Source: Terriglobia bacterium (GTDB taxonomy: Bacteria; Acidobacteriota; Terriglobia; JAIQFV01). Taken from it: a stretch of DNA of 64,000 nt. The stretch covers positions 496,001-560,000 of the forward strand of contig JAIQFV010000001.1 of NCBI GenBank assembly GCA_020073085.1. The letters run 5' to 3'. The notes below the pieces were generated by a model, which was given only the letters and a program-made list of their open reading frames with translations, ran no database searches and was not told the origin of the DNA. Of the stretch, positions 1 through 64,000 are shown one piece after another; position 1 is the first letter of the stretch, and each line of letters starts with the position of its first letter. A program made the position numbers and the translations under genes.

Positions 1-2
1 TG

Positions 3-635
3 CTCTGCAATATGTCCGTGGAGGCAGGCGCCACCTCAGGGATTGTCCCGGCCGACGAAGAAACGCAACGATATTTGAGGGAGGAAGCTGGAGTCGGGGA
101 AGCTCTAGATATGGTTTCGCCCGATCCTGAAGCGGAATACGAGCAGGTCATCGAGATTGATGCATCCCAGCTTGTCGTTACCGTGGCCTGTCCGCACACG
201 GTTGATAATGTGAAACCGGTTCTCGCGGTGCAGGGTACCGAGGTCCATCAGATTGTTATCGGCTCTTGCACGAACGGCCGCCTCGATGACCTTGCCATTG
301 CCGCCAAAATCCTCAAAGGTCGAGAAGTGGCGAAGGGCGTGCGTATGTTGATCTTCCCGGCCTCCTGGCGAATTTATAAAGAATCGCTGGCCAGGGGATA
401 TCTGACCGACTTGATCGATGCCGGCGCAGTAGTGATGAACCCGGGCTGTGGTTGTTGCCTGGGCGTCCATCAGGGCGCGCTGGCCGACGGCGATGTGGCG
501 CTTTCCACAACCAATCGCAATTTCCAGGGAAGAATGGGGAATCCGAAATCTGAAGTTTATCTCTGCTCTCCTGCCGTTGCTGCGGCGAGCGCCATCACCG
601 GGGTCATCACTGATCCGGGCAAAGGAGCCAATTGA
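3..635 (+). CDS. leuC: 3-isopropylmalate dehydratase large subunit, C-terminal part (cut by window edge)
   Basis: This is the C-terminal half of an aconitase-family large subunit. With LeuD it isomerises 2-isopropylmalate to 3-isopropylmalate in leucine synthesis. The reading frame is open from the first bases (LCNMSVEAGA...), so the ATG at 12 is internal and the true start lies outside the window. Iron-sulfur ligands are visible: the Cys in GSCTNGR and the Cys residues in NPGCGCCLG. The family signature TTNRNFQGRMG follows and the end is ITDPGKGAN. The next gene, leuD, starts one base after the stop, with its ribosome binding site inside this gene. The LeuC-type pattern fits better than aconitase; a homoaconitase role cannot be excluded from half a protein. 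Confidence 0.93.
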   Translation, partial: LCNMSVEAGATSGIVPADEETQRYLREEAGVGEALDMVSPDPEAEYEQVIEIDASQLVVTVACPHTVDNVKPVLAVQGTEVHQIVIGSCTNGRLDDLAIAAKILKGREVAKGVRMLIFPASWRIYKESLARGYLTDLIDAGAVVMNPGCGCCLGVHQGALADGDVALSTTNRNFQGRMGNPKSEVYLCSPAVAAASAITGVITDPGKGAN

Positions 636-636
636 A

Positions 637-1173
637 ATGACGACTCAAATGAAAGCTCAACCCGCCACGATCGTAGGCAGAGTCATCCTCAAACTGGGCA
701 ATGATATCTCAACCGACGTTATTTATCCCGGTCGCTTCATGGCTACTGTGTTGCCTGCGGAAACCCCGCAATATGCCTTCGCCGACCTTGCGGAATTCAA
801 CACCCAATTGAAGAAGAAAGCGTTCCCACCCCACAGCATCCTTGTCGGCGGCAACAATTTTGGGTGCGGATCCTCCCGCGAACAGGCTGCCTCGACGCTC
901 AAAGGGCATGAACTGGTGATTGTCGCGAAAGGCTTTGCGCGGATCTTCTTGCAGAACGCCATCAACCTCGGCCTGAGAACCATCGTGTGTCCGGAACTGG
1001 AAGCTTCGGAAGGGGACGATTTGGAAGTCTCGGAAGGACGAGTGGTGAACCGGACGACCCTGAAGAGCTATCCGACCGTGGCTCTACCGGCGGCCCGCCA
1101 GGCGATTATTAACGCCGGAGGATTGATTCCTTACACGCGAAAGAGATTGTTGGAAAAGGTGGGAAAGAACTGA
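637..1173 (+). CDS. leuD: 3-isopropylmalate dehydratase small subunit
   Basis: Small 'swivel' subunit of the LeuCD isomerase, 178 aa, the usual length for the short LeuD type. The protein has DISTDVIYPGRF near the N-terminus and GGNNFGCGSSREQA, the substrate-binding loop of the family, followed by GFARIFLQNAINLGL. The ATG at 637 is chosen because AAAGGAG (621-627) sits just upstream and it begins right after the leuC stop. An in-frame extension back to 448 would overlap leuC by almost 190 bases and adds unrelated residues. The pair is surely cotranscribed. Confidence 0.95.
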   Translation: MTTQMKAQPATIVGRVILKLGNDISTDVIYPGRFMATVLPAETPQYAFADLAEFNTQLKKKAFPPHSILVGGNNFGCGSSREQAASTLKGHELVIVAKGFARIFLQNAINLGLRTIVCPELEASEGDDLEVSEGRVVNRTTLKSYPTVALPAARQAIINAGGLIPYTRKRLLEKVGKN

Positions 1174-1228
1174 TCGAGACGAACCGGGCGGTCCTCGCCT
1201 CTATAAGGCCGGATCGCCCTGTTCCTCC

Positions 1229-1459
1229 CTAGCCCCGGCCCCCGTTGTATCTTCGCAACTCTTCCTGATCATAATCACAAATAAGCTTCTCGGGATCCTT
1301 CGCCTCAAAAGCTTCCTGGTTCAGCCAGATCCTGACCCGCCCATTCTCTGATTCACACACGATTTGATCTGCGTGGACGTACTGCCCCGTCAACTGGCCA
1401 AAATCATTAAAAACATATCCCGGAATCAGCGGCTGAATATCCTTAAAGGCAATGATCAT
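1229..1459 (-). CDS. small hypothetical protein
   Basis: 76-aa ORF on the strand opposite to leuCD, starting MIIAFKDIQPLIPGYVF. I do not recognise a family. It has no signal peptide or membrane segment and is rich in acidic residues and Asn/Gln. A purine-rich GGGGAATGA stretch lies about a dozen bases upstream of the ATG and could serve as ribosome binding site. It would be a stand-alone gene converging on leuD. The balanced composition looks protein-like, but no motif supports it. Confidence 0.45.
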   Translation of the reverse strand: MIIAFKDIQPLIPGYVFNDFGQLTGQYVHADQIVCESENGRVRIWLNQEAFEAKDPEKLICDYDQEELRRYNGGRG

Positions 1460-1907
1460 TTCTATTCATTCCCCATTTTCTGTCCACAATAACAATCCGA
1501 TTGCATTTAGGAGTAGCGGGCAGATTCCATTCCTCCGCCGCAAGAAGGGGCCTCAATACTCACGACGCGCCAGCCACAAGGACTGCAAAATCTAAACCAT
1601 CCAAAGAAAAAGTACAACACCGATCCAGTGTTCATGACTGGAAAGGGCGTGGCTGAATCTCAGGCGGAAAGATGATCGGAACTGCGGACTCATCCATTCC
1701 CCTACAGTCCGTAGGCCGCAGGAGATCTCGTGCTCCCTCTCCTTCAGCCGAGGCGAACAATTATGGTAGAATGAAAATGTATTCCCATCGATTTTGTTTG
1801 TTCTCCATAACTGTCACTCAACGGCGTTTCGGTCCACCGAAGGCGAGAGCTCTGGCGGCTGATCTCCGGGGCTCGGCCTGACCAAAATCCACAACGGGAG
1901 GCTACAA
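1460..1907. other. intergenic region without recognisable gene
   Basis: About 450 bases between the small minus-strand ORF and mscL. The short ORFs here have neither ribosome binding sites nor protein-like composition. The end of the region holds the mscL ribosome binding site (GGGAGG, near 1895-1900). I could not assign a convincing promoter. Confidence 0.5.
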
Positions 1908-2345
1908 ATGTTGAAAGAATTCAAAGAATTTGCAATGCGCGGCAACGTGCTCGACATGGCTGTGGGCATCATCATTGGGGCGGCCTTTGGCAAGATCATC
2001 ACTTCGTTCGTAAGCGACGTCCTGATGCCGCCCATTGGACTGCTGCTCGGCAAGGTGGATTTCACGAACATGTTTTTCGATCTCTCCGGCCAACACTTCG
2101 CCAAACTGTCCGAAGCCAAGGCTGCCGGGGCCGCAACCCTGAATTACGGTCTGTTCATCAACACGATTATTGACTTTCTCATTGTGGCCTTCGTGATTTT
2201 TCTCCTCATCCGGCAGGTGAATCGAATGAAACGCCAACCCGAGCCGGCCCCCGCAAATTCCAAGGAGTGTAATTATTGCGTGTCGACTATTCCCCTCAAA
2301 GCCACCCGCTGCCCTAATTGCACTTCCGAGTTGAAGGCAGCCTGA
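1908..2345 (+). CDS. mscL: large-conductance mechanosensitive channel MscL with C-terminal Cys-rich tail
   Basis: Pore-forming inner-membrane channel that opens under hypo-osmotic membrane tension. The N-terminus [20 protein letters not shown] and the following [24 protein letters not shown] are the hallmark S1/TM1 region. TM2 is around residues 82-104 ([20 protein letters not shown]). GGGAGG lies just upstream of the ATG. The tail is unusual: after a Pro/Ala linker (PEPAPA) come two Cys pairs, CNYC near residue 123 and CPNC near 136, as in a zinc ribbon, where the Escherichia coli protein has a charged helical bundle. Length is 145 aa. Confidence 0.95.
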
Positions 2346-2438
2346 AGGCTCGATGCTTTGCGCGCCCATGTTACGGGACCAACCCGATCCCGATGTTGAG
2401 TCTTTGACTGGAGGCCAGCAGACCCGGGTTTTCGCGAA

Positions 2439-2876
2439 ATGTGGCATAATTCCCCAATGAGTGATCGTACGGAGCTAACCTTTGTTCCGGCAGCATCCGC
2501 AGAAGAGATTGAACAGGCCAGGACGCTCTTCAAAGAATGTGCCGCATCCCTGGGCGTCGATCTCTGTTTTCAGGACTTCAACCAGGAGATTCCCATGAGT
2601 AGCGCAGGTGCCGTTGTAGCCGCTCAAGCTGCGATTGCCCAGGCCATCAGGGCCTCCGGGGCCATCGTTCGCGTTGAGCCGTCCGATTTCACGACCATCA
2701 TCTGGAAGACAGAAAACCCCCTGATCGTTGCTGCAGAAGGAGGATTTCTGAAAACGAGCTTCCAGTATCTGAGCGCATATAAAGGACTCATTTTCTATAC
2801 GAAGTCATCAATTCCGTTGGAACTTGGAAATCGTTGCGAGCTCATAAAAGCCCGGAGCATCTGGATCCCCGGATAG
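2439..2876 (+). CDS. chimeric ORF: GNAT N-terminal remnant in frame with a small conserved-type protein
   Basis: 145-aa open frame with two unlike parts. Residues 10-51 (ARTLFKECAASLGVDLCFQDF...) look like the start of a GNAT acetyltransferase, but the acetyl-CoA-binding core that should follow is absent. From Met53 (base 2595) the sequence changes to MSSAGAVVAAQAAIAQAIRAS..., a compact alpha+beta protein of 93 aa ending IWIPG. A strong AGGAGA (2584-2589), 5 bases before this internal ATG, suggests that 2595-2876 is the gene actually translated and the first 52 codons are a fossil. The function of the 93-aa part is unknown. Confidence 0.6.
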   Translation: MWHNSPMSDRTELTFVPAASAEEIEQARTLFKECAASLGVDLCFQDFNQEIPMSSAGAVVAAQAAIAQAIRASGAIVRVEPSDFTTIIWKTENPLIVAAEGGFLKTSFQYLSAYKGLIFYTKSSIPLELGNRCELIKARSIWIPG

Positions 2877-2990
2877 AAGAATCGGCAAACTGAAATTACG
2901 TTGAGGGTTCTCCGGAGGACCGTTTCTTTCCACCAGATTCCACAACAAATTCTGGATGGAACTACTCATTCACCTTTTTTGGAGGTGTTC

Positions 2991-4373
2991 ATGGCAGTTG
3001 GATCTCTGCAAACCTGCAACAATCTGATCAAGAGTAAGAAAATCGAAGTCATCGACATCAAATGCATCGACCTGGTAGGACATTTGCACCATATTTCCTT
3101 GCCGGTCTTTCCAAACATCCTGACCAAGCTTATTGAAGAAGGGGTTGGATTCGATGGATCAAGTTATGGCTTCCGCAAGGTCGAGAACAGCGACATGATC
3201 CTGATCCCGGATTTGACTACCGCCGTCCTCGATCCCTTCCGCGATGCACCCACGTTGAGTTTTTATTCCAACGTGTTCCTGACAGACGACAAACGCACTC
3301 CCTTCTCGCAAGACAGCAGGGCGCTTGCTCGCAAGGCCGAACGGCTTCTGAAGGAAATAGTACCCGCCGACAAATCGTGGTGGGGGCCGGAGTTTGAGTT
3401 CTACATCTTTTCCAAAGTCCGCTTCGATACCCGCACCGCGTCCTCCTTTTATGAAGTTGAGCATGCCGAAGAGTTCTTCCGGAATGCGTACCACGCGGTC
3501 AATCCCTTTGATGTCTACGACGATTTTCGCGACGGGGCCAGCAAGCTCCTCAAGGAGTTCGGCATCGAGGTCAAGTACCACCATCATGAGGCCGGAGAGC
3601 GAGGACAGCAGGAAATTGAGACGTATTTCACGGATCTGCTGACGACGGCGGACAATGTCGTGACGGCGAAATACGTTCTCTTCAACCTCGCCCGCCAGCG
3701 GGATCTGTTCATCACGTTTATGCCCAAACCCATGTATCAACAGTCGGGCAACGGCCTTCATCTTCACCTTTACCTCACCCGCAACGGCAAGAATGCATTC
3801 TACAAGAGGGGCGAGTACGGGAACATGAACGAACTGGGGCGCTTCTTTATCGGCGGGATGCTGAAGCACGGGGCCGCGCTTTCAGCCTTTACGAATCCCA
3901 GCACCAATTCCTACAAGAGGCTGGTCCCCGGGTTCGAGGCACCCGTGGCCCTAACGTACGCCCAGGGGAATCGCGCCTCCGCCATCCGCATTCCCAAGTA
4001 CGTTACCAATCCCCAGGAAACCCGCTTTGAATACCGCCCGCCGGACGCCACCGCCAACCCCTACCTCTGCCTGAGTGCCATGTTGTTGGCGGGGATTGAT
4101 GGGGTAGTGAACAAGATCGATCCGGTCAAGGAAGGATTTGGCCCCTTCGATGAAGATCTCTCGCCGGAGACGATGAAAGGACACATCCATTTTCTGCCCC
4201 GGAACCTTGAAGAAGCGCTCGACGCCCTGGCCATAGATCATGAGTTCCTCAGACGCGGGGGAATTTTCACGGATGAACTGCTCGATCAGTGGGTAAAGAT
4301 CAAACAGCAGGATATAAAATCCATCGGGACGATGCCCCACCCGTTCGAATATAAGCTGTACTTCAATCTGTGA
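2991..4373 (+). CDS. glnA: glutamine synthetase type I
   Basis: ATP-dependent ligation of ammonia to glutamate. 460 aa from the ATG at 2991, which has GGAGGTG at 2981-2987; a longer frame back to 2901 lacks homology. Visible signatures are GFDGSSYGF (N-terminal domain), WWGPEFEFYIF with catalytic Glu, HHHEAGERGQQEIE, NGLHLHLYL, TNPSTNSYKRLVPGFEAPV and ETRFEYRPPDATANPYL. The position of the adenylylated Tyr of E. coli-type enzymes (NLYDLP) reads FDEDLSPE here, so control by adenylylation seems absent. It stands alone, followed by a structured region. Confidence 0.95.
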   Translation: MAVGSLQTCNNLIKSKKIEVIDIKCIDLVGHLHHISLPVFPNILTKLIEEGVGFDGSSYGFRKVENSDMILIPDLTTAVLDPFRDAPTLSFYSNVFLTDDKRTPFSQDSRALARKAERLLKEIVPADKSWWGPEFEFYIFSKVRFDTRTASSFYEVEHAEEFFRNAYHAVNPFDVYDDFRDGASKLLKEFGIEVKYHHHEAGERGQQEIETYFTDLLTTADNVVTAKYVLFNLARQRDLFITFMPKPMYQQSGNGLHLHLYLTRNGKNAFYKRGEYGNMNELGRFFIGGMLKHGAALSAFTNPSTNSYKRLVPGFEAPVALTYAQGNRASAIRIPKYVTNPQETRFEYRPPDATANPYLCLSAMLLAGIDGVVNKIDPVKEGFGPFDEDLSPETMKGHIHFLPRNLEEALDALAIDHEFLRRGGIFTDELLDQWVKIKQQDIKSIGTMPHPFEYKLYFNL

Positions 4374-4441
4374 AGCATATCGGCTTCTCCGCAAAACAAA
4401 CCTTCATGGCGGTTTGCGGGGTAAGTCTTGACGCCGTTTTG

Positions 4442-4510
4442 GAGGGGTTCTGGGCTAAAAAGGTCAGATAACCCTCGAGAGACTGGACGATAACCCCACC
4501 GGGGTCTCTC
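4442..4510 (+). other. two adjacent hairpins between glnA and the EamA gene
   Basis: First stem: GAGGGGTT (4442-4449) pairs with AACCCTC (4470-4476) with one bulged G. The second begins at the very next base: GAGAGAC (4477-4483) pairs with GTCTCTC (4504-4510), with an inner CCCC/GGGG pairing. No T-run follows, so this is not a typical terminator. It could be a leader element of the transporter gene starting at 4554. I do not recognise a known riboswitch class. Confidence 0.35.
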
Positions 4511-4553
4511 ACCTTGAAACCCTCCTGTACATCTTGTCTATCCGTGTTAATGA

Positions 4554-5606
4554 GTGATCACGGCTCTGGGTATGCCTGAAGCGCAAAGATCATCGCATCC
4601 ATCGAAGGCCTTGCTCATGGCTGCTTTCGGATCGGTGTACTTCTTCTGGGGTGCGACCTTCCTCGCCATCCGTTTTGCCATTGAAACGCTGCCTCCTTTT
4701 TTCATGGCGGGCACGCGTCACTTTGTGGCGGGTGTGATCCTTTATGTATGGTCTCGTCTCCGTGGTGCTCCCCCTCCGACCCGTGCTCACTGGAAATCGG
4801 CGGCCGTGGTGGGCATTCTCCTACTCTGTGTCGGGAATGGGGGCGTGGTTTGGTCGGAGCAGCGTGTTCCATCCGGGATTGCCGCACTGATGGTCGCGAC
4901 CATTCCCCTTTGGATGGTGCTGCTGGGTTGGCTCTGGCACCGTTCTCACCGGCCGGGACTTGGCCTTTCGATTGGTTTGATCATGGGGTTCGCCGGGACC
5001 GCTATGCTTGTTGTCCCATCGGGAAGAGCGGGCGGAGGTCATGTCGATCCATTGAGTGCCGTGGTGCTCATGGTCGCCTCCATTTCATGGGCCAGCGGCT
5101 CGCTTTACTCTCGCAGGGCTCACCTTCCTCCTTCACCCCTGCTGGCAACGGCAATGGAGATGCTCGCGGGCGGCGCGGTCCTGCTTATAATGGGAGGTGC
5201 CTCGGGTGAGTGGACCCGGTTGCATCTCGAAGCGTTATCTGCCAGGTCATTTCTTGCCTTGATCTACTTGATCACCTTCGGTTCGTTGGTAGGTTTTACT
5301 GCCTATATCTGGATATTGCGGGTTTCGACCCCCGCCCATGTTTCGACCTACGCCTACATTAATCCGGTGATCGCTGTTCTGGTCGGCTGGGCCTTTGCGG
5401 GAGAACCGCTGACCTTGAGAACACTTCTGTCGACAGCCGTAATCGTCACGGCCGTCGTGCTCATTACCACCTTCCGCGCCAAGGAAGCTGGCGTCACGAG
5501 TAAAGAAGCATTATTGCCGGCCGAAGAGTGCCCCGCCTTGCCGGACAGCGCTCTCTCTCCACTCAATGAACCGGATGAGAAAACGAGTGCCGCTTCGAAA
5601 CGATGA
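4554..5606 (+). CDS. EamA/DMT-family transporter (YedA-like)
   Basis: Inner-membrane permease of the drug/metabolite transporter superfamily, usually exporting amino acids or metabolites. 350 aa from a GTG start (MITALGMPEAQ); an ATG at 4572 is an alternative. About ten hydrophobic helices form two EamA repeats. The N-terminal SVYFFWGATFLAIRFAIETLPPF and the second-repeat HVSTYAYINPVIAVLVGW are typical. The C-terminal 40 residues are hydrophilic and acidic. Substrate cannot be told from sequence. Confidence 0.9.
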   Translation: MITALGMPEAQRSSHPSKALLMAAFGSVYFFWGATFLAIRFAIETLPPFFMAGTRHFVAGVILYVWSRLRGAPPPTRAHWKSAAVVGILLLCVGNGGVVWSEQRVPSGIAALMVATIPLWMVLLGWLWHRSHRPGLGLSIGLIMGFAGTAMLVVPSGRAGGGHVDPLSAVVLMVASISWASGSLYSRRAHLPPSPLLATAMEMLAGGAVLLIMGGASGEWTRLHLEALSARSFLALIYLITFGSLVGFTAYIWILRVSTPAHVSTYAYINPVIAVLVGWAFAGEPLTLRTLLSTAVIVTAVVLITTFRAKEAGVTSKEALLPAEECPALPDSALSPLNEPDEKTSAASKR

Positions 5607-5694
5607 CTCGCCAACGGGGCATGCGGCGAAAATATAACGGCAGGGGCCGATGTCAGAGTGGTTTCTGGATCTACGCCGTCGGGGTTGCTTCGGG

Positions 5695-5964
5695 CTATTT
5701 CCGGTCCTTCCAGTTCCACCATTTAAGAAGCTGTGGCTGATGTCGGTCATGGGAGGCGTAGTAGACGGCACAACGAAGAACATACAGCATGCACCGGTCC
5801 ACCATCATCCCTTTCTGCCTGCAATGTTTGATATACAACTTCTCCGGATTCTGGTTTCTCAAACCTTGAACGGATCGAAAACCGAGATTCCATAAATCCA
5901 CCGCTATACTCTTCCCTACCCCGGGTATCTGTTGAAGTCCCTTCAATGCCGCTACTCTGCTCAT
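5695..5964 (-). CDS. Cdd1-like helix-hairpin-helix protein
   Basis: Small protein (89 aa from the Met at 5964, preceded by GGGTGAG; a longer frame begins at 6000 without a ribosome binding site). It contains a helix-hairpin-helix segment, LQQIPGVGKSIAVDLWNLG, then HCRQKGMMVDRCMLYVLRCAVYYAS, the pattern of the Cdd1 ('pathogenicity locus') family. HhH motifs usually contact DNA, but the biological role of this family is not established. It ends about 90 bases before the plus-strand EamA stop region. Confidence 0.8.
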   Translation of the reverse strand: MSRVAALKGLQQIPGVGKSIAVDLWNLGFRSVQGLRNQNPEKLYIKHCRQKGMMVDRCMLYVLRCAVYYASHDRHQPQLLKWWNWKDRK

Positions 5965-6016
5965 TGGCTCACCCACTTGTCTGTGTTCATCTGCGCACAT
6001 CTGTGGATCATTATAG

Positions 6017-7801
6017 CTACTGCAACTTCGACAGCCAATCGACGATCGCCTTCTTATCGTCCGCGCTCAGTTTCGGGAAGCTTGCGGGCATCGGATCTTT
6101 CAGTCCGTACGCGCGGGAATCATCCAGCAGCTTCAAAAGATCCTCCGGAGATCGCTGCGGTTTTGCGGTGATACCTGCTAGAGACGGACCAATATTCCCG
6201 CCGGCATCATTGCCATGACAGAATGCGCAGGTCTTCATAAAAGCTTCGGGAGGATGCGGGCCGGCAGCTATTTTTTCAGCTCCCTTTGTGGAAGGAGTTG
6301 GAGCGGCGACCTTTGGGGTGGGCGGAGGGGTGCTTTCGACCACCCCTCCCCTTGCCTCCGACAACTGGTCGAGTGAATGCAGTTTCAGCAGCCAATCCGC
6401 CAAATCACTGCATTGATCAAGGCTGAGCTGTTGAAACCGAGGCATGGAATCCGGGGAGGGCTCTCTCGCATGGCCGGATATATATTTCAGAAGGAAGTCC
6501 TTCGAGAGCTGGCGTGACGAGGCAAGGCGGATTAACGATGGCCCCAGGGCGCCTCCCGTGGCATCACGCCCGTGACAGTTGGCACAATTGGCGAAATAGA
6601 TTTTCAAAACTGGATTTCGAAGGTTGCCCATGACCGGCACCATGGGAACCTCGATGGGAAGCGAGCGGCCAATCTCCTCCGGTTGGAAAGGCGCCTCCAA
6701 GAAAGCCGCCTCCTCGCGCTTCTGGCTCTCAACCTGGGCGCGAAGATCGGGATTCGCGCCATCCTGATATTTGGACAGAATCACCAGGCCTCCCGCCCCG
6801 AGGAGTCCCAATAACATCAGCCCCGTGGCAACAGGCCGCCGCAGGGGGTGACGCTCTTCTTTGCGGTCGAAAAATGGGAGTACTGTCAGGATAATAAAAG
6901 CGATCCCAGGCAACAACACCGCTGGAACCAGTGTCATGTTGCCGGGGAAGTACTTCAGCAACTCAAACAACGGCAAAAAGTACCACGGGGGCCGGGCAAG
7001 ATAATCCGACGTCGGATCCGCCTGTTGGCCCAGGGGCGCCTTCAGTTTCAAAGAGAGAATCACCAGCACAATGAAAATAAACAGAAAAACCAGGGCGTCT
7101 AAGAAAACCTGTCGTGGGTAAAACAGGTCGGTGCGAGCATCCTCGCGATGGTGGTAAGGACCCGCCGGACCGGACCTCCTGAAGAACACCACGTGAGAAC
7201 CCGCCAAAAGGATCAGGACCAGCGGCAGAAGCCACACATGGAGTGTGAAAAAACGCGAGAGCGTGAGTGTTGTAATTTCTCTTCCCCCGAGCATGATCCG
7301 CTGCACCAGGGGGCCGCCCATAGGCACCTCGCCCATGATCGATGTTCCCACCTTGGTCCCGAAGTATGCTTCCTGGGTCCAGGGCAGCAGGTATCCGGTA
7401 AACCCAAAGGCCATCACGAGCAGCAACATGAGCAGGCCGCTGATCCAGAGGAGTTCGCGTTTCTCTTTGTATGCTCCAAACAGAAAAGTTTGCGCGAAAT
7501 GGAGGATGACCAGAATGATGATGGCACTGGACCCATAATAATGAAGCCCCCGCAACAACGCTCCACCGGACACCACTTTCTGGATGAATGCAACGCTGGC
7601 ATGTGCGTGATCGCTGGTGGGGGCGTAGTACATCGTCAAAACGATCCCTGTAAAAAACTGGAGTGCGAGCAACAAGAGAACCCCGCTGCCAAATACATAA
7701 GTCCAGCGCGCGCCGCCCCGGATCGGTTCGTCGTTGATCTTCCGGATCAGGCCTTCCACGCCCGTCCGCTCATCCAACCAGGAATAAAGTTTTCTCCACA
7801 C
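6017..7801 (-). CDS. cytochrome b fused to two C-terminal cytochrome c domains
   Basis: Quinol-oxidising membrane subunit of a bc-type complex, 594 aa. Residues 1-350 are a full-length cytochrome b with eight or so membrane helices. Haem b ligand histidines lie in HYYGSSAIIILVILHF and LHVWLLPLVLILLAGSHVVFF. The Qo-site motif reads PPWY (ARPPWYFLPLFELLKYFPG) instead of PEWY. Two cytochrome c domains follow, with CANCH (about residue 410) and CAFCH (about residue 530), joined by a Pro/Thr-rich linker. The Rieske gene lies 126 bases upstream on the same strand, so the operon encodes a compact two-gene complex in which this fusion replaces a separate cytochrome c1. Confidence 0.93.
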   Translation of the reverse strand: MWRKLYSWLDERTGVEGLIRKINDEPIRGGARWTYVFGSGVLLLLALQFFTGIVLTMYYAPTSDHAHASVAFIQKVVSGGALLRGLHYYGSSAIIILVILHFAQTFLFGAYKEKRELLWISGLLMLLLVMAFGFTGYLLPWTQEAYFGTKVGTSIMGEVPMGGPLVQRIMLGGREITTLTLSRFFTLHVWLLPLVLILLAGSHVVFFRRSGPAGPYHHREDARTDLFYPRQVFLDALVFLFIFIVLVILSLKLKAPLGQQADPTSDYLARPPWYFLPLFELLKYFPGNMTLVPAVLLPGIAFIILTVLPFFDRKEERHPLRRPVATGLMLLGLLGAGGLVILSKYQDGANPDLRAQVESQKREEAAFLEAPFQPEEIGRSLPIEVPMVPVMGNLRNPVLKIYFANCANCHGRDATGGALGPSLIRLASSRQLSKDFLLKYISGHAREPSPDSMPRFQQLSLDQCSDLADWLLKLHSLDQLSEARGGVVESTPPPTPKVAAPTPSTKGAEKIAAGPHPPEAFMKTCAFCHGNDAGGNIGPSLAGITAKPQRSPEDLLKLLDDSRAYGLKDPMPASFPKLSADDKKAIVDWLSKLQ

Positions 7802-7927
7802 GGCTTGCTGTCGACTCGACTGGTTTTAGGAAATAAAACGGAGGTCCAAGACTGCTCTCCTGAGCTTCGAGGATCAGAACTCAGGGGGGCTGGTCACCGA
7901 GGATCCGGATGCGTCGGCGCCCCCGGT

Positions 7928-8452
7928 TCATGAAATGATCTCTTTCTCAGCAATACTCTGTTTGAAGAACTCATACTTCACCTTGAGGACACCCTCTTCA
8001 ATCCGATAATCGAGGGTATCCAGCCCACGGAGAGTGGGACCCCCCTGGCGTTGCCCGTCGCGAGTCCACGCACTCCCGTGGCACGGGCACATGAATCCAT
8101 TCGATGCCGCATTGACAGTGCATCCCAGATGAGGGCAGGTGGCTGAAAAAACGACCACCCTGGATCCATCGCGCAGAATCCAGATGAGGCGTTGCGAGTT
8201 GAACTTTCCCCACCCCGCGTCCTGTGAGATGACAACGCTCCGCTTGACAGGCTCATGTTCAGGAATGTCTTCTAAAGGGCACACGACCTGCCAGTTCTGT
8301 TCCTCAGAGGCCTTCCGGAAGGCCGGATACAATGCATATTTCCCGGTCGCGACGCCCACCACCGCAGCCACAAAGGCGCCAATCAAACCCGTCATCTTCC
8401 CCAGGAATGAGCGGCGATCTGAGACGGGCACTGAATTTGACGGTTTGGACAT
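7928..8452 (-). CDS. Rieske [2Fe-2S] subunit of the cytochrome bc complex
   Basis: Accepts electrons from quinol at the cytochrome b Qo site. 174 aa from the ATG at 8452, preceded by GGAGAGG; the frame is open back to 8530 but that part lacks homology. The N-terminus has RRSFLGKMTGLIGAFVAAVVG, a Tat-like signal/anchor. The cluster-binding boxes are CPHLGCTV and CPCHGSAW, each with the required Cys and His. It is the first gene of the operon with the cytochrome b-c fusion. Confidence 0.94.
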   Translation of the reverse strand: MSKPSNSVPVSDRRSFLGKMTGLIGAFVAAVVGVATGKYALYPAFRKASEEQNWQVVCPLEDIPEHEPVKRSVVISQDAGWGKFNSQRLIWILRDGSRVVVFSATCPHLGCTVNAASNGFMCPCHGSAWTRDGQRQGGPTLRGLDTLDYRIEEGVLKVKYEFFKQSIAEKEIIS

Positions 8453-8755
8453 AACCTCTCCTGGCCCAACACCTCGGGCGTACAAGGAATCTTCAAGACC
8501 TGATCGAGACACGATCCCAGCAACACTCATTATCCCACATCAGCTCCCCAGTGCACTGTGAGATGCATAACATGGCCGAACCTTTCTCTCAAGGTAAAGT
8601 TTGAAATGAATGTTCTATGGAAAAGGGGTGGAGATCGCCGATGTGGCGGCTGATGATGCAGACCGCGAGAAGATTGTGATCGCTTGGACTGGACTCCTCA
8701 ACGGAAGGTCCTGGAGGTCCGATCTCTTTTGAGGTCGCCGCTCCGCGAGGGCCCC
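8453..8755. other. intergenic region between pgl and the Rieske operon
   Basis: About 300 bases that must hold the end of the pentose-phosphate operon and the promoter of the Rieske/cytochrome operon, both on the minus strand. I could not identify a clear terminator with a T-run or a confident -35/-10 pair. Confidence 0.4.
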
Positions 8756-9532
8756 TCATTTTTCCGGTTGAAGCTCCGCCGCCGCCTCTCGATCCACCAT
8801 CCAGGAAACTTTCCCATCGACGGGGTGGATGAGCTGTGCCGGATAGGTCTCGGGTCGAAAATTGCCCTCCAAAACTTCGCGGAGGGAGGCAGCCTTGTCG
8901 GTCCCCGCAACAAAGAATACGATCTGAGCGGCGTGATTCAGTGCAGGAGGTGTCAGCGTGATGCGATAGCATTTGAGTTTGTCCACCCAAGGGGCCGCGA
9001 CCAGCAACGTCGTCTCGTGCAACACCAACGTGTCGGGAAACAGGGAGGCGGTATGTCCGTCCGGCCCCATCCCCAGCATAACAAAATCAAACCGCGGCCA
9101 CTCACCCTCGCGGAGACTGAAAAAGGATTTCAATTCCTCCGCATACGCCTTCGCCGCCTCAGAGGCGACGGTCTTCTCAGCAGGGATGCGATGAATATTG
9201 GTCAGGGGAGGATTCACCTTGCTTAACAAAGTTTCGCGAGCCATTCGAAAATTGCTGTCCTTGTGGATAGGTGGGACCGACCGCTCGTCGCCCCAAAAAA
9301 AATGGACTTTCTGCCAATCGGTCCGTGAGGAATAAGGTGGGGTTGCCAGCAGGGAATAAAGGCTCCTGGGAGTCGAGCCGCCAGAAAGGACGACGGTGAA
9401 TCGGCCCCGAGCCTGGATCGCCCCATCCGAGGCGGTGATGAACCGCTCGGCGGCGGCATGAGTCAATTCGTCAAGGCTGCTATAGATTTCGATCTCACGT
9501 TTCAAGGCGTTCGATGGCTGTTGTGCAGACAT
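8756..9532 (-). CDS. pgl: 6-phosphogluconolactonase
   Basis: Hydrolyses 6-phosphogluconolactone, second step of the oxidative pentose phosphate route. 258 aa, DevB/SOL type. Signatures: VVLSGGSTPRSLYSLLA (sugar-phosphate binding), VHFFWGDERSVPP and VMLGMGPDGHTASLFP. It is the last gene of the minus-strand cluster, 83 bases after opcA. No strong ribosome binding site precedes the ATG. Confidence 0.94.
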   Translation of the reverse strand: MSAQQPSNALKREIEIYSSLDELTHAAAERFITASDGAIQARGRFTVVLSGGSTPRSLYSLLATPPYSSRTDWQKVHFFWGDERSVPPIHKDSNFRMARETLLSKVNPPLTNIHRIPAEKTVASEAAKAYAEELKSFFSLREGEWPRFDFVMLGMGPDGHTASLFPDTLVLHETTLLVAAPWVDKLKCYRITLTPPALNHAAQIVFFVAGTDKAASLREVLEGNFRPETYPAQLIHPVDGKVSWMVDREAAAELQPEK

Positions 9533-9615
9533 AAACTAAGAAATCCTGATTCTCCTTGTTTTTCAAGCCCCTCTCGGCACGACCGACGCCTCCGTGCCCC
9601 TGCGGGTCGTTCGTC

Positions 9616-10797
9616 TCAGGGCCGCTTCAATGCCCTCACCAGGGCCGCCGCCATTTGAATGGATTCCTCATAAATTTGGTCGTGGCTGAAGATTTCCAAT
9701 TGACGGGCGATCAGTTCCACCTCGTTGTAAATTCGCAGAGGAACGGTGCGAAGGAAGGGGGGCAGGTTCGCGAACGCAATTTCCGTCTGCGCGCAATTTG
9801 GATCCTCTCCCTTGCCAATGCGAAAAGTTGTCGACCACTCCTCCCCTGTCCTCAATCCAAACGAGACCAGGTGGCCGGACAACTCCAACCGGGCGTCTGC
9901 CGGCCGAACCACCGCCGTGATGCCGTGGCCTCCCGCTTTAGGGCACAAATGAAAGCGACGTTCCTCATTCCCGATCTCCGCGCCGAGCACTTCCCAATGC
10001 AGTCGGCTGCCAAGCCATCCCAAAAGCAAATAGGCTTGCGGGGGGACGCCAGATCCGTCCACGACACGCTTGTTGTACTCCACGGTAACGTGTTCGATGT
10101 GTTCCAGATGATCCCGCAACACCGGGGGATCGAAAAACTGCGACGCCAGCTCACGCCATTGCATCAGCCGATGCCACGCCACATCGCTTACCGCCGACCG
10201 GCTGTGATGGGCCTTGATATATTCCTCCAACTGCGCAAAATCAGACTCGGGTGACGCAAAGGTCTTCGAATCCAGAATCAAACGATCGCAAACGCTGGAA
10301 ATGGCCTTCAGAAACTCGCTGTCAAAAAAACGGCCCCCTTTCCACCACACGAACACCGGCAAATCGGATATCAGGAATGGGATCGTTGTGGCCGCCAACT
10401 CCCTCCCTGCCCCGCCTGACCCTCGAAGTGAGATCTGCTCACAGCACATCACCTTGCTGGCCGGAGAGGGCCGATGACAATGCGCGGAGATCCAGGCCTC
10501 CATTTTGAGGTTATCCTCCCCTGCGACGGCAGTGACCACAATTGCACGACAGGGATTCTGGACCGTCAATTCGCTGATGGTTTCAGTCAGTGAGGACTCC
10601 TGGGTCGCGTCTTCGGTCCAGACAACCAGATTCAGGACGCTGGCTCGTGCCACAACTCCCTCGGATTCCGGATCCGTGGAATCCGCCTGCGCGGCTCCCT
10701 TCCAGAGTTCACGCAGCTCTTCCTCGATTGCAGGGATGTCCACCTCAAGTGGCTGCCCCTTCAATACTCCACCCAGCGGGTTCTGGGATGCGTCCAT
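9616..10797 (-). CDS. opcA: glucose-6-phosphate dehydrogenase assembly protein OpcA
   Basis: OpcA proteins promote assembly/activation of glucose-6-phosphate dehydrogenase, known best in cyanobacteria and actinobacteria. 393 aa. The family look is clear in ARASVLNLVVWTEDA near the N-terminus, CRAIVV and the LISDLPVFVWWKGG segment. GGAGG lies a few bases before the ATG. It sits directly downstream of zwf (70 bases), which is the usual genetic partner. Confidence 0.88.
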   Translation of the reverse strand: MDASQNPLGGVLKGQPLEVDIPAIEEELRELWKGAAQADSTDPESEGVVARASVLNLVVWTEDATQESSLTETISELTVQNPCRAIVVTAVAGEDNLKMEAWISAHCHRPSPASKVMCCEQISLRGSGGAGRELAATTIPFLISDLPVFVWWKGGRFFDSEFLKAISSVCDRLILDSKTFASPESDFAQLEEYIKAHHSRSAVSDVAWHRLMQWRELASQFFDPPVLRDHLEHIEHVTVEYNKRVVDGSGVPPQAYLLLGWLGSRLHWEVLGAEIGNEERRFHLCPKAGGHGITAVVRPADARLELSGHLVSFGLRTGEEWSTTFRIGKGEDPNCAQTEIAFANLPPFLRTVPLRIYNEVELIARQLEIFSHDQIYEESIQMAAALVRALKRP

Positions 10798-10867
10798 TGG
10801 TACCTCCAGTTCGGGATCAGCGCGACCTATCCAAAGACCTCCTTCTTAGGAAGCCAGTGAGACGGGC

Positions 10868-12403
10868 TCACAAACGCCGCCACCTGCGTCCATCCTTGGA
10901 AATCAAATCATCGGCTTCAGCCGGGCCCTGGGAGCCGGCCTCATACTGGGGCAAATCTTTCTCCGTTGACTGGCGCCAGGACGTGAGATAGGGCATGATC
11001 ACTTTCCAGGCCGCTTCAACGGCATCCCGGCGAGCGAACAGGGTGGCATCACCCCGCATGCAGTCATGAAGCAATCGTTCGTACGCTTCAGGCGTCTTGA
11101 CTCCAAATGAGGTACCGTAACGGAATTCCATGTTGACCCAGCGGATATGCATGGATTGGCCGGGAAGCTTCGCACCAAAACGAAGGGTGATTCCCTCGTC
11201 CGGCTGAATTTTTAAGACCAGGATGTTGGGCTCAAGCTGGTCATCGGCAGTCTGTCCAAAAAGAAGGTGCGGGACACTCTTGAACTGGATCGCGATCTCG
11301 GAAACTCGCTTGGCCAGCCGCTTTCCCGAGCGCAAATAGAAGGGGACGCCCGCCCAGCGCCAGTTATCGATGAAAAGCTTGAATGCGCAATACGTTTCTG
11401 TCAGAGATGCCGGATCAACACCCTCCTCCTGGCGATAGGCGGGCACCTGCTTCCCGGCGACAAACCCCTGGGAATATTGTGCGCGCACCGAGTACTTCCG
11501 GGCTTCTTCTCCCGAGACCGGCCGAATGGCCCGCAGGACCTTGGTTTTCTCATCCCGGATGGCGTCGGCATCCATCGCGGCAGGCGGTTCCATTGCCACG
11601 AGGTTCAACACCTGCAGCATATGATTTTGAATCATGTCGCGCGCGGCCCCTGATCTCTCGTAATAAGAGGCACGATGTTCCACTCCCAAGGTCTCGGCCA
11701 CGGCGATCTGCACGTGATCGATGTACCGCCGATTCCAAATCGGCTCAAAAATCCCGTTGGCGAATCGAAAGACCATAATGTTCTGGACGGTCTCCTTGCC
11801 CAGGTAATGATCAATGCGATACACCTGATCTTCTCTGAAGACGCTGTTTACTTCCTCATTCAGAGCATGGGCACTATCAAGATCTCTCCCAAAAGGTTTT
11901 TCGATAATGATTCGGGTCCAGTTCTTGGATCCGCTCCCGGCCACCATCCTGGCCGCCCCTAATTGTCGAATGATTTCAGAATAGGCATCAGGCGGCGTCG
12001 AGAGATAAAACAAACGGTTGGTCTGGGTCCCTCTCTCACGGTCGATCCGGGCAAGGAGTTCTCCCAGCTTCTTGTATCCCGAAGCATCCGAGAAATCGGA
12101 TTGGCAATAGAAAATCCCCTCTTCAAAGGACTTCCAGACGGGTGTCTTGAGGCGTTCGTCTTCAATGAACTCGCGCTGCACCTGGCGAAATCCGTCATCG
12201 GTCCAGGACTTACGCGCGAAGCCTACGATGCCAAACGAGGGAGGAAGCAATTGATTTTCTGCCAGGCTGAAAAGGGCCGGGATCAGCTTCCGTTTGGTAA
12301 GATCTCCCGATGCCCCAAAAATGACGACGACGCACGGATCCGCCGAGCGCTCCACTTGCAATCCCTCGCGAAGCGGATTAGTCAGCAGTGTGGTAGATGT
12401 CAT
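10868..12403 (-). CDS. zwf: glucose-6-phosphate 1-dehydrogenase
   Basis: Oxidises glucose-6-phosphate with NADP. 511 aa from the ATG at 12403, preceded closely by GAGGAG; the frame continues to 12469 but that would overlap gnd by 41 bases. Nucleotide-binding GASGDLTKRKLIPALF is near the N-terminus, the active-site signature RIDHYLGKE is mid-protein, and FANGIFEPIWNRRYIDHVQI follows. Its substrate-pathway partners gnd, opcA and pgl flank it. Confidence 0.96.
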   Translation of the reverse strand: MTSTTLLTNPLREGLQVERSADPCVVVIFGASGDLTKRKLIPALFSLAENQLLPPSFGIVGFARKSWTDDGFRQVQREFIEDERLKTPVWKSFEEGIFYCQSDFSDASGYKKLGELLARIDRERGTQTNRLFYLSTPPDAYSEIIRQLGAARMVAGSGSKNWTRIIIEKPFGRDLDSAHALNEEVNSVFREDQVYRIDHYLGKETVQNIMVFRFANGIFEPIWNRRYIDHVQIAVAETLGVEHRASYYERSGAARDMIQNHMLQVLNLVAMEPPAAMDADAIRDEKTKVLRAIRPVSGEEARKYSVRAQYSQGFVAGKQVPAYRQEEGVDPASLTETYCAFKLFIDNWRWAGVPFYLRSGKRLAKRVSEIAIQFKSVPHLLFGQTADDQLEPNILVLKIQPDEGITLRFGAKLPGQSMHIRWVNMEFRYGTSFGVKTPEAYERLLHDCMRGDATLFARRDAVEAAWKVIMPYLTSWRQSTEKDLPQYEAGSQGPAEADDLISKDGRRWRRL

Positions 12404-12428
12404 GATCTCCTCGGTATTCAAATCGGAA

Positions 12429-13331
12429 TCATTTTGCCGCGGCCTTGACGGCGTGTCCGCCGAACTCATTCCTGAGCGCCGCCAGGACTTTGGCGGAGAA
12501 TGACTCCGGCTGTCGCGAGTGGAACCGTTCGAAGAGGGAGAGTGTTATGACAGGCGCCGGCACATTATGCTCCATCGCTTCCAGGATGGTCCACCGGCCT
12601 TCGCCAGAGTCTTCAACATAGCCCTTGATGTTCTCAAGGTGAGGGTCCCTTTCCAGGGCATCCTGGGCCAGTTCCAACAGCCAGGAGCGGACCACGCTGG
12701 CGTGGTTCCAGAGCTTAGCAACCTGGGGAAGATTCAGATTGAACTGGGAGTTGTGGAGAATCTCAAACCCTTCTCCGTAAGCCTGCATCAGGCCGTATTC
12801 AATTCCGTTATGCACCATTTTGACATAGTGGCCCGCCCCGGAAGGTCCCACAAAGGCATAGCCATCCTCAGGTGCCAGGGTCTTAAAGATGGGCTCAATC
12901 TTCTTGAGAACGGCGGCCTCGCCTCCAATCATCATGCAGTATCCATTCTGCAGTCCCCACACGCCCCCGCTGGTTCCACAGTCCACAAAGTGGATGCCGC
13001 GATCAGCGAGTTCCTTCCCGCGACGGATACTGTCTTTGAACATGGAGTTGCCGCCGTCGACAAGGGTGTCACCCTTCTGTAGAAGCGATGCTACCTCGTT
13101 GATCGTGTCTTGAGTAGGAGTGCCCGAAGGGACCATCAGCCAAATCACCCGTGGCGGGCTCAGTTTCGATACCATTTCCCCGACTGAGGCGGAGGCAGTT
13201 GCGCCCAAGGCCGCCGAGGCCTTTACGACCTCCGGGTTTCGATCAAAGGCGACGACCTTGTGCCCGCCTCGGAGCAGCCTCTGCACCATGTTGCCGCCCA
13301 TTTTGCCCAATCCGATAAATCCTAGTTGCAT
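12429..13331 (-). CDS. gnd: 6-phosphogluconate dehydrogenase, short (about 300 aa) decarboxylating type
   Basis: Oxidative decarboxylation of 6-phosphogluconate to ribulose-5-phosphate. The Met at 13331 has AAAGGAG upstream and starts the Rossmann fold MQLGFIGLGKMGGNMVQRLL; the longer frame to 13400 lacks homology. The substrate loop is CGTSGGVWGLQNGYCMMIGG and the catalytic region is GHYVKMVHNGIEYGLMQAYGEG. The 300-aa length places it in the short Gnd/YqeC class, often NAD-preferring, rather than the 470-aa class. Confidence 0.94.
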   Translation of the reverse strand: MQLGFIGLGKMGGNMVQRLLRGGHKVVAFDRNPEVVKASAALGATASASVGEMVSKLSPPRVIWLMVPSGTPTQDTINEVASLLQKGDTLVDGGNSMFKDSIRRGKELADRGIHFVDCGTSGGVWGLQNGYCMMIGGEAAVLKKIEPIFKTLAPEDGYAFVGPSGAGHYVKMVHNGIEYGLMQAYGEGFEILHNSQFNLNLPQVAKLWNHASVVRSWLLELAQDALERDPHLENIKGYVEDSGEGRWTILEAMEHNVPAPVITLSLFERFHSRQPESFSAKVLAALRNEFGGHAVKAAAK

Positions 13332-13486
13332 GGATTCACTCCTTTCCTCAACCTGCTTTGTCCGGATTTCTCCTGCGCTCACCCAATGGAGTCTGAGCAT
13401 TCCATAGTCAAATGTTCTCGGCCGCAGAACACTGCAACCAGCTTCTCCTGAAATCTATTCCCACCGTCCAATATCGTACGTAGCTC

Positions 13487-15505
13487 TCACCGGTTGACCA
13501 GTTTTCGGGCGCGAGCTACAACGTTGTCGACAGTGAATCCAAAGGTCTCCAGGATCGCCTTAAGGGGGGCCGAGATGCCATAACCATCAACGCAGATCAT
13601 GTCCCCGGCTTCCCCGATCCATTTCTGCCAACCCATGGGTCCGGCCATTTCTATAGCCAATCGTGATTTCACCGCCGGGGGCAACACGGAATCGCGGTAA
13701 GCCTGCGATTGCTGCTCAAACAGCTCCCAACTCGGCATGGAGACGATCCGCGCTCGAATCCCCTTTTTCGCCAATTCGAGTCGACTGTCGATTGCCAGAG
13801 ACACTTCCGACCCTGTGGCGATCAGAATAAGATCAGGCGCTCCCCCTTCTGCCTCTGCAAGGACGTAGGCGCCCTTCAGGAGGCCGGTCGCCGGCGCATA
13901 TTTTGCCCGGTCGATCGGTGGAAGTTTCTGCCGCGTGAAAATAAGGGCGGTTGGCGACTTCCGGTTCTCGAGGGCAAACCTCCAGGCCTGGGCAGTCTCG
14001 TCACCATCGGCGGGACGAATCACGGTCAGGTTATGAATCGCACGCAGGGCGGCTAGGTGTTCGACCGGCTGATGCGTGGGACCGTCTTCCCCCAGTCCCA
14101 GGGAATCATGGGTGAACACAAAAATGGACGGATACTCGCTGAAGGCAGCCAACCGGATAGGAGGGCGCATGTAATCGGAAAATTGCAGGAACGTAGCGCT
14201 GAAGGAGATCAATCCGCTCAGGGCAATCCCGTTGGTAATCGATCCCATGGCATGCTCACGCACTCCGAAGTGAAAGTTTCGCCCCTGGTAATTCCCTTTT
14301 TCAAAATCCCCATAGCCCTTCAAGAGCGTGTCCGTCGAAGGGGCCAAATCCCCCGATCCACCCAGCAGCCAGGGGACGACGGGGGCGATCGCGTTCAGCA
14401 CCTTGCCTGAGGCCTCGCGCGTCGCCAGGGATCCGGCCGCGACCCCGAAGACGGGCAGCGATTTTTCCCACCCATCAGGAAGTCTTCCTTCCTGAATCTG
14501 ACTCCATTGTGCAGCCATTTCGGGGTAATTCCGGGCATATCGATCAAAGGTCGACTTCCAATCCGCCTCCATGATCTGGCCCCGCCGGGTGGCCTCGCGA
14601 AAGTGTGCAAGGACCTCAGGAGGAACATAGAACTGCGCCTCCTCTGGCCAACCCAGGTTTCTTTTCGTGAGCTTCACTTCGTCTGCTCCCAGAGGAGCCC
14701 CGTGAGCCCCCGCGGTATCCTGCTTGTGAGGACTCCCAAAGGCGATATGGGTTCGGCAACAAATGATGGAGGGGCGCTCCTTTTCGTCGCGTGCGACTTC
14801 AATGGCTTTGTGGACTGCCCCGATGTCATTGCCATCCACCCGCTGCACATGCCACCGGTAGGCAGCGAAACGCTCATCGACGCTTTCCGTGAAGGCCAGT
14901 GCCGTGTCGCCCTCGATGCTGATGTGATTATCATCGTAGAGATAAATGAGGTTTCCCAGGCCAAGGTGCCCGGCCAGCGACGCCGCTTCCGAGGTCACGC
15001 CCTCCATGAGATCGCCGTCACTAACGATGGCGTAGATGTGGTAATCGACAATGGAATACGGCGGGCGGTTAAATTGCGTCCCCAAAAATTTCTGCGCGAT
15101 GGCCATGCCGACGCCATTGGCGAACCCCTGGCCCAGGGGTCCCGTGGTGCACTCCACCCCCGGCGTCACGCCGTATTCCGGATGGCCCGGCGTAATTGAT
15201 CCCGCCTGTCGAAACTGCTTGATCTGTTCCATGGGAAGGTCGTATCCGGTGAGATGAAGCAATGCATAGTGCAACATGCACCCATGGCCGGCGGAAAGGA
15301 TGAAGCGGTCCCGATTGGCCCACTTGGGATTGGCGGGATTATGATGCAGAAAACGATCCCAGAGCACATAGGCCATCACGGCCGCGCCCATGGGCATGCC
15401 CGGATGACCCGAGTTCGCTTTCTGAACCGCGTCCATCGCCAATGCGCGAATCGTGTTTATGCAAAGCTCGTCGGTCTGTTTTCGATCTGCAGCCACGACA
15501 CTCAT
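13487..15505 (-). CDS. tkt: transketolase
   Basis: Thiamine-diphosphate enzyme moving two-carbon units between sugar phosphates. 672 aa with a strong AGGAGGA before the ATG. The N-terminal region has [13 protein letters not shown] and [19 protein letters not shown]. The ThDP-binding stretch starts at [36 protein letters not shown] (key GDG and NN-like DDN). The pyrimidine domain has [23 protein letters not shown]. It is the second gene of the pentose-phosphate operon and links the oxidative branch to glycolysis. Confidence 0.97.
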
Positions 15506-15580
15506 GCGTCCTCCTATCCTCTCACCAACTCTTTCTTGCTTTCAGGGCCTGTGGCGCCCGCTGCCTTCCCATAAGATCCG

Positions 15581-16399
15581 CTATCTCCCGGCTGCCATGG
15601 CGCCCCCAAGGATGTGCTTCTCGATTCCGTCCGCGAAACCTTCTTCCGCATTCGACGTCGTCACATATCGGGCTGCCTTCTTGACGGCCTCACTCCCATT
15701 GCCCATGGCAATCGAGAGACCTGCCCGCGCAAACATCTCCACGTCATTCGGCCCGTCACCGATGGCGGCGATTCGATCGGCGGGAATCTGAAGAATCCGG
15801 GAAAGACTCGTGATTACTGAGCCTTTGTTGGCGCTCTTGACGGTGATGTCGACAAACCGGGGTTGTGATTGCGTCGCTGCAAGTTCTGTCCCCAGCTTCT
15901 GGCGGATCCTCTGCGCACACAACGCGACAATCTCCGGCTTCCCGACCACTGTCAGTTTGGGACAGTCTTCAAACCCCTCTTCAATCCCTTCGACAATCCT
16001 CGCCGCGAATCCCACGGTATGTTCTTCACGTTCGACATACTCATCGCGACGCCGGGCAAACCATTCCCATTCCCGATAAGCCCAAAGGTTCAGATCAAAT
16101 TCTTTGGCGATGACCCATACCTGGTTGATCAAAGCCACCGGAATCACCTGCTTTTCGAGCACTCTCCCCTCTGGCGTGGCCACCTGGGCACCATTGAATG
16201 GAGCGAAGGGGAGCACGATCTCGAGCGCTTTGAGGAGCATCTCGAGGCCGCGCGGAGGACGAGAACTCGCAATTGTAAAACCGATGCCATGCTCCTTCAG
16301 CCCAAGCACAACCCGCTTTGTCCGGGGCGTGATCTCATGGTTGGATGTAATCAGGGTTCCATCGACATCAGAAACCACCAAACTGATCAGGTTCGTCAT
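15581..16399 (-). CDS. Cof-type HAD-superfamily hydrolase
   Basis: Probable sugar-phosphate phosphatase. 272 aa from the Met at 16399, where homology begins (MTNLISLVVSDVDGTLITSN); the frame is open to 16549 but the extra residues look random. HAD motif I is DVDGTL, motif II TIASSR and motif IV IGDGPNDVEMFARAG. A C2-type cap lies between. It probably leads the operon with tkt, zwf and gnd, but its substrate is unknown. No good ribosome binding site is visible. Confidence 0.88.
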   Translation of the reverse strand: MTNLISLVVSDVDGTLITSNHEITPRTKRVVLGLKEHGIGFTIASSRPPRGLEMLLKALEIVLPFAPFNGAQVATPEGRVLEKQVIPVALINQVWVIAKEFDLNLWAYREWEWFARRRDEYVEREEHTVGFAARIVEGIEEGFEDCPKLTVVGKPEIVALCAQRIRQKLGTELAATQSQPRFVDITVKSANKGSVITSLSRILQIPADRIAAIGDGPNDVEMFARAGLSIAMGNGSEAVKKAARYVTTSNAEEGFADGIEKHILGGAMAAGR

Positions 16400-16847
16400 A
16401 ATCTTGAAATGCGAACGTTGTCTGCCAAAGGTGAATCTCCTCGCACCTTCCCCCGCTTCATCGGACGGACTTGAGGACTCCACCCGCGCTCCATTAACGA
16501 CCCCACAAAAGTGGTCAGCCCGACCCCTGCACTCGCTGGCCCTCTGCAACAGAGCAAATGGCCGTTGCGCCTAATCCAAATAGTGTCTCCTTCGATGAAG
16601 CGAGTCTCTCACAAGTCAAATTGAAAATCAATCAACGGGCCTTCTGACTCTTGAGGGCCCCTCCGTGGTTGTCTGAAAAGCGCCCTGAAGCCCGTGGGAG
16701 TTCGCGTTTTTGACTCTCTTCGCGCTCTCCACTATAATTCACCGGCCTTGACCTGAAGCGGGGGATGACTGACCTGCCTGCGCCGCCGGTGGTTGACACG
16801 CGAAGGTCACCCTGCGTCCGGGCCTGCGCTCGCTTGGCATTGAACCG

Positions 16848-16876
16848 TTGCTCACAATATCGTCCAACGATATAAT
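16848..16876 (+). promoter_or_regulatory. promoter with overlapping palindrome in front of the MarR gene
   Basis: TTGCTC (16848-16853) and TATAAT (16871-16876) are separated by 17 bases, a good sigma-70 promoter. A perfect palindrome, ATATCGT (16857-16863) and ACGATAT (16867-16873) around CCA, fills the spacer and overlaps the -10. The 17-base size suits a MarR dimer, suggesting autorepression of the gene starting at 16909. Confidence 0.65.
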
Positions 16877-16908
16877 ACTGTCCAGATGATTCGGCGGGAG
16901 GTCCCGGG

Positions 16909-17361
16909 ATGACCGCAACCTTTCAAATGCCCTTAACGAAGCGACAATTCGAGCGGATTGCCGCCTTCCGGCATGCCTTGCGCCGCTTCTTGCGACACAG
17001 CGAAAGGGCGGTTCGCAACCAGGGGGTCACCCCCCAACAATATCACCTTATCCTCGCCATTAAGGGGTTCCCTAAACGGAACTTCGCTTCGATCGGAGAA
17101 CTCGCTGAACAGCTCCAGCGCAACCATCACAGTGTAGTTGAGCTGATCAACCGGACCGAGCGGCTGGGCCTGGTCAAGCGGCGGCCCAGCACGGAGGATC
17201 GCCGCCAAGTTTTCGTTGAGTTGACTGTCAAGGGAGAACGGATGCTGGAACGATTGATCCATGAACATAGGGCAGAGTACCGCATTCTGCATTCAAGCCT
17301 GACGACGCTCATGGAAAGCCGTGTGGGATCAGGTGGACAGAAATTGAGTCAGTGGGGTTAG
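16909..17361 (+). CDS. MarR-family transcriptional regulator
   Basis: Winged-helix dimeric regulator, 150 aa. The DNA-binding part is VTPQQYHLILAIKG...IGELAEQLQRNHHSVVELINRTERLGLVKRRPSTEDRRQVFVELT, which contains helices 3-4 and the wing with the DRR motif. CGGGAGG sits 7 bases before the ATG. The C-terminal dimerisation helix is short and ends oddly (SRVGSGGQKLSQWG). No obvious target operon is divergent; the palindrome in its own promoter suggests autoregulation. Confidence 0.88.
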   Translation: MTATFQMPLTKRQFERIAAFRHALRRFLRHSERAVRNQGVTPQQYHLILAIKGFPKRNFASIGELAEQLQRNHHSVVELINRTERLGLVKRRPSTEDRRQVFVELTVKGERMLERLIHEHRAEYRILHSSLTTLMESRVGSGGQKLSQWG

Positions 17362-17833
17362 GGGTCCGTATTCCAGGTCGAATCTCAACCCCCACAACAA
17401 GAGCGGCGGTAGCTTGCCGGGCCTCCCCCAATTCCCAATAGACTTTTCCTTGCCTCTCCGGATCCCAAGCCCATCGAGGGAATAAAGCTTGCCTCGTCCT
17501 TCGTGAATTGAAGAGAAATAAAAACGGAGGAGACCGCCGATCTCCCCCGTCTTATGGGTGGGCACTTATTTTACAGAGGTAATTTGAGAGAGGACTGGGG
17601 ATAGGAGAGCAAGTGAAAACTTCAACCCGCTTATGATAAGATGTCCTTAAGATACGCATGATTTAAAGTCCGTCTCGTCGAACCCTCTCAAGACCCACAA
17701 TACTCAGACCACGAAACAATTTCAGGTGCAACCGGGTGTTGATGAAAGTCGTCCAGTTGAAGATCTCCTGACGACCGAGTGAACTAAATCAAAAAATGAA
17801 TTTCAGAACTGAGCAGCCTTTAGATGGGGAACA
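17362..17833. other. intergenic region without recognisable gene
   Basis: About 470 bases between the MarR gene and a convergent small exported protein. Short frames exist on both strands but none has a convincing start or composition. A small hairpin-forming stretch lies near 17528-17545. I see nothing else. Confidence 0.4.
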
Positions 17834-18211
17834 TTAGACGAGGGGAGGAGCACGTTGGGCGCGTGAGGAAAAACTCTCAATAAACGGCAAAGACGGTTCG
17901 GGGATTTGGCAACATTCGACCCTTGAGGGAACCGGGTCCAGATTGACCGGGGTCGCCGGAGGGGTGCTATCGAAGGTGGACCACAAGCAGGCGATACAGA
18001 CGGTCTCCTTCTCTGGATCTGTGCTTCGAGAATCCTTTTGAAGAGACGCCGCGGACGGGATCGCATCAAACAAATGAGCAATGGAAAGATGGCAAACGTG
18101 AAAATCGTCGGCCGTCGAAAAGGTGGGGAACAACAAAAACACCAGGGCCAGGAGGCTCAAGAACGAGGCGCCGCGATTCTTACGAAGTAAGATGATCACC
18201 GGTCTGTTCAT
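17834..18211 (-). CDS. small exported protein with Cys pairs
   Basis: 125-aa ORF beginning MNRPVIILLRKNRGASFLSL. A basic N-terminus and hydrophobic core (SLLALVFLLFPTFSTA) followed by ADD look like a cleavable signal peptide. The mature part carries CHLSIAHLF, a CIAC motif followed by LW, and CC near the end, which could bind metal or form disulfides. GGGGTGAA upstream could be the ribosome binding site. I do not recognise a family with certainty; it resembles small periplasmic proteins encoded near metal-related genes, but no such gene is adjacent. Confidence 0.5.
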   Translation of the reverse strand: MNRPVIILLRKNRGASFLSLLALVFLLFPTFSTADDFHVCHLSIAHLFDAIPSAASLQKDSRSTDPEKETVCIACLWSTFDSTPPATPVNLDPVPSRVECCQIPEPSLPFIESFSSRAQRAPPLV

Positions 18212-18400
18212 CAGAGTGGTTCACCCCGACTTTTCAGGGCGCCTGGGGTGGGGATCCTTCTTGCCCTCCGGGAGGTCACGTGCCCCTCTCTATTTACACC
18301 ATCTCCCTCCTCCCCTTGGGGAGAGAGCCTTTGAGCCACAACCTGAGCAGTCAGAAAACGTATCCTAGTTCCGGTGAACCTAAAATTCAAGGAAAAACTT

Positions 18401-19336
18401 TCAAGGCGTGGCACCTGCTTTTTCGAAATGTTCGAAGAGCACCCTGGCCAGCTGGGCAATCGTAAGAGTGGCGGCATTGTCAGGAGTCCACCGGGCGTCC
18501 GCGGAATTCCATGTGAAGATCGCCATTAGATACGTCCCTCTTCGGGTGAAGACCAATCCCACATCGTTCCGGACACGATCCAACGCCCCCGTTTTATTTG
18601 CGACCTGAATCCCGCTTGCGTTTTCCCCCAGATCGTCATAACTGATGTAGCGGGGAATCTGATCGCGGTCCCGCTGCTTCTTAAGGATGGAAATCATGGC
18701 TTCGGAACTGGCCTTGTCGACGAGGTCGCCGCGCGCCAGCATTTCCAAAAGCTTGAGCATGTCTGCGGGCGTAGTGACACCCAAACCAAATTTCTTCTGT
18801 TCCTCACTTGGCTTCGGCGGCGGGAGGAATACTTTTTTGAAAAGCCTTGTATGAACCAGCCCCAACCTTTCCATCCGGGAGTTCACGGCATCAATGCCAA
18901 CGGAATCGATCACCATGTTCGTCGCAGTGTTATCGCTCAAGGCAATCATCAAAGTGAGCGCGTCCCGCAGGGGCAGGATCAAACCATCGGAAAGGTCCTG
19001 CAAAATACCCGAGCCCTGAACCAGGTTCGCTTTATCCAGCAAGAGCAGTGAATCGAGTGGCGTTCGGCCTTCCTGCGCCTGATAAAACGCTTCTACCATG
19101 ATCGGGAGTTTGATGACGCTGGCGGTCTGCACTTCTTCGCGGGCATTAATCTCTATGAGTTCACCGGTGCGGAGATTCTTGGCGGCAAGCGCGACGTTTC
19201 CTTTAGAGCCGTTGATAATTTGCTGAAGTTGAACGCGAGCGTCCGGGGTGTTTGCTCGTCCATAGTCCCATTGTCCCCACGTTAGAAAGAGAATGAGAGT
19301 GGGAACCGCCAACCGAAGAATCTTGAGGTAACGCAT
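18401..19336 (-). CDS. class A beta-lactamase-fold serine hydrolase
   Basis: Exported penicillin-interacting fold protein, 311 aa from the Met at 19336 (MRYLKILRLAVPTLILFLTW, a signal peptide), preceded by AAAGGTGA. The three fold motifs are present: SVIK (SxxK nucleophile/base), SDN and KTG. I cannot find the ExxLN element that carries the deacylating Glu of true class A enzymes, so it may be a peptidase-like or cell-wall hydrolase rather than a resistance enzyme. It starts 35 bases after the namZ-type gene, so the two appear to be one cell-wall operon. Confidence 0.85.
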   Translation of the reverse strand: MRYLKILRLAVPTLILFLTWGQWDYGRANTPDARVQLQQIINGSKGNVALAAKNLRTGELIEINAREEVQTASVIKLPIMVEAFYQAQEGRTPLDSLLLLDKANLVQGSGILQDLSDGLILPLRDALTLMIALSDNTATNMVIDSVGIDAVNSRMERLGLVHTRLFKKVFLPPPKPSEEQKKFGLGVTTPADMLKLLEMLARGDLVDKASSEAMISILKKQRDRDQIPRYISYDDLGENASGIQVANKTGALDRVRNDVGLVFTRRGTYLMAIFTWNSADARWTPDNAATLTIAQLARVLFEHFEKAGATP

Positions 19337-19370
19337 GCAGTCACCTTTGGAAGGATGAAACTCCCGAGTG

Positions 19371-20735
19371 TTATTTATAGATGAGATACTTTTCGCGGAT
19401 TTTCTTGAAACGGTCTTCATCGGCCGACAAAAAGCGGTGAAGGCTCTTCATATCAGCGCCATTCCCCAGCTGTTGCAAAAGCGCTTCGCTACCCAGGAGC
19501 GGGAGAATTTTCTCGATCTGAAACTTGACGGGATAGAGTTGCTGCAGGGCTGACACAACGGCCAGCATCGCCTTCCCCGTATCGAACGAATCCCGCTCCA
19601 CCACCATGAGAAAGATGCCGCCACAAGATTCATTCGCAAAGGGCCGGGCACTTGGAGTGAAGTGAATTGGATACACCCGCAACCCGGCCACTCGTGCGGC
19701 GAGAACTTTTTTTGCCAGCTGGACCCCGTCAATCCAGGGAGCGCCCAACACCTCAAAGGGAGTGTCGGTTCCACGTCCGACGGAGACATTGGCCCCCTCA
19801 ACAACCGCTACCGCGGGGTAGAGGAGTGCTTCGTTCATATTTCGCAAGTTGGGCGAGGGAGGAACCCATGGGAGCCCGGTCTCATCGTACCATTGCCACC
19901 GACGCCACCCCCGCATCTGAATCACTTCCAAATCCGCCCCGATCTTCTTTTCCTCATTGAACAGTTGAGCCAATTCGCCCACCGTCATGGCATGGCGGGT
20001 CGGCATCCCGGGAAAATAGCCCACAAAAGACGCATGCTTGGGATCGAGTGCCGGGCCTTCCACACGCAGCCCTGTAATGGGGTTTGGTCGATCGAGCACC
20101 ACATACTTGAGATGGTGCTGTGCCGCGGCTTCCATGGTGTAGGCCAGGGTCGTAATATAAGTGTAAAAACGGGCCCCCACATCCTGAATGTCGTACACGA
20201 GGGTATCGATTCCCTGCAGCATCTCATCAGTCGGCCGCCTCTGCTTCTCTGAATACAGGCTGTAAACGGGGAGATGGGTCTTTTCATCCACGGTGGAAGT
20301 CACCGGCCGGTCTTCGATGCCGCGAATCCCGTGTTCCGGAGAAAAAAGCGCGACCAACTTGACACCCGGCGCCCTCGAGAGAAGGTCAATGGTGCTGGTC
20401 CACCCGCGGTCGATGCCGCTCTGGTTTGTAATCAACCCGATTCGACGTCCCTGAAGTTGAGAAAAGTCGGAAGCGATGAGGACATCCAATCCTGTCTGAA
20501 TGTCGCCGGCAGCCATTGTCATCGGCAACAGGATCAGGAAAAACACGCCCAGAACGAGGGATCGAATCACGGCGGCCAACAGGTACCGCTCCTCTAGAGA
20601 GCTCGGTCGCCACCTAGCCGGAATCCGCCACCCAGCCCACCACTCAGCGCTTGTGCCACTTAAAAGTGGGGCGTTGATCTTCAAACACTCCTGAACATGC
20701 CCAGGTATCAGTGGATTTGGGCGTCCCGGCGGCAT
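19371..20735 (-). CDS. namZ: NamZ-type exo-beta-N-acetylmuramidase (DUF1343)
   Basis: DUF1343 proteins include Bacillus NamZ, which removes terminal MurNAc from peptidoglycan fragments. The conserved core is RRIGLITNQSGIDRG, LVALFSPEHGIRG, YDIQDVGARFYTYITTL, VLDRPNPI and VEGANVSVGRGTDTPFEVLGAPW. The long start at 20735 has a strong GGAGAGGAG. However, the hydrophobic export segment (AVIRSLVLGVFFLILLPMTMAAG) comes only at residues 55-77, so a GTG near residue 56 could be the true start. MurQ, a sugar kinase and NagA further along the window could consume its product. Confidence 0.86.
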   Translation of the reverse strand: MPPGRPNPLIPGHVQECLKINAPLLSGTSAEWWAGWRIPARWRPSSLEERYLLAAVIRSLVLGVFFLILLPMTMAAGDIQTGLDVLIASDFSQLQGRRIGLITNQSGIDRGWTSTIDLLSRAPGVKLVALFSPEHGIRGIEDRPVTSTVDEKTHLPVYSLYSEKQRRPTDEMLQGIDTLVYDIQDVGARFYTYITTLAYTMEAAAQHHLKYVVLDRPNPITGLRVEGPALDPKHASFVGYFPGMPTRHAMTVGELAQLFNEEKKIGADLEVIQMRGWRRWQWYDETGLPWVPPSPNLRNMNEALLYPAVAVVEGANVSVGRGTDTPFEVLGAPWIDGVQLAKKVLAARVAGLRVYPIHFTPSARPFANESCGGIFLMVVERDSFDTGKAMLAVVSALQQLYPVKFQIEKILPLLGSEALLQQLGNGADMKSLHRFLSADEDRFKKIREKYLIYK

Positions 20736-20856
20736 GATGTCAAACTCCTCTCCCTTGTCACACAGACCGTCTTGTCTTATATCGTTTTGCGGATGGAAAT
20801 GTCAATTGGCAAGCACTCGAAGCCAGATTCTCATCGGGCGGGGGCAGAGTGAGCGC

Positions 20857-20891
20857 AGGACCTCCCTCCTCAATTCCAAGAGGGAGGTCCT
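20857..20891 (-). terminator. strong 12-bp hairpin after the NtrC-like gene
   Basis: AGGACCTCCCTC (20857-20868) and GAGGGAGGTCCT (20880-20891) form a perfect 12-bp stem with an 11-base loop, just past the stop of the minus-strand regulator gene. No T-run follows on the minus strand, so it may act as a factor-dependent terminator or 3' stabiliser. Confidence 0.45.
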
Positions 20892-20923
20892 CTGTGCGTG
20901 GGGGATATTTGAGTCGGATGACT

Positions 20924-22378
20924 CTAGTAAGCCTCAAGAAATTTGTCGAGATCGTACTGTTTGATCTTGCGGTAGAGCGTCTTCGGGGAAATGGCAAGCA
21001 GTTCTGCGGCCTTGCCACGATGCCAGTGGGTCTTTTGGAGAACACTTGCGATTTGCCGCTTCTCCATTTCGACGAGCGACACCGCGTCGCCGGCGTACCC
21101 TTCAGTCTCTCTCCCGGGGGCGGATATGTACTCCAGGATGTCCTCCGGCAAATCCTCGACGTCAATCAGCATGTGCGGGGAAATCAGCAGGACGCGCTCG
21201 ACCATGTTCCGGAGTTCCCGCACATTGCCGGGCCATGGATAACGCTTCAGGAGCTCCATGGCCGGATCTGAAAAGCGCCTCTGGTGCGTTCGATCAAACT
21301 CCTCGAGAAACTGGTGGAGAAGGAGAGGAACATCGTCCCGCCGCTCCCGGAGAGGAGGAATCTCAATGTTGATCGTATTCAACCGGTAAAATAAATCTTT
21401 TCGAAATTTCCCCTCTTTGACCGCCTGTTTCAAATCCTTGTTTGTCGCGGCCAGGATGCGGACATCCACAGTGATCTGTTTTGTCCCGCCGACACGGTAG
21501 AACGACCGTGTTTCTATGACGCGAAGAAGTTTGGTTTGGAGGACTGGTCCGATCTCTCCAATCTCGTCCAAGAACAGTGTTCCTCCCGTCGCCAGTTCGA
21601 ACAGACCCGGTTTCGAGCTGTCGGCTCCCGTGAAGGAGCCTTTTTCATACCCGAACATCTCACTCTCCAGCAAGGTTTCCGGGATCGCGGCGCAACTAAT
21701 ATCTGTAAACGGATTGTTACAGCGCAAAGATTCGGCGTGAATGGCGCGGGCAATGACTTCCTTTCCCACCCCACTGTCACCGGTGAGCAGGATCGTCGAA
21801 TTACTCTTGGCCACGCGAGTCACCAGCACCGCAATCTCCTTCATTTTTGCACTTCGAGTCAACGAAGGGATGATACATTGGGGACCCCGGGGTCTCCTGA
21901 TGGCGGGATTGTTTTCGATAACCAGTCGGCGCTTCTCGTAGGCTCGATTAATTGCATCCTGGAGGAGTGGGAGACGGAGAGGTTTGGTCAGGAAGTCCAC
22001 CGCGCCCATCCGGATGGCTTCCACAGCAGACTCCACGGCCGGCTGGCTCGAGACCAGGATCACCTCCGGGCCATTCTCCTGCGCTTTGATCTTGGAGAGC
22101 AATTGCAGCCCGGTCATCCGTGGGAGCATCAATTCGGCGACGAGAACGTCAAACTCTTCGCTCTGGATCAATTCCATCGCGGAGAGCCCGTTGTTCGCCA
22201 CAATGAAAACATAATCCTTCTGCGGATAGTGCTGCTGCAGGAGACGTATCGTCGTCAAATCGTTGTCGACTACAAGAACCCTCATCTTCTTTGGATGGGT
22301 GTCGCCGACCGCTGAATCCTTCACGGTGTCGGGGCCCCCCGCAGACATCGCATCTGTCTTATTTGACGAATCGCTCAT
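20924..22378 (-). CDS. NtrC-like sigma-54 activator with degenerate receiver
   Basis: 484 aa from the Met at 22378; the frame extends to 22486 and neither start has a good ribosome binding site. Order: receiver (MRVLVVDNDLTTIRLL... TKPLRL), AAA+ activator (GDSGVGKE Walker A, GSFTGA sigma-54 loop, FLDEIGEIG Walker B) and C-terminal Fis-type helix-turn-helix (RGKAAELLAISPKTLYRKIKQY). At the phospho-acceptor position the sequence reads VAELMLP instead of the usual SDxxMP, so Asp is replaced by Glu (codon 22133-22135). The VDND acidic pocket and the Lys of TKP are kept. No histidine kinase is adjacent. Activity may be constitutive or kinase-independent. Confidence 0.92.
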   Translation of the reverse strand: MSDSSNKTDAMSAGGPDTVKDSAVGDTHPKKMRVLVVDNDLTTIRLLQQHYPQKDYVFIVANNGLSAMELIQSEEFDVLVAELMLPRMTGLQLLSKIKAQENGPEVILVSSQPAVESAVEAIRMGAVDFLTKPLRLPLLQDAINRAYEKRRLVIENNPAIRRPRGPQCIIPSLTRSAKMKEIAVLVTRVAKSNSTILLTGDSGVGKEVIARAIHAESLRCNNPFTDISCAAIPETLLESEMFGYEKGSFTGADSSKPGLFELATGGTLFLDEIGEIGPVLQTKLLRVIETRSFYRVGGTKQITVDVRILAATNKDLKQAVKEGKFRKDLFYRLNTINIEIPPLRERRDDVPLLLHQFLEEFDRTHQRRFSDPAMELLKRYPWPGNVRELRNMVERVLLISPHMLIDVEDLPEDILEYISAPGRETEGYAGDAVSLVEMEKRQIASVLQKTHWHRGKAAELLAISPKTLYRKIKQYDLDKFLEAY

Positions 22379-22618
22379 AATGTTGTTCACTGGAGTAAAG
22401 TGTTCTAAAATGCGTTGGAGTGTGTCCCTCCTGATTGGCAGACTTTCCGAGGAGGCGACTCTAATTACCTTTTCGTCATCTTGCACCGAAATCTTTACTT
22501 AGATTCTTTACGAAATTGTCACAACCCAAGTCAAAAGTTCACAAATTGTCTCTTTTTGACCTCCCCGCGCCCCATGAGGTTGCTATTACTTCCTGTTCTC
22601 AAATCATGAGGAGTACCC

Positions 22619-24415
22619 ATGAATTGCAGAATTACCAAGCGTTGGCTGGGCCTTGTTCTCCTGTTCCTCAGCTTATGGTGGACATTCAGCTGCTCTCGAA
22701 AGCAGCCGGTTCAGGACGTACTGGAAAACTGGGGGCCTCTCTCCAAGGATGCCCTCGTGATGGAGGGAACGGCGGGACAATACGGTGGGACATTGGTCAC
22801 CGCCATCGGCCAGGAGCCTCGCTCCTTCAACCGCATTGTCTCCAGTGATACGGCCACTGCGGATATCGCTGATCGGATCTTTGCGGATTTGATCCATATT
22901 AATCGTGAAACACAACGCCCTGAGCCATCCTTGGCGAAATCCTGGGAATACTCTCCGGACAGGCGGAGCATGACCATGCACTTGAGGGAGGGAATCCTTT
23001 TTTCCGACGGACGCCCGTTTACAGCAGACGACGTGATATTCACCTTCCAGGTGATTTACGACCCCAAAGTCAACTCACCCCAGGCAGACCAGCTGAAAGT
23101 GAACGGACAACCCTTTGCCCTCAAGAGGATGGGGGACTATGAGATTGAATTCACCTTTGCCCAACCTGCCGCCGGGATCGAAAGGGTCTTCGATTCCATT
23201 TTCATTCTGCCAAAGCACAAACTCGAAACGGCCTACAACGCCGGGGGTTTTGCTTCGACCTGGACCGTGACCTCCCCCCCGGGCGAAATTGTGGGCTTGG
23301 GACCTTTCAGATTCAGCCGATATACACCAGGGCAGAGAGTGGAACTGGAACGAAATCCTCATTATTGGAAGGTTGACGCAGGAAACAGAAGGCTTCCCTA
23401 CTTATCCCGATTGATCCTGGTAATCATTCCGAATCGGGAAACACAGTTCCTGAACTTCAAGTCGGGTGATCTGGATATCCTCAATGACCTCCGTGCAGAA
23501 GATTATTCCGTTCTTGCACGCGGTTCGGGTTCATCGAAGGTCGTGGCGAAAGACCTCGGGCCGAGCCTGGGCAGTGAACTTCTCTGGTTCAACCAAAACC
23601 GTAACATAAGCTCCAAAACCCGCCGACCCCTTGTGAACCGGCCCAAATTGGAGTGGTTTACCAATACGCAGTTCCGGCAGGCCGTCTCTTATGCCATAAA
23701 CCGGAAAAGTCTCGTTGACCTGATATACCAGGGCCGTGCCACCGAGGCTTTCGGACCCCTGACCATCTCAAACAAGTTCTGGTACAACCCATCCATCAAG
23801 CAGTACCCCTACGACGTCGATCAAGCGAAGAAACTGCTCGCTGCGGCTGGATTCCAGTGGGCCACCGTCAAGGGTCAACTCCAGTTAAGGGACGGCAGCC
23901 AGCGGCCCGTACGATTTTCTTTAATCACGAACGCCGGAAACCGAAATCGCGAAAAAATCGGGGCCATGGTACAAAACGATTTGGAGAAGATTGGGATTCA
24001 AGTGGATTTCACCCCCCTCGAATTCAGTTCTTTGATTGCGCGGATTATGGAAACCTTTGATTATGATGCCTGCCTCTTAGGTCCAACGAATGTGGATACA
24101 GATCCCAGTGGTCAAATGAACCTGTGGTTATCGGGCGCACCCAACCATCAATGGTTTCCCAACCAAAAGAAACCGGCCACCCGTTGGGAGGAGCGCATCG
24201 ACGAGTTGATGCTCAGCCAATCGACCGCTTCAAGCATTGAACAGCGCAAAAAGGCCTTCGATGAAGTCCAATTGATCGTCAGCGAACAGCTTCCTTTCAT
24301 CTACTTAGTCTCCCGCAACGTTCTTGTGGCGGCAAAGAGCCGGGTCGGAAACTTTCGCCCGACTGTCCTGGACCATCATACCCTCTGGAATTGTGAGCAA
24401 CTCTATTTGAAGTAA
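22619..24415 (+). CDS. peptide/oligopeptide ABC transporter substrate-binding lipoprotein (family 5)
   Basis: 598-aa extracytoplasmic solute-binding protein of the DppA/OppA family. The N-terminus MNCRITKRWLGLVLLFLSLWW ending TFSC looks like a lipoprotein signal, although the lipobox is not ideal. Family features: YGGTLVTAIGQEPRSFNRI, LAKSWEYSPDRRSMTMHLREGI, FSDGRPFTADDVIFTF and FRQAVSYAINRK. GAGGAG precedes the ATG. No permease or ATPase gene follows; instead the kinase/sigma-54 regulator starts 18 bases downstream. Candidate permeases lie at 38777-40802. Coupling to a regulator suggests ligand sensing as well as uptake. Confidence 0.9.
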   Translation: MNCRITKRWLGLVLLFLSLWWTFSCSRKQPVQDVLENWGPLSKDALVMEGTAGQYGGTLVTAIGQEPRSFNRIVSSDTATADIADRIFADLIHINRETQRPEPSLAKSWEYSPDRRSMTMHLREGILFSDGRPFTADDVIFTFQVIYDPKVNSPQADQLKVNGQPFALKRMGDYEIEFTFAQPAAGIERVFDSIFILPKHKLETAYNAGGFASTWTVTSPPGEIVGLGPFRFSRYTPGQRVELERNPHYWKVDAGNRRLPYLSRLILVIIPNRETQFLNFKSGDLDILNDLRAEDYSVLARGSGSSKVVAKDLGPSLGSELLWFNQNRNISSKTRRPLVNRPKLEWFTNTQFRQAVSYAINRKSLVDLIYQGRATEAFGPLTISNKFWYNPSIKQYPYDVDQAKKLLAAAGFQWATVKGQLQLRDGSQRPVRFSLITNAGNRNREKIGAMVQNDLEKIGIQVDFTPLEFSSLIARIMETFDYDACLLGPTNVDTDPSGQMNLWLSGAPNHQWFPNQKKPATRWEERIDELMLSQSTASSIEQRKKAFDEVQLIVSEQLPFIYLVSRNVLVAAKSRVGNFRPTVLDHHTLWNCEQLYLK

Positions 24416-24433
24416 GCCTCCTCATCCATTGCC

Positions 24434-27400
24434 ATGCCCCGGAACCTGATAACGAAACGGTACCAGATCGTACGCCCGCTCGGTGAAGGGGGGATGGGTG
24501 AAGTTTTCCTCGTCGAGGATCTTTGGGAAAATGGCCGGCAAGTCGCCCTGAAAAAACTCCAGCGGGGAATTCTCACGGAAGGCACCCGGGAGTTCTTCGT
24601 GCGTGAATTCACCGCACTTAAACAGCTCCGTCACCCCAACCTGTCCTCGGTATATGACTTCGGATATACCGTTCAAGGCGATCCCTTTTTTACCTCCGAG
24701 TACTGTATTGGGGAACATTTGATTACGGGAACGGCCCATATGGGGTTCAGCGAAAAACTGGAGCGTGCCGTCGAGATTTGCCGCGCTCTTACCTACATTC
24801 ATGCGCGAGGCTATATTCATGCAGATTTGAAGCCCGAAAATATCCTGGTTCTGTCCGGCACTCGGCCGGGCGAAGCCAGTATCAAGTTGCTGGATTTTGG
24901 ACTGGCGCGCCATATCGATGACCAGGCAAGGCATCGCTTGAGCGGCACCCTTGCCTATCTCGCCCCCGAGGCCATCAAGGGGCGGCCCTTGGATGCGCGG
25001 TCTGACCTGTATGCCCTTGGGGTAGTCTTCTATCAGCTTTTTAGCCGGCAACTTCCATTTGGTGACATCGATCCTCAATTGCTCGTCGATATGAAGCTGA
25101 ATGTGAATCCTTCGCCACCGACCGAGAAGGATGGAACCCTGCCGCTGGCCATCGACATGATCTTGCTGCGGCTGTTAGAAAGGGATCCTGACAACCGGTT
25201 TCAGACTCCGGATGAGCTGATCAGAGCCTTCAACGAGAACTTGGGTTATCAGTTCGAAATCGAAACACAGGAGACGGCGAGGGACTATGTCCGCAGCGGC
25301 AAGTTCGTTGGACGCGCAAGGGAACAAGCGCAACTGAAGAAGATACTTCAGCAGGTGCTGAAGGCGACCGGTGGGCGCCTCGTTTTGGTGGGCGGAGAGA
25401 GCGGTGTCGGAAAAACACGGCTCCTGGAAGAATTGAAGATTCAAGCTCAGTTAGAAGGGGTCAGGACATTTGCAGGCGCTGCCTACGAGAAAATAACACA
25501 GCCTTTTCAGTGTTTGATTGACGTCCTCCGCCCCATGGTTCTGAGCGCTCAACAAGCAACCTCAGCGCAGCGGGCCTTTTCCGATAAGTACGAAACGGCC
25601 CTGAGCAGGGTTCTTCCCGGCCTTTTTGAAGGCAAACCTCAACCCGCAACGCCCGCCTCTGCGAATGAGAAAGAATTGCTCTTGGAATCACTGGCAGCTT
25701 TCCTGCTGGAAGTCTGTGCAGATCACCCCTCGCTCATTTTGATCCAGGATATTCAGTGGGCCGACGCGCTATCGCTGCAACTCATCGAACGCATCGCCCG
25801 GGGCCTGCAATCCCAGCGCTTGATTCTTGGCGTTAGCTACCGGTCCGAGGAGGTCAAGGGCTCCGCACTTGAGTCGGCATTGCCCGTCCTGAGTGGTCTC
25901 GAATCGAGCGAGACGATAATGGTGAAACCTCTGTCTCCTCACGAGGTCAGCGATCTCGTCAATTCCATGATTGGCACCGAACGCGCCCCTGCGCCCCTGG
26001 TTCAAAGAATTGTGGACGAAACGAAGGGGAATCCCTTTTTTATTCAGGAAGTCATTTGGGCCTGGATGGAAGAAAAGATCCTTTCCCCCAGATCGGGCAC
26101 CTGGGAACCAGAGCCCTCCGTACTGGATTCCCTTCAGGTCCCCCAGACCATGGCTGATGCCTTTCTCCGCCGGATTGGCTATCTCTCCCTCCCTGAGCGA
26201 GACCTGCTTCAGGCTCTCGCACTCTTTATCAAACCCGCTCCCCTCACGGCGGTTTCTTTTGTGTTAAACAGGCCTTTGTCGCAAGTCAAGACGGATCTTG
26301 ACCGACTTGTGGAACGAGCCATCCTCGTCCGAACAGATGCGGCCGAGGACCCCTATTACTTCTTCCAACATACTCAAATGAAGAAGACTGTGGAGACAAG
26401 GGTGCCTCCTGCCAGCCGTCCCTCCATCCATGCGAGGATAGCAAGATACTTTGAAGAACAATCAGGCTCAGGTCTTTCTGATTATTCTGAGATGTTGGCC
26501 TATTACTATTCGATGAGTGGCGATAAGGGGAAGGCAAGGCTTTACTCCATTCGGGCAGGCGACAAACTGCGACAACTTTATTCTTTATCTGAGGCAATTG
26601 TTGCTTACAGACTGGCCGAGGGCTACATCGACCATACAGATATGCGCCGATATGAAATTCGAGAAAAGATCGCCTATTGTTACTACCAGTTGGGTGAGCT
26701 TCCAAGCGCAGAAAAGATATATAGGTCCCTGATCAACGAAGGAGGAACTTTTCTTACTCCCGGCAGGATCGCAAAACTTCACTTACGCCTGGGGATGATT
26801 GCTCAATTTCGGGGCTGTTATACAGAGGCGATCGATATTCTAAATCGAGGTCTAAGTATAATCGAATCCCTACCTGAACCTATGACCAAGGCGGATCTTC
26901 TTGCACGGCTCGGCCTACAACACCAACGATTGACCGACTATCGAACTGCCTTAGAATGTACGAACAAGGGGCTCGCTCTGGTCGAACACCTTGAGAACTA
27001 TTTTGGTCTAGGGGATATCTACAATAGTCAACTGGCCATTTACTTCTACCAAGGTGAATATGGAAAGGCTGTCGAGGCAGGACATCGTGCTATCGCCGTA
27101 TACACAAGATTTGGTTGGACAACTGGAATAGCTGGAGTTACGGCGAATTTAGGAGCAATATATGAAGATTATTTGAATGACTATCGGATAGCATTGCGTT
27201 TTCAACGTCGAGCTCTCCAGCTACGGGAAAAGCTATTTGACCGTCGGGGAATTGAACAGTCTTATGTAAACCTCTCTAGCATCCACACGAAATTGGGCGA
27301 GTATACTACCTCATTGGAATATGTTGATCTTGCTGAGCGCCTTAATAATGTCTTGAGGGACAAACAAATTGAAATCCAAATTTGGCACAATCGAGGGGAG

Positions 27401-29917
27401 AACTGGACACATCTAGGTGAGTTTGTAAAGGGGCGCGACGCTCTAGACAAAGCAATGAGTCTAGCCGAACAGACACACAATCAACAAGTAAGGATTTCTA
27501 TTTTCAATCGCTTGGCTGAATGGCATGAGAAGATGGGAGAAATGCAGGAAGCCCACACCTATGCTCAGAGCGCAGCAGATCTAGCGCTTCATACAGAGAG
27601 CAAACTCGAAGAACTGTTTGCCCGAGTCGCGTTAGCGAGAATTGAAATTGAACAAGAGAAAGTGAGCAGCCGAGACGATTCATTTTCTATTGCTGGTGCC
27701 CTCGCAGAAGAGCTCAACCATAGGGATGGGATACTCCAAGTGGTCCTCCTTCGAGCATTGGTGGACCAAAAGATTAAGTGTTTCGATCATAGCCACAACG
27801 CACTTGATGAAATCGCCTCTCTAGCCGAAGGGACGCAGAACATCCTGTTGAAGGCGCAATTCCATTTATTACGAGGACGATTGGCGCTCGCGAGGAAGGA
27901 TCCCTTTCAGCATTCTGGCGCTGAGGACCTGCACCAAGCTCTTCGTCTTGCAGAATTGACACAGGAAGCTGACTTACTGGCAGAGACGCGGTACTCCTTG
28001 AGTCTTTGGTATCAGGCCCAAGGCGATCCCCATAACGCCGGTGTCCAGGCTCAACATGCGCGGTCCATTATCACAGGGATCGCTGGAAGACTTCCGGAAA
28101 CCCTGAGAAAAAAGTATTTGGAAAAGAAGGAACGGGCCACTATATTAGGATCATTGGAACCCTCGGTGAAAGTCAAGCCGGGGGGCAAGAACTCAATTAT
28201 GACCTCCAAGAACCTGGCTGACCCATTGGTAACCCGTCAGAGTTATTCTGTCACGCTCTTTCAGATCTCCAAGATCGTCAATTCCATCTTGAATCTCAGC
28301 GAGTTGCTCGAACGTGTTATGGATCTGGTACTGGAAGCCATCCGGGTGGAACGCGGTTTGATCCTGCTGGTAGATGAGGTGTCCGGCGAGCTTGAGGTGA
28401 AGGCCGCTCGAAATATCAGCAAGGCCACTCTGGACGACGCCACGGCCATCAGCAAGACAGTGCTCGAAGAAGTTATGCACGGTGGTAAACCCCTGATTTC
28501 AGTAAATGCCCGCGATGATCTGCGTCTTCGGGATCGCCATTCGATCGTCGATTTTGGAATTGGAATGGTGTTATGCATCCCCCTGAAGGTTAAAGAGAGA
28601 ATCGTGGGGGCGGTCTATATTGATAACCCTGTGGCAACCCTCCCATTTAATGAGGAGGAGGTCAACTTCCTCTTATCCTTCACCAATCTCTTCGCTATTG
28701 CAATTGAGAACTCCCGGTTATACGAGAAACTGAGCCTGGAGAACATTTATCTTCGGCAGGAGGTGCGTGGCAAGTATGCGTATGAAAATATTATCGGCCG
28801 AAGCCCCAAGATGATGGATCTGTTCCGAAGGCTGGACAGCGTGGTCAACAGTTCGGCCAATGTCTTGATCTCCGGGGAGAGTGGAACCGGAAAAGAGCTC
28901 ATCGCTCGCGCCATCCATTACAACGGCGCCCGAAAGGAGAAGAGGTTCATCGCCATCGATTGCGGTGCGATCCCTGAAAACCTTATTGAGAGCGAGTTGT
29001 TTGGCTACAAGAGAGGTGCTTTCACTGGAGCTATCTTCGACAAGAAGGGGTTGTTTGAAGAGGCAGACGGGGGCACGATCTTCCTGGATGAAATTACGAA
29101 TACAAGTCGCGCCCTGCAAGCCAAGTTCCTCCGGGTGATCCAGGAGCGAGAGATCCGCAGAGTGGGAGATTCTCAAGACCGCAAAGTGGACGTGCGAATT
29201 ATCGCTGCCACGAATCGGGATCTGAAACAGATGGTTCAGAATGGGGAGTTCCGAGAGGATCTCTTCTACCGGCTCAATGTATTGACCCTTCATGTCCCTC
29301 CTCTAAGAGACCATAAAGAAGACATCCCGTTGCTGGTGAATCATCTCCTTAAGCAGCTTGAACAACAGAATCCCTCGATCCGCCATACCGTTAGTCATGT
29401 TGCCCTTCAAATGTTGATGGAATATCCCTTCCCAGGGAATGTGCGCGAGTTGGAAAACCTTGTGGAAAGCGCCTTTTATATGGCCCAAGAGATTGAAATT
29501 CACGTCCCCGATTTCCCGCCGGAGATTTCTCAGCTCAAAGGGAAACTGGCCACTCAAGAGGCCGCCTTACCGATTCACGCTGTCGAAGACTCACTTCGGC
29601 CGACACTCGCACCTTCCCCTGGCGAGCAAAGGAGCGAGGAAAAGGGACAAGCCCTGGTCTTGTTCCGACGCATGAAGCTGGAAAAGATCTCATTTTGGAA
29701 GATCGTAAAGGAGCCCTTCATGAATAGGGAGATTTCTAAGGAACTGGTACGAGAGATCATCAAAATAGGGTTGGAAGAGTCCCATGGGCGATATAAGGAT
29801 CTCTTGGAGCCGTTTCATTTGAAAGACAGTGAATATACAGTATTTATGAACTTTTTGAAGAAGCATTCCTGTCAAGTTGACTACAAACCTTACCGTCAGA
29901 AAATGTCCTCTGCTTGA
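24434..29917 (+). CDS. Ser/Thr kinase - AAA ATPase - TPR - GAF - sigma-54 activator fusion protein
   Basis: 1827-aa one-protein regulator. Domains: protein kinase, residues about 10-270 (GEGGMGEVF loop, Lys40 in VALKK, HADLKPEN at 129-136 where HRD is usual, DFG at 154-156); predicted ATPase, about 290-560 (GGESGVGKT at 320-328, Walker B LILIQDIQWAD); TPR-like helical repeats, about 690-1120; GAF, about 1283-1424; AAA+ sigma-54 activator, about 1448-1690 (GESGTGKE, GAFTGA at 1528-1533, FLDEI). The last 90 residues are not a Fis helix-turn-helix but a different helical domain (SDxEYTVFMNFLKKH-like) that may bind DNA. The protein could sense signals through kinase/TPR/GAF and open sigma-54 promoters, two candidates for which lie downstream. 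Base composition drops in the TPR part. Confidence 0.92.
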   Translation: MPRNLITKRYQIVRPLGEGGMGEVFLVEDLWENGRQVALKKLQRGILTEGTREFFVREFTALKQLRHPNLSSVYDFGYTVQGDPFFTSEYCIGEHLITGTAHMGFSEKLERAVEICRALTYIHARGYIHADLKPENILVLSGTRPGEASIKLLDFGLARHIDDQARHRLSGTLAYLAPEAIKGRPLDARSDLYALGVVFYQLFSRQLPFGDIDPQLLVDMKLNVNPSPPTEKDGTLPLAIDMILLRLLERDPDNRFQTPDELIRAFNENLGYQFEIETQETARDYVRSGKFVGRAREQAQLKKILQQVLKATGGRLVLVGGESGVGKTRLLEELKIQAQLEGVRTFAGAAYEKITQPFQCLIDVLRPMVLSAQQATSAQRAFSDKYETALSRVLPGLFEGKPQPATPASANEKELLLESLAAFLLEVCADHPSLILIQDIQWADALSLQLIERIARGLQSQRLILGVSYRSEEVKGSALESALPVLSGLESSETIMVKPLSPHEVSDLVNSMIGTERAPAPLVQRIVDETKGNPFFIQEVIWAWMEEKILSPRSGTWEPEPSVLDSLQVPQTMADAFLRRIGYLSLPERDLLQALALFIKPAPLTAVSFVLNRPLSQVKTDLDRLVERAILVRTDAAEDPYYFFQHTQMKKTVETRVPPASRPSIHARIARYFEEQSGSGLSDYSEMLAYYYSMSGDKGKARLYSIRAGDKLRQLYSLSEAIVAYRLAEGYIDHTDMRRYEIREKIAYCYYQLGELPSAEKIYRSLINEGGTFLTPGRIAKLHLRLGMIAQFRGCYTEAIDILNRGLSIIESLPEPMTKADLLARLGLQHQRLTDYRTALECTNKGLALVEHLENYFGLGDIYNSQLAIYFYQGEYGKAVEAGHRAIAVYTRFGWTTGIAGVTANLGAIYEDYLNDYRIALRFQRRALQLREKLFDRRGIEQSYVNLSSIHTKLGEYTTSLEYVDLAERLNNVLRDKQIEIQIWHNRGENWTHLGEFVKGRDALDKAMSLAEQTHNQQVRISIFNRLAEWHEKMGEMQEAHTYAQSAADLALHTESKLEELFARVALARIEIEQEKVSSRDDSFSIAGALAEELNHRDGILQVVLLRALVDQKIKCFDHSHNALDEIASLAEGTQNILLKAQFHLLRGRLALARKDPFQHSGAEDLHQALRLAELTQEADLLAETRYSLSLWYQAQGDPHNAGVQAQHARSIITGIAGRLPETLRKKYLEKKERATILGSLEPSVKVKPGGKNSIMTSKNLADPLVTRQSYSVTLFQISKIVNSILNLSELLERVMDLVLEAIRVERGLILLVDEVSGELEVKAARNISKATLDDATAISKTVLEEVMHGGKPLISVNARDDLRLRDRHSIVDFGIGMVLCIPLKVKERIVGAVYIDNPVATLPFNEEEVNFLLSFTNLFAIAIENSRLYEKLSLENIYLRQEVRGKYAYENIIGRSPKMMDLFRRLDSVVNSSANVLISGESGTGKELIARAIHYNGARKEKRFIAIDCGAIPENLIESELFGYKRGAFTGAIFDKKGLFEEADGGTIFLDEITNTSRALQAKFLRVIQEREIRRVGDSQDRKVDVRIIAATNRDLKQMVQNGEFREDLFYRLNVLTLHVPPLRDHKEDIPLLVNHLLKQLEQQNPSIRHTVSHVALQMLMEYPFPGNVRELENLVESAFYMAQEIEIHVPDFPPEISQLKGKLATQEAALPIHAVEDSLRPTLAPSPGEQRSEEKGQALVLFRRMKLEKISFWKIVKEPFMNREISKELVREIIKIGLEESHGRYKDLLEPFHLKDSEYTVFMNFLKKHSCQVDYKPYRQKMSSA

Positions 29918-30185
29918 GCGCTTGCCGAAACGCATCACTCGGCCTCAACCCTTCCACAAGTCAGCGATCAATCCCTGATCTGCCAGTTCGAGTCAATTCC
30001 ATCAACAAGTCTCAGGTCACACGTAGTTTAATTTTCATAAATAAATCACCGCTGGAGATTATAATCATTTCTTTTGATTAGTTATTCTAGTTTTAATTCT
30101 GTATTCATTTCACAATTCATCATCGAAACAAGCACTAAGACACTTTGTTTGAGTTGTTTATATAAATTTTTAGAAAGAACAAGGA

Positions 30186-30201
30186 TTGGCACTAGTCGTG
30201 T
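30186..30201 (+). promoter_or_regulatory. possible sigma-54 promoter upstream of the peptide gene
   Basis: TTGGCAC (30186-30192) matches the -24 element exactly. Ten bases after the GG there is GT (30200-30201) where GC is expected, so the -12 element is weak. Transcription would start near 30213, giving a 250-base leader for the peptide at 30463. Confidence 0.4.
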
Positions 30202-30226
30202 ACATATCAAAGGCAATTAGCTTTGG

Positions 30227-30247
30227 AGAGTTGAGAAGATCAACTCT
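30227..30247 (+). repeat. perfect 8-bp inverted repeat in the leader
   Basis: AGAGTTGA (30227-30234) and TCAACTCT (30240-30247) around a 5-base spacer. It would form an RNA hairpin just after the predicted start of transcription, or serve as a protein-binding site. Confidence 0.55.
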
Positions 30248-30302
30248 GGAGACGTAGAAAAGGTACCTTCGCTTCTCCGCTCATAGTACTCCTCAGTGAC
30301 GA

Positions 30303-30330
30303 GGGGAGGGGGAGACGGGGACGAGGGGGG
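30303..30330 (+). other. G-quadruplex motif in the peptide leader
   Basis: Four G-runs of 4, 5, 4 and 6 residues (30303-30306, 30308-30312, 30317-30320, 30325-30330) are separated by loops of 1, 4 and 4 bases. This satisfies the canonical intramolecular quadruplex pattern on the coding strand, so both DNA and mRNA could fold. Confidence 0.65.
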
Positions 30331-30337
30331 CCCGAAG

Positions 30338-30356
30338 CGGGAAACCCAAGTTCCCG
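30338..30356 (+). repeat. hairpin following the G-quadruplex
   Basis: CGGGAA (30338-30343) pairs with TTCCCG (30351-30356) across a 7-base loop. A competing CCCG/CGGG pairing (30331-30341) overlaps it, so alternative folds are possible. Confidence 0.45.
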
Positions 30357-30462
30357 TCAACCACAAGATCTCAGTTTGACCCCAAAAGAAACGGACAGGG
30401 TTTTGGAGTTTGATAAGCGCTTGGTGCAATTGAAGTTGCTGATTTTTGAGGAGGAAACAAAA

Positions 30463-30537
30463 ATGGAAGAGAATCTGGTTCTTGAGGTTGAGGAGCTTGA
30501 GGAAATAGTCGCTCCCAACATCCTCTGGGGTGTATAA
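30463..30537 (+). CDS. 24-aa peptide, candidate precursor or signal peptide
   Basis: A short ORF with one of the strongest ribosome binding sites in the window (GAGGAGGAA, 30448-30456, spacing fits the ATG at 30463). The product has an acidic Glu/Leu-rich first part (MEENLVLEVEELEE) and a hydrophobic C-terminal tail after Ala-Pro, ending NILWGV. This leader-plus-short-core layout fits secreted or post-translationally modified peptides. It is followed by a nested hairpin and, 418 bases on, by a PqqD-like/M50/HlyD gene of the kind that matures and exports peptides. The tail resembles the NIIWG and NLLWG units of the subtilisin at 34181. Short ORFs can arise by chance, but ribosome binding site, composition and context support it. 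Confidence 0.62.
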   Translation: MEENLVLEVEELEEIVAPNILWGV

Positions 30538-30563
30538 CTTTAAGATTGTCTAAACTCCGAAAT

Positions 30564-30607
30564 GGGGCGGCTCACCAATCCATTGGTTTCATAACAAGAG
30601 TCGCCCC
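30564..30607 (+). terminator. nested hairpin after the peptide gene (terminator or attenuator)
   Basis: Outer stem GGGGCGGCTC (30564-30573) with GAGTCGCCCC (30598-30607), 10 pairs including one G-U. Inside lies a second perfect stem, ACCAAT/ATTGGT (30574-30579, 30582-30587). A mixed TCTATTAATTT tract follows rather than a clean T-run, so readthrough into the export gene is plausible. Confidence 0.5.
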
Positions 30608-30654
30608 TCTATTAATTTCCCGAAACAAACACGATTCTGGCTGACACAACTGAA

Positions 30655-30858
30655 ATGAAGAAGCCCACAAAGAAAGCAAAGATTCTAACTCTTTTGACCT
30701 TGATGCTTGAGATAACGCTTATCTGCGTGGTCGGTCCCCGGTATTTAACACTACTTCTGTTTTTATCTCTCCTAAGCAGCCTTGGAATTCTTGCTGCAAA
30801 ATCCGAATTGTCTCTTTTGTCCCACTCCAGGTCGGGCAGGCGCAATTCAATTTATTGA
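30655..30858 (+). CDS. possible small membrane protein
   Basis: 67-aa ORF between the peptide and the M50 gene. Basic N-terminus (MKKPTKKAKI), then two hydrophobic stretches (LTLLTLMLEITLICVV and YLTLLLFLSLLSSLGILAA) and a basic tail, as in a small two-helix membrane protein. There is no clear ribosome binding site and no recognised family. If real, it may be an accessory or immunity-type protein of the peptide system; that role is only inferred from position. Confidence 0.35.
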   Translation: MKKPTKKAKILTLLTLMLEITLICVVGPRYLTLLLFLSLLSSLGILAAKSELSLLSHSRSGRRNSIY

Positions 30859-30955
30859 AGAGCAACATGGGGCCCCTAGCTCGCGAATCTCATTAGACAA
30901 AGCGTGATATCGCGCAAGCCCCCAACGAAGAGACATAAGTCTTTGCAAGACGAAA

Positions 30956-33346
30956 ATGGAATCTTCTAATCATCCAAAATTGCGGCGCGATTTGATCATT
31001 ACCGAACAGGGTGAGGGGGATCAGACCGCGTACATTATAAAGGACCCCCAATCGAGAAAATTCTTTCGATTGAGGCAACACGAATTCCTGATCGCGAGTC
31101 AATTTGAGGGGAAGCTGACCATCGCCCAGCTTGCGACTCATTTCAAGGAAGAGCTCCATCTCAATGTCAATGCAGAAGGGCTTTCAGACTTCGTGGAGAA
31201 GCTGGGCGCGAAGGGCCTGCTTGAGACATCTGGACAGGAAACAACTCAAACTGGGCAACCCGTTCTGCCGCCTCTTGCCAACTGCTCGCCCCACCCTTCG
31301 TTTTCGCGTGAAAATAAGCGGCGTTCCCGATTGGACAGATTGCTGTATTGGAAGATTGCCTATTTCGATCCCGATGCATTCTTCAACCGGCTATTGCCGC
31401 ACTTCAGGTTTCTCTTCACGTCGGCCTTCTTCCTGCTCGTTGTCGCCACGATCCTGGCTGCAGCGTGTGTGACTGCATACAATTGGGATGAAATCACGGA
31501 TCAGATTCAAACCCTCTATTCAACCGCCTCCGTCCTCTGGGCACTCATTATCATGATGCCAATTCTTATCCTTCATGAGATGGCCCATGGCATGACCTGC
31601 AAATACTTCGGGGGAGAGGTACACGAGATGGGATTTCTCCTCTTGTACTTCCAGCCTGCATGCTTCTGCAATGTCAGCGACAGCTATGTTTTCAAGAAAA
31701 GATCTCAGCGCCTCTGGGTGATGGCCGCCGGCGTATTCATCCAGACTTTCCTCTGGGCTGTCCTCACACTTCTGTGGCGAATATTGGCTCCCGAGAGCTT
31801 GATCGCCCGATTCATCTTTATCAATGTTGCGGTCACAGGGTTCGTGACGATTCTGCAATTCAATCCGCTGATTAAGCTTGACGGGTACTACATTCTGTCC
31901 GAGCTTTTTTCAATCCCGAATCTGCGGGCGAAGTCCTTTGCCTGGCTTCGGGCGAAGGCAAGATCATTCATGACAGGAACTTCGGGTGCAATAAAAGGGC
32001 TTTCGCGGAGGGATCGGATGATTTATTGGCTCTATGGAATGATCGCTTTCATCTATTCATTCGGTTTAATCAAATACGTTATTCTCAGGGTTGAGCAGTT
32101 TTTTGTTGAGCAATATCAAGGAACAGGTTTTATACTGTTTTGGGGTGTCGCATTGTTCGTAGTAAGCGACCCGTTGATCCAGGCGATTGGACATGTCCAT
32201 TCCAAGAAAATGACCGAGAAGAAACAGAGCGCGTCGAAGCACAAGAATCTTTTTGTCACCGGTTTTTTTTGCCTGTGCGGGTGTCTCGTGCTTACCCTGG
32301 GCCGATGGGAGCTCAAGGTGGCCAGCGAGTGTACCCTGATCCCCTATGAACGGGCCGAGGTAAGAGCAGAGGTTCCCGGAACCATTGAGCGGATCTATTT
32401 CGACGAAGGGCAGGCCGTACACAAGGGTGACGTCATCGCCCGTCTTGCTGATTACAAGTACAGCGGGGAGAAGGCCAAGACTTCGGCTGACATTTCGGAA
32501 GCCCAGGCGCGGCTTCAACTGATGGTGGTGGGTCCTTCGAAGGAAGAGATCGCTTTGGGGCAGTCTCAAGTCGATCGCGCAGAGGCCTCCATCAGAAAGG
32601 CTGAAGCCCAAGCTCCAATTGCCCGCGAACGGCTGGATTATGCGAACAAGAATTTTGAGCGGGTAAAACGCCTTTTTGACGAAAAGCTCCTCGCTTCGAT
32701 GTCATTCGATGAAGCCGAGCGTGATCTCAACATTCGAAAGCGAGAATTCGACGAGGTTCAGCACGACGTCGAGGAGAAACGAAGACTCTACCAGGAGGCC
32801 CGCAAGGCCCTGGCCAAGGTGATGGCGGGGACACGCGCGGAAGAAATCGAGGCGAAGCGGGCTGAGATCGAAGGACTGGTCTCCCAGCGGACCCTGCTTG
32901 ATACGGAGAGTACCTATACCGCAATCCGAAGTCCCATTGACGGCATCATTACAACGCATTTTCTCAAGCAGCAGGAAAAGGCCTACCTGGAACAGGGTGA
33001 CGTGATCTGCCAGGTAGCAAACACTCGGAAGATACTTACCGAAATCCCCGTTCCCGAAAAAGAGGTGGGGGATGTGAAGATCGGGTTCTACGTGCGACTA
33101 AAGGCTAACGCATATCCCAGCAAAGAGTTTGATGGGAAGGTCACGCAGATCTCTGATATCGCCGATCCGCAAGATAAGAATGTGCGAATCCTCATAGTCA
33201 GAAGCGAGATTGACAACCCGAATTTTCTTTTAAAACCTGAAATGACGGGTTACGCCAAGATATATTGTGGAAAACGAACCATTGGAGAACTTGTCACCCG
33301 GAGGTTGGTAAGATTTATTCGCACGGAATTCTGGTCTTGGTTCTGA
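30956..33346 (+). CDS. PqqD-like / M50 metalloprotease / HlyD-like peptide maturation-export protein
   Basis: 796 aa. Residues 1-90 look like a PqqD-type winged helix (AYIIKDPQSRKFFRLRQHEF... LTIAQLATHF... FVEKLGAKGLLE), the fold used as RiPP recognition element. Residues about 140-450 are a multi-helix M50 intramembrane protease with zinc motif HEMAH (207-211) and NPLIKLDGYY (from 303). After a last helix near 425, residues 465-780 form a HlyD-type periplasmic adaptor: lipoyl-like halves (VRAEVPGTIERIYFDEGQAVHKGDVIA) around a long coiled coil (about 510-640). Such fusions, like YydH-type peptide zinc metalloproteases, act on small secreted peptides. No ABC ATPase is next to it. The preceding 24-aa peptide is the natural candidate substrate. 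Confidence 0.9.
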   Translation: MESSNHPKLRRDLIITEQGEGDQTAYIIKDPQSRKFFRLRQHEFLIASQFEGKLTIAQLATHFKEELHLNVNAEGLSDFVEKLGAKGLLETSGQETTQTGQPVLPPLANCSPHPSFSRENKRRSRLDRLLYWKIAYFDPDAFFNRLLPHFRFLFTSAFFLLVVATILAAACVTAYNWDEITDQIQTLYSTASVLWALIIMMPILILHEMAHGMTCKYFGGEVHEMGFLLLYFQPACFCNVSDSYVFKKRSQRLWVMAAGVFIQTFLWAVLTLLWRILAPESLIARFIFINVAVTGFVTILQFNPLIKLDGYYILSELFSIPNLRAKSFAWLRAKARSFMTGTSGAIKGLSRRDRMIYWLYGMIAFIYSFGLIKYVILRVEQFFVEQYQGTGFILFWGVALFVVSDPLIQAIGHVHSKKMTEKKQSASKHKNLFVTGFFCLCGCLVLTLGRWELKVASECTLIPYERAEVRAEVPGTIERIYFDEGQAVHKGDVIARLADYKYSGEKAKTSADISEAQARLQLMVVGPSKEEIALGQSQVDRAEASIRKAEAQAPIARERLDYANKNFERVKRLFDEKLLASMSFDEAERDLNIRKREFDEVQHDVEEKRRLYQEARKALAKVMAGTRAEEIEAKRAEIEGLVSQRTLLDTESTYTAIRSPIDGIITTHFLKQQEKAYLEQGDVICQVANTRKILTEIPVPEKEVGDVKIGFYVRLKANAYPSKEFDGKVTQISDIADPQDKNVRILIVRSEIDNPNFLLKPEMTGYAKIYCGKRTIGELVTRRLVRFIRTEFWSWF

Positions 33347-33733
33347 TTCCTCCCTTTTATTCGTCCACATCTCCCTTTACTGCGTCATCAGGGGGCTGCT
33401 GAGTCTCCGGTCCGGCCCTCTTCTGGGCTAACCCTAACATCCCCCCTGTAAACCACTCGTAGAAAGCCGCCTTCTGCCTTCCTCTACGCCTCGACCCGTT
33501 GTGGTAATTATGGGACTCGGCTCTCTCTCATGTCATATCTAATTGGGTATCGTCGATTGGAGTCTGCTCGCTGGTAGAAATCGATTCCGGGCATTCATTT
33601 CGGCGACCGAGAAGTCCTCCTCCAAATTCCATCCTCAGATGCCGTGAGGGTCTTCCTTCACCTTGAGATTTACCTAAGGTTGATCTTTCTTCCTATCAAA
33701 GCACAACCCTTCGGGACCGAACTCAAATTCTTA

Positions 33734-33775
33734 ATTTCAGTCAGATTGACTGAAATGCTGTCGGTCATTTTGACC
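33734..33775 (+). promoter_or_regulatory. tandem palindromes, candidate enhancer sites for a sigma-54 activator
   Basis: First site: ATTTCAGTCA (33734-33743) and TGACTGAAAT (33747-33756), a perfect 10-bp inverted repeat around GAT. Second: GGTCA (33763-33767) and TGACC (33771-33775) around TTT. Both share GTCA-N3-TGAC; their centres are 24 bases apart and lie about 119 and 95 bases before the predicted transcription start, the usual position for activator binding. Confidence 0.62.
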
Positions 33776-33836
33776 AAAAGCCTGAGGGTTTGGGCGTTCC
33801 TCCTTCGTAACCCATTGAAATCCCTCAGTGCAAAGC

Positions 33837-33853
33837 TTGGTGCACAGGTTGCT
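33837..33853 (+). promoter_or_regulatory. sigma-54 promoter (-24/-12)
   Basis: TTGG (33837-33840), exactly ten bases, then GC (33851-33852) inside a perfect TTGCT -12 element. The conserved GG-N10-GC spacing is met; the TGGCAC box is TGGTGC here. Transcription would start near 33864, ahead of the 69-aa ORF (33939) and the subtilisin. Confidence 0.65.
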
Positions 33854-33938
33854 GAACTGTAACTGCAGTAGCGCCCATGCTCAGACTGTTTCACGACTGG
33901 AAAGTGGGACGATTAACCCAATCTAAGGAGGAAATTCG

Positions 33939-34148
33939 ATGGCTCCAAACAAATCAGGAAGCCGCGATCAAAAGGGCGGAGACCGCATTCGAAAGAATCA
34001 GCCGTTGCGGTCATTCGGATCGATTGGAGATCTTGAATTCAATTCAATGACCTTTCGTGGTGCGCGTCTGGTTTGGAATTCTCCCGGCCCAGCGGAGTTC
34101 CAGCCGATCTTCTCTTTAGGCGAATCAAGCCAGTTCTTCGTCGAATGA
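33939..34148 (+). CDS. 69-aa protein of unknown function upstream of the subtilisin
   Basis: Short ORF with an excellent ribosome binding site (TAAGGAGGAAA ahead of the ATG). The N-terminal third is basic and Gly/Ser/Asn-rich (MAPNKSGSRDQKGGDRIRKN); the rest contains Phe/Trp and Pro-Gly (ARLVWNSPGPAEFQPIF). No signal peptide or known domain. It starts 75 bases after the predicted sigma-54 transcription start and ends 32 bases before the subtilisin start, so it is the first gene of that operon. It could be a substrate, inhibitor or second secreted peptide; nothing in the sequence decides this. Confidence 0.55.
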   Translation: MAPNKSGSRDQKGGDRIRKNQPLRSFGSIGDLEFNSMTFRGARLVWNSPGPAEFQPIFSLGESSQFFVE

Positions 34149-34180
34149 CGCACCAACTCACTGAGTGGAGAACAGGGCCG

Positions 34181-36076
34181 ATGCGATACCAACATCTTAT
34201 TCTCAGGCTCCTCATGGTCGCAGTGTTATCGCTGCCAATGCTTTGCTTTGGCGGAGGTTTGGACAAACTGGACGGATCCCTGCGCGAGAGGGTAAGGCGC
34301 GGAGAGCGCGGCACTATCCCGATCATCATCCGGACCGCCCTCGTGCCGGCCGATTCAAACCGTTCAAAATCGCGGCTTAACCAGGCCCTCTACGATAGGA
34401 TTGAAGGACATCGAGGACGGGTCAAAAAGGAATTCTGGGCGATCGATGGCCTCGCAGCTGAGGCAGAGGTCACGGAACTGGAGGGACTTGCCCAGACACC
34501 CGGCATCGAAGGAATCTCGGAAGATCATGTGGTGAGGCCATCGAATGACATTACTGTCAAGTCCGTCGGCGCGGACATTGCCCGGATGAGTTATGGGGTC
34601 GAAGGTGATGGTGTTGGGATCGCTGTGCTGGATTCCGGCGTATCTCCCCATGGCAAAGACCTGGATGGCTCTCGACGGATCGGCAGCCGGATTCTCGCTC
34701 AATGGAGCACCGTTGGATTGGATGGCAACGCCATGGCGAACGCCGGGTCGATGGACGACAGTTATGGCCATGGGACCCATGTCGCTGGGATCATTGCTGG
34801 CAATGGAGATGAATCCGGAGGAGCGCTTTCGGGGATCGCACCGAAGGCGAAAATCATCAGCGTCAAGGTCTTGGGGGATGACGGATCGGGTTATGTAAGT
34901 GATGTCATCGAAGGGATCCAATGGGTAATTCAAAACAAACTTAAATACAACATTCGAATCATCAACCTTTCACTGGGGCATCCGGTTTCGGAATCCTACA
35001 AAACGGATCCTCTCGCCCAAGCCTGTGAGGCCGCTGTCAGAGCCGGCATTGTCGTTGTCGTCGCGGCGGGCAACTACGGTAAGGATGAGTTTGGGAAGAT
35101 CGTGTATGGCGGAATTACCAGCCCCGGTAACGATCCCCAGGTGATAACTGTCGGTGCGGCGAAGTCCCAAGGGACGCCCGCCCGTTCCGACGACGCTATC
35201 GCGGATTATAGTTCGCGAGGACCCACAGCTCTCGACCTCCTTTCCAAGCCGGACTTGGTTGCCACCGGAAACCGGGTGAAGTCGATCGCAGATCCGAGCA
35301 CCAATAAGAACGATCTCTTCGATCTCTACCCCCAGAACCGTGTGGACCCGTCTTATTACACTCAGGCTGGAGGGACCGAGATCAAAAAGGTCCACTACTT
35401 CATTTTGAGCGGAACGTCCATGGCAACCGCGGTGGTATCAGGGACAGTTGCGCTGATGCTCCAAGCCCAGCCTCATCTCACTCCCAATTTGGTTAAGGCA
35501 ATCCTCATGGTGACGGCGCAGGACCTGCGACTGCCCTTCGTGGTTCAAGGGGCAGGCTACTTGAACACTCTTGGGGCGGTGATGCTTGCACGAAACGTCT
35601 CGGCAACCAGGGCCCCCCTGGGTTCTTCGCAGCTTCTTGATAATGGAAGAGCCTTGAGCACACAGAACACAATCCAGGGAGAAACTGTCAATTGGGGAGG
35701 CAATATCATTTGGGGAGAAAACCTGCTGTGGGGTGGAATCATCGAGAGCAATTTAGCGATATGGAGCACTCAGGTGGCCTGGGGCAGCGGCAATGTCATT
35801 TGGAGCAATGGCAATGTCTTATGGAGCAGTGGTAACATGCTCTGGGACAGTGGAAATGTGCTGTGGAGCAATGGAAATGTGCTGTGGAGTAACAGTGTCA
35901 TCTGGGGAGGAAACTTTATAACTGGCGGAAGCTATATCGGAGCAAGTGCCGCGCAATCACTCAATCCCTTGCTAGTATCCAGGTCGTTGTGGAGTTCTGA
36001 CTTTTGTGGAGGGATGTCGGTGACAACCAGTGGAAACGTGATATGGAGTTCTTCAGCCTTAATATCAGGGGAGTAG
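34181..36076 (+). CDS. secreted subtilisin-like serine protease (S8) with Trp-rich C-terminal repeats
   Basis: 631 aa from the Met at 34181 (GGAG upstream), which begins a signal peptide (MRYQHLILRLLMVAVLSLPMLCFG); the longer frame to 34073 overlaps the 69-aa ORF. An I9-like propeptide (about 30-115) precedes the catalytic domain: Asp151 (IAVLDSGV), His197 (GHGTHVAG), the oxyanion region VVVAAGNYG and Ser413 (SGTSMATAVVSG). After residue 500 comes a Trp/Gly/Asn/Ser repeat tail (NIIWGENLLWGG... then five GNVLWSN-type units) that may form a beta-solenoid or adhesive region. Repeats of NxxW type occur at the ends of other bacterial S8 proteases. It lies under the sigma-54 promoter. Confidence 0.92.
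   Translation: MRYQHLILRLLMVAVLSLPMLCFGGGLDKLDGSLRERVRRGERGTIPIIIRTALVPADSNRSKSRLNQALYDRIEGHRGRVKKEFWAIDGLAAEAEVTELEGLAQTPGIEGISEDHVVRPSNDITVKSVGADIARMSYGVEGDGVGIAVLDSGVSPHGKDLDGSRRIGSRILAQWSTVGLDGNAMANAGSMDDSYGHGTHVAGIIAGNGDESGGALSGIAPKAKIISVKVLGDDGSGYVSDVIEGIQWVIQNKLKYNIRIINLSLGHPVSESYKTDPLAQACEAAVRAGIVVVVAAGNYGKDEFGKIVYGGITSPGNDPQVITVGAAKSQGTPARSDDAIADYSSRGPTALDLLSKPDLVATGNRVKSIADPSTNKNDLFDLYPQNRVDPSYYTQAGGTEIKKVHYFILSGTSMATAVVSGTVALMLQAQPHLTPNLVKAILMVTAQDLRLPFVVQGAGYLNTLGAVMLARNVSATRAPLGSSQLLDNGRALSTQNTIQGETVNWGGNIIWGENLLWGGIIESNLAIWSTQVAWGSGNVIWSNGNVLWSSGNMLWDSGNVLWSNGNVLWSNSVIWGGNFITGGSYIGASAAQSLNPLLVSRSLWSSDFCGGMSVTTSGNVIWSSSALISGE
35789..35893 (+). repeat. five tandem 21-bp repeats encoding GN(V/M)(I/L)W(S/D)(N/S)
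   Basis: Units begin at 35789, 35810, 35831, 35852 and 35873, each seven codons. They are related at protein level with several synonymous changes, so the array is old or under protein-level selection. Looser WG units flank it on both sides. Confidence 0.85.
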
Positions 36077-36090
36077 TAACAAAACAACGA

Positions 36091-36114
36091 AGATTCGGGA
36101 GTATCCCACCGAAT
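36091..36114 (+). repeat. 7-bp hairpin after the subtilisin gene
   Basis: GATTCGG (36091-36097) pairs with CCGAATC (36108-36114). There is no T-run, so it is either a weak or factor-dependent terminator or a processing site before the HD-GYP gene. Confidence 0.4.
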
Positions 36115-36163
36115 CGCGTCTCGTGATAATATCAGGTGCGCTGCTCATCTAAGGAAGAAGATA

Positions 36164-38641
36164 GTGTCTAAAAGACCTCTCCAAAACATATCTCTTCTTG
36201 ATCTCTACATCTTCGTCACGTCAGTTACAGGGGCATACTTTCTCGTAAATGCGGCCATTCACGCCCGCTATATCACGTATTGGAAAGAACTGCTGATACT
36301 CGGAACTCTTGGGGCTGTCTCGGCTTCAGTTAAGGTTATCCTTCCCTCGTCAAAAGGTACGATCTCGATTGCATATGCTTTTGTATTCACGAGCATGCTT
36401 CTGTTAGGAACACAAGAAACTATCTTGATCGCTGCAATCTGTGCCTTCACTGGGTATGCTGTACAGGTCAAGGAGTTTCGGACGCACCAGCTTGCCTTTA
36501 ATGTTGGCAATCTAGTTGTTTGTGTGATGGTCGCATGCTATGCAATTCGAATTCTCAACGCCGATGTGTTTTGGTTCCGAAACAGCTTTCAGATACTCCC
36601 AATTATTACTGCAACTTCAATCTATTTTGTTCTCAATTCCTTCATGGTTGGCCTTGTCATTTCCCTTAGTGAATCGAAAGGATTTCGGCGCATTTGGCTG
36701 GAGAACTTCTACTGGACCGCTCCCAGTTTTTATGTGGGGGCATCCATCGCTTGGGCGCTGACGGTCTTTTATCAGCGGTATGGAATTGCCGTTATCTTCC
36801 TTGCTCTTCCCCCTCTGTACCTCACATATTTCACTCACAAGATGTACATGGCCCGTCTGGAAGAGAGTCATTTGCACCTGCGTGACATGGCCGATCTTCA
36901 TTTGCGCACCATTGAAACTCTGGCCCTGGCCATTGATGCAAAAGACGAAACGACGCATCTGCATTTGCAACGGGTCCGCATCTTTGCGACGGGGCTTGGC
37001 AGGGCATTGAACCTGAGTGATGACGAACTCAATTCTATCAAGGCAGGGGCACTGCTTCATGATGTGGGCAAGCTGGCGGTGCCGGAATACATCCTCAACA
37101 AACCGGGGAGACTGACGCCGGAAGAATTTAACCGCATGAAGGTTCACCCTCTGGTCGGAGCAGAGATTCTCTCCGCAGTCAATTTCCCTTATCCTGTTGT
37201 GCCGGTGGTCCTGTGTCATCATGAAAGATACGATGGCACCGGATACCCAAACGGACTGGCAGGAGAAGAGATCCCTATTACAGCCCGCATCCTCTCTGTG
37301 GTGGATTGCTTCGATGCGCTTGCTTCAGATCGCCCCTACCGCCGGGCCTTGCCTCCCGAAGAGGCGATGAAATATATCCATGAACAGAAGGGAAAGGCAT
37401 TCGATCCAAAGATCGTCGAACTCTTTGAGAGCCTTTATCCCACCCTTGAGCAAGAAGCCCGGGCTGCGGCGCTGGAAGCCCACCGGATCTCTGCCAATCT
37501 CCCCTCCTTTTCGCTCCAAACGAATCCCAAGGGGGCGCTGGCGCACCCGGCGACCGGATACAGCGAGACCACCCAGATCCATCATCTTCGAAACATCGCC
37601 GCTGCCAACCAAGAGGTTTATTCGCTGTATGAACTCATCCAAACGGTGGGCACCAGTCTCAATCTTGTTGAGACGTTGAACCTCATCGCCTCAAAAATCA
37701 GAAAGGTGATTCCCTGCGATTGTTGCGTTGCCTATTTGCGCCAGGACGAGACGCTTGTGCCCCAATACATAGACGGGAAGGAGAAAGAAACCTTCTCTGA
37801 CCTTGCCATCCCTCTGGGAGAAGGAATTACCGGCTGGGTGGCTGAGAACAAACGGCCTCTGATCAATTCCAATCCGCTGGTGGAATTCGGGTACCTGGGC
37901 AATGCGGCGCGGTTCACTCTGATGCGGTCCGCCCTATCCGTGCCCCTTAAGGTGAATGAAGAGGTTCTCAGCGTCATCACTCTTTATGATGAAACCCCCA
38001 ACAAGTTCGTGGGAGACAACCTTCGGGTGCTGGAGCTCATTGCTTCCAAGACCGCGCTCGCCATCAAGAATGCGATTACCTTTGAGCAAACCTATGAAAA
38101 CTCCCTGACGGATGATTTGACCGGCCTTCCCAATTCGCGGCATATGTTCCTCAAGCTGGATGAGGAAATCGCGAGAGCCCGCCGAAACGGGACCGCCCTC
38201 ACCGTTCTGGCTATGGACCTGAACTCCTTCAAGGAAGTGAATGACACTTTTGGACACTCCGTCGGCGACAAGGTGCTTCGCCAGATTGGGAAGTATTTGA
38301 GAAGTACACTGCGCGACTACGACTTTGTGGCCCGTCTCGGGGGAGACGAATTTATGGCTGCCCTGCCGGGACTTCTCGGAGAGGATATCAACAAGAAAAT
38401 TCAACAGGTGCAAGCCGCCATCGAAGGGATTCAGTCCGAAAAACGGTTCGGCCGGTTTATTAAACTCTCGCTCAGCATCGGATCCGCCACTTTCCCCCAG
38501 GACGGAAACGACGCCGACACCTTGCTGTCTGTCGCCGACTCGCGCATGTACGCCAACAAATTCACGCAAAAGAAACGTCGCCAGCAGATTGAATTCGCCA
38601 TGGATACTTCCGAAGAAGAGAGATCGTTTCCAATTCAATGA
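36164..38641 (+). CDS. membrane-bound HD-GYP / GAF / GGDEF protein
   Basis: 825 aa from a GTG start with AAGGAAGAAG upstream. The first 230 residues are about eight hydrophobic helices, a likely sensor domain. HD-GYP phosphodiesterase follows, about 250-420 (HD at 299-300 in LLHDVGKLAVP, HHERYDGTGYPNGL). Then GAF, about 490-650 (LGEGITGWVAENKRPL), and a diguanylate cyclase, about 655-815, with an intact GGDEF (726-730). It can in principle both make and break c-di-GMP, with GAF and membrane inputs. The membrane part is more AT-rich than the rest. It closes the plus-strand island before a strong terminator. Confidence 0.93.
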   Translation: MSKRPLQNISLLDLYIFVTSVTGAYFLVNAAIHARYITYWKELLILGTLGAVSASVKVILPSSKGTISIAYAFVFTSMLLLGTQETILIAAICAFTGYAVQVKEFRTHQLAFNVGNLVVCVMVACYAIRILNADVFWFRNSFQILPIITATSIYFVLNSFMVGLVISLSESKGFRRIWLENFYWTAPSFYVGASIAWALTVFYQRYGIAVIFLALPPLYLTYFTHKMYMARLEESHLHLRDMADLHLRTIETLALAIDAKDETTHLHLQRVRIFATGLGRALNLSDDELNSIKAGALLHDVGKLAVPEYILNKPGRLTPEEFNRMKVHPLVGAEILSAVNFPYPVVPVVLCHHERYDGTGYPNGLAGEEIPITARILSVVDCFDALASDRPYRRALPPEEAMKYIHEQKGKAFDPKIVELFESLYPTLEQEARAAALEAHRISANLPSFSLQTNPKGALAHPATGYSETTQIHHLRNIAAANQEVYSLYELIQTVGTSLNLVETLNLIASKIRKVIPCDCCVAYLRQDETLVPQYIDGKEKETFSDLAIPLGEGITGWVAENKRPLINSNPLVEFGYLGNAARFTLMRSALSVPLKVNEEVLSVITLYDETPNKFVGDNLRVLELIASKTALAIKNAITFEQTYENSLTDDLTGLPNSRHMFLKLDEEIARARRNGTALTVLAMDLNSFKEVNDTFGHSVGDKVLRQIGKYLRSTLRDYDFVARLGGDEFMAALPGLLGEDINKKIQQVQAAIEGIQSEKRFGRFIKLSLSIGSATFPQDGNDADTLLSVADSRMYANKFTQKKRRQQIEFAMDTSEEERSFPIQ

Positions 38642-38686
38642 AACCGGCACCTTAAATTTAGCTCTTCCATTCAATGCAACAACTTT

Positions 38687-38722
38687 AGCCTGCGCGTCTC
38701 CTCCTCCGCGCAGGCTTTTTTT
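38687..38722 (+). terminator. rho-independent terminator
   Basis: AGCCTGCGCG (38687-38696) and CGCGCAGGCT (38707-38716) form a perfect 10-bp stem, followed by seven T. It ends the HD-GYP/GGDEF transcript and separates the accessory region from the permease genes. Confidence 0.9.
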
Positions 38723-38776
38723 GATCCGCTCTTGTTTTCCGTTCATAATTCTCCAGACGCCCGATATAATCGCAGC

Positions 38777-39748
38777 ATGCTCCGTCGACTCGCTCCCCGG
38801 ATCCTTGCCTCTATCCCCCTCCTGTTCGGAGTCACCCTTCTTTCATTTCTGTTGATGCACACGGCCCAGGGCGATTTTCTTTCTTCGATGCAGTTGAATC
38901 CCCAGATTGATCCCGCCACAATTGAGACCGCACGTACAAAATTCGGGTTGAATCTCCCCTGGTACGTACAATACTTCAAATGGATTGCGCAAATCTCCCG
39001 GGGAAATTTCGGGTACTCGTTTGCCTATCAGCAGCCGGTCACCGAGATCATCGGATCGTATGTCGCCAACACGCTTTTACTTTCCGTCACTGCGCTTTTC
39101 CTCGCGTTGATTGCGGCATTGCCGTTGGGGATTCTCTGTGCTGTTAAAAGAAACTCGTGGATAGATCGGGCCGTCCATCTGGTCTCCTCGGTCGGTGTGT
39201 CGCTGCCCACGATCCTCCTCGCCCTCTTCGCTGTTCTGTTCGCAGCAAAGACGGGTTGGTTCCCCATCGGAGGCCGCGAGCGGCTGGATGCCGCAGAACT
39301 GGGTTGGTTCGCCCATGGCCGGGATCTGCTTCATCACCTTGTTCTGCCGGCCATGGTCCTGGCGGTCAATCCGGCCATTGTCTATTTTCGACAGACTCGC
39401 AGCAACCTCTCCGCCGTATTGGACGATCCGTTCATCATGACAGCACGTGCCAAAGGACTGGGGCCTCTTCACATTCTATTGCGTCATGCCATGCGCAATG
39501 CACTGAACCCCCTCATATCGCTTTTTGGGTTTTCAGTCGCAAACCTGCTAAATGGGGCCTTCCTTGTGGAGATCATTATGTCCTGGCCCGGCTTGGGTCG
39601 ACTGACCTACGAGGCCCTTCTCAGTCGCGATTTATACCTTGTGATGGGTTCTCTTACATTGGCTTCACTGATGTTGATTGGGGGAAATTTGTTGGCTGAC
39701 TTTTTGATGGCGTGGAATGATCCAAGGATAAAAGTCAGCTCTATGTAG
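38777..39748 (+). CDS. oligopeptide-type ABC transporter permease (DppB-like)
   Basis: Inner-membrane permease, 323 aa from the Met at 38777 (MLRRLAPRILASIPLLFGVT), where homology begins; the frame extends to 38732. Six hydrophobic helices, an N-terminal TMD0-type segment and the family's cytoplasmic EAA-like loop (TARAKGLGPLHILLRHAMRNALNPLIS). The next gene is the DppC-like partner. With the lipoprotein at 22619 it could form one importer, although they are 14 kb apart and no ATPase gene is in the window. Confidence 0.9.
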   Translation: MLRRLAPRILASIPLLFGVTLLSFLLMHTAQGDFLSSMQLNPQIDPATIETARTKFGLNLPWYVQYFKWIAQISRGNFGYSFAYQQPVTEIIGSYVANTLLLSVTALFLALIAALPLGILCAVKRNSWIDRAVHLVSSVGVSLPTILLALFAVLFAAKTGWFPIGGRERLDAAELGWFAHGRDLLHHLVLPAMVLAVNPAIVYFRQTRSNLSAVLDDPFIMTARAKGLGPLHILLRHAMRNALNPLISLFGFSVANLLNGAFLVEIIMSWPGLGRLTYEALLSRDLYLVMGSLTLASLMLIGGNLLADFLMAWNDPRIKVSSM

Positions 39749-39821
39749 TATTGTTCCACGGTGAGGTGACCGAAGTGACGGCAGGGCATTCATTCAAGAC
39801 CCTTGGAACGAGGCACTTGTT

Positions 39822-40802
39822 ATGGGAGCGGAACCTCCTGATATGAAGAGAACCCTCCTTTGGAATCAAAAAATGCTCTGGGGATCCGCCCTTCTCCTTC
39901 TCTTCATCCTGGTCGCCTTGGGTGCCGACTTTGTGGCGCCCTATCCCCCTTCCAATCAGTATCGGACGTCATTCAACTCGGCGCCCTTCTCGGACAGCGC
40001 GCGGGCCGACGGTGCTCCTCCGTCAATCCGTTTGTTTGTCGCCGCGGATTCATACCGATGGCTTGGATTTCTTCCATCGCGGCGGCACCTCTTCGGCTCT
40101 CAGGAGGGAAAGCCGATTTTCCTTCTTGGAAGCGACGAATTCGGACGTGATATCTTCTCACGCCTGGTCTTTGGGGCACGGATCTCGCTTCTCGTCGGTT
40201 TCCTCGGGGTTGCCATCTCTTTCTTCGTGGGGATGTTGCTGGGGGGAATCTCGGGGTTCGTGGGAGGTTGGATTGACCAGATGACCATGCGCGGTTCGGA
40301 GCTGTTCATGGCGCTGCCCGGCCTTTATCTGCTCCTGACCCTGCGATCCGTATTTCCCAAACAACTTTCCCCAACAGCGAGCTTTTTTCTAATCATCAGC
40401 ATTCTCTCCCTGGTGAACTGGGGTTCGATTGCCCGCGTCATCCGCGGAATGGTTCTTTCGTTACGAGAAAACGATTTTGTCGAGGCAGCCCGGGCAGTGG
40501 GTGCTTCAAGAGCACGGGTCCTTACCCGGCATATCCTCCCCAACACTGCTCCTTTTCTGCTGACTCAAGCGTTGTTAAGCATTCCATATTACATTTTGGG
40601 CGAAATTGCCCTATCGTTCCTGGGATTGGGAATTCAAGAACCCAATCCAAGCTGGGGCAACATGCTGGCCTCAGCCCTGGATATCACCGCCCTCACGGAA
40701 CGACCGTGGATTCTTGCGCCCGGTGCTGCCATCTTTTTGGTCGTGTTGGCCTTCAACCTATTTGGGGAAGGGTTGAACGACGCATTCAAGCCCAGAAGGT
40801 AG
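39822..40802 (+). CDS. oligopeptide-type ABC transporter permease (DppC-like)
   Basis: Second permease, 326 aa; an internal Met at 39843 (MKRTLLWNQKMLWGS) is an equally good start. It has an N-terminal helix, then a periplasmic insert, LLGSDEFGRDIFSRLVFGARISLLVG (the DppC/OppC hallmark), and the EAA loop (EAARAVGASRARVLTRHILPN). C-terminal FGEGLNDAFKPRR is typical. 73 bases separate it from the DppB-like gene. The neighbouring amino-sugar genes raise the possibility that muropeptides are the cargo. Confidence 0.92.
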   Translation: MGAEPPDMKRTLLWNQKMLWGSALLLLFILVALGADFVAPYPPSNQYRTSFNSAPFSDSARADGAPPSIRLFVAADSYRWLGFLPSRRHLFGSQEGKPIFLLGSDEFGRDIFSRLVFGARISLLVGFLGVAISFFVGMLLGGISGFVGGWIDQMTMRGSELFMALPGLYLLLTLRSVFPKQLSPTASFFLIISILSLVNWGSIARVIRGMVLSLRENDFVEAARAVGASRARVLTRHILPNTAPFLLTQALLSIPYYILGEIALSFLGLGIQEPNPSWGNMLASALDITALTERPWILAPGAAIFLVVLAFNLFGEGLNDAFKPRR

Positions 40803-41047
40803 AGGCCTTCCGCCATCGACGGCATCCTTGATCATTTCTCCTTCCGGCCCGCCTGACAGGGTTTTAAGGCTGGACCCTTCAGGGAGGCGGTCTCCTTGTC
40901 GTTACTCGATTGTCCGGCCTCCAACCTCTTCACGGTTATTTTGTGCTACAATTCTCCCACTCCTGGGGTTTGCTGAATCCACGCAACTCAGATGCGCCTG
41001 GCCTTTCCGCCACGGCAGACTCGCCTGACTGAGGAGCAACCGCCTTA

Positions 41048-42088
41048 ATGTCTTTGATGCTTCAGGAAATCGATGAGCAACCCGGCGTCCTCGAGCGCAC
41101 TCTGAATGCAGAATGGAAACATGCCGAGCAGTTGAGCCGAGTTCTCGCGCGGCGGAGTCCTTCCTTGATTGTGCTGGTGGCTCGAGGAACCTCCGATAAC
41201 GCCGCCCAATTTGGCCGGTACCTCCTGGAAATTACGACTGGGATCCCCGTGTCACTGGCGGCGCCTTCGGTCCACACGTTGTATCGGGCCAGACTACGCC
41301 TTTCCAATACGCTTGCGATTGGAATCTCTCAGTCCGGAGAATCTACCGACATTAACCTTACGATTCAGCACGCCAAAGAGTGCGGCGCCATGACCGTCGG
41401 GATCACCAATGATTCCCGGTCCACCCTGGCCTCCCTTGTGGACGAGATTTTTGTCACACGGGCTGGCCAGGAAAGAAGTGTGGCCGCGACTAAGACTTAT
41501 ACCGCCCAGCTCATGGTGCTTTACCTTTTGGCGGCTTGTCTTCGAGGATTTCCCGATGGGTGGAGCAAATCCCTGACGCGCATCCCCGGATGGACCGCAC
41601 GATCCCTCTTATTAAAAGCGAGCATCCGCGAGATTGTGGAGCGATATCGTTTCATGCGTCAGTGTGCTGTGGTCGGCCGCGGCCTGAATTATGCCAATGC
41701 CTTTGAGCTGGCGATTAAGCTGATGGAAACCTGCTATGTTATGGCGGAGCGTTTTTCATCAGCAGATTTCCTCCATGGCCCGATCGCCATGGTGGAAGGA
41801 GGGTTCCCCGTCATTCTCTTTGCTGCGCCCGGAAAAGCTTTTCGCGACATGCTCAGGCTCACGCGTCGACTGATGCAATTAAAGGCCGAGACCGTTGTGA
41901 TTTCCAGCGAGGCCCAGATCCTTAAGTTCGCTACGCGCGCATTGAAAATGCGAGACCGGATCGATGATCTCTATTCTCCAATCCCTTACATTGTTCCCGG
42001 CCAAATCTTCGCAGCTTTACTTGCGGAAACGAAAGGGCTGAGTCCGGACACCCCTCGATCGCTTAGCAAGATCACCCGAACAGTCTGA
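41048..42088 (+). CDS. SIS-domain protein, probable glucosamine-6-phosphate deaminase/isomerase (NagB-II or GlmS isomerase-like)
   Basis: 346 aa resembling the two-SIS isomerase half of GlmS without the glutamine amidotransferase domain. The N-terminus has the typical MLQEIDEQPGVLERTL. First SIS: VARGTSDNAAQFGRYLLE and SQSGESTDINLTIQHAK; the C-terminal SIS contains GRGLNYANAFELAIKLMETCYVMAE, SADFLHGPIAMVE. Such free-standing proteins deaminate GlcN-6-P to fructose-6-phosphate in catabolic clusters. Its place next to a sugar kinase, MurQ and NagA supports that role. Confidence 0.85.
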   Translation: MSLMLQEIDEQPGVLERTLNAEWKHAEQLSRVLARRSPSLIVLVARGTSDNAAQFGRYLLEITTGIPVSLAAPSVHTLYRARLRLSNTLAIGISQSGESTDINLTIQHAKECGAMTVGITNDSRSTLASLVDEIFVTRAGQERSVAATKTYTAQLMVLYLLAACLRGFPDGWSKSLTRIPGWTARSLLLKASIREIVERYRFMRQCAVVGRGLNYANAFELAIKLMETCYVMAERFSSADFLHGPIAMVEGGFPVILFAAPGKAFRDMLRLTRRLMQLKAETVVISSEAQILKFATRALKMRDRIDDLYSPIPYIVPGQIFAALLAETKGLSPDTPRSLSKITRTV

Positions 42089-42224
42089 TAAAGTTCAGGT
42101 GGGGCCTCAACCCGTGAAACAACTTGTTCGAAAACCAAGCCGATTGTATCGCAACGGTCTCCCATGAGATCGGAGGACTGCAAATCCCCGAACCCGGAAG
42201 CCACCAATCGGCAGAAGTGATCCT

Positions 42225-43160
42225 ATGAAGATACTCATCGGAATTGACGGAGGCGGGACCAAGACAGAAGCGGCAGCCGCCACCGAGGGAGGGGAAATTA
42301 TCGGCACGTTTGAAGCCGGGCCGTCGAACGTCTTCAAGGTTGACTTCGCCGCCTCTGCTGCGGCGCTCGAAAACGTGATTGAAGGTTCCTTAGCGAAAGC
42401 CCATGCCAGCCGGGCCGAGGTCGTCTCCATCTGTGCCGGTTTGGCTGGGGTCGATCGCCCTACCATCCAGAAGCAGATCACCGATATCCTGTACCGGATT
42501 GTCCCCATCGACAGGATCTCGGTGGTGGGCGACGCGACGACGGCACTGATGGGGGCCACGGAGGGGGAACCGGGAATGGTGGTCATTTCCGGCACCGGTT
42601 CCATCGCTTATGGCATGAACGCTCAGCGTCAACGCGCCCGTGCCGGTGGTTGGGGGCATATCGTCGATGACTTCGGAAGTGGCTATGACATCGTCCGGAA
42701 TGCCTTCAACGAAGTCTTTCGGGCTCACGATGGGCTGGAACCTCCAACCCGTCTGACGCAAGCCTTCCTCGACACCCTTCATGCCGAAAATGTGGACAAT
42801 CTGTTGATTGCGATCCACCGGGATTACACGACCGCCGGCAAAATCGCTTCCTTGTTCCCTCTTGTCCAGTCCGTCGCTGATGGCGGTGACATCATTGCCA
42901 ACAAGCTTCTGGAACGGGCAGGGCATGATCTTTCTTCCACCGCAGAGGCCGTCGTGCGCAAACTGGACTTATACAACCAGGATTTCATTTGCGGAACGAC
43001 GGGCGGAGTGTTTCAATCCAGCCGGCAGGTTCGAGATTCCTTCGCGTGGTATGTTCACCGGTTCGCCCCTCGCGCCAATGTCTGTTTTCCCAGGAAGTCA
43101 GCCGTGGAGGGAGCCCTCATGCTCGCGAGGGCAAATTTTCAAGGCAGAAGGATGTTCTAG
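42225..43160 (+). CDS. BadF/BadG-type ATPase, probable N-acetylglucosamine/N-acetylmuramic acid kinase
   Basis: 311-aa actin-fold sugar kinase. Phosphate-binding boxes: LIGIDGGGTKTEAA at the N-terminus, VVGDATTAL, VISGTGSIAYG and GGWGHIVDDFGSGYDI. The BadF ATPase group includes GlcNAc and MurNAc kinases (MurK). Between a SIS deaminase and MurQ/NagA, phosphorylation of imported GlcNAc and MurNAc is the likely job. No phosphotransferase permease is present, so the sugars would enter unphosphorylated. Confidence 0.87.
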   Translation: MKILIGIDGGGTKTEAAAATEGGEIIGTFEAGPSNVFKVDFAASAAALENVIEGSLAKAHASRAEVVSICAGLAGVDRPTIQKQITDILYRIVPIDRISVVGDATTALMGATEGEPGMVVISGTGSIAYGMNAQRQRARAGGWGHIVDDFGSGYDIVRNAFNEVFRAHDGLEPPTRLTQAFLDTLHAENVDNLLIAIHRDYTTAGKIASLFPLVQSVADGGDIIANKLLERAGHDLSSTAEAVVRKLDLYNQDFICGTTGGVFQSSRQVRDSFAWYVHRFAPRANVCFPRKSAVEGALMLARANFQGRRMF

Positions 43161-43311
43161 CCCCTTTCGTCGCCCCACCTCCTGGTCGCTCTTGTCTCAG
43201 ACCAAAGCCAAGGAGGGCCATCTCGACACTTCAGGGAGCGACTCACGGGAAATGGTTGAGGTGGACTCAGAAGGGCCTTGCTCCCAAATCTGAATTTATT
43301 GGAGACTTCGC

Positions 43312-45099
43312 TTGCAACTCACATGGATTGACTGGCTCGCCATCGCGGCCTATTTTTTATTCAATATTCTCATCGGCCTCTATTACCGCAAGCGTGCGAC
43401 GGGTTCGACCGAAGACTTCTTCATCAGTGGCCGCAATGTGTCCTGGTGGCTGGCAGGGACCTCCATGGTGGCCACCACGTTCGCCGCGGATACTCCCCTG
43501 GCGGTCACCGGGATGGTGGCCAGCTACGGAATCGCAGGGAATTGGCTGTGGTGGAGCATGCTGATGAGTGGCATGCTGACGGTGTTTTTTTATGCCCGGC
43601 TGTGGCGCCGGGCCGGCGTGCTCACAGATGTCGAATTTGCAGAGATTCGGTACAGCGGCAAACCAGCGGCCTTCCTCCGGGGATTTCGATCCCTTTACCT
43701 CGGGCTGCCCATCAACTGCATCATCATGGGATGGGTCAATCTCGCCATGGTCAAGATCCTGATGATCATCTTTGGCGTCACCAAGCTTCATGCCCTCATG
43801 CTCGTCTTTGCGATCATGTTGGTCACCGCGATGATTTCGACGCTCTCAGGGCTTTGGGGCGTGCTGGTCATGGATCTCTTCCAATTTGTCTTGAAGATGG
43901 GCATGGTCATCATCCTGGCCTATTTCTCTGTCAAGGCGGTTGGGGGCATGGGCGCGCTGAAGGAGAAGCTGATGGCGCTGGACGCGGCGAAGGAAGCGAC
44001 CAGCGGGGGACAAGGTTCGATTCTCTCGTTCCTGCCGACCGTCGGGTCTCCGTGGATGCCAATGATCACTTTTTTTGTTTACATCGCCATCAATTGGTGG
44101 GCGACATGGTATCCCGGCGCAGAACCGGGGGGCGGAGGTTACATTGCCCAGCGGATTTTTTGTGCCAAGGATGAGAAGAACTCGCTGCTGGCGACCCTCT
44201 GGTTCAACATCGCCCATTACGCAATGCGGCCTTGGCCGTGGATTTTGACCGCCCTGTGCTCGCTGGTTCTTTACCCCACCCTGGTTGACAAGGAATCCGG
44301 GTTCATCAAGACCATCGTCGATCCCAACGTATTTCCGGTGGCCCTGCGAGGGGTGATGATCGCCGCTTTTGCCGCGGCTTATATGTCCACCATTGGAACA
44401 CAACTCAACTGGGGCGCCTCGTACCTGGTCAATGACTTCTACAAACGCTTCTTGCTAAAAGGACGACACGAGAAGCATTATGTCCGGATCTCCCAGGCGA
44501 CCACGATCCTGATTATGGTAATTTCCTGTGTCGTCACTTACTACCAGGACTCGATCTCGGGGGCGTGGAAATTTCTGATTGCCATCGGGGCGGGGACCGG
44601 CAGCGTTTACATCCTTCGCTGGTTCTGGTGGCGCATCAATGCCTGGAGCGAGGTCGCGGCGATGGCAACCTCGTTTTTCGTGTCGCTCATGCTGCAGTTC
44701 TACTTTAAACTGAGCAGTGACAACCCCCGCGACTTTGCCTGGATCGTTATCATTACAGTCGCTTGTTCAACCACCGTTTGGCTGGCAGTGACGCTGATGA
44801 CCGCCTCTGAAAAGAAAGAGACCTTGCTTTCGTTTTATCGACGCGTTCGACCAAGCGCTGCCTTGTGGGGGCCGATCGCCTCTGAGGCCGCCGACGTAAT
44901 CCCCAGTCATGATGCCTTTTTCAATTTCCTCGACTGGATCTCAGGTTGCGTCCTCGTGTATATGACCCTGTTCGGCGTCGGAAAGATTATCTTCGGGCAA
45001 ACGGGAACCGGCATGGTGTTTCTTGTGATCGCTGCCGCCGCAGGATATGTCATCTATTGGGACCTCAACCGCCGAGGTTGGAAAACGGTCCTCGAGTAG
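43312..45099 (+). CDS. sodium:solute symporter (SSS family)
   Basis: 595-aa inner-membrane cotransporter with about thirteen hydrophobic helices. Start is a TTG with GGAG upstream (MQLTWIDWLAIAAYFLF). The SSS signature region is FFISGRNVSWWLAGTSMVATTFAADTPLAVTGMVASYG, with further conserved YPGAEPGGGGYIAQRIFCAKDEK. The context between the sugar kinase and MurQ/NagA suggests uptake of an amino sugar or muropeptide-derived sugar, but the family also carries other solutes. Confidence 0.92.
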   Translation: MQLTWIDWLAIAAYFLFNILIGLYYRKRATGSTEDFFISGRNVSWWLAGTSMVATTFAADTPLAVTGMVASYGIAGNWLWWSMLMSGMLTVFFYARLWRRAGVLTDVEFAEIRYSGKPAAFLRGFRSLYLGLPINCIIMGWVNLAMVKILMIIFGVTKLHALMLVFAIMLVTAMISTLSGLWGVLVMDLFQFVLKMGMVIILAYFSVKAVGGMGALKEKLMALDAAKEATSGGQGSILSFLPTVGSPWMPMITFFVYIAINWWATWYPGAEPGGGGYIAQRIFCAKDEKNSLLATLWFNIAHYAMRPWPWILTALCSLVLYPTLVDKESGFIKTIVDPNVFPVALRGVMIAAFAAAYMSTIGTQLNWGASYLVNDFYKRFLLKGRHEKHYVRISQATTILIMVISCVVTYYQDSISGAWKFLIAIGAGTGSVYILRWFWWRINAWSEVAAMATSFFVSLMLQFYFKLSSDNPRDFAWIVIITVACSTTVWLAVTLMTASEKKETLLSFYRRVRPSAALWGPIASEAADVIPSHDAFFNFLDWISGCVLVYMTLFGVGKIIFGQTGTGMVFLVIAAAAGYVIYWDLNRRGWKTVLE

Positions 45100-45120
45100 G
45101 CTCACTTTGTTGGGCCCTCG

Positions 45121-45699
45121 ATGAGCCCTCAAGGAGGCGGTTCGGAGGGGCAGCACGATATCGGGTTCCAAGAACCGACCCGGCCGGTCGGTGGCGGCTT
45201 GAATCGAATGAGCATTTCTTCAGAAAAATCTGTGCCGAACCCCGTCCGCCTGTTCCGCTCAGCAACGGGGCTGACCGATCTCTTGCACGTGTTATCGATT
45301 GCGGCGCCGCTCTTCCTGATTTTGCTGGGAGCCTATATAATCTATGGAAACCTTATCGCCGACTCTGTTGCCCGGACCGCCGTGTTGGTGGCGATCTTGG
45401 CTGTCGTCGCAGCCCTGGCGCCCGTGGGAAGCCGCCTCAAACATGTCGACATCACGGAAAACGGCTTGCGGGTGCTCTCCTCCCACATCCCGCCTTATGA
45501 CATCGCTTTCGCGGATATCGAGCGGATTTCCATGGTGCCGGTGTTTGGTATTGTGAAGCTGAAAGTGAGTGCATCGGAAACCTTGCCGAGTGACTCGGTT
45601 TGGATCATCCTTGAAACACCTGATGGAAGGACCAGGCAAGAGGTTCTAGAGGAATTCCGGGGGTTCTTACAGGGGCACCTCGGAGCTTCCGGCCTTTAA
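45121..45699 (+). CDS. small membrane protein with a PH-like cytoplasmic part, function unknown
   Basis: Up to 192 aa; an in-frame Met at 45208 (MSISSEKSVPNPVRLF) may be the true start, because the first 29 residues are Gly-rich and unlike the rest. Neither start has a clear ribosome binding site. Two hydrophobic segments (VLSIAAPLFLILLGAYII and TAVLVAILAVVAALAPVG) precede a beta-rich part (VDITENGLRVLSSHIPPYDIAFADIERISMVP) that looks like a bacterial PH domain. It lies between the symporter and murQ on the same strand and ends 17 bases before murQ. Confidence 0.7.
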   Translation: MSPQGGGSEGQHDIGFQEPTRPVGGGLNRMSISSEKSVPNPVRLFRSATGLTDLLHVLSIAAPLFLILLGAYIIYGNLIADSVARTAVLVAILAVVAALAPVGSRLKHVDITENGLRVLSSHIPPYDIAFADIERISMVPVFGIVKLKVSASETLPSDSVWIILETPDGRTRQEVLEEFRGFLQGHLGASGL

Positions 45700-45715
45700 A
45701 GATCTCAATTGACCC

Positions 45716-46639
45716 GTGAGAAACAAAAAAGACTTCAACCGACTAACGACAGAAGCCCGCAATCCAAGAACGCGGCAACTTGACGTTCTGCCGACGCGAC
45801 AGCTTGTTGAACTGATCAACCGCGAGGATCATAACGTCGCCAAAGCCGTGGGGCGCTCTGTGGCTCAGCTCACGCGCGCTGTAGAGATAATCTCGAGCCA
45901 GGTGGCGAAGGGGGGACGTTTGATTTACATCGGGGCGGGCACCAGCGGGAGGATTGGAATCCTTGATGCCGTTGAATGCGCTCCTACCTTTAACACCGAT
46001 CCGGACCAAATCCAGGGGATGATCGCGGGCGGATTTGATGCTTGCTATCGCGCCATTGAGGCGAACGAGGATGATGCGGATGCAGGGGCCCGTGACCTGC
46101 TCAAGAAGGGGGTCTCCGCACGGGATATCGTGGTGGGAATTGCCGCGAGTGGGCGGACCCCCTACACCTGTGGGGCGTTGCGGTTTGCCAACTCCATGGG
46201 TGCGAAAACCATCGCCGTGGTCAACAACCCGCGCTCCGAGATGAAGAAGATCGCCGACCTCACCATTGAAGCCCTCACAGGCCCGGAGGCCCTGACGGGA
46301 TCAACCCGCATGAAAGCGGGCACAGCCCAAAAAATGATTTGTAATATCCTTACGACCGCCACCATGGTTCGGCTCGGCGCTGCCTATTCGAACCTGATGA
46401 TTAATGTCCACATGAAGAACGAGAAGTTGCTGAACCGCGGTCTGACGATCTTGCACGAAATCACCGGGGCCGGTGAGCCAGAGGCTCGCAAAGCGGTGGC
46501 CTCGGCTCGAGGTGACCTGAAAATCGCAGCCGTTATGCTCGCACGAAAGTGCAACGCTGCCCAGGCCCGAGACCTCCTGAACGGAAGAGAGGGAAACCTG
46601 CGGAAGGCGCTTGAGAAAACCACGCCTGCAAAGAAGTGA
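45716..46639 (+). CDS. murQ: N-acetylmuramic acid 6-phosphate etherase
   Basis: SIS-fold enzyme that cleaves the lactyl ether of MurNAc-6-P to give GlcNAc-6-P. 307 aa from a GTG start. Signatures: TTEARNPRTRQLD, GGRLIYIGAGTSGRIGILDAVECAPTF, EDDADAGARDL and GPEALTGSTRMKAGTAQKMICN. It is flanked by the sugar symporter/kinase genes and by nagA, so phosphorylated MurNAc can be carried on to fructose-6-phosphate. Confidence 0.96.
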   Translation: MRNKKDFNRLTTEARNPRTRQLDVLPTRQLVELINREDHNVAKAVGRSVAQLTRAVEIISSQVAKGGRLIYIGAGTSGRIGILDAVECAPTFNTDPDQIQGMIAGGFDACYRAIEANEDDADAGARDLLKKGVSARDIVVGIAASGRTPYTCGALRFANSMGAKTIAVVNNPRSEMKKIADLTIEALTGPEALTGSTRMKAGTAQKMICNILTTATMVRLGAAYSNLMINVHMKNEKLLNRGLTILHEITGAGEPEARKAVASARGDLKIAAVMLARKCNAAQARDLLNGREGNLRKALEKTTPAKK

Positions 46640-46698
46640 CTGCGGGCACCCGACCCCAGTTGGACTCATTATTATCTGACGAGAGCGACTGAAAAATT

Positions 46699-47868
46699 AT
46701 GCTGACTGCCATTCGAACAAAGTCCGTGACAACGCCACGGGAAGAAATCCAGGAGGCCGTGATTCTGGTCGAGGGGGGGGTTGTCAAGCGGGTGGCCTCC
46801 AGAGCGGATCTGGAAATCCCGGCGGAAGCAAGCATCGTAGACGCACCGGACACCACTGTTGTGCCGGGTTTTCTCGACATCCATGTGCATGGCGGTGCGG
46901 GACATGATGTGATGCACTCTTTCGACGAATCGCTTTCGGCCGTTGCGACTTCCCTCTTCCGCCACGGCACGACGGCATTCTATCCGACCACGGTAACCGC
47001 CTCGAGGGACCAGACCCTCCGGGCGGTCGAGTTTCTGGGCCAGGCCATTAAGCGGATTGAGGCCGGAGAGTTTCCCGGACAGAATCGGGAACCGATGGCC
47101 CTCCCATTGGGCATCCATCTCGAAGGGCCTTTCATCAGTACGGCCAAACCGGGGACCCATCCGGCTCAACACATTGCTGCGCCTTCCAAGGAGTTTCTCA
47201 ACGACCTGCTCGATGCCTCCGACGAACGCATCGAACTCCTCACGGTCGCTCCGGAGGCCGAGGGAGCGGTTGAATTCATACGTTATGCAAGATCGTTGGA
47301 TCTCAAAATCGGTTTGGGTCACAGCAACGCCACCTTTGAGGAGACGGAAAGGGCCATCAATGCCGGCGCCACCCACGCCGTCCACTTGTTCAATGCGATG
47401 CGACCCTGGAATCATCGCGACCCGGGAATTGTGGGGGCCGCCCTGGCTGATCCGCGCCTGTCGTGTGAGGTCATTGCCGACGGGATCCATGTCCATCCAC
47501 TGAATGTCCAAATTGCCTTTCGACAAAAGTCCTATGAGAGGATACTGGGGATTACGGATGCCACCAGTGCCACCGGCATGCCAGATGGACGTTATCAATT
47601 GGCGGGATTTGAAATCGAAGTCAAAGCCGGCGTTTGCCTCGGCCCGGACGGCCAGCTGGCGGGATCAACCCTTACACAGGATCGGGTAGTGAAGCATTTT
47701 GTCGATTGGCATTGCTGTAATTTCCGGGAGGCCATCCAGACCACCACTCTGAACATCGCCCACCTCATGGGAATCGAGGCCCACCACGGACGAATCGCCG
47801 AGGGGTCGCTGGCACGATTCAATTTTTATGACGAAAATCTGAAGTTCGTGGGAGCAAAGATCTTCTAG
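46699..47868 (+). CDS. nagA: N-acetylglucosamine-6-phosphate deacetylase
   Basis: Amidohydrolase that removes acetate from GlcNAc-6-P. 389 aa. Metal/active-site features: VVPGFLDIHVHGGAGHDVM, HLEGPFIS, GLGHSNATFEE, HLFNAM and the catalytic Asp region ILGITDATSATGMPDGRY, GSTLT. 59 bases after murQ. Its product GlcN-6-P is the expected substrate of the SIS protein at 41048. Confidence 0.95.
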   Translation: MLTAIRTKSVTTPREEIQEAVILVEGGVVKRVASRADLEIPAEASIVDAPDTTVVPGFLDIHVHGGAGHDVMHSFDESLSAVATSLFRHGTTAFYPTTVTASRDQTLRAVEFLGQAIKRIEAGEFPGQNREPMALPLGIHLEGPFISTAKPGTHPAQHIAAPSKEFLNDLLDASDERIELLTVAPEAEGAVEFIRYARSLDLKIGLGHSNATFEETERAINAGATHAVHLFNAMRPWNHRDPGIVGAALADPRLSCEVIADGIHVHPLNVQIAFRQKSYERILGITDATSATGMPDGRYQLAGFEIEVKAGVCLGPDGQLAGSTLTQDRVVKHFVDWHCCNFREAIQTTTLNIAHLMGIEAHHGRIAEGSLARFNFYDENLKFVGAKIF

Positions 47869-48049
47869 TCCATTTCCGCGAGCATTCATCCCCCCACCGT
47901 CCACCGGCGTGAGCGCGATGGTCGCAAATCATCCGTTCCTTAACTCTACTCCCTGGACAAATTGGAAGTGGAGTCCGGCCACCGGACTTGAGCTCCGTCG
48001 AGCCGTTGTCTCCGGTCGTCTTTTGAATAGGAATCCGGGGGTCCAAGCG

Positions 48050-48871
48050 CTAGCTTGCAGGTCGTCTGGCGACGGGGGTCGAATCCAGAAATTCAATCAC
48101 CGCCTGGTTGAATTCCTCAGGATATTCGATGGGGACGTGGTGTCCGGCGTTGGCAAACACCTTCAACCGGGAGTTTGGAATCATCTGGTGGAGACGCCTG
48201 GAATTGTCAGGCGAAATGATGCGGTCCTCGCTTCCCGCAATAATCAAAGTCGGAATTCTCAGGGAAGGCAGCCGATCTTCACTGACGTATCCTACGGCGG
48301 AAAGCAACTGTCGGAAGTAGGCAAACCGGGGGGGCCGCGACTGTCGCTTGAACTCCACCAATGCGGCAACGCGATCTGGGTGCCGCTCGGCAAATCCGGG
48401 AGCTGTTCCGTAAGCGATCTCGAGCCGGGAGATCTCATCGCTCACGCTTTCCTGATACTCCGCCAGATAGGCGAGCGTCTCCGGATCGGGCTGGGCAGCC
48501 GTGGCACCCCCATAAAGGGTGGAGCAAAGAATCAGATGCGTCACCCGGTCGGGATGGGACAGCGCCACTTCCTGCGCGATGATCCCCCCCATGGAGATGC
48601 CCAGAACGCTGGTCTGAGGTATTTTTAGTGCATCCAGCAGGCCCACCGCATCGTCGGCAAACATTTTCATCGAATACGGAATGTCAGGCTTCGCAGATTG
48701 ACCCGATCCACGATTGTCGAAGGTAATGACCCGGAAGTAACCCTTTAGCCCGGCGACCTGCCAATGCCACATCGGCGTGGCATAGCTCAGGCCCTGAATA
48801 AGGACCAGCGGCTCTCCTGCACCGTGCTCCTCGTAATAAATCTCAATGCCGTTGCCCTTAATGGTTGGCAA
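48050..48871 (-). CDS. alpha/beta-fold hydrolase
   Basis: 273-aa cytoplasmic hydrolase. The N-terminus GNGIEIYYEEHGAGEPLVLIQGL is typical, with the oxyanion region after the first strand, DNRGSGQS, the nucleophile elbow GISMGG (Ser), the acid in IIAGSEDRIIS, and the catalytic His in NAGHHVPIEYPEEF. Close to 3-oxoadipate enol-lactonase-like enzymes, but the substrate cannot be fixed. It faces nagA on the opposite strand. Confidence 0.88.
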   Translation of the reverse strand: MPTIKGNGIEIYYEEHGAGEPLVLIQGLSYATPMWHWQVAGLKGYFRVITFDNRGSGQSAKPDIPYSMKMFADDAVGLLDALKIPQTSVLGISMGGIIAQEVALSHPDRVTHLILCSTLYGGATAAQPDPETLAYLAEYQESVSDEISRLEIAYGTAPGFAERHPDRVAALVEFKRQSRPPRFAYFRQLLSAVGYVSEDRLPSLRIPTLIIAGSEDRIISPDNSRRLHQMIPNSRLKVFANAGHHVPIEYPEEFNQAVIEFLDSTPVARRPAS

Positions 48872-48940
48872 GACCGGCCTTTCCTGGAAGTCACCAATTG
48901 AAGGGTTCGACAGAAGAAGGTAAAAATCCCTCGACGCCCC

Positions 48941-48986
48941 AAAACAAAAAAGGGACAGGCTTTCTCAATGGCCAGAAGCCTGCCCC
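48941..48986 (-). terminator. rho-independent terminator of the TonB-receptor gene
   Basis: Read on the minus strand: GGGGCAGGCTT, loop, AAGCCTGTCCC (one mismatch), followed by TTTTTTGTTTT. It lies ten bases after the receptor stop codon. Confidence 0.88.
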
Positions 48987-48995
48987 TCAACTCGC

Positions 48996-51900
48996 TCAGA
49001 AAGAAAATTTCAATGCAAATTGGATAACCCGGGGCCCTGCGCTGGAAGATGTTATCGTGCCAAACGTTCCGGGCACGAGGGTATTGTTGTTGGGGAGCGC
49101 GAAGTTCACCGTGTTGAAGACATTGAAAAACTCTGTGCGGAACTCGAGCTTCGTTTTCTCGCTGACCGGCACGAATTTGATGAGGCTGAAATCGACGTTG
49201 CGTTGATCAGGACCGATGATGATGTTGCGTCCGGACGTCCCAAACGGTGGAGTGTTTGTGCACGTGGGAGAGAAAACCGAAGTGTTGAAAAAGCGATTGA
49301 GCCGATCGTTGACGGAGCCCGATAACCCGACCGATCCTGAGGAGAGAAGATCCGCCCGATTGAAAAGGGCCGAGCCAGAGGCGCACACTGCCGAGAATGG
49401 GATGCCCGACTGGAGGGTGACAATTCCAGAGATTTCCCAGTCATTGACTACCGTCTTTGCAAATCGTGAACTCCCGCCATAGAACTTGGGCAGATCGTAC
49501 ACCCCGCTGAGAACGAAGCGGTTTCTGCGGTCAAAGTCGGAGAGAGCACGCTGTGAGTTGCGGTTCTGCTGATCCCCGGGCAGCCCGATCAGTTCGTTCG
49601 TCGCCGCCCCCGATACATCATCAATCGACTTGGAATAAGTGTAAGAAGCAAGGAATTGAAGGCCACTGCTGAACCGCTTCATCACACTCGCCTGCAACGA
49701 GTCATAATGGGCGTCCGCAGTCGTTTCGGCACTCTGCAACCCGTTCAGGGCTTTGTTATTCGAGAAGCCGGAACCGGTGAACGGGGCCGTTTCACTGGCA
49801 CCCTGGTTGAAAGTGAATACGTTTATGAGCTTTGTCCCTTTCGAACCCACATATCCAATATCAACCAGCCAGTTCTTCAATGGCTCCCACTGGAAGCCAA
49901 GATTGTACTGATAGACGTAAGGGGTGCGGAAATTTGGATCTACATAGAGTCCGCTGATGGGGGTTCGAACGGTCGGGAGTGGAATTCCGCCAAATGAGAA
50001 TGGAATCGGCGAAGGAATCGTTGCAGGGTTAATCGGGAAAGAGAGGGTCGTCAAATTTGGAAAGGGATTTGCGAACGATCCCAGTCCCAGCCCGACAACG
50101 TCAAAAGGATAATTGAATATCTGGAGGTTGGCGATGCGCGTGGAGAAACGGTCAAAGTAAACCCCGAAGCCCCCTCGAAGGACGAAATTCTTGCCAACTG
50201 AGGGTTTCCAAGCAAAGCCAAACCGCGGCGCAGCATTCCAGTCGTTCGGGTTTAGGGTGTCTCCAGGCTTCAAGGTCGCAAAACCATTCGGCGGACTGCA
50301 GGGCTTGGCAATGGTGCAAGGCAATGTGTTGTGGGCAAACGCATTCACATCAAAATTGACCAGTCGGCCACGGACTTCGCTGATGCCGCCGTTGAGGCCC
50401 ACGCGGAATCCTGCATTGATTGTCAAACTGTCAGAAACGCGAAAATCGTCCTGCACAAACCAGGCGAGATCCGTCGCCCGCATCCCGCGGTCGGGGACAC
50501 CATTGCCTAGCAACCCGAAGGCAATATTGCCCGCCAGAAAATCGCGGAACGAATTAAAGTTGATCTGGCCTCGTGAGAAAAAGTTGAAGAAGAAATCCAC
50601 ATGATACCGCCGAACATCCCCTCCGAACTTGAGGAGATGCCGCCCCCGCGTATAAGACAGGGTGTCCGACCAAGTAAAGGTCTCGGTTGTCGATCGCTGG
50701 TCGGCCAATGTCGTGGAGCCCACTGAGAATAGGCCCAGCACCTGGATCGTTGCCAAACCGGGGAACTGAGCGGCGAGCGGATTGTTGATCCCAAACTGCG
50801 AATTGGTAAACGGCTCTTGCGGGCTCGAGGGTCCGTTGATACGGCTGAATCCAAAGCGGGCTTCGTTGATAACCTGCGAGCTGAAGATGTGCGTATCAGC
50901 AATCGAAAATACACGGTTACGAAACTCAATATTCCCGCCGTAGCCTGGCAACTGCTGGGGGTTGCTGCCCACAAAACTGAACAAGGACTGAAATTGGGGG
51001 GTGTTCGAAAAAAAGAATTTGCCCGAGAGTTTGTTGTTGGCCGTCAGGGCTTGATCGATGTTTATGTTGATTTGATCTTCACGGAATCGCGACACCCCGC
51101 TGAGGGGAGTGCTGATCAAACTCGTCGCCGTGGCTCCCTGTCCAGCCGCACTTGGGATCGCAAATTGACCGTTGGGCAATTTTGCCTGAAGGAGCGCGCG
51201 ACTAATGGGGCTAAGTGTGATTGCAGGGTTTGGAGGGGGCAGCTGTGCTGAAAACTGAGCGGTCAGCGCGTTAAGTGCGGCATCGCTCCGGTCATTTGTC
51301 AGGCCGGAGGGAATGTTGGGGAAGGTCAAACTATTGTTTAAGGAGGCCCCATTCCGCTCACGCGTTCCCTGGTATGAGAAAAAGAAGAAGGTCTTGTCTT
51401 TAACGATGGGACCGCCCAGCGTGCCGCCAAATTGATTGCGCGTTAGAATCGGGCGAGGCCGTCCCTTGGCGTTGAGGAAGAAATCGTTAGCGTTCAACAC
51501 CCGGTTGCGCAGGAATTCATACACATTCCCATGGAATGAATTGGAGCCGGATTTGGTGACTGCAGCGACATTACCGCCGCTGTTGCGACCTTGGGAGGCA
51601 TCGTACATGGAAGTCTGTACAATGAACTCTTGAATGGCATCTGGGGCTGGAACCGAGACGTTCGGGGTCGAGTTCGTCCCGGGACTGTTGACCTCCGTGC
51701 CGTTTACCACCACATTATTGCTGGTGCTGCGCTGACCGTTCACTGAGATGTTGGAGTCGCCTCGGCCGAGCTCGGTATTGTTCGACAACGAAGCGCTCGT
51801 TCCGGGAGAAAGAGTCAACAACTGTTGGAAATTGCGGGTGGGCAGCGGCAACTGGCGGATGGTGGATTCCTCGATGACGCGGCCTTCGGTTGGCGTGGAA

Positions 51901-52295
51901 GTCTGCAGGATGTCCGCATTCGCCGTTACGGTAACGGTTTCCTGAGTTTGAGACACCTCCAGTTGAACGTCGAGGTCGCGCACTTCCGTGACCGCCACCT
52001 TGACGCCTTCGATCTTCTTGGTGGTGAACCCTTTCAGCGAAAATTCGGCGGTGTACGATCCCGGGCGGAGCAGAGCCGCCACATAATTTCCGGTCGCATC
52101 CGTCGTCAAAGCACGACGTTCCCCGGATTCGGAGATCAAGACGACGCTCACACCCGGGATGACAGCGCCCGTCGCGTCGGTCACCACCCCGCGCAGGGTT
52201 CCTGTGGTCGCCTGCGCCCACAGTGAGGAGCCGGCTAGCCCTGCCAGAACCAGCGTCACAGCCAGCAAGGAAATCATCATTCTTCTTATGCTCAT
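48996..52295 (-). CDS. TonB-dependent outer-membrane receptor with N-terminal carboxypeptidase-regulatory-like domain
   Basis: 1099 aa. Signal peptide (MMISLLAVTLVLAGLAGSSLWAQ), then a Cna-B/carboxypeptidase-regulatory-like domain, about residues 30-115 (TLRGVVTDATGAVIPGVSVVL... GNYVAALLRPGSYTAEF), a plug, about 120-260 (RQLPLPTRNFQQLLTLSPGTS), and a long beta-barrel ending in aromatic QFALKFSF. This Oar-like layout is abundant in Acidobacteriota. The substrate is unknown, often oligosaccharides or peptides. A TetR gene lies directly upstream on the same strand, with 93 bases between. Confidence 0.93.
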   Translation of the reverse strand: MSIRRMMISLLAVTLVLAGLAGSSLWAQATTGTLRGVVTDATGAVIPGVSVVLISESGERRALTTDATGNYVAALLRPGSYTAEFSLKGFTTKKIEGVKVAVTEVRDLDVQLEVSQTQETVTVTANADILQTSTPTEGRVIEESTIRQLPLPTRNFQQLLTLSPGTSASLSNNTELGRGDSNISVNGQRSTSNNVVVNGTEVNSPGTNSTPNVSVPAPDAIQEFIVQTSMYDASQGRNSGGNVAAVTKSGSNSFHGNVYEFLRNRVLNANDFFLNAKGRPRPILTRNQFGGTLGGPIVKDKTFFFFSYQGTRERNGASLNNSLTFPNIPSGLTNDRSDAALNALTAQFSAQLPPPNPAITLSPISRALLQAKLPNGQFAIPSAAGQGATATSLISTPLSGVSRFREDQININIDQALTANNKLSGKFFFSNTPQFQSLFSFVGSNPQQLPGYGGNIEFRNRVFSIADTHIFSSQVINEARFGFSRINGPSSPQEPFTNSQFGINNPLAAQFPGLATIQVLGLFSVGSTTLADQRSTTETFTWSDTLSYTRGRHLLKFGGDVRRYHVDFFFNFFSRGQINFNSFRDFLAGNIAFGLLGNGVPDRGMRATDLAWFVQDDFRVSDSLTINAGFRVGLNGGISEVRGRLVNFDVNAFAHNTLPCTIAKPCSPPNGFATLKPGDTLNPNDWNAAPRFGFAWKPSVGKNFVLRGGFGVYFDRFSTRIANLQIFNYPFDVVGLGLGSFANPFPNLTTLSFPINPATIPSPIPFSFGGIPLPTVRTPISGLYVDPNFRTPYVYQYNLGFQWEPLKNWLVDIGYVGSKGTKLINVFTFNQGASETAPFTGSGFSNNKALNGLQSAETTADAHYDSLQASVMKRFSSGLQFLASYTYSKSIDDVSGAATNELIGLPGDQQNRNSQRALSDFDRRNRFVLSGVYDLPKFYGGSSRFAKTVVNDWEISGIVTLQSGIPFSAVCASGSALFNRADLLSSGSVGLSGSVNDRLNRFFNTSVFSPTCTNTPPFGTSGRNIIIGPDQRNVDFSLIKFVPVSEKTKLEFRTEFFNVFNTVNFALPNNNTLVPGTFGTITSSSAGPRVIQFALKFSF

Positions 52296-52388
52296 AACGT
52301 CCTCCTGAATAGACCACTTTGCGGAGCGGCCCTTCTGAAATTGACCTCAGCCTGTGGTTCTGCGGCTCACCTCGAAACTCATCCCCTG

Positions 52389-53003
52389 TCAACAGCCCTG
52401 AAGCCGCCTGTAGAAATCCGAAAATGTGTCAATCACCTGCTCGTCATTCATTCCCAGGTGATGCGAGCCGCGAAACAGTCGCTCCACCAGGAAATAATTA
52501 AAAAACTGCATCCACATGGAGGCGAAGACGACGGCCGGATCCGCCCGGTCCTTTCCTCGTCGGCGACTCCCTTTTGCAAATTCCTGGGCGTACTGCCGCC
52601 GGAAGAGGTCCGTCAACCCCGGAAAAAACTTCTTGAAATGCCGGTTTCCGAATTCCGTCACGTCCACATACATCAGCAACCAGAAATCGCCGTGCCGGTA
52701 CACCAGATCCCGGATCCTCCGGGCCATGGCCTTCACCTGGCCTGCCTCGAAAGGATCGTCGACCGAATCGAGCAGTTTCTGCCTCTCCCGGTTCATCACG
52801 ACCGCGTAGTGATTGACGATCGAGGTGAACAGTTCATCCTTCGTCCGGTAATAATTGTAAATGTTCCCGAGGGACACCCGGGACCGCTGGGCGATCTGGC
52901 GCATGGACGTTCCGTGAAAACCCTGCGCGCAGAACAATCTCAGCGCCACCTGTTCGATTTTTTCTCGATTCGCATCAATGACCGTGGGATGGAGCTTGGG
53001 CAT
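52389..53003 (-). CDS. TetR-family transcriptional regulator
   Basis: 204 aa from the Met at 53003, preceded by AGAGGGAAG. The helix-turn-helix is REKIEQVALRLFCAQGFHGTSMRQIAQRSRVSLGNIYNYYRTKDELF, a textbook TetR N-terminus. The ligand-binding part is like that of acyl-CoA/drug-responsive members but not diagnostic. A palindrome in its own promoter resembles the one in front of the lipid operon at 61505, so this protein is a candidate regulator of that operon and of itself. Confidence 0.92.
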   Translation of the reverse strand: MPKLHPTVIDANREKIEQVALRLFCAQGFHGTSMRQIAQRSRVSLGNIYNYYRTKDELFTSIVNHYAVVMNRERQKLLDSVDDPFEAGQVKAMARRIRDLVYRHGDFWLLMYVDVTEFGNRHFKKFFPGLTDLFRRQYAQEFAKGSRRRGKDRADPAVVFASMWMQFFNYFLVERLFRGSHHLGMNDEQVIDTFSDFYRRLQGC

Positions 53004-53373
53004 GTGCTTCCCTCTGGACGGGATCAACCCTCAGGATGAGATGCGGCGATTTCAGGTGCACTCAACAAAAATGAACGTTTGTTTTTTAATAATTTTCTCG
53101 CTTCTTGTCAAGTCTTTTCTGAGCTTGTGAATTGTAGACACATCAAAGAGCCCTTCAGGACCTGAACCGGCGCGCGCGGGGACAGCTCAGGGCCGAGGGA
53201 GCCGCACCATGCTACGGCGTCGCTCCCCGCTGGGCTCTTCCCTCACACCGCCGGTGGCTGCCCTCCCCGGGGCTTCAGTCGTGGTCTGACGACGGCTATC
53301 GACGGCGGTCCTTGGCTGCCCACGACCGGCTGTGGTACCATCGCGCCGCAAAGGGAAAGGAATTGAAACCGCT
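53004..53373. other. divergent intergenic region between TetR gene and murA
   Basis: About 370 bases. The TetR-proximal half holds its promoter and an operator-like palindrome (53064-53111). The murA-proximal half is GC-rich with possible local hairpins; I see no clear promoter for murA. Confidence 0.5.
53064..53111 (-). promoter_or_regulatory. TetR promoter and candidate autoregulatory operator
   Basis: On the minus strand a perfect -35, TTGACA (53106-53111), is followed at about 16-17 bases by an AT-rich -10-like stretch. Just downstream lies a partial palindrome, AACAAACGTTC then ATTTTTGTT (53064-53083). The CGTTC-A-TTTTT part also occurs, as CGTTC-G-TTTT, in the operator upstream of the lipid operon. 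Confidence 0.5.
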
Positions 53374-54645
53374 ATGGATCAACTTCGGATTGGGGGTGGC
53401 ACTCCTCTTCGGGGGACGGTGACGATCGGTGGGGCGAAGAACGCCGCGCTTCCAGCCATGGCTGCGGCACTTCTGACTCCGGAAGAGGTCCGCCTCGAGA
53501 ATCTGCCTCACGTGTGGGACATTCGAACGCTCCGGCGGCTCCTCGAAGTCATGGGGGCTGAGATCTCCGCCCGCGAAGATCTGGCCGCCCACCGCTGTTC
53601 GATCCGCGCTGAACGACTCTCCTCCCTGGAAGCCCCCTACGACCTCGTCAAGACCATGCGCGCCTCCGTGCTCGTCCTGGGACCGCTGGTCGCCCGCTTT
53701 GGCCATGCCCGGGTCTCCTTGCCGGGAGGGTGTGCCATCGGCGCCCGGCCCATCGATCTGCATATCAAGGCGTTGCGGAAGCTCGGAGCCAGAATTTCCA
53801 CTTCTCACGGCTACGTGGTGGCCAAGGCCGACTCCCTGCATGGAGCGGACATCTATTTCGATAAAATCACCGTCACCGGGACCGAAAATATCATGATGGC
53901 GGCGACGCTGGCCAAAGGCAAGACCACCTTGCGGAATGTGGCGCGCGAGCCTGAAATTGTGGACCTAGCCGCTCTCTTGATCGCGATGGGGGCCCGGATT
54001 GAGGGCGCGGGAACAGACACGATCCTCATCGAAGGGGTCGAATCCCTCCACGGGGCCACCCACCAGATTATTCCGGATCGCATCGAAGCCGGCACTTTCC
54101 TGATCGCGGCCGCCATCACGGGAGGCGACGTGACCCTCCGCAATTGCAACGCTTCCCACCTGACCTCGGTGGTGGGAAAACTCATTGAAGCCGGGGTACG
54201 CATTGAGATCCCCGATTCCACCACCATCCATTACTGCAATCATACCTCGGTGCGGGCCGTGGATCTGACCACGTATGAGTATCCCGGCTTTGCCACCGAT
54301 CTGCAGGCCCAGTTCATGGCCCTGATGACGCAGGCTCAAGGCAGTTCCATCATCACGGAAACGATCTTTGAAAACCGCTTCCTGCATGCCTTGGAGCTCA
54401 TCCGGATGGGGGCCGATATTTCCATCGATGGCCGCCGCGCTATCGTTCGCGGACCAACCCCCTTGAGCGGCGCCAACGTGATCGCCTCCGATCTGCGCGC
54501 CTCTGCCTCCCTGGTGCTCGCTGCCCTCGCAGCCCAGGGAGAGACCGTGATCGACCGCATTTACCATCTTGACCGCGGTTATGAACAGATTGAGGAGAAA
54601 CTTTCCGCTTTGGGGGCAAAGGTAGAACGGTTGACAAGCGCTTAG
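53374..54645 (+). CDS. murA: UDP-N-acetylglucosamine 1-carboxyvinyltransferase
   Basis: First committed step of peptidoglycan synthesis: enolpyruvyl transfer to UDP-GlcNAc. 423 aa from the Met at 53374 ([27 protein letters not shown]); the frame begins at 53332. The catalytic Cys is present (C120 in [14 protein letters not shown]), so it should be sensitive to fosfomycin-type alkylation. Later signatures include [33 protein letters not shown] and [17 protein letters not shown]. It is a single gene between regulators on the other strand. Confidence 0.96.
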
Positions 54646-54746
54646 CGCGTCCACTTGGGAGCACAAACGCAACTCCACCTCTCCAATTCTGGTGGATATC
54701 CCGGTGCTTCTTGTGTTTCCTTGGAGATGATTACAGATTCGGTCTT

Positions 54747-55547
54747 CTACAACGTACCGGCCTCGAGCGCCACCACGTGATCGCGCATCACGAATTCGTG
54801 GACGAGCGGATCGCGTGACGCAAAGAACTCGTCGCGTGTCCCGAGAAAATGGACGCGACCCTCCTCCAGAAGGACCACCCGCTCCGCCACTCGCCGGGTC
54901 AATTTCAAATCATGCGTGACCACGACCGCGGTCAATTTGTATTGATCATGGAGGCGTTGAATCAGCCGAGCGACGAGCTGCGATTGGATTGGATCGACCA
55001 TGGTGGTCGGCTCGTCATAGAGGATGGCCTCCGGCTCCGCTGCCAGGGCCCGGGCGATCGCGACACAGCGTTTATGGCCGGTGGACAGGTCCTTCGGGTA
55101 AAGGTCCACGAGATCCTCAAGGTCCACCATCTTCAAGAACCGGATGGCTTCGCGTCGCGTCTCCTCATCGCTGAGGGGATGTTTTTCATTCACGGCGAAG
55201 GTTACGTTTTCTGCAACCGACAGGGAATCAAATAAGCCTCCCGACTGGAACACCAGCGAGATACACCGTCGCAACGAGGTCAACTGCCGCTCATCCATGG
55301 CCACGATGTCCTGCCCCTTGACGTTGATCTTGCCCCGGTCGGGCTTCATGAATCCCACCATGTGCATCAGGGTCACACTCTTGCCCACCCCGCTGCGACC
55401 CAGGATCGCCAGGGTCTCCCCTTTGCGCAGGTCGAAGGACACGTCGATCAGGACCTTCTTTTCGTCGAAGGACTTGTAGACGTGCTCGAACTGTATGAAG
55501 GGGGTCTCGCCCTCAACCCTCAACATTGACTGATCCGTTTCACTCAT
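54747..55547 (-). CDS. MlaF-like ABC transporter ATP-binding protein
   Basis: 266-aa ATPase of the Mla/Ttg2/Mce-type phospholipid transport family. Walker A GRSGVGKS; Q-loop with the MlaF-like VFQSGGLFDSLSVAENV; Walker B AILYDEPTTMVDPI; H-loop VVVTHDLKL. The ABC signature is LSTGHKRCVAIARA where LSGGQ/LSGGM is usual. No MlaE permease or MCE-domain gene lies next to it, so partners must be elsewhere. Confidence 0.88.
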   Translation of the reverse strand: MSETDQSMLRVEGETPFIQFEHVYKSFDEKKVLIDVSFDLRKGETLAILGRSGVGKSVTLMHMVGFMKPDRGKINVKGQDIVAMDERQLTSLRRCISLVFQSGGLFDSLSVAENVTFAVNEKHPLSDEETRREAIRFLKMVDLEDLVDLYPKDLSTGHKRCVAIARALAAEPEAILYDEPTTMVDPIQSQLVARLIQRLHDQYKLTAVVVTHDLKLTRRVAERVVLLEEGRVHFLGTRDEFFASRDPLVHEFVMRDHVVALEAGTL

Positions 55548-55581
55548 GAGGATGCAACCGCGGCTATCCGGTCTCTTGGCC

Positions 55582-56190
55582 TCAACTTTCTTTTCTTGCA
55601 GCCAGCAGTTCTTCGGGAGTATTTACGTTTGTAAAAATCTTGAAATCAGGAGAGAAGTGCCTGATTTCACCCGTGCCGATGACCCGCAACTTCCCGAGGG
55701 AATCATAAAAAGAGCTCACCTTGTACCGCTTGGCCGCAATCGAGGATTCCACCGCGGGTAGGCAAGCCCGGGAATACACCGTGCAGAGCGGTTGGTATTC
55801 TCCTGACCCGTCCACCGGCACGGCGATGTCGGGCTTTTCGACCATGGCAGCGCCTACCAGATAGCGGAGAAATCTCTCCGTCATGAATGGCAAATCACAG
55901 GCAAGAAAAAGGGCGTACTCGTGCTTCGAGTGACGCAGCCCCGTGAGAATTCCCCCCAGGGGACCGCACGGCTCCACCGCGTCTTCAATGATCTCGACGT
56001 CCAGACCCAGACTGGCGTACCGCTCCTTCGGCCCTATCAATGTGCAGCTTTCGCACACCGATTTCAAAAGTCCCACCGAACGCGCCATCAAGGTTTGTCC
56101 GCTCACCTCGATCAAGGCCTTGTCTTCACCCATCCGGGAGCTTCTTCCACCGGCCAGCAGAAAGCCTGCTATGGGATAAATGGATGCCAT
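55582..56190 (-). CDS. mobA: molybdenum cofactor guanylyltransferase
   Basis: Transfers GMP to molybdopterin to make the bis-MGD cofactor. 202 aa from the Met at 56190, where homology begins (MASIYPIAGFLLAGGRSSRMGEDKALI); the frame is open to 56295. The LAGGRSSRMG-DK nucleotide-binding motif is intact, as are CGPLGGILTGL and FLACDLPFM (metal-binding DLP). It is in the same direction as the MlaF-like gene 34 bases downstream. It implies molybdoenzymes in this organism. Confidence 0.92.
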   Translation of the reverse strand: MASIYPIAGFLLAGGRSSRMGEDKALIEVSGQTLMARSVGLLKSVCESCTLIGPKERYASLGLDVEIIEDAVEPCGPLGGILTGLRHSKHEYALFLACDLPFMTERFLRYLVGAAMVEKPDIAVPVDGSGEYQPLCTVYSRACLPAVESSIAAKRYKVSSFYDSLGKLRVIGTGEIRHFSPDFKIFTNVNTPEELLAARKES

Positions 56191-56340
56191 CGTGCTATCC
56201 TCCGCAACCGTCCACATAGACCCGCGATCATGACCCCTTTTCGTCTCCGCTCGCCCATCGACCACGGGGTGGATTCCAACGCGTCTCGCGCCCAAAAATG
56301 ATCTATAATATGAGAGATTAAAACTGCGGGCACATAAACT

Positions 56341-56544
56341 ATGAACACGCTGATCAAAAAACTCAAATCATGTCGCTTTTCCAAGGCCGCCGAAGCCCCG
56401 AAGCGGGACGAACCCTTTCATGATACGCGTCACCACTGCGATCACCCGAAAATGCGGGTGGACTGGACCCTTGAGAAATGTGGTGACTGCACGGTCTACG
56501 AGCCCGTACCCAAACCCGATCCGTTGCACTCCTCGAAGCATTGA
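56341..56544 (+). CDS. small Cys/His-containing protein
   Basis: 67 aa, MNTLIKKLKSCRFSKAAEAPKR and later HHCDHPKMRVDWTLEKCGDCTVYEPV. The spaced Cys and His residues (HHCDH, CGDC) could bind metal. A TATAAT at about 56303-56308 lies in front of the gene, on the side divergent from mobA. Family not recognised. Confidence 0.42.
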   Translation: MNTLIKKLKSCRFSKAAEAPKRDEPFHDTRHHCDHPKMRVDWTLEKCGDCTVYEPVPKPDPLHSSKH

Positions 56545-56749
56545 GCATTCCCAGAAGTCTGAGGGCAACATCGTCGACTGGCCTCTCTGGCATGAACTCA
56601 ATTTGGGCTGCGAACGAGTTGTAGGGCCGGGATGCCGGTGCGCGTCCGATCAATTCAAGCCATCACCACTCTCGCGAGAGAGATCCTGGCGGGGAACCAT
56701 GCACGCCATGACCCTCGGATGGACAGCGCCCAGCCTGTTCGGTTCCAGG

Positions 56750-57958
56750 TCACGCCGCTGGCTTCAGGACAGTGCACACGGACGCGCAAATGGGTCCGCC
56801 GATGTTGAATGTGGCAGCGGCCTTCGCATTCTTCACCTGCAATTCCGCTGGAACCTTGCCGAGAAGTTGTTGCGCAGCCCAACCGACCATCGCCACGCCG
56901 GTCGCTCCGACCGGGTGACCCTTGGCGATGAGTCCGCCCGAAGTGTTGATCCCGCACTCCCCATCCACCCTCGCTTTGCCTTCGACCCAGTATTGGGCCC
57001 CTTTGCCATAGGCGGCCTTGCCGATCACTTCAGTCCCGATGGCGCCCATGACGGTGAAGCAATCATGAATCTCGGCCACGTTCACATCCGATGGAGTGAT
57101 CCGCGCCATGGCATAGGCTTTTCCCATCGCCGCGAAGGCACCCGCCGGCTTGAGAACATCACGCCCCTCTTTTTTGAGGGGATCCGTGGCTTGGGCGTAT
57201 CCGGCGATTTCAACGCAGCTTGAACGGGGGACGCCCAGTCTCTTCAGTCCTTCTTCAGTCGCCAGGATCATGGCCGCATAACCGTCTGTAATCTGGGAGC
57301 AGTCGTAGGTCTTCAACGGGAGACCCTCGACGACATAGCGGTTGATCCCTTCGATCTTCATGGCCTGATCCAGAGTTATCTGGACTCTCTGCATTTGGGC
57401 ATAGGGATTGTGCCTGGCGTTTCCATACTCATTCACCGCGATCTGGGCCAGGGCTTCCTCGCTGACCTGGTGAACCTTCATATAGCAGTGCATAACTTCC
57501 GCAAAGATGTGAGGAAAAATGAAAACCTTTCCCTCCCGCTCGTCAGGATGCGAAAAGTATCCCAGAACCTCCCCGATGAGCTTGCCATCCATTTTCCCTT
57601 CGGCATCGCGCATTTTTTCATACCCCACAGCGGCGCCCACTTCACCCAGTCCCAGTTGGAGCTTCTGGATGACCGAAAGAATCGCCTGACCACCGGTGGC
57701 ACAGGCGTTTTCGACCGCTTCGATCGGTTTTCCTTCCATTCCGGGGACGCTCGCCATCAGCCCGGCCAAGAGTCCCTGCTTGTTCAGCGAGAAATTACAG
57801 GCCGCGCCTATGGAGCCCACATCCAAGCTCGAGGCTTCCACCCCGATCGCCTGGCACACCCCCTCGACAGAATTCCTGACGATCTCAGGGACCGTCATGC
57901 CCATAAGCTTCCCGAACTTTGATTGATGGTACGCCGCAATGTAAATGGGTTTTAACAT
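56750..57958 (-). CDS. SCP2-type thiolase (acetyl-CoA acyltransferase-like)
   Basis: 402-aa thiolase-fold protein. The nucleophile Cys is in ENACATGGQAI, the two catalytic histidines in NVAEIHDCF and AKGHPVGATG. SCP2-type thiolases cleave or condense acyl-CoAs. It is the last gene of a minus-strand set with acyl-CoA ligase, KAS III-like and SDR genes. The combination suggests degradation or remodelling of an unusual fatty or branched acyl chain. Confidence 0.9.
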   Translation of the reverse strand: MLKPIYIAAYHQSKFGKLMGMTVPEIVRNSVEGVCQAIGVEASSLDVGSIGAACNFSLNKQGLLAGLMASVPGMEGKPIEAVENACATGGQAILSVIQKLQLGLGEVGAAVGYEKMRDAEGKMDGKLIGEVLGYFSHPDEREGKVFIFPHIFAEVMHCYMKVHQVSEEALAQIAVNEYGNARHNPYAQMQRVQITLDQAMKIEGINRYVVEGLPLKTYDCSQITDGYAAMILATEEGLKRLGVPRSSCVEIAGYAQATDPLKKEGRDVLKPAGAFAAMGKAYAMARITPSDVNVAEIHDCFTVMGAIGTEVIGKAAYGKGAQYWVEGKARVDGECGINTSGGLIAKGHPVGATGVAMVGWAAQQLLGKVPAELQVKNAKAAATFNIGGPICASVCTVLKPAA

Positions 57959-58090
57959 AATGCCTCACTCTCCTCGTTTTATTGACCAGAAACAATAATG
58001 AATGCCTCGCAGCCGTATTCTAGTCCAAATCCTCGAAAATCGTTAGATGCGCTTTGCCGCACACCCGTCGGCTCCAGTAATCCTTTGGCT

Positions 58091-59695
58091 TCAGTGGCCC
58101 AGCGATTTCCCATTTCTCTCGTGTAGATAGCGCTCCTGCAGTTCTGATTTCACGACCTTTCCATAAGGCGTACGAGGAAGCGTCTCCGTATAGATGAATT
58201 CCTTGGGAATTTTGTACTTCGCAAGGCGAGTTGCGAGAAAGCGGGACAACCCCTCGCTGGAGACGGCCCATCCCTCGCGAACGACCAGGAAGGCCACGCC
58301 GACCTCTCCCCAGGTGGGGTCAGGCACTCCGATCACCGCGGCATCCTTGATTTCAGGATGGAGAAGCAGTTCTCCTTCGATCTCAGCGGGATAGATATTG
58401 ACCCCGCCGCTGATGATCATGTCCTTCTTGCGGCCGGCGATGTAGAAGAACCCCTCCTCATCACACTTCACCAGATCGCTCGTATGGAACCACCCTTCCT
58501 TGTCGAGGGCTGCAGCCGTGGCATCGGGATTATTCCAATACCCCAGGCTCACGTGAGGGCCCCGAAGGAGCAGTTCCCCCACTTCCCCCGCAGGGGTGAT
58601 GCGCCCTTCCCCATCGACCAGTCTTGCCTCAGTCAACATCATCGGCTTACCAATGGAACCTGCCTTCCGGACCGACTCCTCGAGGGTCATCGAAAAGCAA
58701 TTCACTCCCACCTCAGTCAGGCCGTAACCTTGCTTGAAGATGACCCCCCGCTCCTGGTATGCGTCAATAATGTAGCGAGGCAACGGAGCTCCACCGCTTA
58801 TGAACCAGCGCACATGTGCGAGATCGATGTGTGAATACTCGGGGGCTTCCAATAACATTTTGAAAATGGTCGGGACCCCAAACACGACCGTACATTTCTC
58901 CTTTCCGATCGTCCGCCAGACCTCGGAGGCATCGAATCCACGGTGGAGGACGATGGTCCCCCCGATCACAAAAAGAGGAACCAGGAACACCCCCAGACCT
59001 CCAGCGTGATACAGTGGGGTGAAAATAGGCGCCACATCCTCCTCTCGAAGCTGCCAGGAAATTGCGGTGTTATAGCCATTCCAGGCCACCATACGATGCG
59101 GAATCATGACGCCTTTGGGTTGTCCGGTCGTGCCGCTGGTATACAGCAGGCAATAAAGGTCCTCCGGGTCGCAACGCGGTCCAACCCAACCAGAAGGCTC
59201 CAGGGTCTCGGTCGCCTTCCTGTAACTTGTATCCCCTGCATTCCGCGGTTCATCCAGGGAGATCCAATGCTTCAGGATTACTTTCCTTCGGAGTTGATCG
59301 ACCGTGTCTGAGAGATCTCCCCCGAAGAGGAAAGCACTCAATTCGCTCTCGCGAATGATGAATTCCAGCTCGTAAGGCGTAAGGTGCGTGTTGAGCGGAA
59401 CCAGAACGAGGCCTGTCTTCCCGGCGGCAAAGAAGGCCTCCAGAAACTCGACCCGATTGTGGGCCAGGATTCCCACCCGATCCCCCTTTTTCAATCCGCA
59501 CCCTTCGAGCAACAGCCGGCCGCAGCGAATTGATCGCTCATTCAACTCCCGGTAGGTGAATCGTTCTTGAGTCGGAACATACACTAGCGCTGTTTTCTCA
59601 GGGGTGAGACGAGACCGTTCTCCGAGGATATCAGCGGAAATCATAGACCACTTCAGACTCTTTTCACCGAATCCTGTTGAGGTGCGTTTATTCAA
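58091..59695 (-). CDS. acyl-CoA synthetase (AMP-forming ligase)
   Basis: 534-aa adenylate-forming enzyme that activates a carboxylic acid to its CoA ester. P-loop YTSGTTGQPKGVM; GYGLTEVGVNCFS; SYGYW-type hinge region HTSDLVKCDEEGFFYIAGRKKDMIISGG; the C-terminal catalytic Lys is in LPRTPYGKVVKSEL. The ATG overlaps the stop of the KAS III-like gene by four bases (ATGA), so translation is probably coupled. Medium/long-chain or aromatic acids are possible substrates. Confidence 0.93.
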   Translation of the reverse strand: MNKRTSTGFGEKSLKWSMISADILGERSRLTPEKTALVYVPTQERFTYRELNERSIRCGRLLLEGCGLKKGDRVGILAHNRVEFLEAFFAAGKTGLVLVPLNTHLTPYELEFIIRESELSAFLFGGDLSDTVDQLRRKVILKHWISLDEPRNAGDTSYRKATETLEPSGWVGPRCDPEDLYCLLYTSGTTGQPKGVMIPHRMVAWNGYNTAISWQLREEDVAPIFTPLYHAGGLGVFLVPLFVIGGTIVLHRGFDASEVWRTIGKEKCTVVFGVPTIFKMLLEAPEYSHIDLAHVRWFISGGAPLPRYIIDAYQERGVIFKQGYGLTEVGVNCFSMTLEESVRKAGSIGKPMMLTEARLVDGEGRITPAGEVGELLLRGPHVSLGYWNNPDATAAALDKEGWFHTSDLVKCDEEGFFYIAGRKKDMIISGGVNIYPAEIEGELLLHPEIKDAAVIGVPDPTWGEVGVAFLVVREGWAVSSEGLSRFLATRLAKYKIPKEFIYTETLPRTPYGKVVKSELQERYLHERNGKSLGH

Positions 59696-60684
59696 GTCAT
59701 TCGGATCGCTGTGGCCGCCTGATTGTAACCCACCCCCGAACCCACCAGGACCAGCAAATCCCCCGAGTGGATCTTGCCCTGCTCGAGGGCGTCATCCAGA
59801 GCCATCCCGATGCACGCGGAGCCGGTGTACCCAAATTTCTGCATGACCATGTGCGTCCGTTCCATCGGCAGCCCCAAATCCTTCATGACAAGCTCGATGG
59901 TGGGCTTGCGCACCTGCGTAAAGATAATGAAATCGATGTCCTCGATTTCAAACCCGCCGTTCTCCGCCAGACGACGAACGATCTTAGGCCAACCCTGATC
60001 GTTGATCTCCGGAGGATACCGATTGATCATGCGCACCTGTGTCCGGCCGGCACGGAGGGCGTCCTCATTGGCCGGCTCGAAGGTTCCACCCGAGTAGATG
60101 CCCCAGTAATTATGATACGACCCATCCGCATGAAACGCACTGGCGATAAATCCCGGGCGATCACCGGGCTCAACCACGGCGGCGCCGGCGCCATCTCCAT
60201 AAAAGAAGGTCATGGGGTCTTTTGGATCCGCCAGCTTGTGCATCAGATAAACACCGACGACGAGAACAGTCCGCAGGGAGGGATTGGCGGCGATCAGACC
60301 GGCCGCCGCGTTGAGCCCGGTGGGAAAGGAGGCACAGGCGCAACCGACGTCGAAAGTGCCCGCATTGACGGCGCCGAGCTTGTGCTGGAGAACAACGGAT
60401 GTGGAGGGAGTGATGTAATCCGGCGAGTCCGTTCCGAGAATAATCAGGTCCACCACTTCAGGCTTCCGATGTGCCCGCTCCAGGGCCTGCCGCGCCGCCG
60501 GCAGCGCAACATCGGAGGTGGTCCAGCCTTCCGGGGCATGCCAGCGCGTCAAAATCCCTGTTCCGGATTCCATCTTGTCGACGAAGTCGGGCACATGGGC
60601 CAACTGTTTTCGCAGGGTATCATTGCTCACCTCGATTTCGGGCAGAAAGCGTCCCGTCGAGACGATCGTTCCGTAACGGTTCAT
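59692..60684 (-). CDS. 3-oxoacyl-ACP synthase III-like condensing enzyme
   Basis: 330 aa from the Met at 60684 (MNRYGTIVSTGRFLPEIEVSND), with AAGGATG upstream. The open frame extends to 61197, but that part is the SDR gene in another frame. The nucleophile Cys is in DVGCACASFPTGLN. At the positions of the FabH His and Asn the sequence reads IFTQVRKP and FGYTGSACIGM, so the classical Cys-His-Asn triad is not kept. This points to a subfamily with altered chemistry, such as ketone or olefin precursor formation or plain acyl transfer. It lies between SDR and ligase genes. Confidence 0.88.
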   Translation of the reverse strand: MNRYGTIVSTGRFLPEIEVSNDTLRKQLAHVPDFVDKMESGTGILTRWHAPEGWTTSDVALPAARQALERAHRKPEVVDLIILGTDSPDYITPSTSVVLQHKLGAVNAGTFDVGCACASFPTGLNAAAGLIAANPSLRTVLVVGVYLMHKLADPKDPMTFFYGDGAGAAVVEPGDRPGFIASAFHADGSYHNYWGIYSGGTFEPANEDALRAGRTQVRMINRYPPEINDQGWPKIVRRLAENGGFEIEDIDFIIFTQVRKPTIELVMKDLGLPMERTHMVMQKFGYTGSACIGMALDDALEQGKIHSGDLLVLVGSGVGYNQAATAIRMT

Positions 60685-60722
60685 AAGAATCATCCTTTGT
60701 GTTGTGGCAAGAGAACGGGCTG

Positions 60723-61505
60723 CTAGGTTCCCAAGACAATTCCGCCATCGACCGACAGGATCGCTCCGTGGACGTACGTCGCCGCGTCCGAAGCGAGCCA
60801 GACGTAAGCATCGGCAATGTCGTTCGGCTCGCCCATTCGTCCCAGCGGTGTGTGTGAGACCATCGACTGGATCACCTTTTCCGGCATCGCCCTGACCATT
60901 TCCGTGGCAATGAATCCGGGGGCGATCGCATTGACGCGAATCTTGTAGCGCCCCAACTCCCGCGCCCAGGTCCGGGTCATGGCAATCACTCCCGCCTTGG
61001 TCGACGCATAATTCGTCTGGCCGAAGTTCCCGTACAACCCGACCACCGAGGAGGCATTCAAAATAACTCCCGAGCCCGCCTTGATCATATGGGGGATGAC
61101 CGCGCGGGTGCAAAGAAAGACCCCCTTGAGGTTCACCGCGATGACCGCATCGAAGGCCTGCTCGGTCATCGTCGAAGCCACCGCCCCCTCCTTCCATTTT
61201 ACAATCTGCGCATCACTGGTAATCCCGGCATTGTTGACAAGGACGTCGATCTTACCCCATCGTTCCACCACGTCTTGAACTGCGGCGTCCACACCTGTTG
61301 CATCGGTCACATCCACCCGGCGGAACAACGCCTCCCCTCCCGCTGATTTCAACTCTTCCAGCAGGGCTGCGGCAGCCGCCTCGCTCACATCCCATGCCGC
61401 GACCCGGCTTCCCTCCTGCGCAAAGCGACGGGCCGTCGCCCGCCCGATCCCCGCTGCTCCCCCTGTTACAATCACGACCTTGTTCCTGAGTCCCGTCTCT
61501 ATCAT
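60723..61505 (-). CDS. FabG-like short-chain dehydrogenase/reductase
   Basis: 260-aa SDR. Cofactor loop TGGAAGIGRATA; NNAG; catalytic Ser in NASSVVGLYG and YASTK (Tyr, Lys). Probably a 3-oxoacyl-(ACP or CoA) reductase or 3-hydroxyacyl dehydrogenase acting with the KAS III-like protein and thiolase. It is the first gene of the operon and has a TetR-style operator upstream. Confidence 0.93.
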   Translation of the reverse strand: MIETGLRNKVVIVTGGAAGIGRATARRFAQEGSRVAAWDVSEAAAAALLEELKSAGGEALFRRVDVTDATGVDAAVQDVVERWGKIDVLVNNAGITSDAQIVKWKEGAVASTMTEQAFDAVIAVNLKGVFLCTRAVIPHMIKAGSGVILNASSVVGLYGNFGQTNYASTKAGVIAMTRTWARELGRYKIRVNAIAPGFIATEMVRAMPEKVIQSMVSHTPLGRMGEPNDIADAYVWLASDAATYVHGAILSVDGGIVLGT

Positions 61506-61572
61506 GATGGCAGCCTCCTCCGTTCAACCCAACCTGTGAGAAACAGCCCTTCAACACCCCGGCAGAATTAAA

Positions 61573-61594
61573 AAAACGAACGCTCGATCGTTTT
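61573..61594 (-). promoter_or_regulatory. TetR-style operator upstream of the lipid operon
   Basis: AAAACGA (61573-61579) and TCGTTTT (61588-61594) form perfect 7-bp arms around 8 bases containing ACG-CTCG. It lies about 70-90 bases before the SDR start. Operators of acyl-CoA-responsive TetR proteins often have GAACG/CGTTC halves like this one. Confidence 0.5.
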
Positions 61595-61670
61595 GCACGG
61601 AAGAATTTAGCGCCGGGACCGGACCGCTGTCAACTGGATCGTGCCCGGTCTCACTTCGTTCCCTGGATGG

Positions 61671-62690
61671 TCAGCGTCGGGGGGCGTAATAGCCACGACG
61701 ATAGCGGACCGTGAATTCGGGACGATGGACCTGCACTTTGATGCGCCGGTACTTGCCGTCCCGGGCGGGGTTGGAGGGATAATAACCGATTTGATACTGC
61801 CCTTTGAGATCGTAGACAATGTCTTGACATGCCTTCGGCACCTCGTCGAGCGAGTTCACAAAGATCGCCTTGCCTCCACTCTCGTTGGCATAGACATTGA
61901 GAGAGGAGCCGTGGACGTTGAGGGCCTGAAGATGGGAGGCCAATCCCATGATCCCGCCCACCCCCTTGAGCCCAATGGCATAGACCAGGGCTTCGTGACT
62001 GCGGATCTTGTCGATTACCCCGCCCCCGGGAACATCCAGCCCATCCGAAATCACGACAACCGCCTGTTTCTTATTGGAAGCATCCCGCATCTTGAAGATC
62101 GCCTCTTCGACCCCCGCCCCCACCGAGGTGCCACCCTGAGCGACCAACCGGGCGAGAACCCGGCTGAAGTCTGTGTCGGCGGGGGTGAAATCCACCAGGG
62201 GATAGAATTGATCGGTAAATCCCAGCACAAAGATTTCATCCTTGGGTGAAAGGGCTTTTGCAAGCAATTGTGCGGCCTCTTCGGCCTTTTCCAGCTTGCC
62301 GCTGTTCGCCATGCTTCCACTGGTGTCGATGAGGATTCCGACGGTGACCGGGGTGTCGGTCTCCACGCCAAAGAGGGCGATGTCCTGTTGCACATTGTCT
62401 TCAAAGACGGTGAAATCCGTCTTCGCCAATCCGGGGACAATCTTTCCATTCTGGTCGAATACCGTCGTGTGAAGGTTAACCAGATCCACCTGCACCCGGA
62501 TTGGAGGTTGGCTGGTCTGCTGGGGCTCAAGAGCGCCTTTCTTTTTCTTTTGAGCGAGGGAGAGCGGACCAAAGACCAGGCAGGCCCCTGTCAAAAGTAC
62601 AAGGAACACACGCGGAGAGGCCTGCAGAAGAAAGCCGGCCGCCGTTCGGATCCGCAGTTTCAAATGACGGGAGAGAATAAGAATGGACAT
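61671..62690 (-). CDS. exported VWFA-related protein of the Acidobacterial type
   Basis: 339 aa with an N-terminal signal (ASPRVFLVLLTGACLVFGPLSLAQ). Then VDLVNLHTTVFDQNGKIVPGLAKTDFTVFEDNVQQDIALF, the conserved front part of the family, and a von Willebrand A domain with MIDAS motif DTSGSM. The end, QIGYYPSNPARDGKYRRIKVQVHRP... RRGYYA, is characteristic of the 'VWFA-related Acidobacterial domain' family. Probably periplasmic or surface protein-protein contacts; its partners are unknown. Confidence 0.92.
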   Translation of the reverse strand: MSILILSRHLKLRIRTAAGFLLQASPRVFLVLLTGACLVFGPLSLAQKKKKGALEPQQTSQPPIRVQVDLVNLHTTVFDQNGKIVPGLAKTDFTVFEDNVQQDIALFGVETDTPVTVGILIDTSGSMANSGKLEKAEEAAQLLAKALSPKDEIFVLGFTDQFYPLVDFTPADTDFSRVLARLVAQGGTSVGAGVEEAIFKMRDASNKKQAVVVISDGLDVPGGGVIDKIRSHEALVYAIGLKGVGGIMGLASHLQALNVHGSSLNVYANESGGKAIFVNSLDEVPKACQDIVYDLKGQYQIGYYPSNPARDGKYRRIKVQVHRPEFTVRYRRGYYAPRR

Positions 62691-62775
62691 GAGACCGGTT
62701 GAATGGAGCGGTGTTCTCTGATCTTCAGCGTAGCGTTGAATACGATGCTGCCTCCTGGTAAATTTCCAACGTCTT

Positions 62776-63903
62776 TTACTCCATCGTCAACAGCCGGGTG
62801 AGCAAGGCGACGCGCTCCGGGAGTCGATCCAGCTGGATGAACTCATCCACCGAGTGTGCGCCGTCGCCGATCACCCCGAGCCCGTCCAGGGTGGGGACCC
62901 CGAGGGCTGCCGTGAAGTTGCCGTCGCTGCCCCCGCCCGTCGCACCTTCCGAGAGCCTGAGTCCGAGCTCCCGTCCGATCGCTTCGGCCCGTCTAAATAA
63001 AGCAGCGATCCTCGCAGTGCGCTCCAGTGGCGGGCGATTGATGCCTCCGGAGATCTCGAGTTTCGCCCCCGGGTTGAGGGGCCTCAGACCATAAATTCTT
63101 CGGGTAAGGCGTTCGCCTTCCCGCGCGGTTTTCACGCGCACATCGATTTCAATCTCAGCTTCCGCGGGGACCACGTTCGATCGCGTGCCGCCCGTAATGA
63201 GCCCCACGTTCACCGAAGTGCCGAGCCTGCGGTTCGTCATGGCCTGAAGTCTCAGCACCTGGCGGGACAGCTCCTCAATCGCATTCACGCCGGCTTCGTG
63301 GGCGATCCCTGCATGAGCCGCCACCCCCCGGACCCGCAGCCGGAAGACCCCGACACCCTTGCGCGCTGTCTTCAAGCCCCCGTGGGGCGAAATCGACGGC
63401 TCCAACACCAAGACATGATCGCTCTTCCTGGCTTCCGAAAGGATGAGGCTTCGCGATGAATGGCTTCCCACCTCTTCGTCAGAATCAAAGAGCGCCACGA
63501 TGCGCCGCGGCGTTTCGAGCTCTAAATCCCGAATCGCTTTCAAGGCAAAATAGAAGGCCGCAATACTGGCCTTCATGTCAAAAATACCCGGCCCTCTGGC
63601 CCTGTTCCCTTCGATGGTGAAAGGAAGCATTTTCAACGTTCCCCCTGGCCAAACCGTATCCGTGTGGCCCAGAACGAAGACCTGTCTCCTCCCCCGACCG
63701 GCGCCCAGCCGAAGATGGTTCCCATATCCTCGGACGTGATGCACCTTCGACGTCACCCCAATCGAGCGAAACTTTCTCGAAAGCCAATCCACAAGCCGGT
63801 CAATGGCCGCTTTATCATCCGAGGGGGACTCCATCTTCACCAGCTCACCGATCATTCCGACCAGTTGCTCTCGCTGCCCCCTGAAATATTCAATGAGATT
63901 CAT
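62776..63903 (-). CDS. M20-family metallopeptidase (carboxypeptidase G2-like)
   Basis: 375 aa, dinuclear zinc amidohydrolase/peptidase. Metal and catalytic residues: VLGHTDTVWP, IFDMKAS, DSDEEVGS, VLEPS and the C-terminal His in DGAHSVDEF. A dimerisation (lid) domain lies in the middle, about residues 180-290. No signal peptide, so cytoplasmic cleavage of a C-terminal Glu-type or acyl-amino-acid bond is likely. Same direction as the VWA gene, 85 bases upstream of it. Confidence 0.92.
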   Translation of the reverse strand: MNLIEYFRGQREQLVGMIGELVKMESPSDDKAAIDRLVDWLSRKFRSIGVTSKVHHVRGYGNHLRLGAGRGRRQVFVLGHTDTVWPGGTLKMLPFTIEGNRARGPGIFDMKASIAAFYFALKAIRDLELETPRRIVALFDSDEEVGSHSSRSLILSEARKSDHVLVLEPSISPHGGLKTARKGVGVFRLRVRGVAAHAGIAHEAGVNAIEELSRQVLRLQAMTNRRLGTSVNVGLITGGTRSNVVPAEAEIEIDVRVKTAREGERLTRRIYGLRPLNPGAKLEISGGINRPPLERTARIAALFRRAEAIGRELGLRLSEGATGGGSDGNFTAALGVPTLDGLGVIGDGAHSVDEFIQLDRLPERVALLTRLLTME

Positions 63904-64000
63904 GTGATTGCCGCGTCATGTTACCCCTCAAACCGATCAAGTCAACAAATCATTTCATCCTGTAGAAGTCAAAGTCAAGGTTCAATCCTGAATTATCTCG

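Follow-up and report, generated by a model that had tools for sequence, protein, structure and literature searches.

A window of 64,000 nt from a contig of a Terriglobia soil bacterium carries a conserved gene for a 24-residue peptide, followed by a gene whose product joins an RRE (PqqD-like) domain, an M50 site-2 protease and a HlyD-like adaptor in one chain. Together they probably make up an export system for very short hydrophobic peptides in which a leader guides the substrate and proteolysis is coupled to export. The peptides would be secreted signals linked to c-di-GMP; the signalling role, taken alone, is possible but falls somewhat short of an even chance. In the proposed mechanism, the 24-aa product would be a precursor composed of an 18-residue leader and the short hydrophobic core NILWGV. 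The RRE at the start of the fusion protein would bind the leader, the M50 domain may cleave the precursor near the Ala–Pro junction or within the membrane, and the HlyD part would hand the freed core over to the periplasm, from where a TolC-type pore with its gene elsewhere would take it onward. What Acidobacteriota export would be a very short Trp-containing peptide; it would most likely serve as a secreted signal connected with the HD-GYP/GGDEF and kinase/sigma-54 proteins encoded alongside. We infer secretion, maturation, leader recognition and cleavage from genes, folds and linkage; the computed evidence comprises ORF conservation, family-wide linkage, the RRE fold, the protease site, the adaptor fold, synteny and riboswitch matches. 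The features of the locus are listed in Table 1.

Table 1. Features of the peptide–exporter locus (positions within the window)
Feature	Position	Strand	Remarks
Ser/Thr kinase–AAA–TPR–GAF–sigma-54 activator regulator, 1827 aa	24434..29917	+	Pfam
Shine–Dalgarno site of the peptide gene	30448..30456	+	GAGGAGGAA; read directly; kept in both relatives
24-aa precursor ORF (putative)	30463..30537	+	ATG...TAA; leader MEENLVLEVEELEEIVAP, core NILWGV
67-aa two-helix membrane ORF	30655..30858	+	Weak Shine–Dalgarno; candidate accessory or immunity protein
RRE–M50–HlyD fusion, 796 aa	30956..33346	+	Proposed to bind the leader, mature the precursor and act as export adaptor
RRE/PqqD-like domain, residues ~8–90	30977..31225	+	AlphaFold2 model, Foldseek, profile match
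HEMAH, the HExxH zinc site of the M50 domain	31574..31588	+	H207, E208, H211; D309 in NPLIKLDG
HlyD/EmrA-like periplasmic adaptor part, residues ~450–775	32303..33280	+	Pfam HlyD_D23, 1.5e-21
69-aa ORF	33939..34148	+	Strong Shine–Dalgarno; MAPNKSG...FRGARLVWNSPG...; possible further secreted product
Secreted S8 subtilase	34181..36076	+	Pfam Peptidase_S8; C-terminal N[VI][IL]W repeats, e.g. GNVIWSNGNVLWSS
HD-GYP/GGDEF/GAF protein, c-di-GMP turnover	36164..38641	+	Pfam; N-terminal membrane part, weak MASE9 match

The 24-aa ORF, with the full product MEENLVLEVEELEEIVAPNILWGV, is a real conserved gene and more than a chance reading frame. The preliminary description had pointed to a very short ORF with a strong ribosome binding site and an acidic, leader-like first half, and had named a lack of conservation in related loci among the results that would refute it; the ORF withstands that check. 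GGAGG lies 8 nt before the ATG, and the ORF, its strong Shine–Dalgarno site and its position are kept in both known relatives from the same family, G001 and G002 (peptides MEENLVLEVEELEEKIAPNVIWVS and MEEILVLEVEELEDKTAPNVIWTGN), whose exporters are 87% and 60% identical to that of the window. The 75-nt ORF itself is 80% (G001) and 69% (G002) identical; for the 75 nt starting at 30518 the figure is 49% in both. Synonymous changes account for 4 of the 10 changed codons between the window and G001, 7 of 15 between the window and G002 and 10 of 15 between the two relatives. Each of the genomes G000, G001 and G002 has a single match to the acidic pattern E-x-E-E-L-E, at the peptide ORF, and the three peptides end in V, S and N. 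Compared with Pfam and NCBIfam, the precursors belong to no family of their own and give weak or composition-driven matches (collagen-like, HxsA4).

The fusion protein bears out the three-part architecture proposed for it earlier. The AlphaFold2 model of the N-terminal part (mean pLDDT 76) has the β-β-β-α-α-α order of an RRE; its best Foldseek matches in the PDB, 5v1u, 5v1v and 6jx3, are lasso-peptide RREs with leader peptide, and a sequence profile built from 74 such N-termini picks up TbiB1 (E 4.5e-5) and TfuB1, with a weak match to PqqD. Both zinc motifs of M50 site-2 proteases, HExxH and (N/D)P...LDG, are intact, with H207, E208, H211, P304, D309 and G310 invariant in 69 homologues. The C-terminal part resembles the EmrA/MacA/MexA adaptors (Z about 16–19; EmrA 4tko, Z 18.8; MexA 1vf7, Z 16.7 at rmsd 3.8). 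As for type I secretion, a HlyD-like adaptor is present, but the genes beside it encode neither an ABC transporter nor any other ATPase for export, only SBP_bac_5 and OppB/C-type subunits of a binding-protein-dependent permease being nearby; the lack of an ATPase alongside counts against the export model.

The pair belongs to a very large, multi-phylum family, a fact absent from the preliminary description. Of 79 homologous loci from many phyla, 48 hold small ORFs whose leaders follow one pattern, [IV]E-x-LE-x-[RK]-[IVT]AP; the other 31 have no leader ORF by the criteria used, a point against the export model. Such leader ORFs number 76 at distances of up to 2 kb from the exporter gene versus 2 in 764 kb elsewhere and 0 in shuffles, a contrast that checks linkage and is no blind discovery test, the leader and W patterns having been written after examples were seen. 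Among 65 distinct leaders, for which the pattern itself formed part of the selection, L-7 and E-6 are invariant, and R/K at -4 and AP at -2/-1 nearly so. The cores behind the leader vary widely and are 5–183 aa long. A small precursor with a conserved leader and variable core, and an RRE fold in a cluster protein, are both traits of RRE-dependent (RiPP-like) peptide systems; a modifying enzyme, also expected of such systems, does not occur among the genes scanned.

In Acidobacteriota, the motif [VI][IL]W defines a subfamily, here called W-type, with cores such as APNVIWVS, NPVIVWT and TPGVLWT. The motif also occurs as leaderless genes of 8–10 codons, for example MASAILWL and MKETYGVIWV, both with synonymous-site variation. 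Such W-type mini-ORFs number 23 in 44.5 kb near the exporter versus 1 in 210 kb elsewhere, and all 23 share the exporter's strand. The fusions MKENYGVIWTEIIDIEELEAKIAPSGSAAVTED and ...IEELENKVAPSAQWEVNGRTAKKEHYSVIWI link the leader type with the stand-alone W peptide; relatives encode the peptide leaderless or, sometimes, behind a leader. The leaderless 8–10-aa peptides contain no element for RRE binding, which also weighs against the export model. Genes of the MASAILWL type are missing from 399 genomes of the window's own class, so the variant belongs to other Acidobacteriota; a phylum-wide search with M[KN]ExY[GS]VIW added one new genome among 396. Neither this subfamily with its 8–10-codon genes nor the accompanying c-di-GMP turnover and sigma-54 regulator genes appeared in the preliminary description.

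It is very unlikely that the mini-ORFs are uORFs or encode ribosome-arrest peptides, in other words unsecreted leader peptides with a regulatory effect on the gene downstream. The 8–10-aa ORFs do end near a Trp codon, and in other acidobacterial families the mini-ORFs and a leader-type ORF lie 80–800 nt upstream of the HD-GYP gene. However, one locus (L076) has five tandem peptide ORFs of two types, the highest number seen, the W motif also follows the leader within a longer ORF, the leader family is exporter-linked in other phyla without a downstream HD-GYP gene, and the window peptide sits upstream of the exporter.

A W-type exporter gene usually adjoins an HD-GYP/GGDEF gene and a sigma-54-activator/kinase gene. 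The HD-GYP partner is common to most W-type loci, and a kinase/sigma-54 regulator of the same architecture adjoins W-type exporters in other families. In five loci, c-di-GMP-I riboswitches lie between the exporter gene and the peptide ORFs and may switch the peptide genes there. An Rfam scan of the window at a relaxed threshold (22–42 kb) gave no riboswitch, the c-di-GMP type included, and this absence counts against the model as well. A wider reading, that secreted Trp peptides of about 5–10 residues signal in a c-di-GMP-coupled circuit in Acidobacteriota, and that the pan-phylum exporter family carries dozens of unrelated cores behind a LExRIAP-type leader, is put forward tentatively and is open to considerable doubt.

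An antimicrobial or self-toxic, bacteriocin-like peptide is unlikely, though several features suit it. The 67-aa protein would then confer immunity and the signalling genes would merely regulate. Its small membrane ORF, between peptide and exporter, is conserved in all three genomes (L057 9699–9902 in G001, L064 6257–6469 in G002; the alignment scores 84, compared with at most 51 among 500 shuffles), relatives carry multiple tandem copies of the peptide, and M50 proteases mature an antimicrobial epipeptide (PMC10885120). The membrane ORF, however, was not found beyond the window's family, and both conserved partners act in signal turnover or regulation. Toxins, moreover, tend to diversify, unlike the very short W core, which is well conserved.

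The preliminary description also made no mention of the 67-aa and 69-aa ORFs, the repeat-bearing subtilase or the signalling genes on either side. The 69-aa ORF is kept in G001, with 14 synonymous and 10 non-synonymous codon changes, and was not found in G002. All three genomes have the subtilase gene with its N[VI][IL]W repeats, and no equally close paralogue is encoded in the genome of the window. Because the peptide copies the repeat unit (GNVIWSN and GNVLWSS against the cores NILWGV and NVIWVS), it could be an inhibitor or pseudo-substrate of this protease, with the exporter mainly serving larger proteins; such a role is highly improbable, as the subtilase starts with a hydrophobic, signal-peptide-like stretch and no leader, and no repeat-bearing subtilase occurs at other W-type loci within the stretches examined.

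The earlier observation that no modification enzyme is visible held. No radical SAM, YcaO, LanM, decarboxylase, aminotransferase or methyltransferase is encoded by the main cluster genes or the ten scanned neighbours (20.9–46.6 kb). As an alternative, it is quite improbable that the peptide is a RiPP with a core chemically modified by an enzyme whose gene lies in another part of the genome: Trp is a common modification target, the usual task of RRE domains is to bring precursors to modifying enzymes (PMC7470986), and daptide clusters contain an M50 protein related to that of the window (PMC12338566), but the scanned neighbours lack such enzymes and the 79 loci have no recurrent enzyme gene able to act on W-type peptides.

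As regards known systems, the proposed leader-guided export system shares parts with several of them. The N-terminal and M50 domains align with the daptide intramembrane metalloprotease (NCBIfam NF041824; residues 20–400, E 1e-58), and the leader of the daptide precursor MpaA3 aligns weakly with that of the 24-aa peptide (E 0.058). The window protein, however, scores 199 bits against the MpaP-type protease, below the curated cut-off of 300, and has a fused HlyD part; decarboxylase, aminotransferase and methyltransferase are absent and the precursor is not Thr-ended. The epipeptide protease YydH/LiaK (EpeP), whose profile the window protein matches weakly (E 1e-12), is likewise an M50 enzyme acting on a small peptide that is exported, but the window locus lacks the adjacent radical SAM epimerase of YydFG/EpeX systems and a long precursor, and has RRE and HlyD parts fused on. 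Eep-processed pheromones (SHP/Rgg and enterococcal sex pheromones) are also short hydrophobic signals matured by a site-2 protease (PMC10202637), whereas the window has a Gram-negative-type adaptor, an acidic leader with an RRE and c-di-GMP partners; beside the peptide no Rgg/PrgX/RRNPP regulator gene was seen, the neighbours being kinase–sigma-54 and HD-GYP proteins. The RREs of lasso-peptide B1/E proteins (TbiB1, TfuB1) and PqqD have the same fold and detectable sequence similarity, but the window RRE is fused to a protease and export adaptor and is not a discrete guide for a modifying enzyme.

Kamneva et al. (2015) described HlyD/Peptidase_M50/secondary SecA_DEAD loci (PMC4452313). They are alike in their M50-like and HlyD parts, absence of an ABC transporter, predicted secretion role and spread over many phyla, but the paper names neither a substrate nor a PqqD-like domain (PMC4452313). 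A search of the ORFs at the 79 loci and in the window region gave no SecA relative, and SecA_DEAD has one match in the window's whole genome; a secondary SecA as energy source was rejected on these neighbourhoods. Neither the precursor family nor the W-module was found in Pfam, NCBIfam or the literature searched, the main texts of openly readable papers, and these texts contain neither the leader motif nor an M50–HlyD–RRE fusion. The main texts of RRE-Finder and of a 2025 RRE survey, most of whose 13 motifs are not spelled out there, mention neither M50 nor HlyD.

If correct, the proposed system would supply a substrate class for M50/HlyD proteins of hitherto unknown role and a searchable leader motif for peptides below gene-caller length, and would suggest that peptides serve as signals in Acidobacteriota, a phylum dominant in soils. 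Conserved 8-codon genes bear on the minimum size of a protein-coding gene, and those described here would be among the shortest conserved protein genes known.

PADLOC gave only generic subtilase, kinase and coiled-coil matches, on which a defence role was set aside. SBP_bac_5, OppB and OppC flank the cluster, and an Opp permease may be a re-importer of the peptide; but NamZ, two SIS proteins and a BadF-type kinase suggest muropeptide recycling, and such a permease was not seen adjoining other W-type loci.

The preliminary description had proposed a 24-aa peptide gene paired with a large gene joining PqqD-like, M50 and HlyD parts. The peptide ORF with its GAGGAGGAA site and the 796-aa ORF for a predicted RRE–M50–HlyD fusion (hereafter the exporter, after its proposed role) were both found in the window (contig C1:496001–560000; genome size 5.79 Mb). 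The closest named relative, with an 87% identical exporter, is a Terriglobia bacterium (Acidobacteriota; locus L057, genome G001). Peptide counterparts occupy the same position in G001 (MEENLVLEVEELEEKIAPNVIWVS) and in G002, a further genome of the same family (MEEILVLEVEELEDKTAPNVIWTGN), each following a GAGGAGGAA site. The peptide ORF is 80% (G001) and 69% (G002) identical to that of the window, compared with only 49% for the sequence directly 3′; many of the substitutions are synonymous, with few codons per gene underlying the counts. The pattern E-[hydrophobic]-E-E-L-E matches once per genome in all three genomes, always at the peptide ORF, compared with 3, 1 and 0 matches for the reversed control pattern. 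As judged from sequence comparison, the 24-aa gene is real.

Positions of the features discussed
Sequence	Position	Feature
Window	18404–24412	Cluster flank
Window	30218–30367	Intergenic segment 5′ of the peptide ORF
Window	30463–30537	24-aa peptide ORF
Window	30956–33346	796-aa exporter ORF
Window	34181–36076	Subtilase
Window	38777–46636	Cluster flank
L065	4667–4927	GNPGN(N/K)NPPLNNTNNPGNEGTGG core
L069	436–594	GNPGN(N/K)NPPLNNTNNPGNEGTGG core
L098	179–364	GNPGN(N/K)NPPLNNTNNPGNEGTGG core
L115	9187–9339	GNPGN(N/K)NPPLNNTNNPGNEGTGG core

Exporter residues 1–104 are predicted to form three strands followed by three helices (mean pLDDT 76); the top-scoring structures, the lasso-peptide RREs 5v1u, 5v1v and 6jx3 (E about 2e-3, probability 1.00), were all solved with a leader peptide. 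A profile built from 74 sequences detects TbiB1 (E 4.5e-5), TfuB1 (0.015) and PqqD (0.068). The M50 part is probably an active protease, since H207-E208-x-x-H211 and D309 are retained in 69/69 aligned homologues. Residues 450–775 resemble the adaptors EmrA, MacA and MexA. The leader would be bound by the RRE on the cytoplasmic side and cut within the membrane by the M50 domain, and the fused adaptor would pass the core to an outer-membrane channel. No ABC exporter adjoins the exporter gene among the window neighbours scanned.

A single scan of 84,980 species genomes yielded 551 exporter relatives, the best 79 distinct loci of which, mostly from metagenome assemblies, were analysed. According to the sequence records, they belong to Acidobacteriota, Verrucomicrobia, Planctomycetes, Rokubacteria, Gemmatimonadetes, Zixibacteria, Nitrospirae and other phyla. 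Small ORFs with a Shine–Dalgarno site and the leader [IV]E-x-LE-x-[RK]-[IVT]AP lie <2 kb from the exporter in 48 of the 79 loci (76 ORFs, 68 on the exporter's strand); with a motif set after examples had been seen, 76 such ORFs occur near exporters versus two in the remaining 764 kb and none in shuffled sequence. All 65 distinct leaders retain Leu(−7) and Glu(−6). The cores are highly diverse, including LLGYEGQPGNQGG, GNPGNNNPPLNNTNNPGNEGTGG, Ser/Lys/His/Gly repeats, TRAAIAMG and SRYGAD; APDGGETVLPLP occurs in unlinked loci of related genomes. Searches of Pfam and NCBIfam found no family for the precursor peptides. Some cores hardly differ between phyla; a near-identical GNPGN(N/K)NPPLNNTNNPGNEGTGG core, in records labelled Acidobacteria, Rokubacteria and Gemmataceae, suggests interphylum transfer. 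A protein of ~330 aa without a Pfam family lies 3′ of the exporter in L043, L044, L046, L077, L081, L082, L090, L100 and L107; the peptides there are mostly Gly/Ser/Lys/His-rich, two weakly matching HxsA4 (His-Xaa-Ser). Tandem leader peptides with the core APDGG-ETVLPLP occur in L143, L149, L153 and L154, with no exporter gene near in the stretches examined.

Acidobacterial cores, here called W-type, are short peptides with [VI][ILV]W: NILWGV (the window), NVIWVS, VIVWT, GVLWTIGQP, IVLWGWH and MIVWY. In other families, stand-alone genes of 8–10 codons accompany the core peptide (MASAILWL, MASGILWL, MKETYGVIWV, MNETYGVIWV, MQKFGAILWL, MFSAKAILWL); the W motif was likewise set after examples had been seen, and 23 of these short ORFs fall within the 44.5 kb close to exporters versus one in 210 kb elsewhere. 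W-peptide copies vary at synonymous sites (in GVIWV, for instance, the first Val is encoded by GTA, GTC or GTG), the pattern that peptides under translation and selection should show. Fusions in two loci, with the leader once before and once after the W peptide, tie both peptide types to one pathway. An element, TCTCGAATAGCTCTCTCA(C/T)CTTG, is common to L076, L079, L089, L108 and L111, where it lies ahead of the 8–10-codon genes, between them and the exporter; it had no Rfam match at a relaxed threshold in L076, L079 and L089.

Secretion was inferred for HlyD/M50 proteins encoded near secondary SecA genes, their substrate being left unspecified (Kamneva et al. 2015, PMC4452313). Maturation by M50 proteases is known for daptides, epipeptides (PMC10885120) and pearlins and, in Gram-positives, for pheromones (PMC10202637). 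Daptide protease is the closest curated family for exporter residues 20–400 (E 1e-58, under the family's cut-off). Secondary SecA was not found in the neighbouring ORFs of the 79 loci, the window region or the window's genome. The system described here has components in common with each of these but lacks a defining feature of each, so there is a real chance, literature coverage being partial, that the W-module warrants a class of its own.

The gene order in the window is kinase–AAA–TPR–GAF–sigma-54 regulator, peptide, 67-aa membrane ORF, exporter, 69-aa ORF, subtilase and HD-GYP/GGDEF; in other acidobacterial families, the exporter comes first, then the peptides and HD-GYP, followed by the sigma-54 regulator if the contig extends that far. 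In five loci, c-di-GMP-I riboswitches, tandem in four, are confined to the exporter–peptide interval. An Rfam scan of the window (22–42 kb, relaxed threshold) detected none. The intergenic segment 5′ of the peptide is ~90% identical to G001, above most intergenic sequence, folds stably and can form several hairpins; it is possibly an unrecognised regulatory RNA. An antimicrobial function is the main rival to a signalling role, which the c-di-GMP and sigma-54 partners make the likeliest.

The cluster flanks resemble a muropeptide-recycling region, with genes for NamZ exo-muramidase, a beta-lactamase-like protein, an SBP_bac_5 binding protein, OppB/OppC permeases, a SIS protein, a BadF-type kinase, an SSF symporter and a GKRP/MurQ-like SIS protein. 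The subtilase carries 7-residue C-terminal repeats, GN[VI][IL]WSx, whose unit is like the core of the peptide proposed to be exported.

Follow-up and report, generated by a model that had tools for sequence, protein, structure and literature searches.

Sigma-54 promoters carry the consensus TGGCAC-N5-TTGCW, and the sites of bEBP activators are dyad-symmetric, often more than one in number, and lie some 80–200 bp upstream. NorR is a Fis-type activator. One NorR report places tandem GT-(N7)-AC palindromes just upstream of a sigma-54 promoter (PMC1274295), and another treats the role of the NorR GAF domain (PMC2941729). A Clostridiales survey gives the sigma-54 promoter consensus as TTGGCATNNNNNTTGCT, assigns a single target operon to 170 of 263 activators and locates most activator sites 100–250 bp upstream (PMC6615313). 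Among peptide maturation systems, daptide precursors have an invariant C-terminal Thr (PMC10036551).

Here we describe a promoter-like element in a 64,000-nucleotide stretch of DNA (the window) from a Terriglobia bacterium, a soil acidobacterium. We consider it probable that this element is a real classical sigma-54 promoter, most likely switched by a neighbouring kinase-TPR-GAF-AAA+ protein. The element type is already known, namely NorR-type tandem palindromes before a sigma-54 promoter: the NorR promoters of norVW, norAB and Vibrio hcp-hcr likewise combine tandem GT-(N7)-AC sites with a GAF-containing AAA+ activator, and GTCAGATTGAC and GTCATTTTGAC of the present locus fit that form. However, the NorR regulon has three tandem sites next to norR, whereas the present locus has two; the NorR targets act in NO detoxification, whereas a small open reading frame (ORF), a subtilase and c-di-GMP enzymes follow here; and the candidate activator, unlike NorR, fuses kinase, TPR and GAF parts to a C-terminal domain that has no Pfam match to a Fis-type helix–turn–helix (HTH). 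The locally encoded activators of the Clostridiales have one target operon, a nearby gene and more than one site, as proposed here, but they carry Fis-type HTH domains. Within the terms searched, we found no description of this locus in open-literature titles and abstract openings. The context of a tiny peptide and a PqqD-M50-HlyD exporter is more interesting than the element type itself.

Architecture of the predicted promoter

The initial annotation had proposed two GTCA-N3-TGAC palindromes and a GG-N10-GC core with a perfect TTGCT box, and both are present in the sequence. Palindrome 1 (33734–33756), a proposed upstream activator site, reads ATTTCAGTCA-GAT-TGACTGAAAT with perfect 10-bp arms and is centred at 33745, about −119 from the predicted start. 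Palindrome 2 (33763–33775), also a proposed activator site, reads GGTCA-TTT-TGACC with 5-bp arms and is centred at 33769, about −95. The two centres are 24 bp apart (~2.3 helical turns), and the GTCA-N3-TGAC centre is the sole part common to these palindromes of unequal length. The −24/−12 element, TGGTGCACAGGTTGCT, occupies 33838–33853 on the plus strand, with GG at 33839–33840, GC at 33851–33852, N10 in between and an intact TTGCT, and differs from TGGCAC-N5-TTGCW at two positions. A TAACCC block (33808–33813, plus strand) lies between the palindromes and the core.

The palindromes precede the −24 GG by 64 and 88 bp, closer to the promoter than the lower limit of the Clostridiales range. The placement of the predicted dyads at about −95 and −119 fits the expectation for bEBP upstream activator sites. 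Transcription would start at ~33864, within a conserved stretch (33854–33872, plus strand).

Conservation of the palindromes and the core

Conservation was assessed in three genomes: the source genome and the only two relatives compared that have the locus, a Terriglobia MAG of the same genus (JAIQFY010000005.1; G001) and a member of another genus of the same family (JAQUPQ010000010.1; G002). Gene order is retained in both. In G001, the palindromes and the core form islands of 89–95% identity, whereas the surrounding spacer is about 60–70% identical. Thus, 42 of 46 columns agree in the palindrome block and 16 of 18 in the core, compared with 239 of 400 farther upstream in the spacer, 39 of 56 between the palindromes and the core, and 37 of 54 in the leader after the start region; in the stretch around the predicted start, 18 of 19 columns are the same. 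Palindrome 2 is identical in G001 (GGTCATTTTGACC), palindrome 1 is also kept, and the core counterpart is TGGCGTACAGGTTGCT.

The G002 comparison spans a greater distance, with orthologous proteins 58–76% identical and a spacer that is scarcely alignable. Palindrome 1 nevertheless appears there as GTCAAACTGAC and palindrome 2 as GGTCAATTGGACC, with one mismatch; GTCAATTGGAC lies 23 bp after GTCAAACTGAC, and the core TGGAGAATTCATTGCT follows. The TGG-N8-TTGCT pattern recurs, with little of the consensus kept between TGG and TTGCT. The TAACCC block is identical in all three aligned genomes, the palindromes are spaced 24, 24 and 23 bp apart, and the distance from the palindrome start to GG is 99 bp in all three. 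The palindromes, whose presence at orthologous loci the initial annotation had made a test of its proposal, are therefore kept together with the core in both relatives that have the locus.

Rarity of the layout

Taken by itself, the core match is at chance level for the window: the bare core with at most two mismatches occurs 29 times against 28.6 expected, and the exact TGG-N8-TTGCW three times (3073, 1584 on the minus strand, and 33838) against a shuffle mean of 5.2. The minus-strand match at 1584–1599 lies outside the larger ORFs and has no exact GTCA-N3-TGAC nearby. The palindrome on its own is mildly enriched, with three occurrences in the window against 0.95 expected, the third at 29871 within the kinase gene, and 137 places genome-wide against 51 for the reversed pattern, a rough control.

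By contrast with the core alone, the combined layout is not chance. In 300 dinucleotide-preserving shuffles, the window never yielded the tandem palindromes or the full layout. When the 592-bp spacer was shuffled 20,000 times, a palindrome 50–200 bp before a core appeared in four shuffles and two palindromes within 40 bp in none; across the three orthologous spacers, each shuffled 20,000 times, the former count was 4, 2 and 0, and the exact 99-bp palindrome-to-GG distance was never reproduced.

Across the 5.79-Mb assembly, a search for GTCA-N3-TGAC with GG-N8-TTGC 60–90 bp downstream returned six matches at five places, two of which are the present site and four of which fall within long open frames. 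This genome-wide search, which the initial annotation had suggested, thus yielded no other match outside long open frames. Tandem palindromes are present in 24 of the 399 genomes searched in the class, and one locus was examined in each of these 24. GG-N8-TTGC lies within 300 bp downstream of the tandem palindromes at four of the 24 loci, and at 64 bp only in the source genome and G001; at the other two, the distance is 130 bp in one, and 26 and 66 bp within a 40-bp repeat array in the other. Several loci of this survey in other genomes, L123 and L129 among them, are GTCATCCTGAC/GTCAGGATGAC repeat arrays that are apparently unrelated to sigma-54 sites.

Genes flanking the predicted promoter

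The promoter probably drives a protease and signalling operon. Its first gene would be a previously unlisted ORF of 69 residues (33939–34148, plus strand), preceded by a strong AAGGAGG ribosome site at 33925–33931. This ORF is 86% identical in G001 and has a shorter resemblance in G002, where FRGARxxWN...EFQP is kept; 99 of 101 genomes gave no match. It is followed on the same strand by an S8 subtilase with a signal-like N terminus (34181–36076; PF00082, 1.6e-53) and by a protein with a MASE9-like membrane region and HD-GYP, GAF and GGDEF domains (36164–38641), with a probable role in c-di-GMP turnover. Two peptide-type ABC transporter permeases (38732–39748 and 39822–40802, both plus strand), assigned from their translations and synteny, come next, the first as a probable continuation of the operon; the transcript probably extends to include them. 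The subtilase ends in NVLWSNG-type repeats, which resemble the NVIW/NILW/VVW motif common in the tiny peptides described below, although a link between the two would be a guess.

Upstream on the plus strand, a gene for an oligopeptide-binding, Opp4A-like lipoprotein (22619–24415) ends 18 bp before the kinase gene. Beyond the kinase gene lies a gene, overlooked like the 69-residue ORF in the initial annotation, for a 24-residue peptide (MEENLVLEVEELEEIVAPNILWGV; 30463–30537) with a strong GAGGAGG ribosome site. The peptide resembles a RiPP precursor, albeit a very short one; its orthologues are 82% and 73% identical, and an EEL..AP stretch is present in all of its relatives in G001, G002, G026, G019, G004, G060 and G033. 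A candidate in G066 contains an internal stop and was judged to be a chance match. The adjoining PqqD-like, M50 intramembrane protease and HlyD fusion (30956–33346) likely serves peptide maturation and export, and its first half resembles the daptide metalloprotease (NF041824; 1e-58, 199 bits, under the 300-bit cut-off). Daptide loci (MpaA/MpaP) similarly pair an acidic EEL...AP-like leader with an M50 protease that has a PqqD/RRE-like part (PMC10036551). The present peptide, however, has 24 residues and ends in NILWGV without the C-terminal Thr of daptides, and the exporter is, unlike that of daptide loci, fused to HlyD; neither score reaches its NCBIfam cut-off.

A small membrane ORF of 67 residues (30655–30858) separates the peptide gene from the exporter gene, and a similar one can be discerned at the corresponding position in G002. 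A G-rich tract that precedes the peptide gene (30240–30380) is nearly unchanged in G001 and has no Rfam match; at gathering scores, no Rfam family, and hence no riboswitch before the peptide gene, was matched in the whole window. Inspection by eye of 29918–30462 and its counterparts in G001 and G002 for a sigma-54 promoter of the peptide gene gave two candidates, both rejected: TTGGTGCAATTGAAGTTGCT is wrongly spaced, and TGGCACTAGTCGTGTA (30187, two mismatches) lacks the −12 GC.

RpoN and the candidate activators

A single RpoN is encoded in the genome, and its TRRTVAKYRE, which we take to be the RpoN box, is intact; absence of rpoN had been named as grounds for discarding the promoter. The presence of rpoN, together with the conservation at orthologous loci, supports the earlier assignment of a classical layout for an AAA+ activator of sigma-54. 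The genome holds 25 strong matches to the sigma-54 AAA+ domain, with four more being weak. Two of these activators are encoded in the window, as the initial annotation had stated, at 24434–29917 (plus strand) and 20924–22486 (minus strand), and the former, a kinase fusion of 1,827 residues, is by position the nearer. It comprises Ser/Thr kinase, AAA_16, TPR, GAF and sigma-54 AAA+ domains (PF00158, 1.4e-73; GAFTGA within GYKRGAFTGA) and a variant C-terminal domain, and its orthologues are 82% and 58% identical. The latter is a response regulator of 520 residues with a sigma-54 AAA+ domain (GSFTGA).

The C-terminal domain of the kinase fusion (29657–29914, plus strand) is a proposed DNA-binding domain at the place where a Fis-type HTH usually sits. 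Its 86 residues, the last of the protein, match no Pfam family, HTH_8 included. AlphaFold gave a confident helical model (pLDDT 87) with helices at residues 28–41, 46–50 and 57–69. Alignment with eight Fis-type HTHs by hhalign covered 33 columns (E 6e-4, with a probability of only 28). Foldseek returned 25 weak matches, several of them to HTH proteins (best E 4.2), and VIA-align reached Z≥2 for two of 30 chains, both metal-dependent regulators (best Z 2.3). A Fis-type structure is absent among the fold matches listed, which is not evidence against a Fis-type fold. Sequence searches of solved structures gave two matches each, unrelated and with E of at least 0.045. The GPMC system transcriptional regulator family (NF038230) matched 11 of 12 sequences of the domain weakly (best 4.7e-6), far under its 1200-bit cut-off, and in the first sequence the match covered residues 5–43 of 89.

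The source genome has one copy of this domain; of 61 genomes, the 12 that carry it all belong to two families. In all seven sequences read, it ends a sigma-54 AAA+ protein, and several of these proteins depart from GAFTGA (GAFTTA, GSYTGA and GAYTGA). Because of this position and the profile and structure results, we think that it is a divergent DNA-binding domain; by fold comparison of the model, an HTH reading is weak. Over the 12 sequences, the residues F16, W17, V20, R27, L42, G47, Y49, F56, Y63, F66, M67, F69, L70, C75, D78 and R83 are invariant.

Proposed mechanism and alternatives

We propose that sigma-54 RNA polymerase would sit at TGG-N8-TTGCT, while dimers of an AAA+ activator would bind the two compact palindromes ~95 and ~119 bp upstream. 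The bound activator would assemble into a ring and open the promoter through ATP hydrolysis, and the transcript from near 33864 would encode the 69-residue protein, the S8 subtilase, the HD-GYP/GGDEF protein and probably the peptide transporter permeases. The kinase-TPR-GAF-AAA+ protein may act through its non-standard C-terminal domain, as a dedicated one-target switch within a peptide maturation and export locus. In this scheme, we infer the binding, the identity of the activator, the start site, the extent of the operon and the signal. Given a true promoter, the kinase protein is the likely activator; we favour it because it is adjacent and syntenic, has a canonical GAFTGA and carries a single-copy C-terminal domain, and its pairing with the promoter is strengthened, without proof, by the synteny and the unusual domain.

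The main rival for this role is the response regulator at 20924–22486, which, or else another activator, might bind the palindromes at a true sigma-54 promoter while the kinase protein acts elsewhere or binds no DNA. It has a clear Fis-type HTH (PF02954), and the Fis-type NorR uses GT-(N7)-AC sites (PMC1274295), a form that the present palindromes fit; the number of strong AAA+ matches in the genome also leaves room for other activators. In G001, a 90% identical orthologue has been kept next to the locus, but the 65% identical relative in G002 is on a different contig (C50), and the gene itself is divergent and ~11 kb away. Moreover, the layout is found at one place in the genome only, as expected for a dedicated local activator. 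We judge this alternative to be a minority possibility, and a further point bears on the kinase protein: its relatives in three genomes of the sister family (G019, G026 and G033) share its C-terminal domain, yet their counterparts of the locus have no recognizable palindromes or core, which argues against our main reading.

It is very improbable that the palindromes are instead operators of a small dimeric HTH repressor or activator and that the −24/−12 match is fortuitous. Compact dyads of this size would fit many dimeric regulators, and the chance-level frequency of the core alone favours such a match. However, three genomes retain core and palindromes together at exactly the same distance, the −12 TTGCT is invariant while the intervening region varies, and no sigma-70-type promoter is among those listed for the plus strand of 33346–33939. 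The lack of enrichment of the core alone would also favour pure coincidence with no promoter present, but the conserved islands in two relatives and the shuffle results oppose this reading, to which we give almost no credence.

As a sigma-54 promoter switched by the kinase protein, the element would give a very large kinase-type activator, from a phylum that has received little study, a concrete output open to testing, and would provide a defined 40-bp target for asking whether the Pfam-less C-terminal domain binds DNA. It would also link a locus of tiny peptides, an exporter, a protease and c-di-GMP enzymes.

A possible peptide circuit and a sister family

A more speculative extension, which we regard as doubtful, is a self-contained peptide-signal circuit in which the 24-residue peptide is cut by the M50 protease, exported, re-imported and sensed by the kinase activator, which drives the promoter and the c-di-GMP enzymes. 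The PqqD-M50-HlyD protein would cut the peptide after its EEL..AP leader and export it, with the secreted subtilase perhaps trimming it. The short core NILWGV would then re-enter through the oligopeptide-binding protein and the permeases, and the kinase-TPR-GAF activator would sense it and act through an undescribed family of DNA-binding domains. The sister family would instead control its peptide gene through c-di-GMP riboswitches.

This sister family clusters the tiny EEL..AP peptide with PqqD-M50-HlyD, HD-GYP/GGDEF and kinase activator genes, most fully in G019 and G026. With strict patterns, no plausibly placed palindromes or sigma-54 core were found at the loci of G019, G026, G033, G004 and G047. 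The matches at these loci, which we do not count as support, were two palindromes at 2711 and 3346 in G026, far from the genes; a G033 core at position 736 of contig 486, in an apparent coding region that ends upstream of the exporter gene, ~690 bp away from it; one minus-strand core in G026; and one core in G033 inside the activator gene.

At L073, the locus of G019, no c-di-GMP-I riboswitch passed the threshold. In G026, by contrast, two such riboswitches lie in front of the peptide gene, and in G004 there is one. The riboswitches before these tiny-peptide genes, at 8399–8680 of locus L072 (minus strand) and at 12343–12456 of locus L075, are next to HD-GYP/GGDEF genes.
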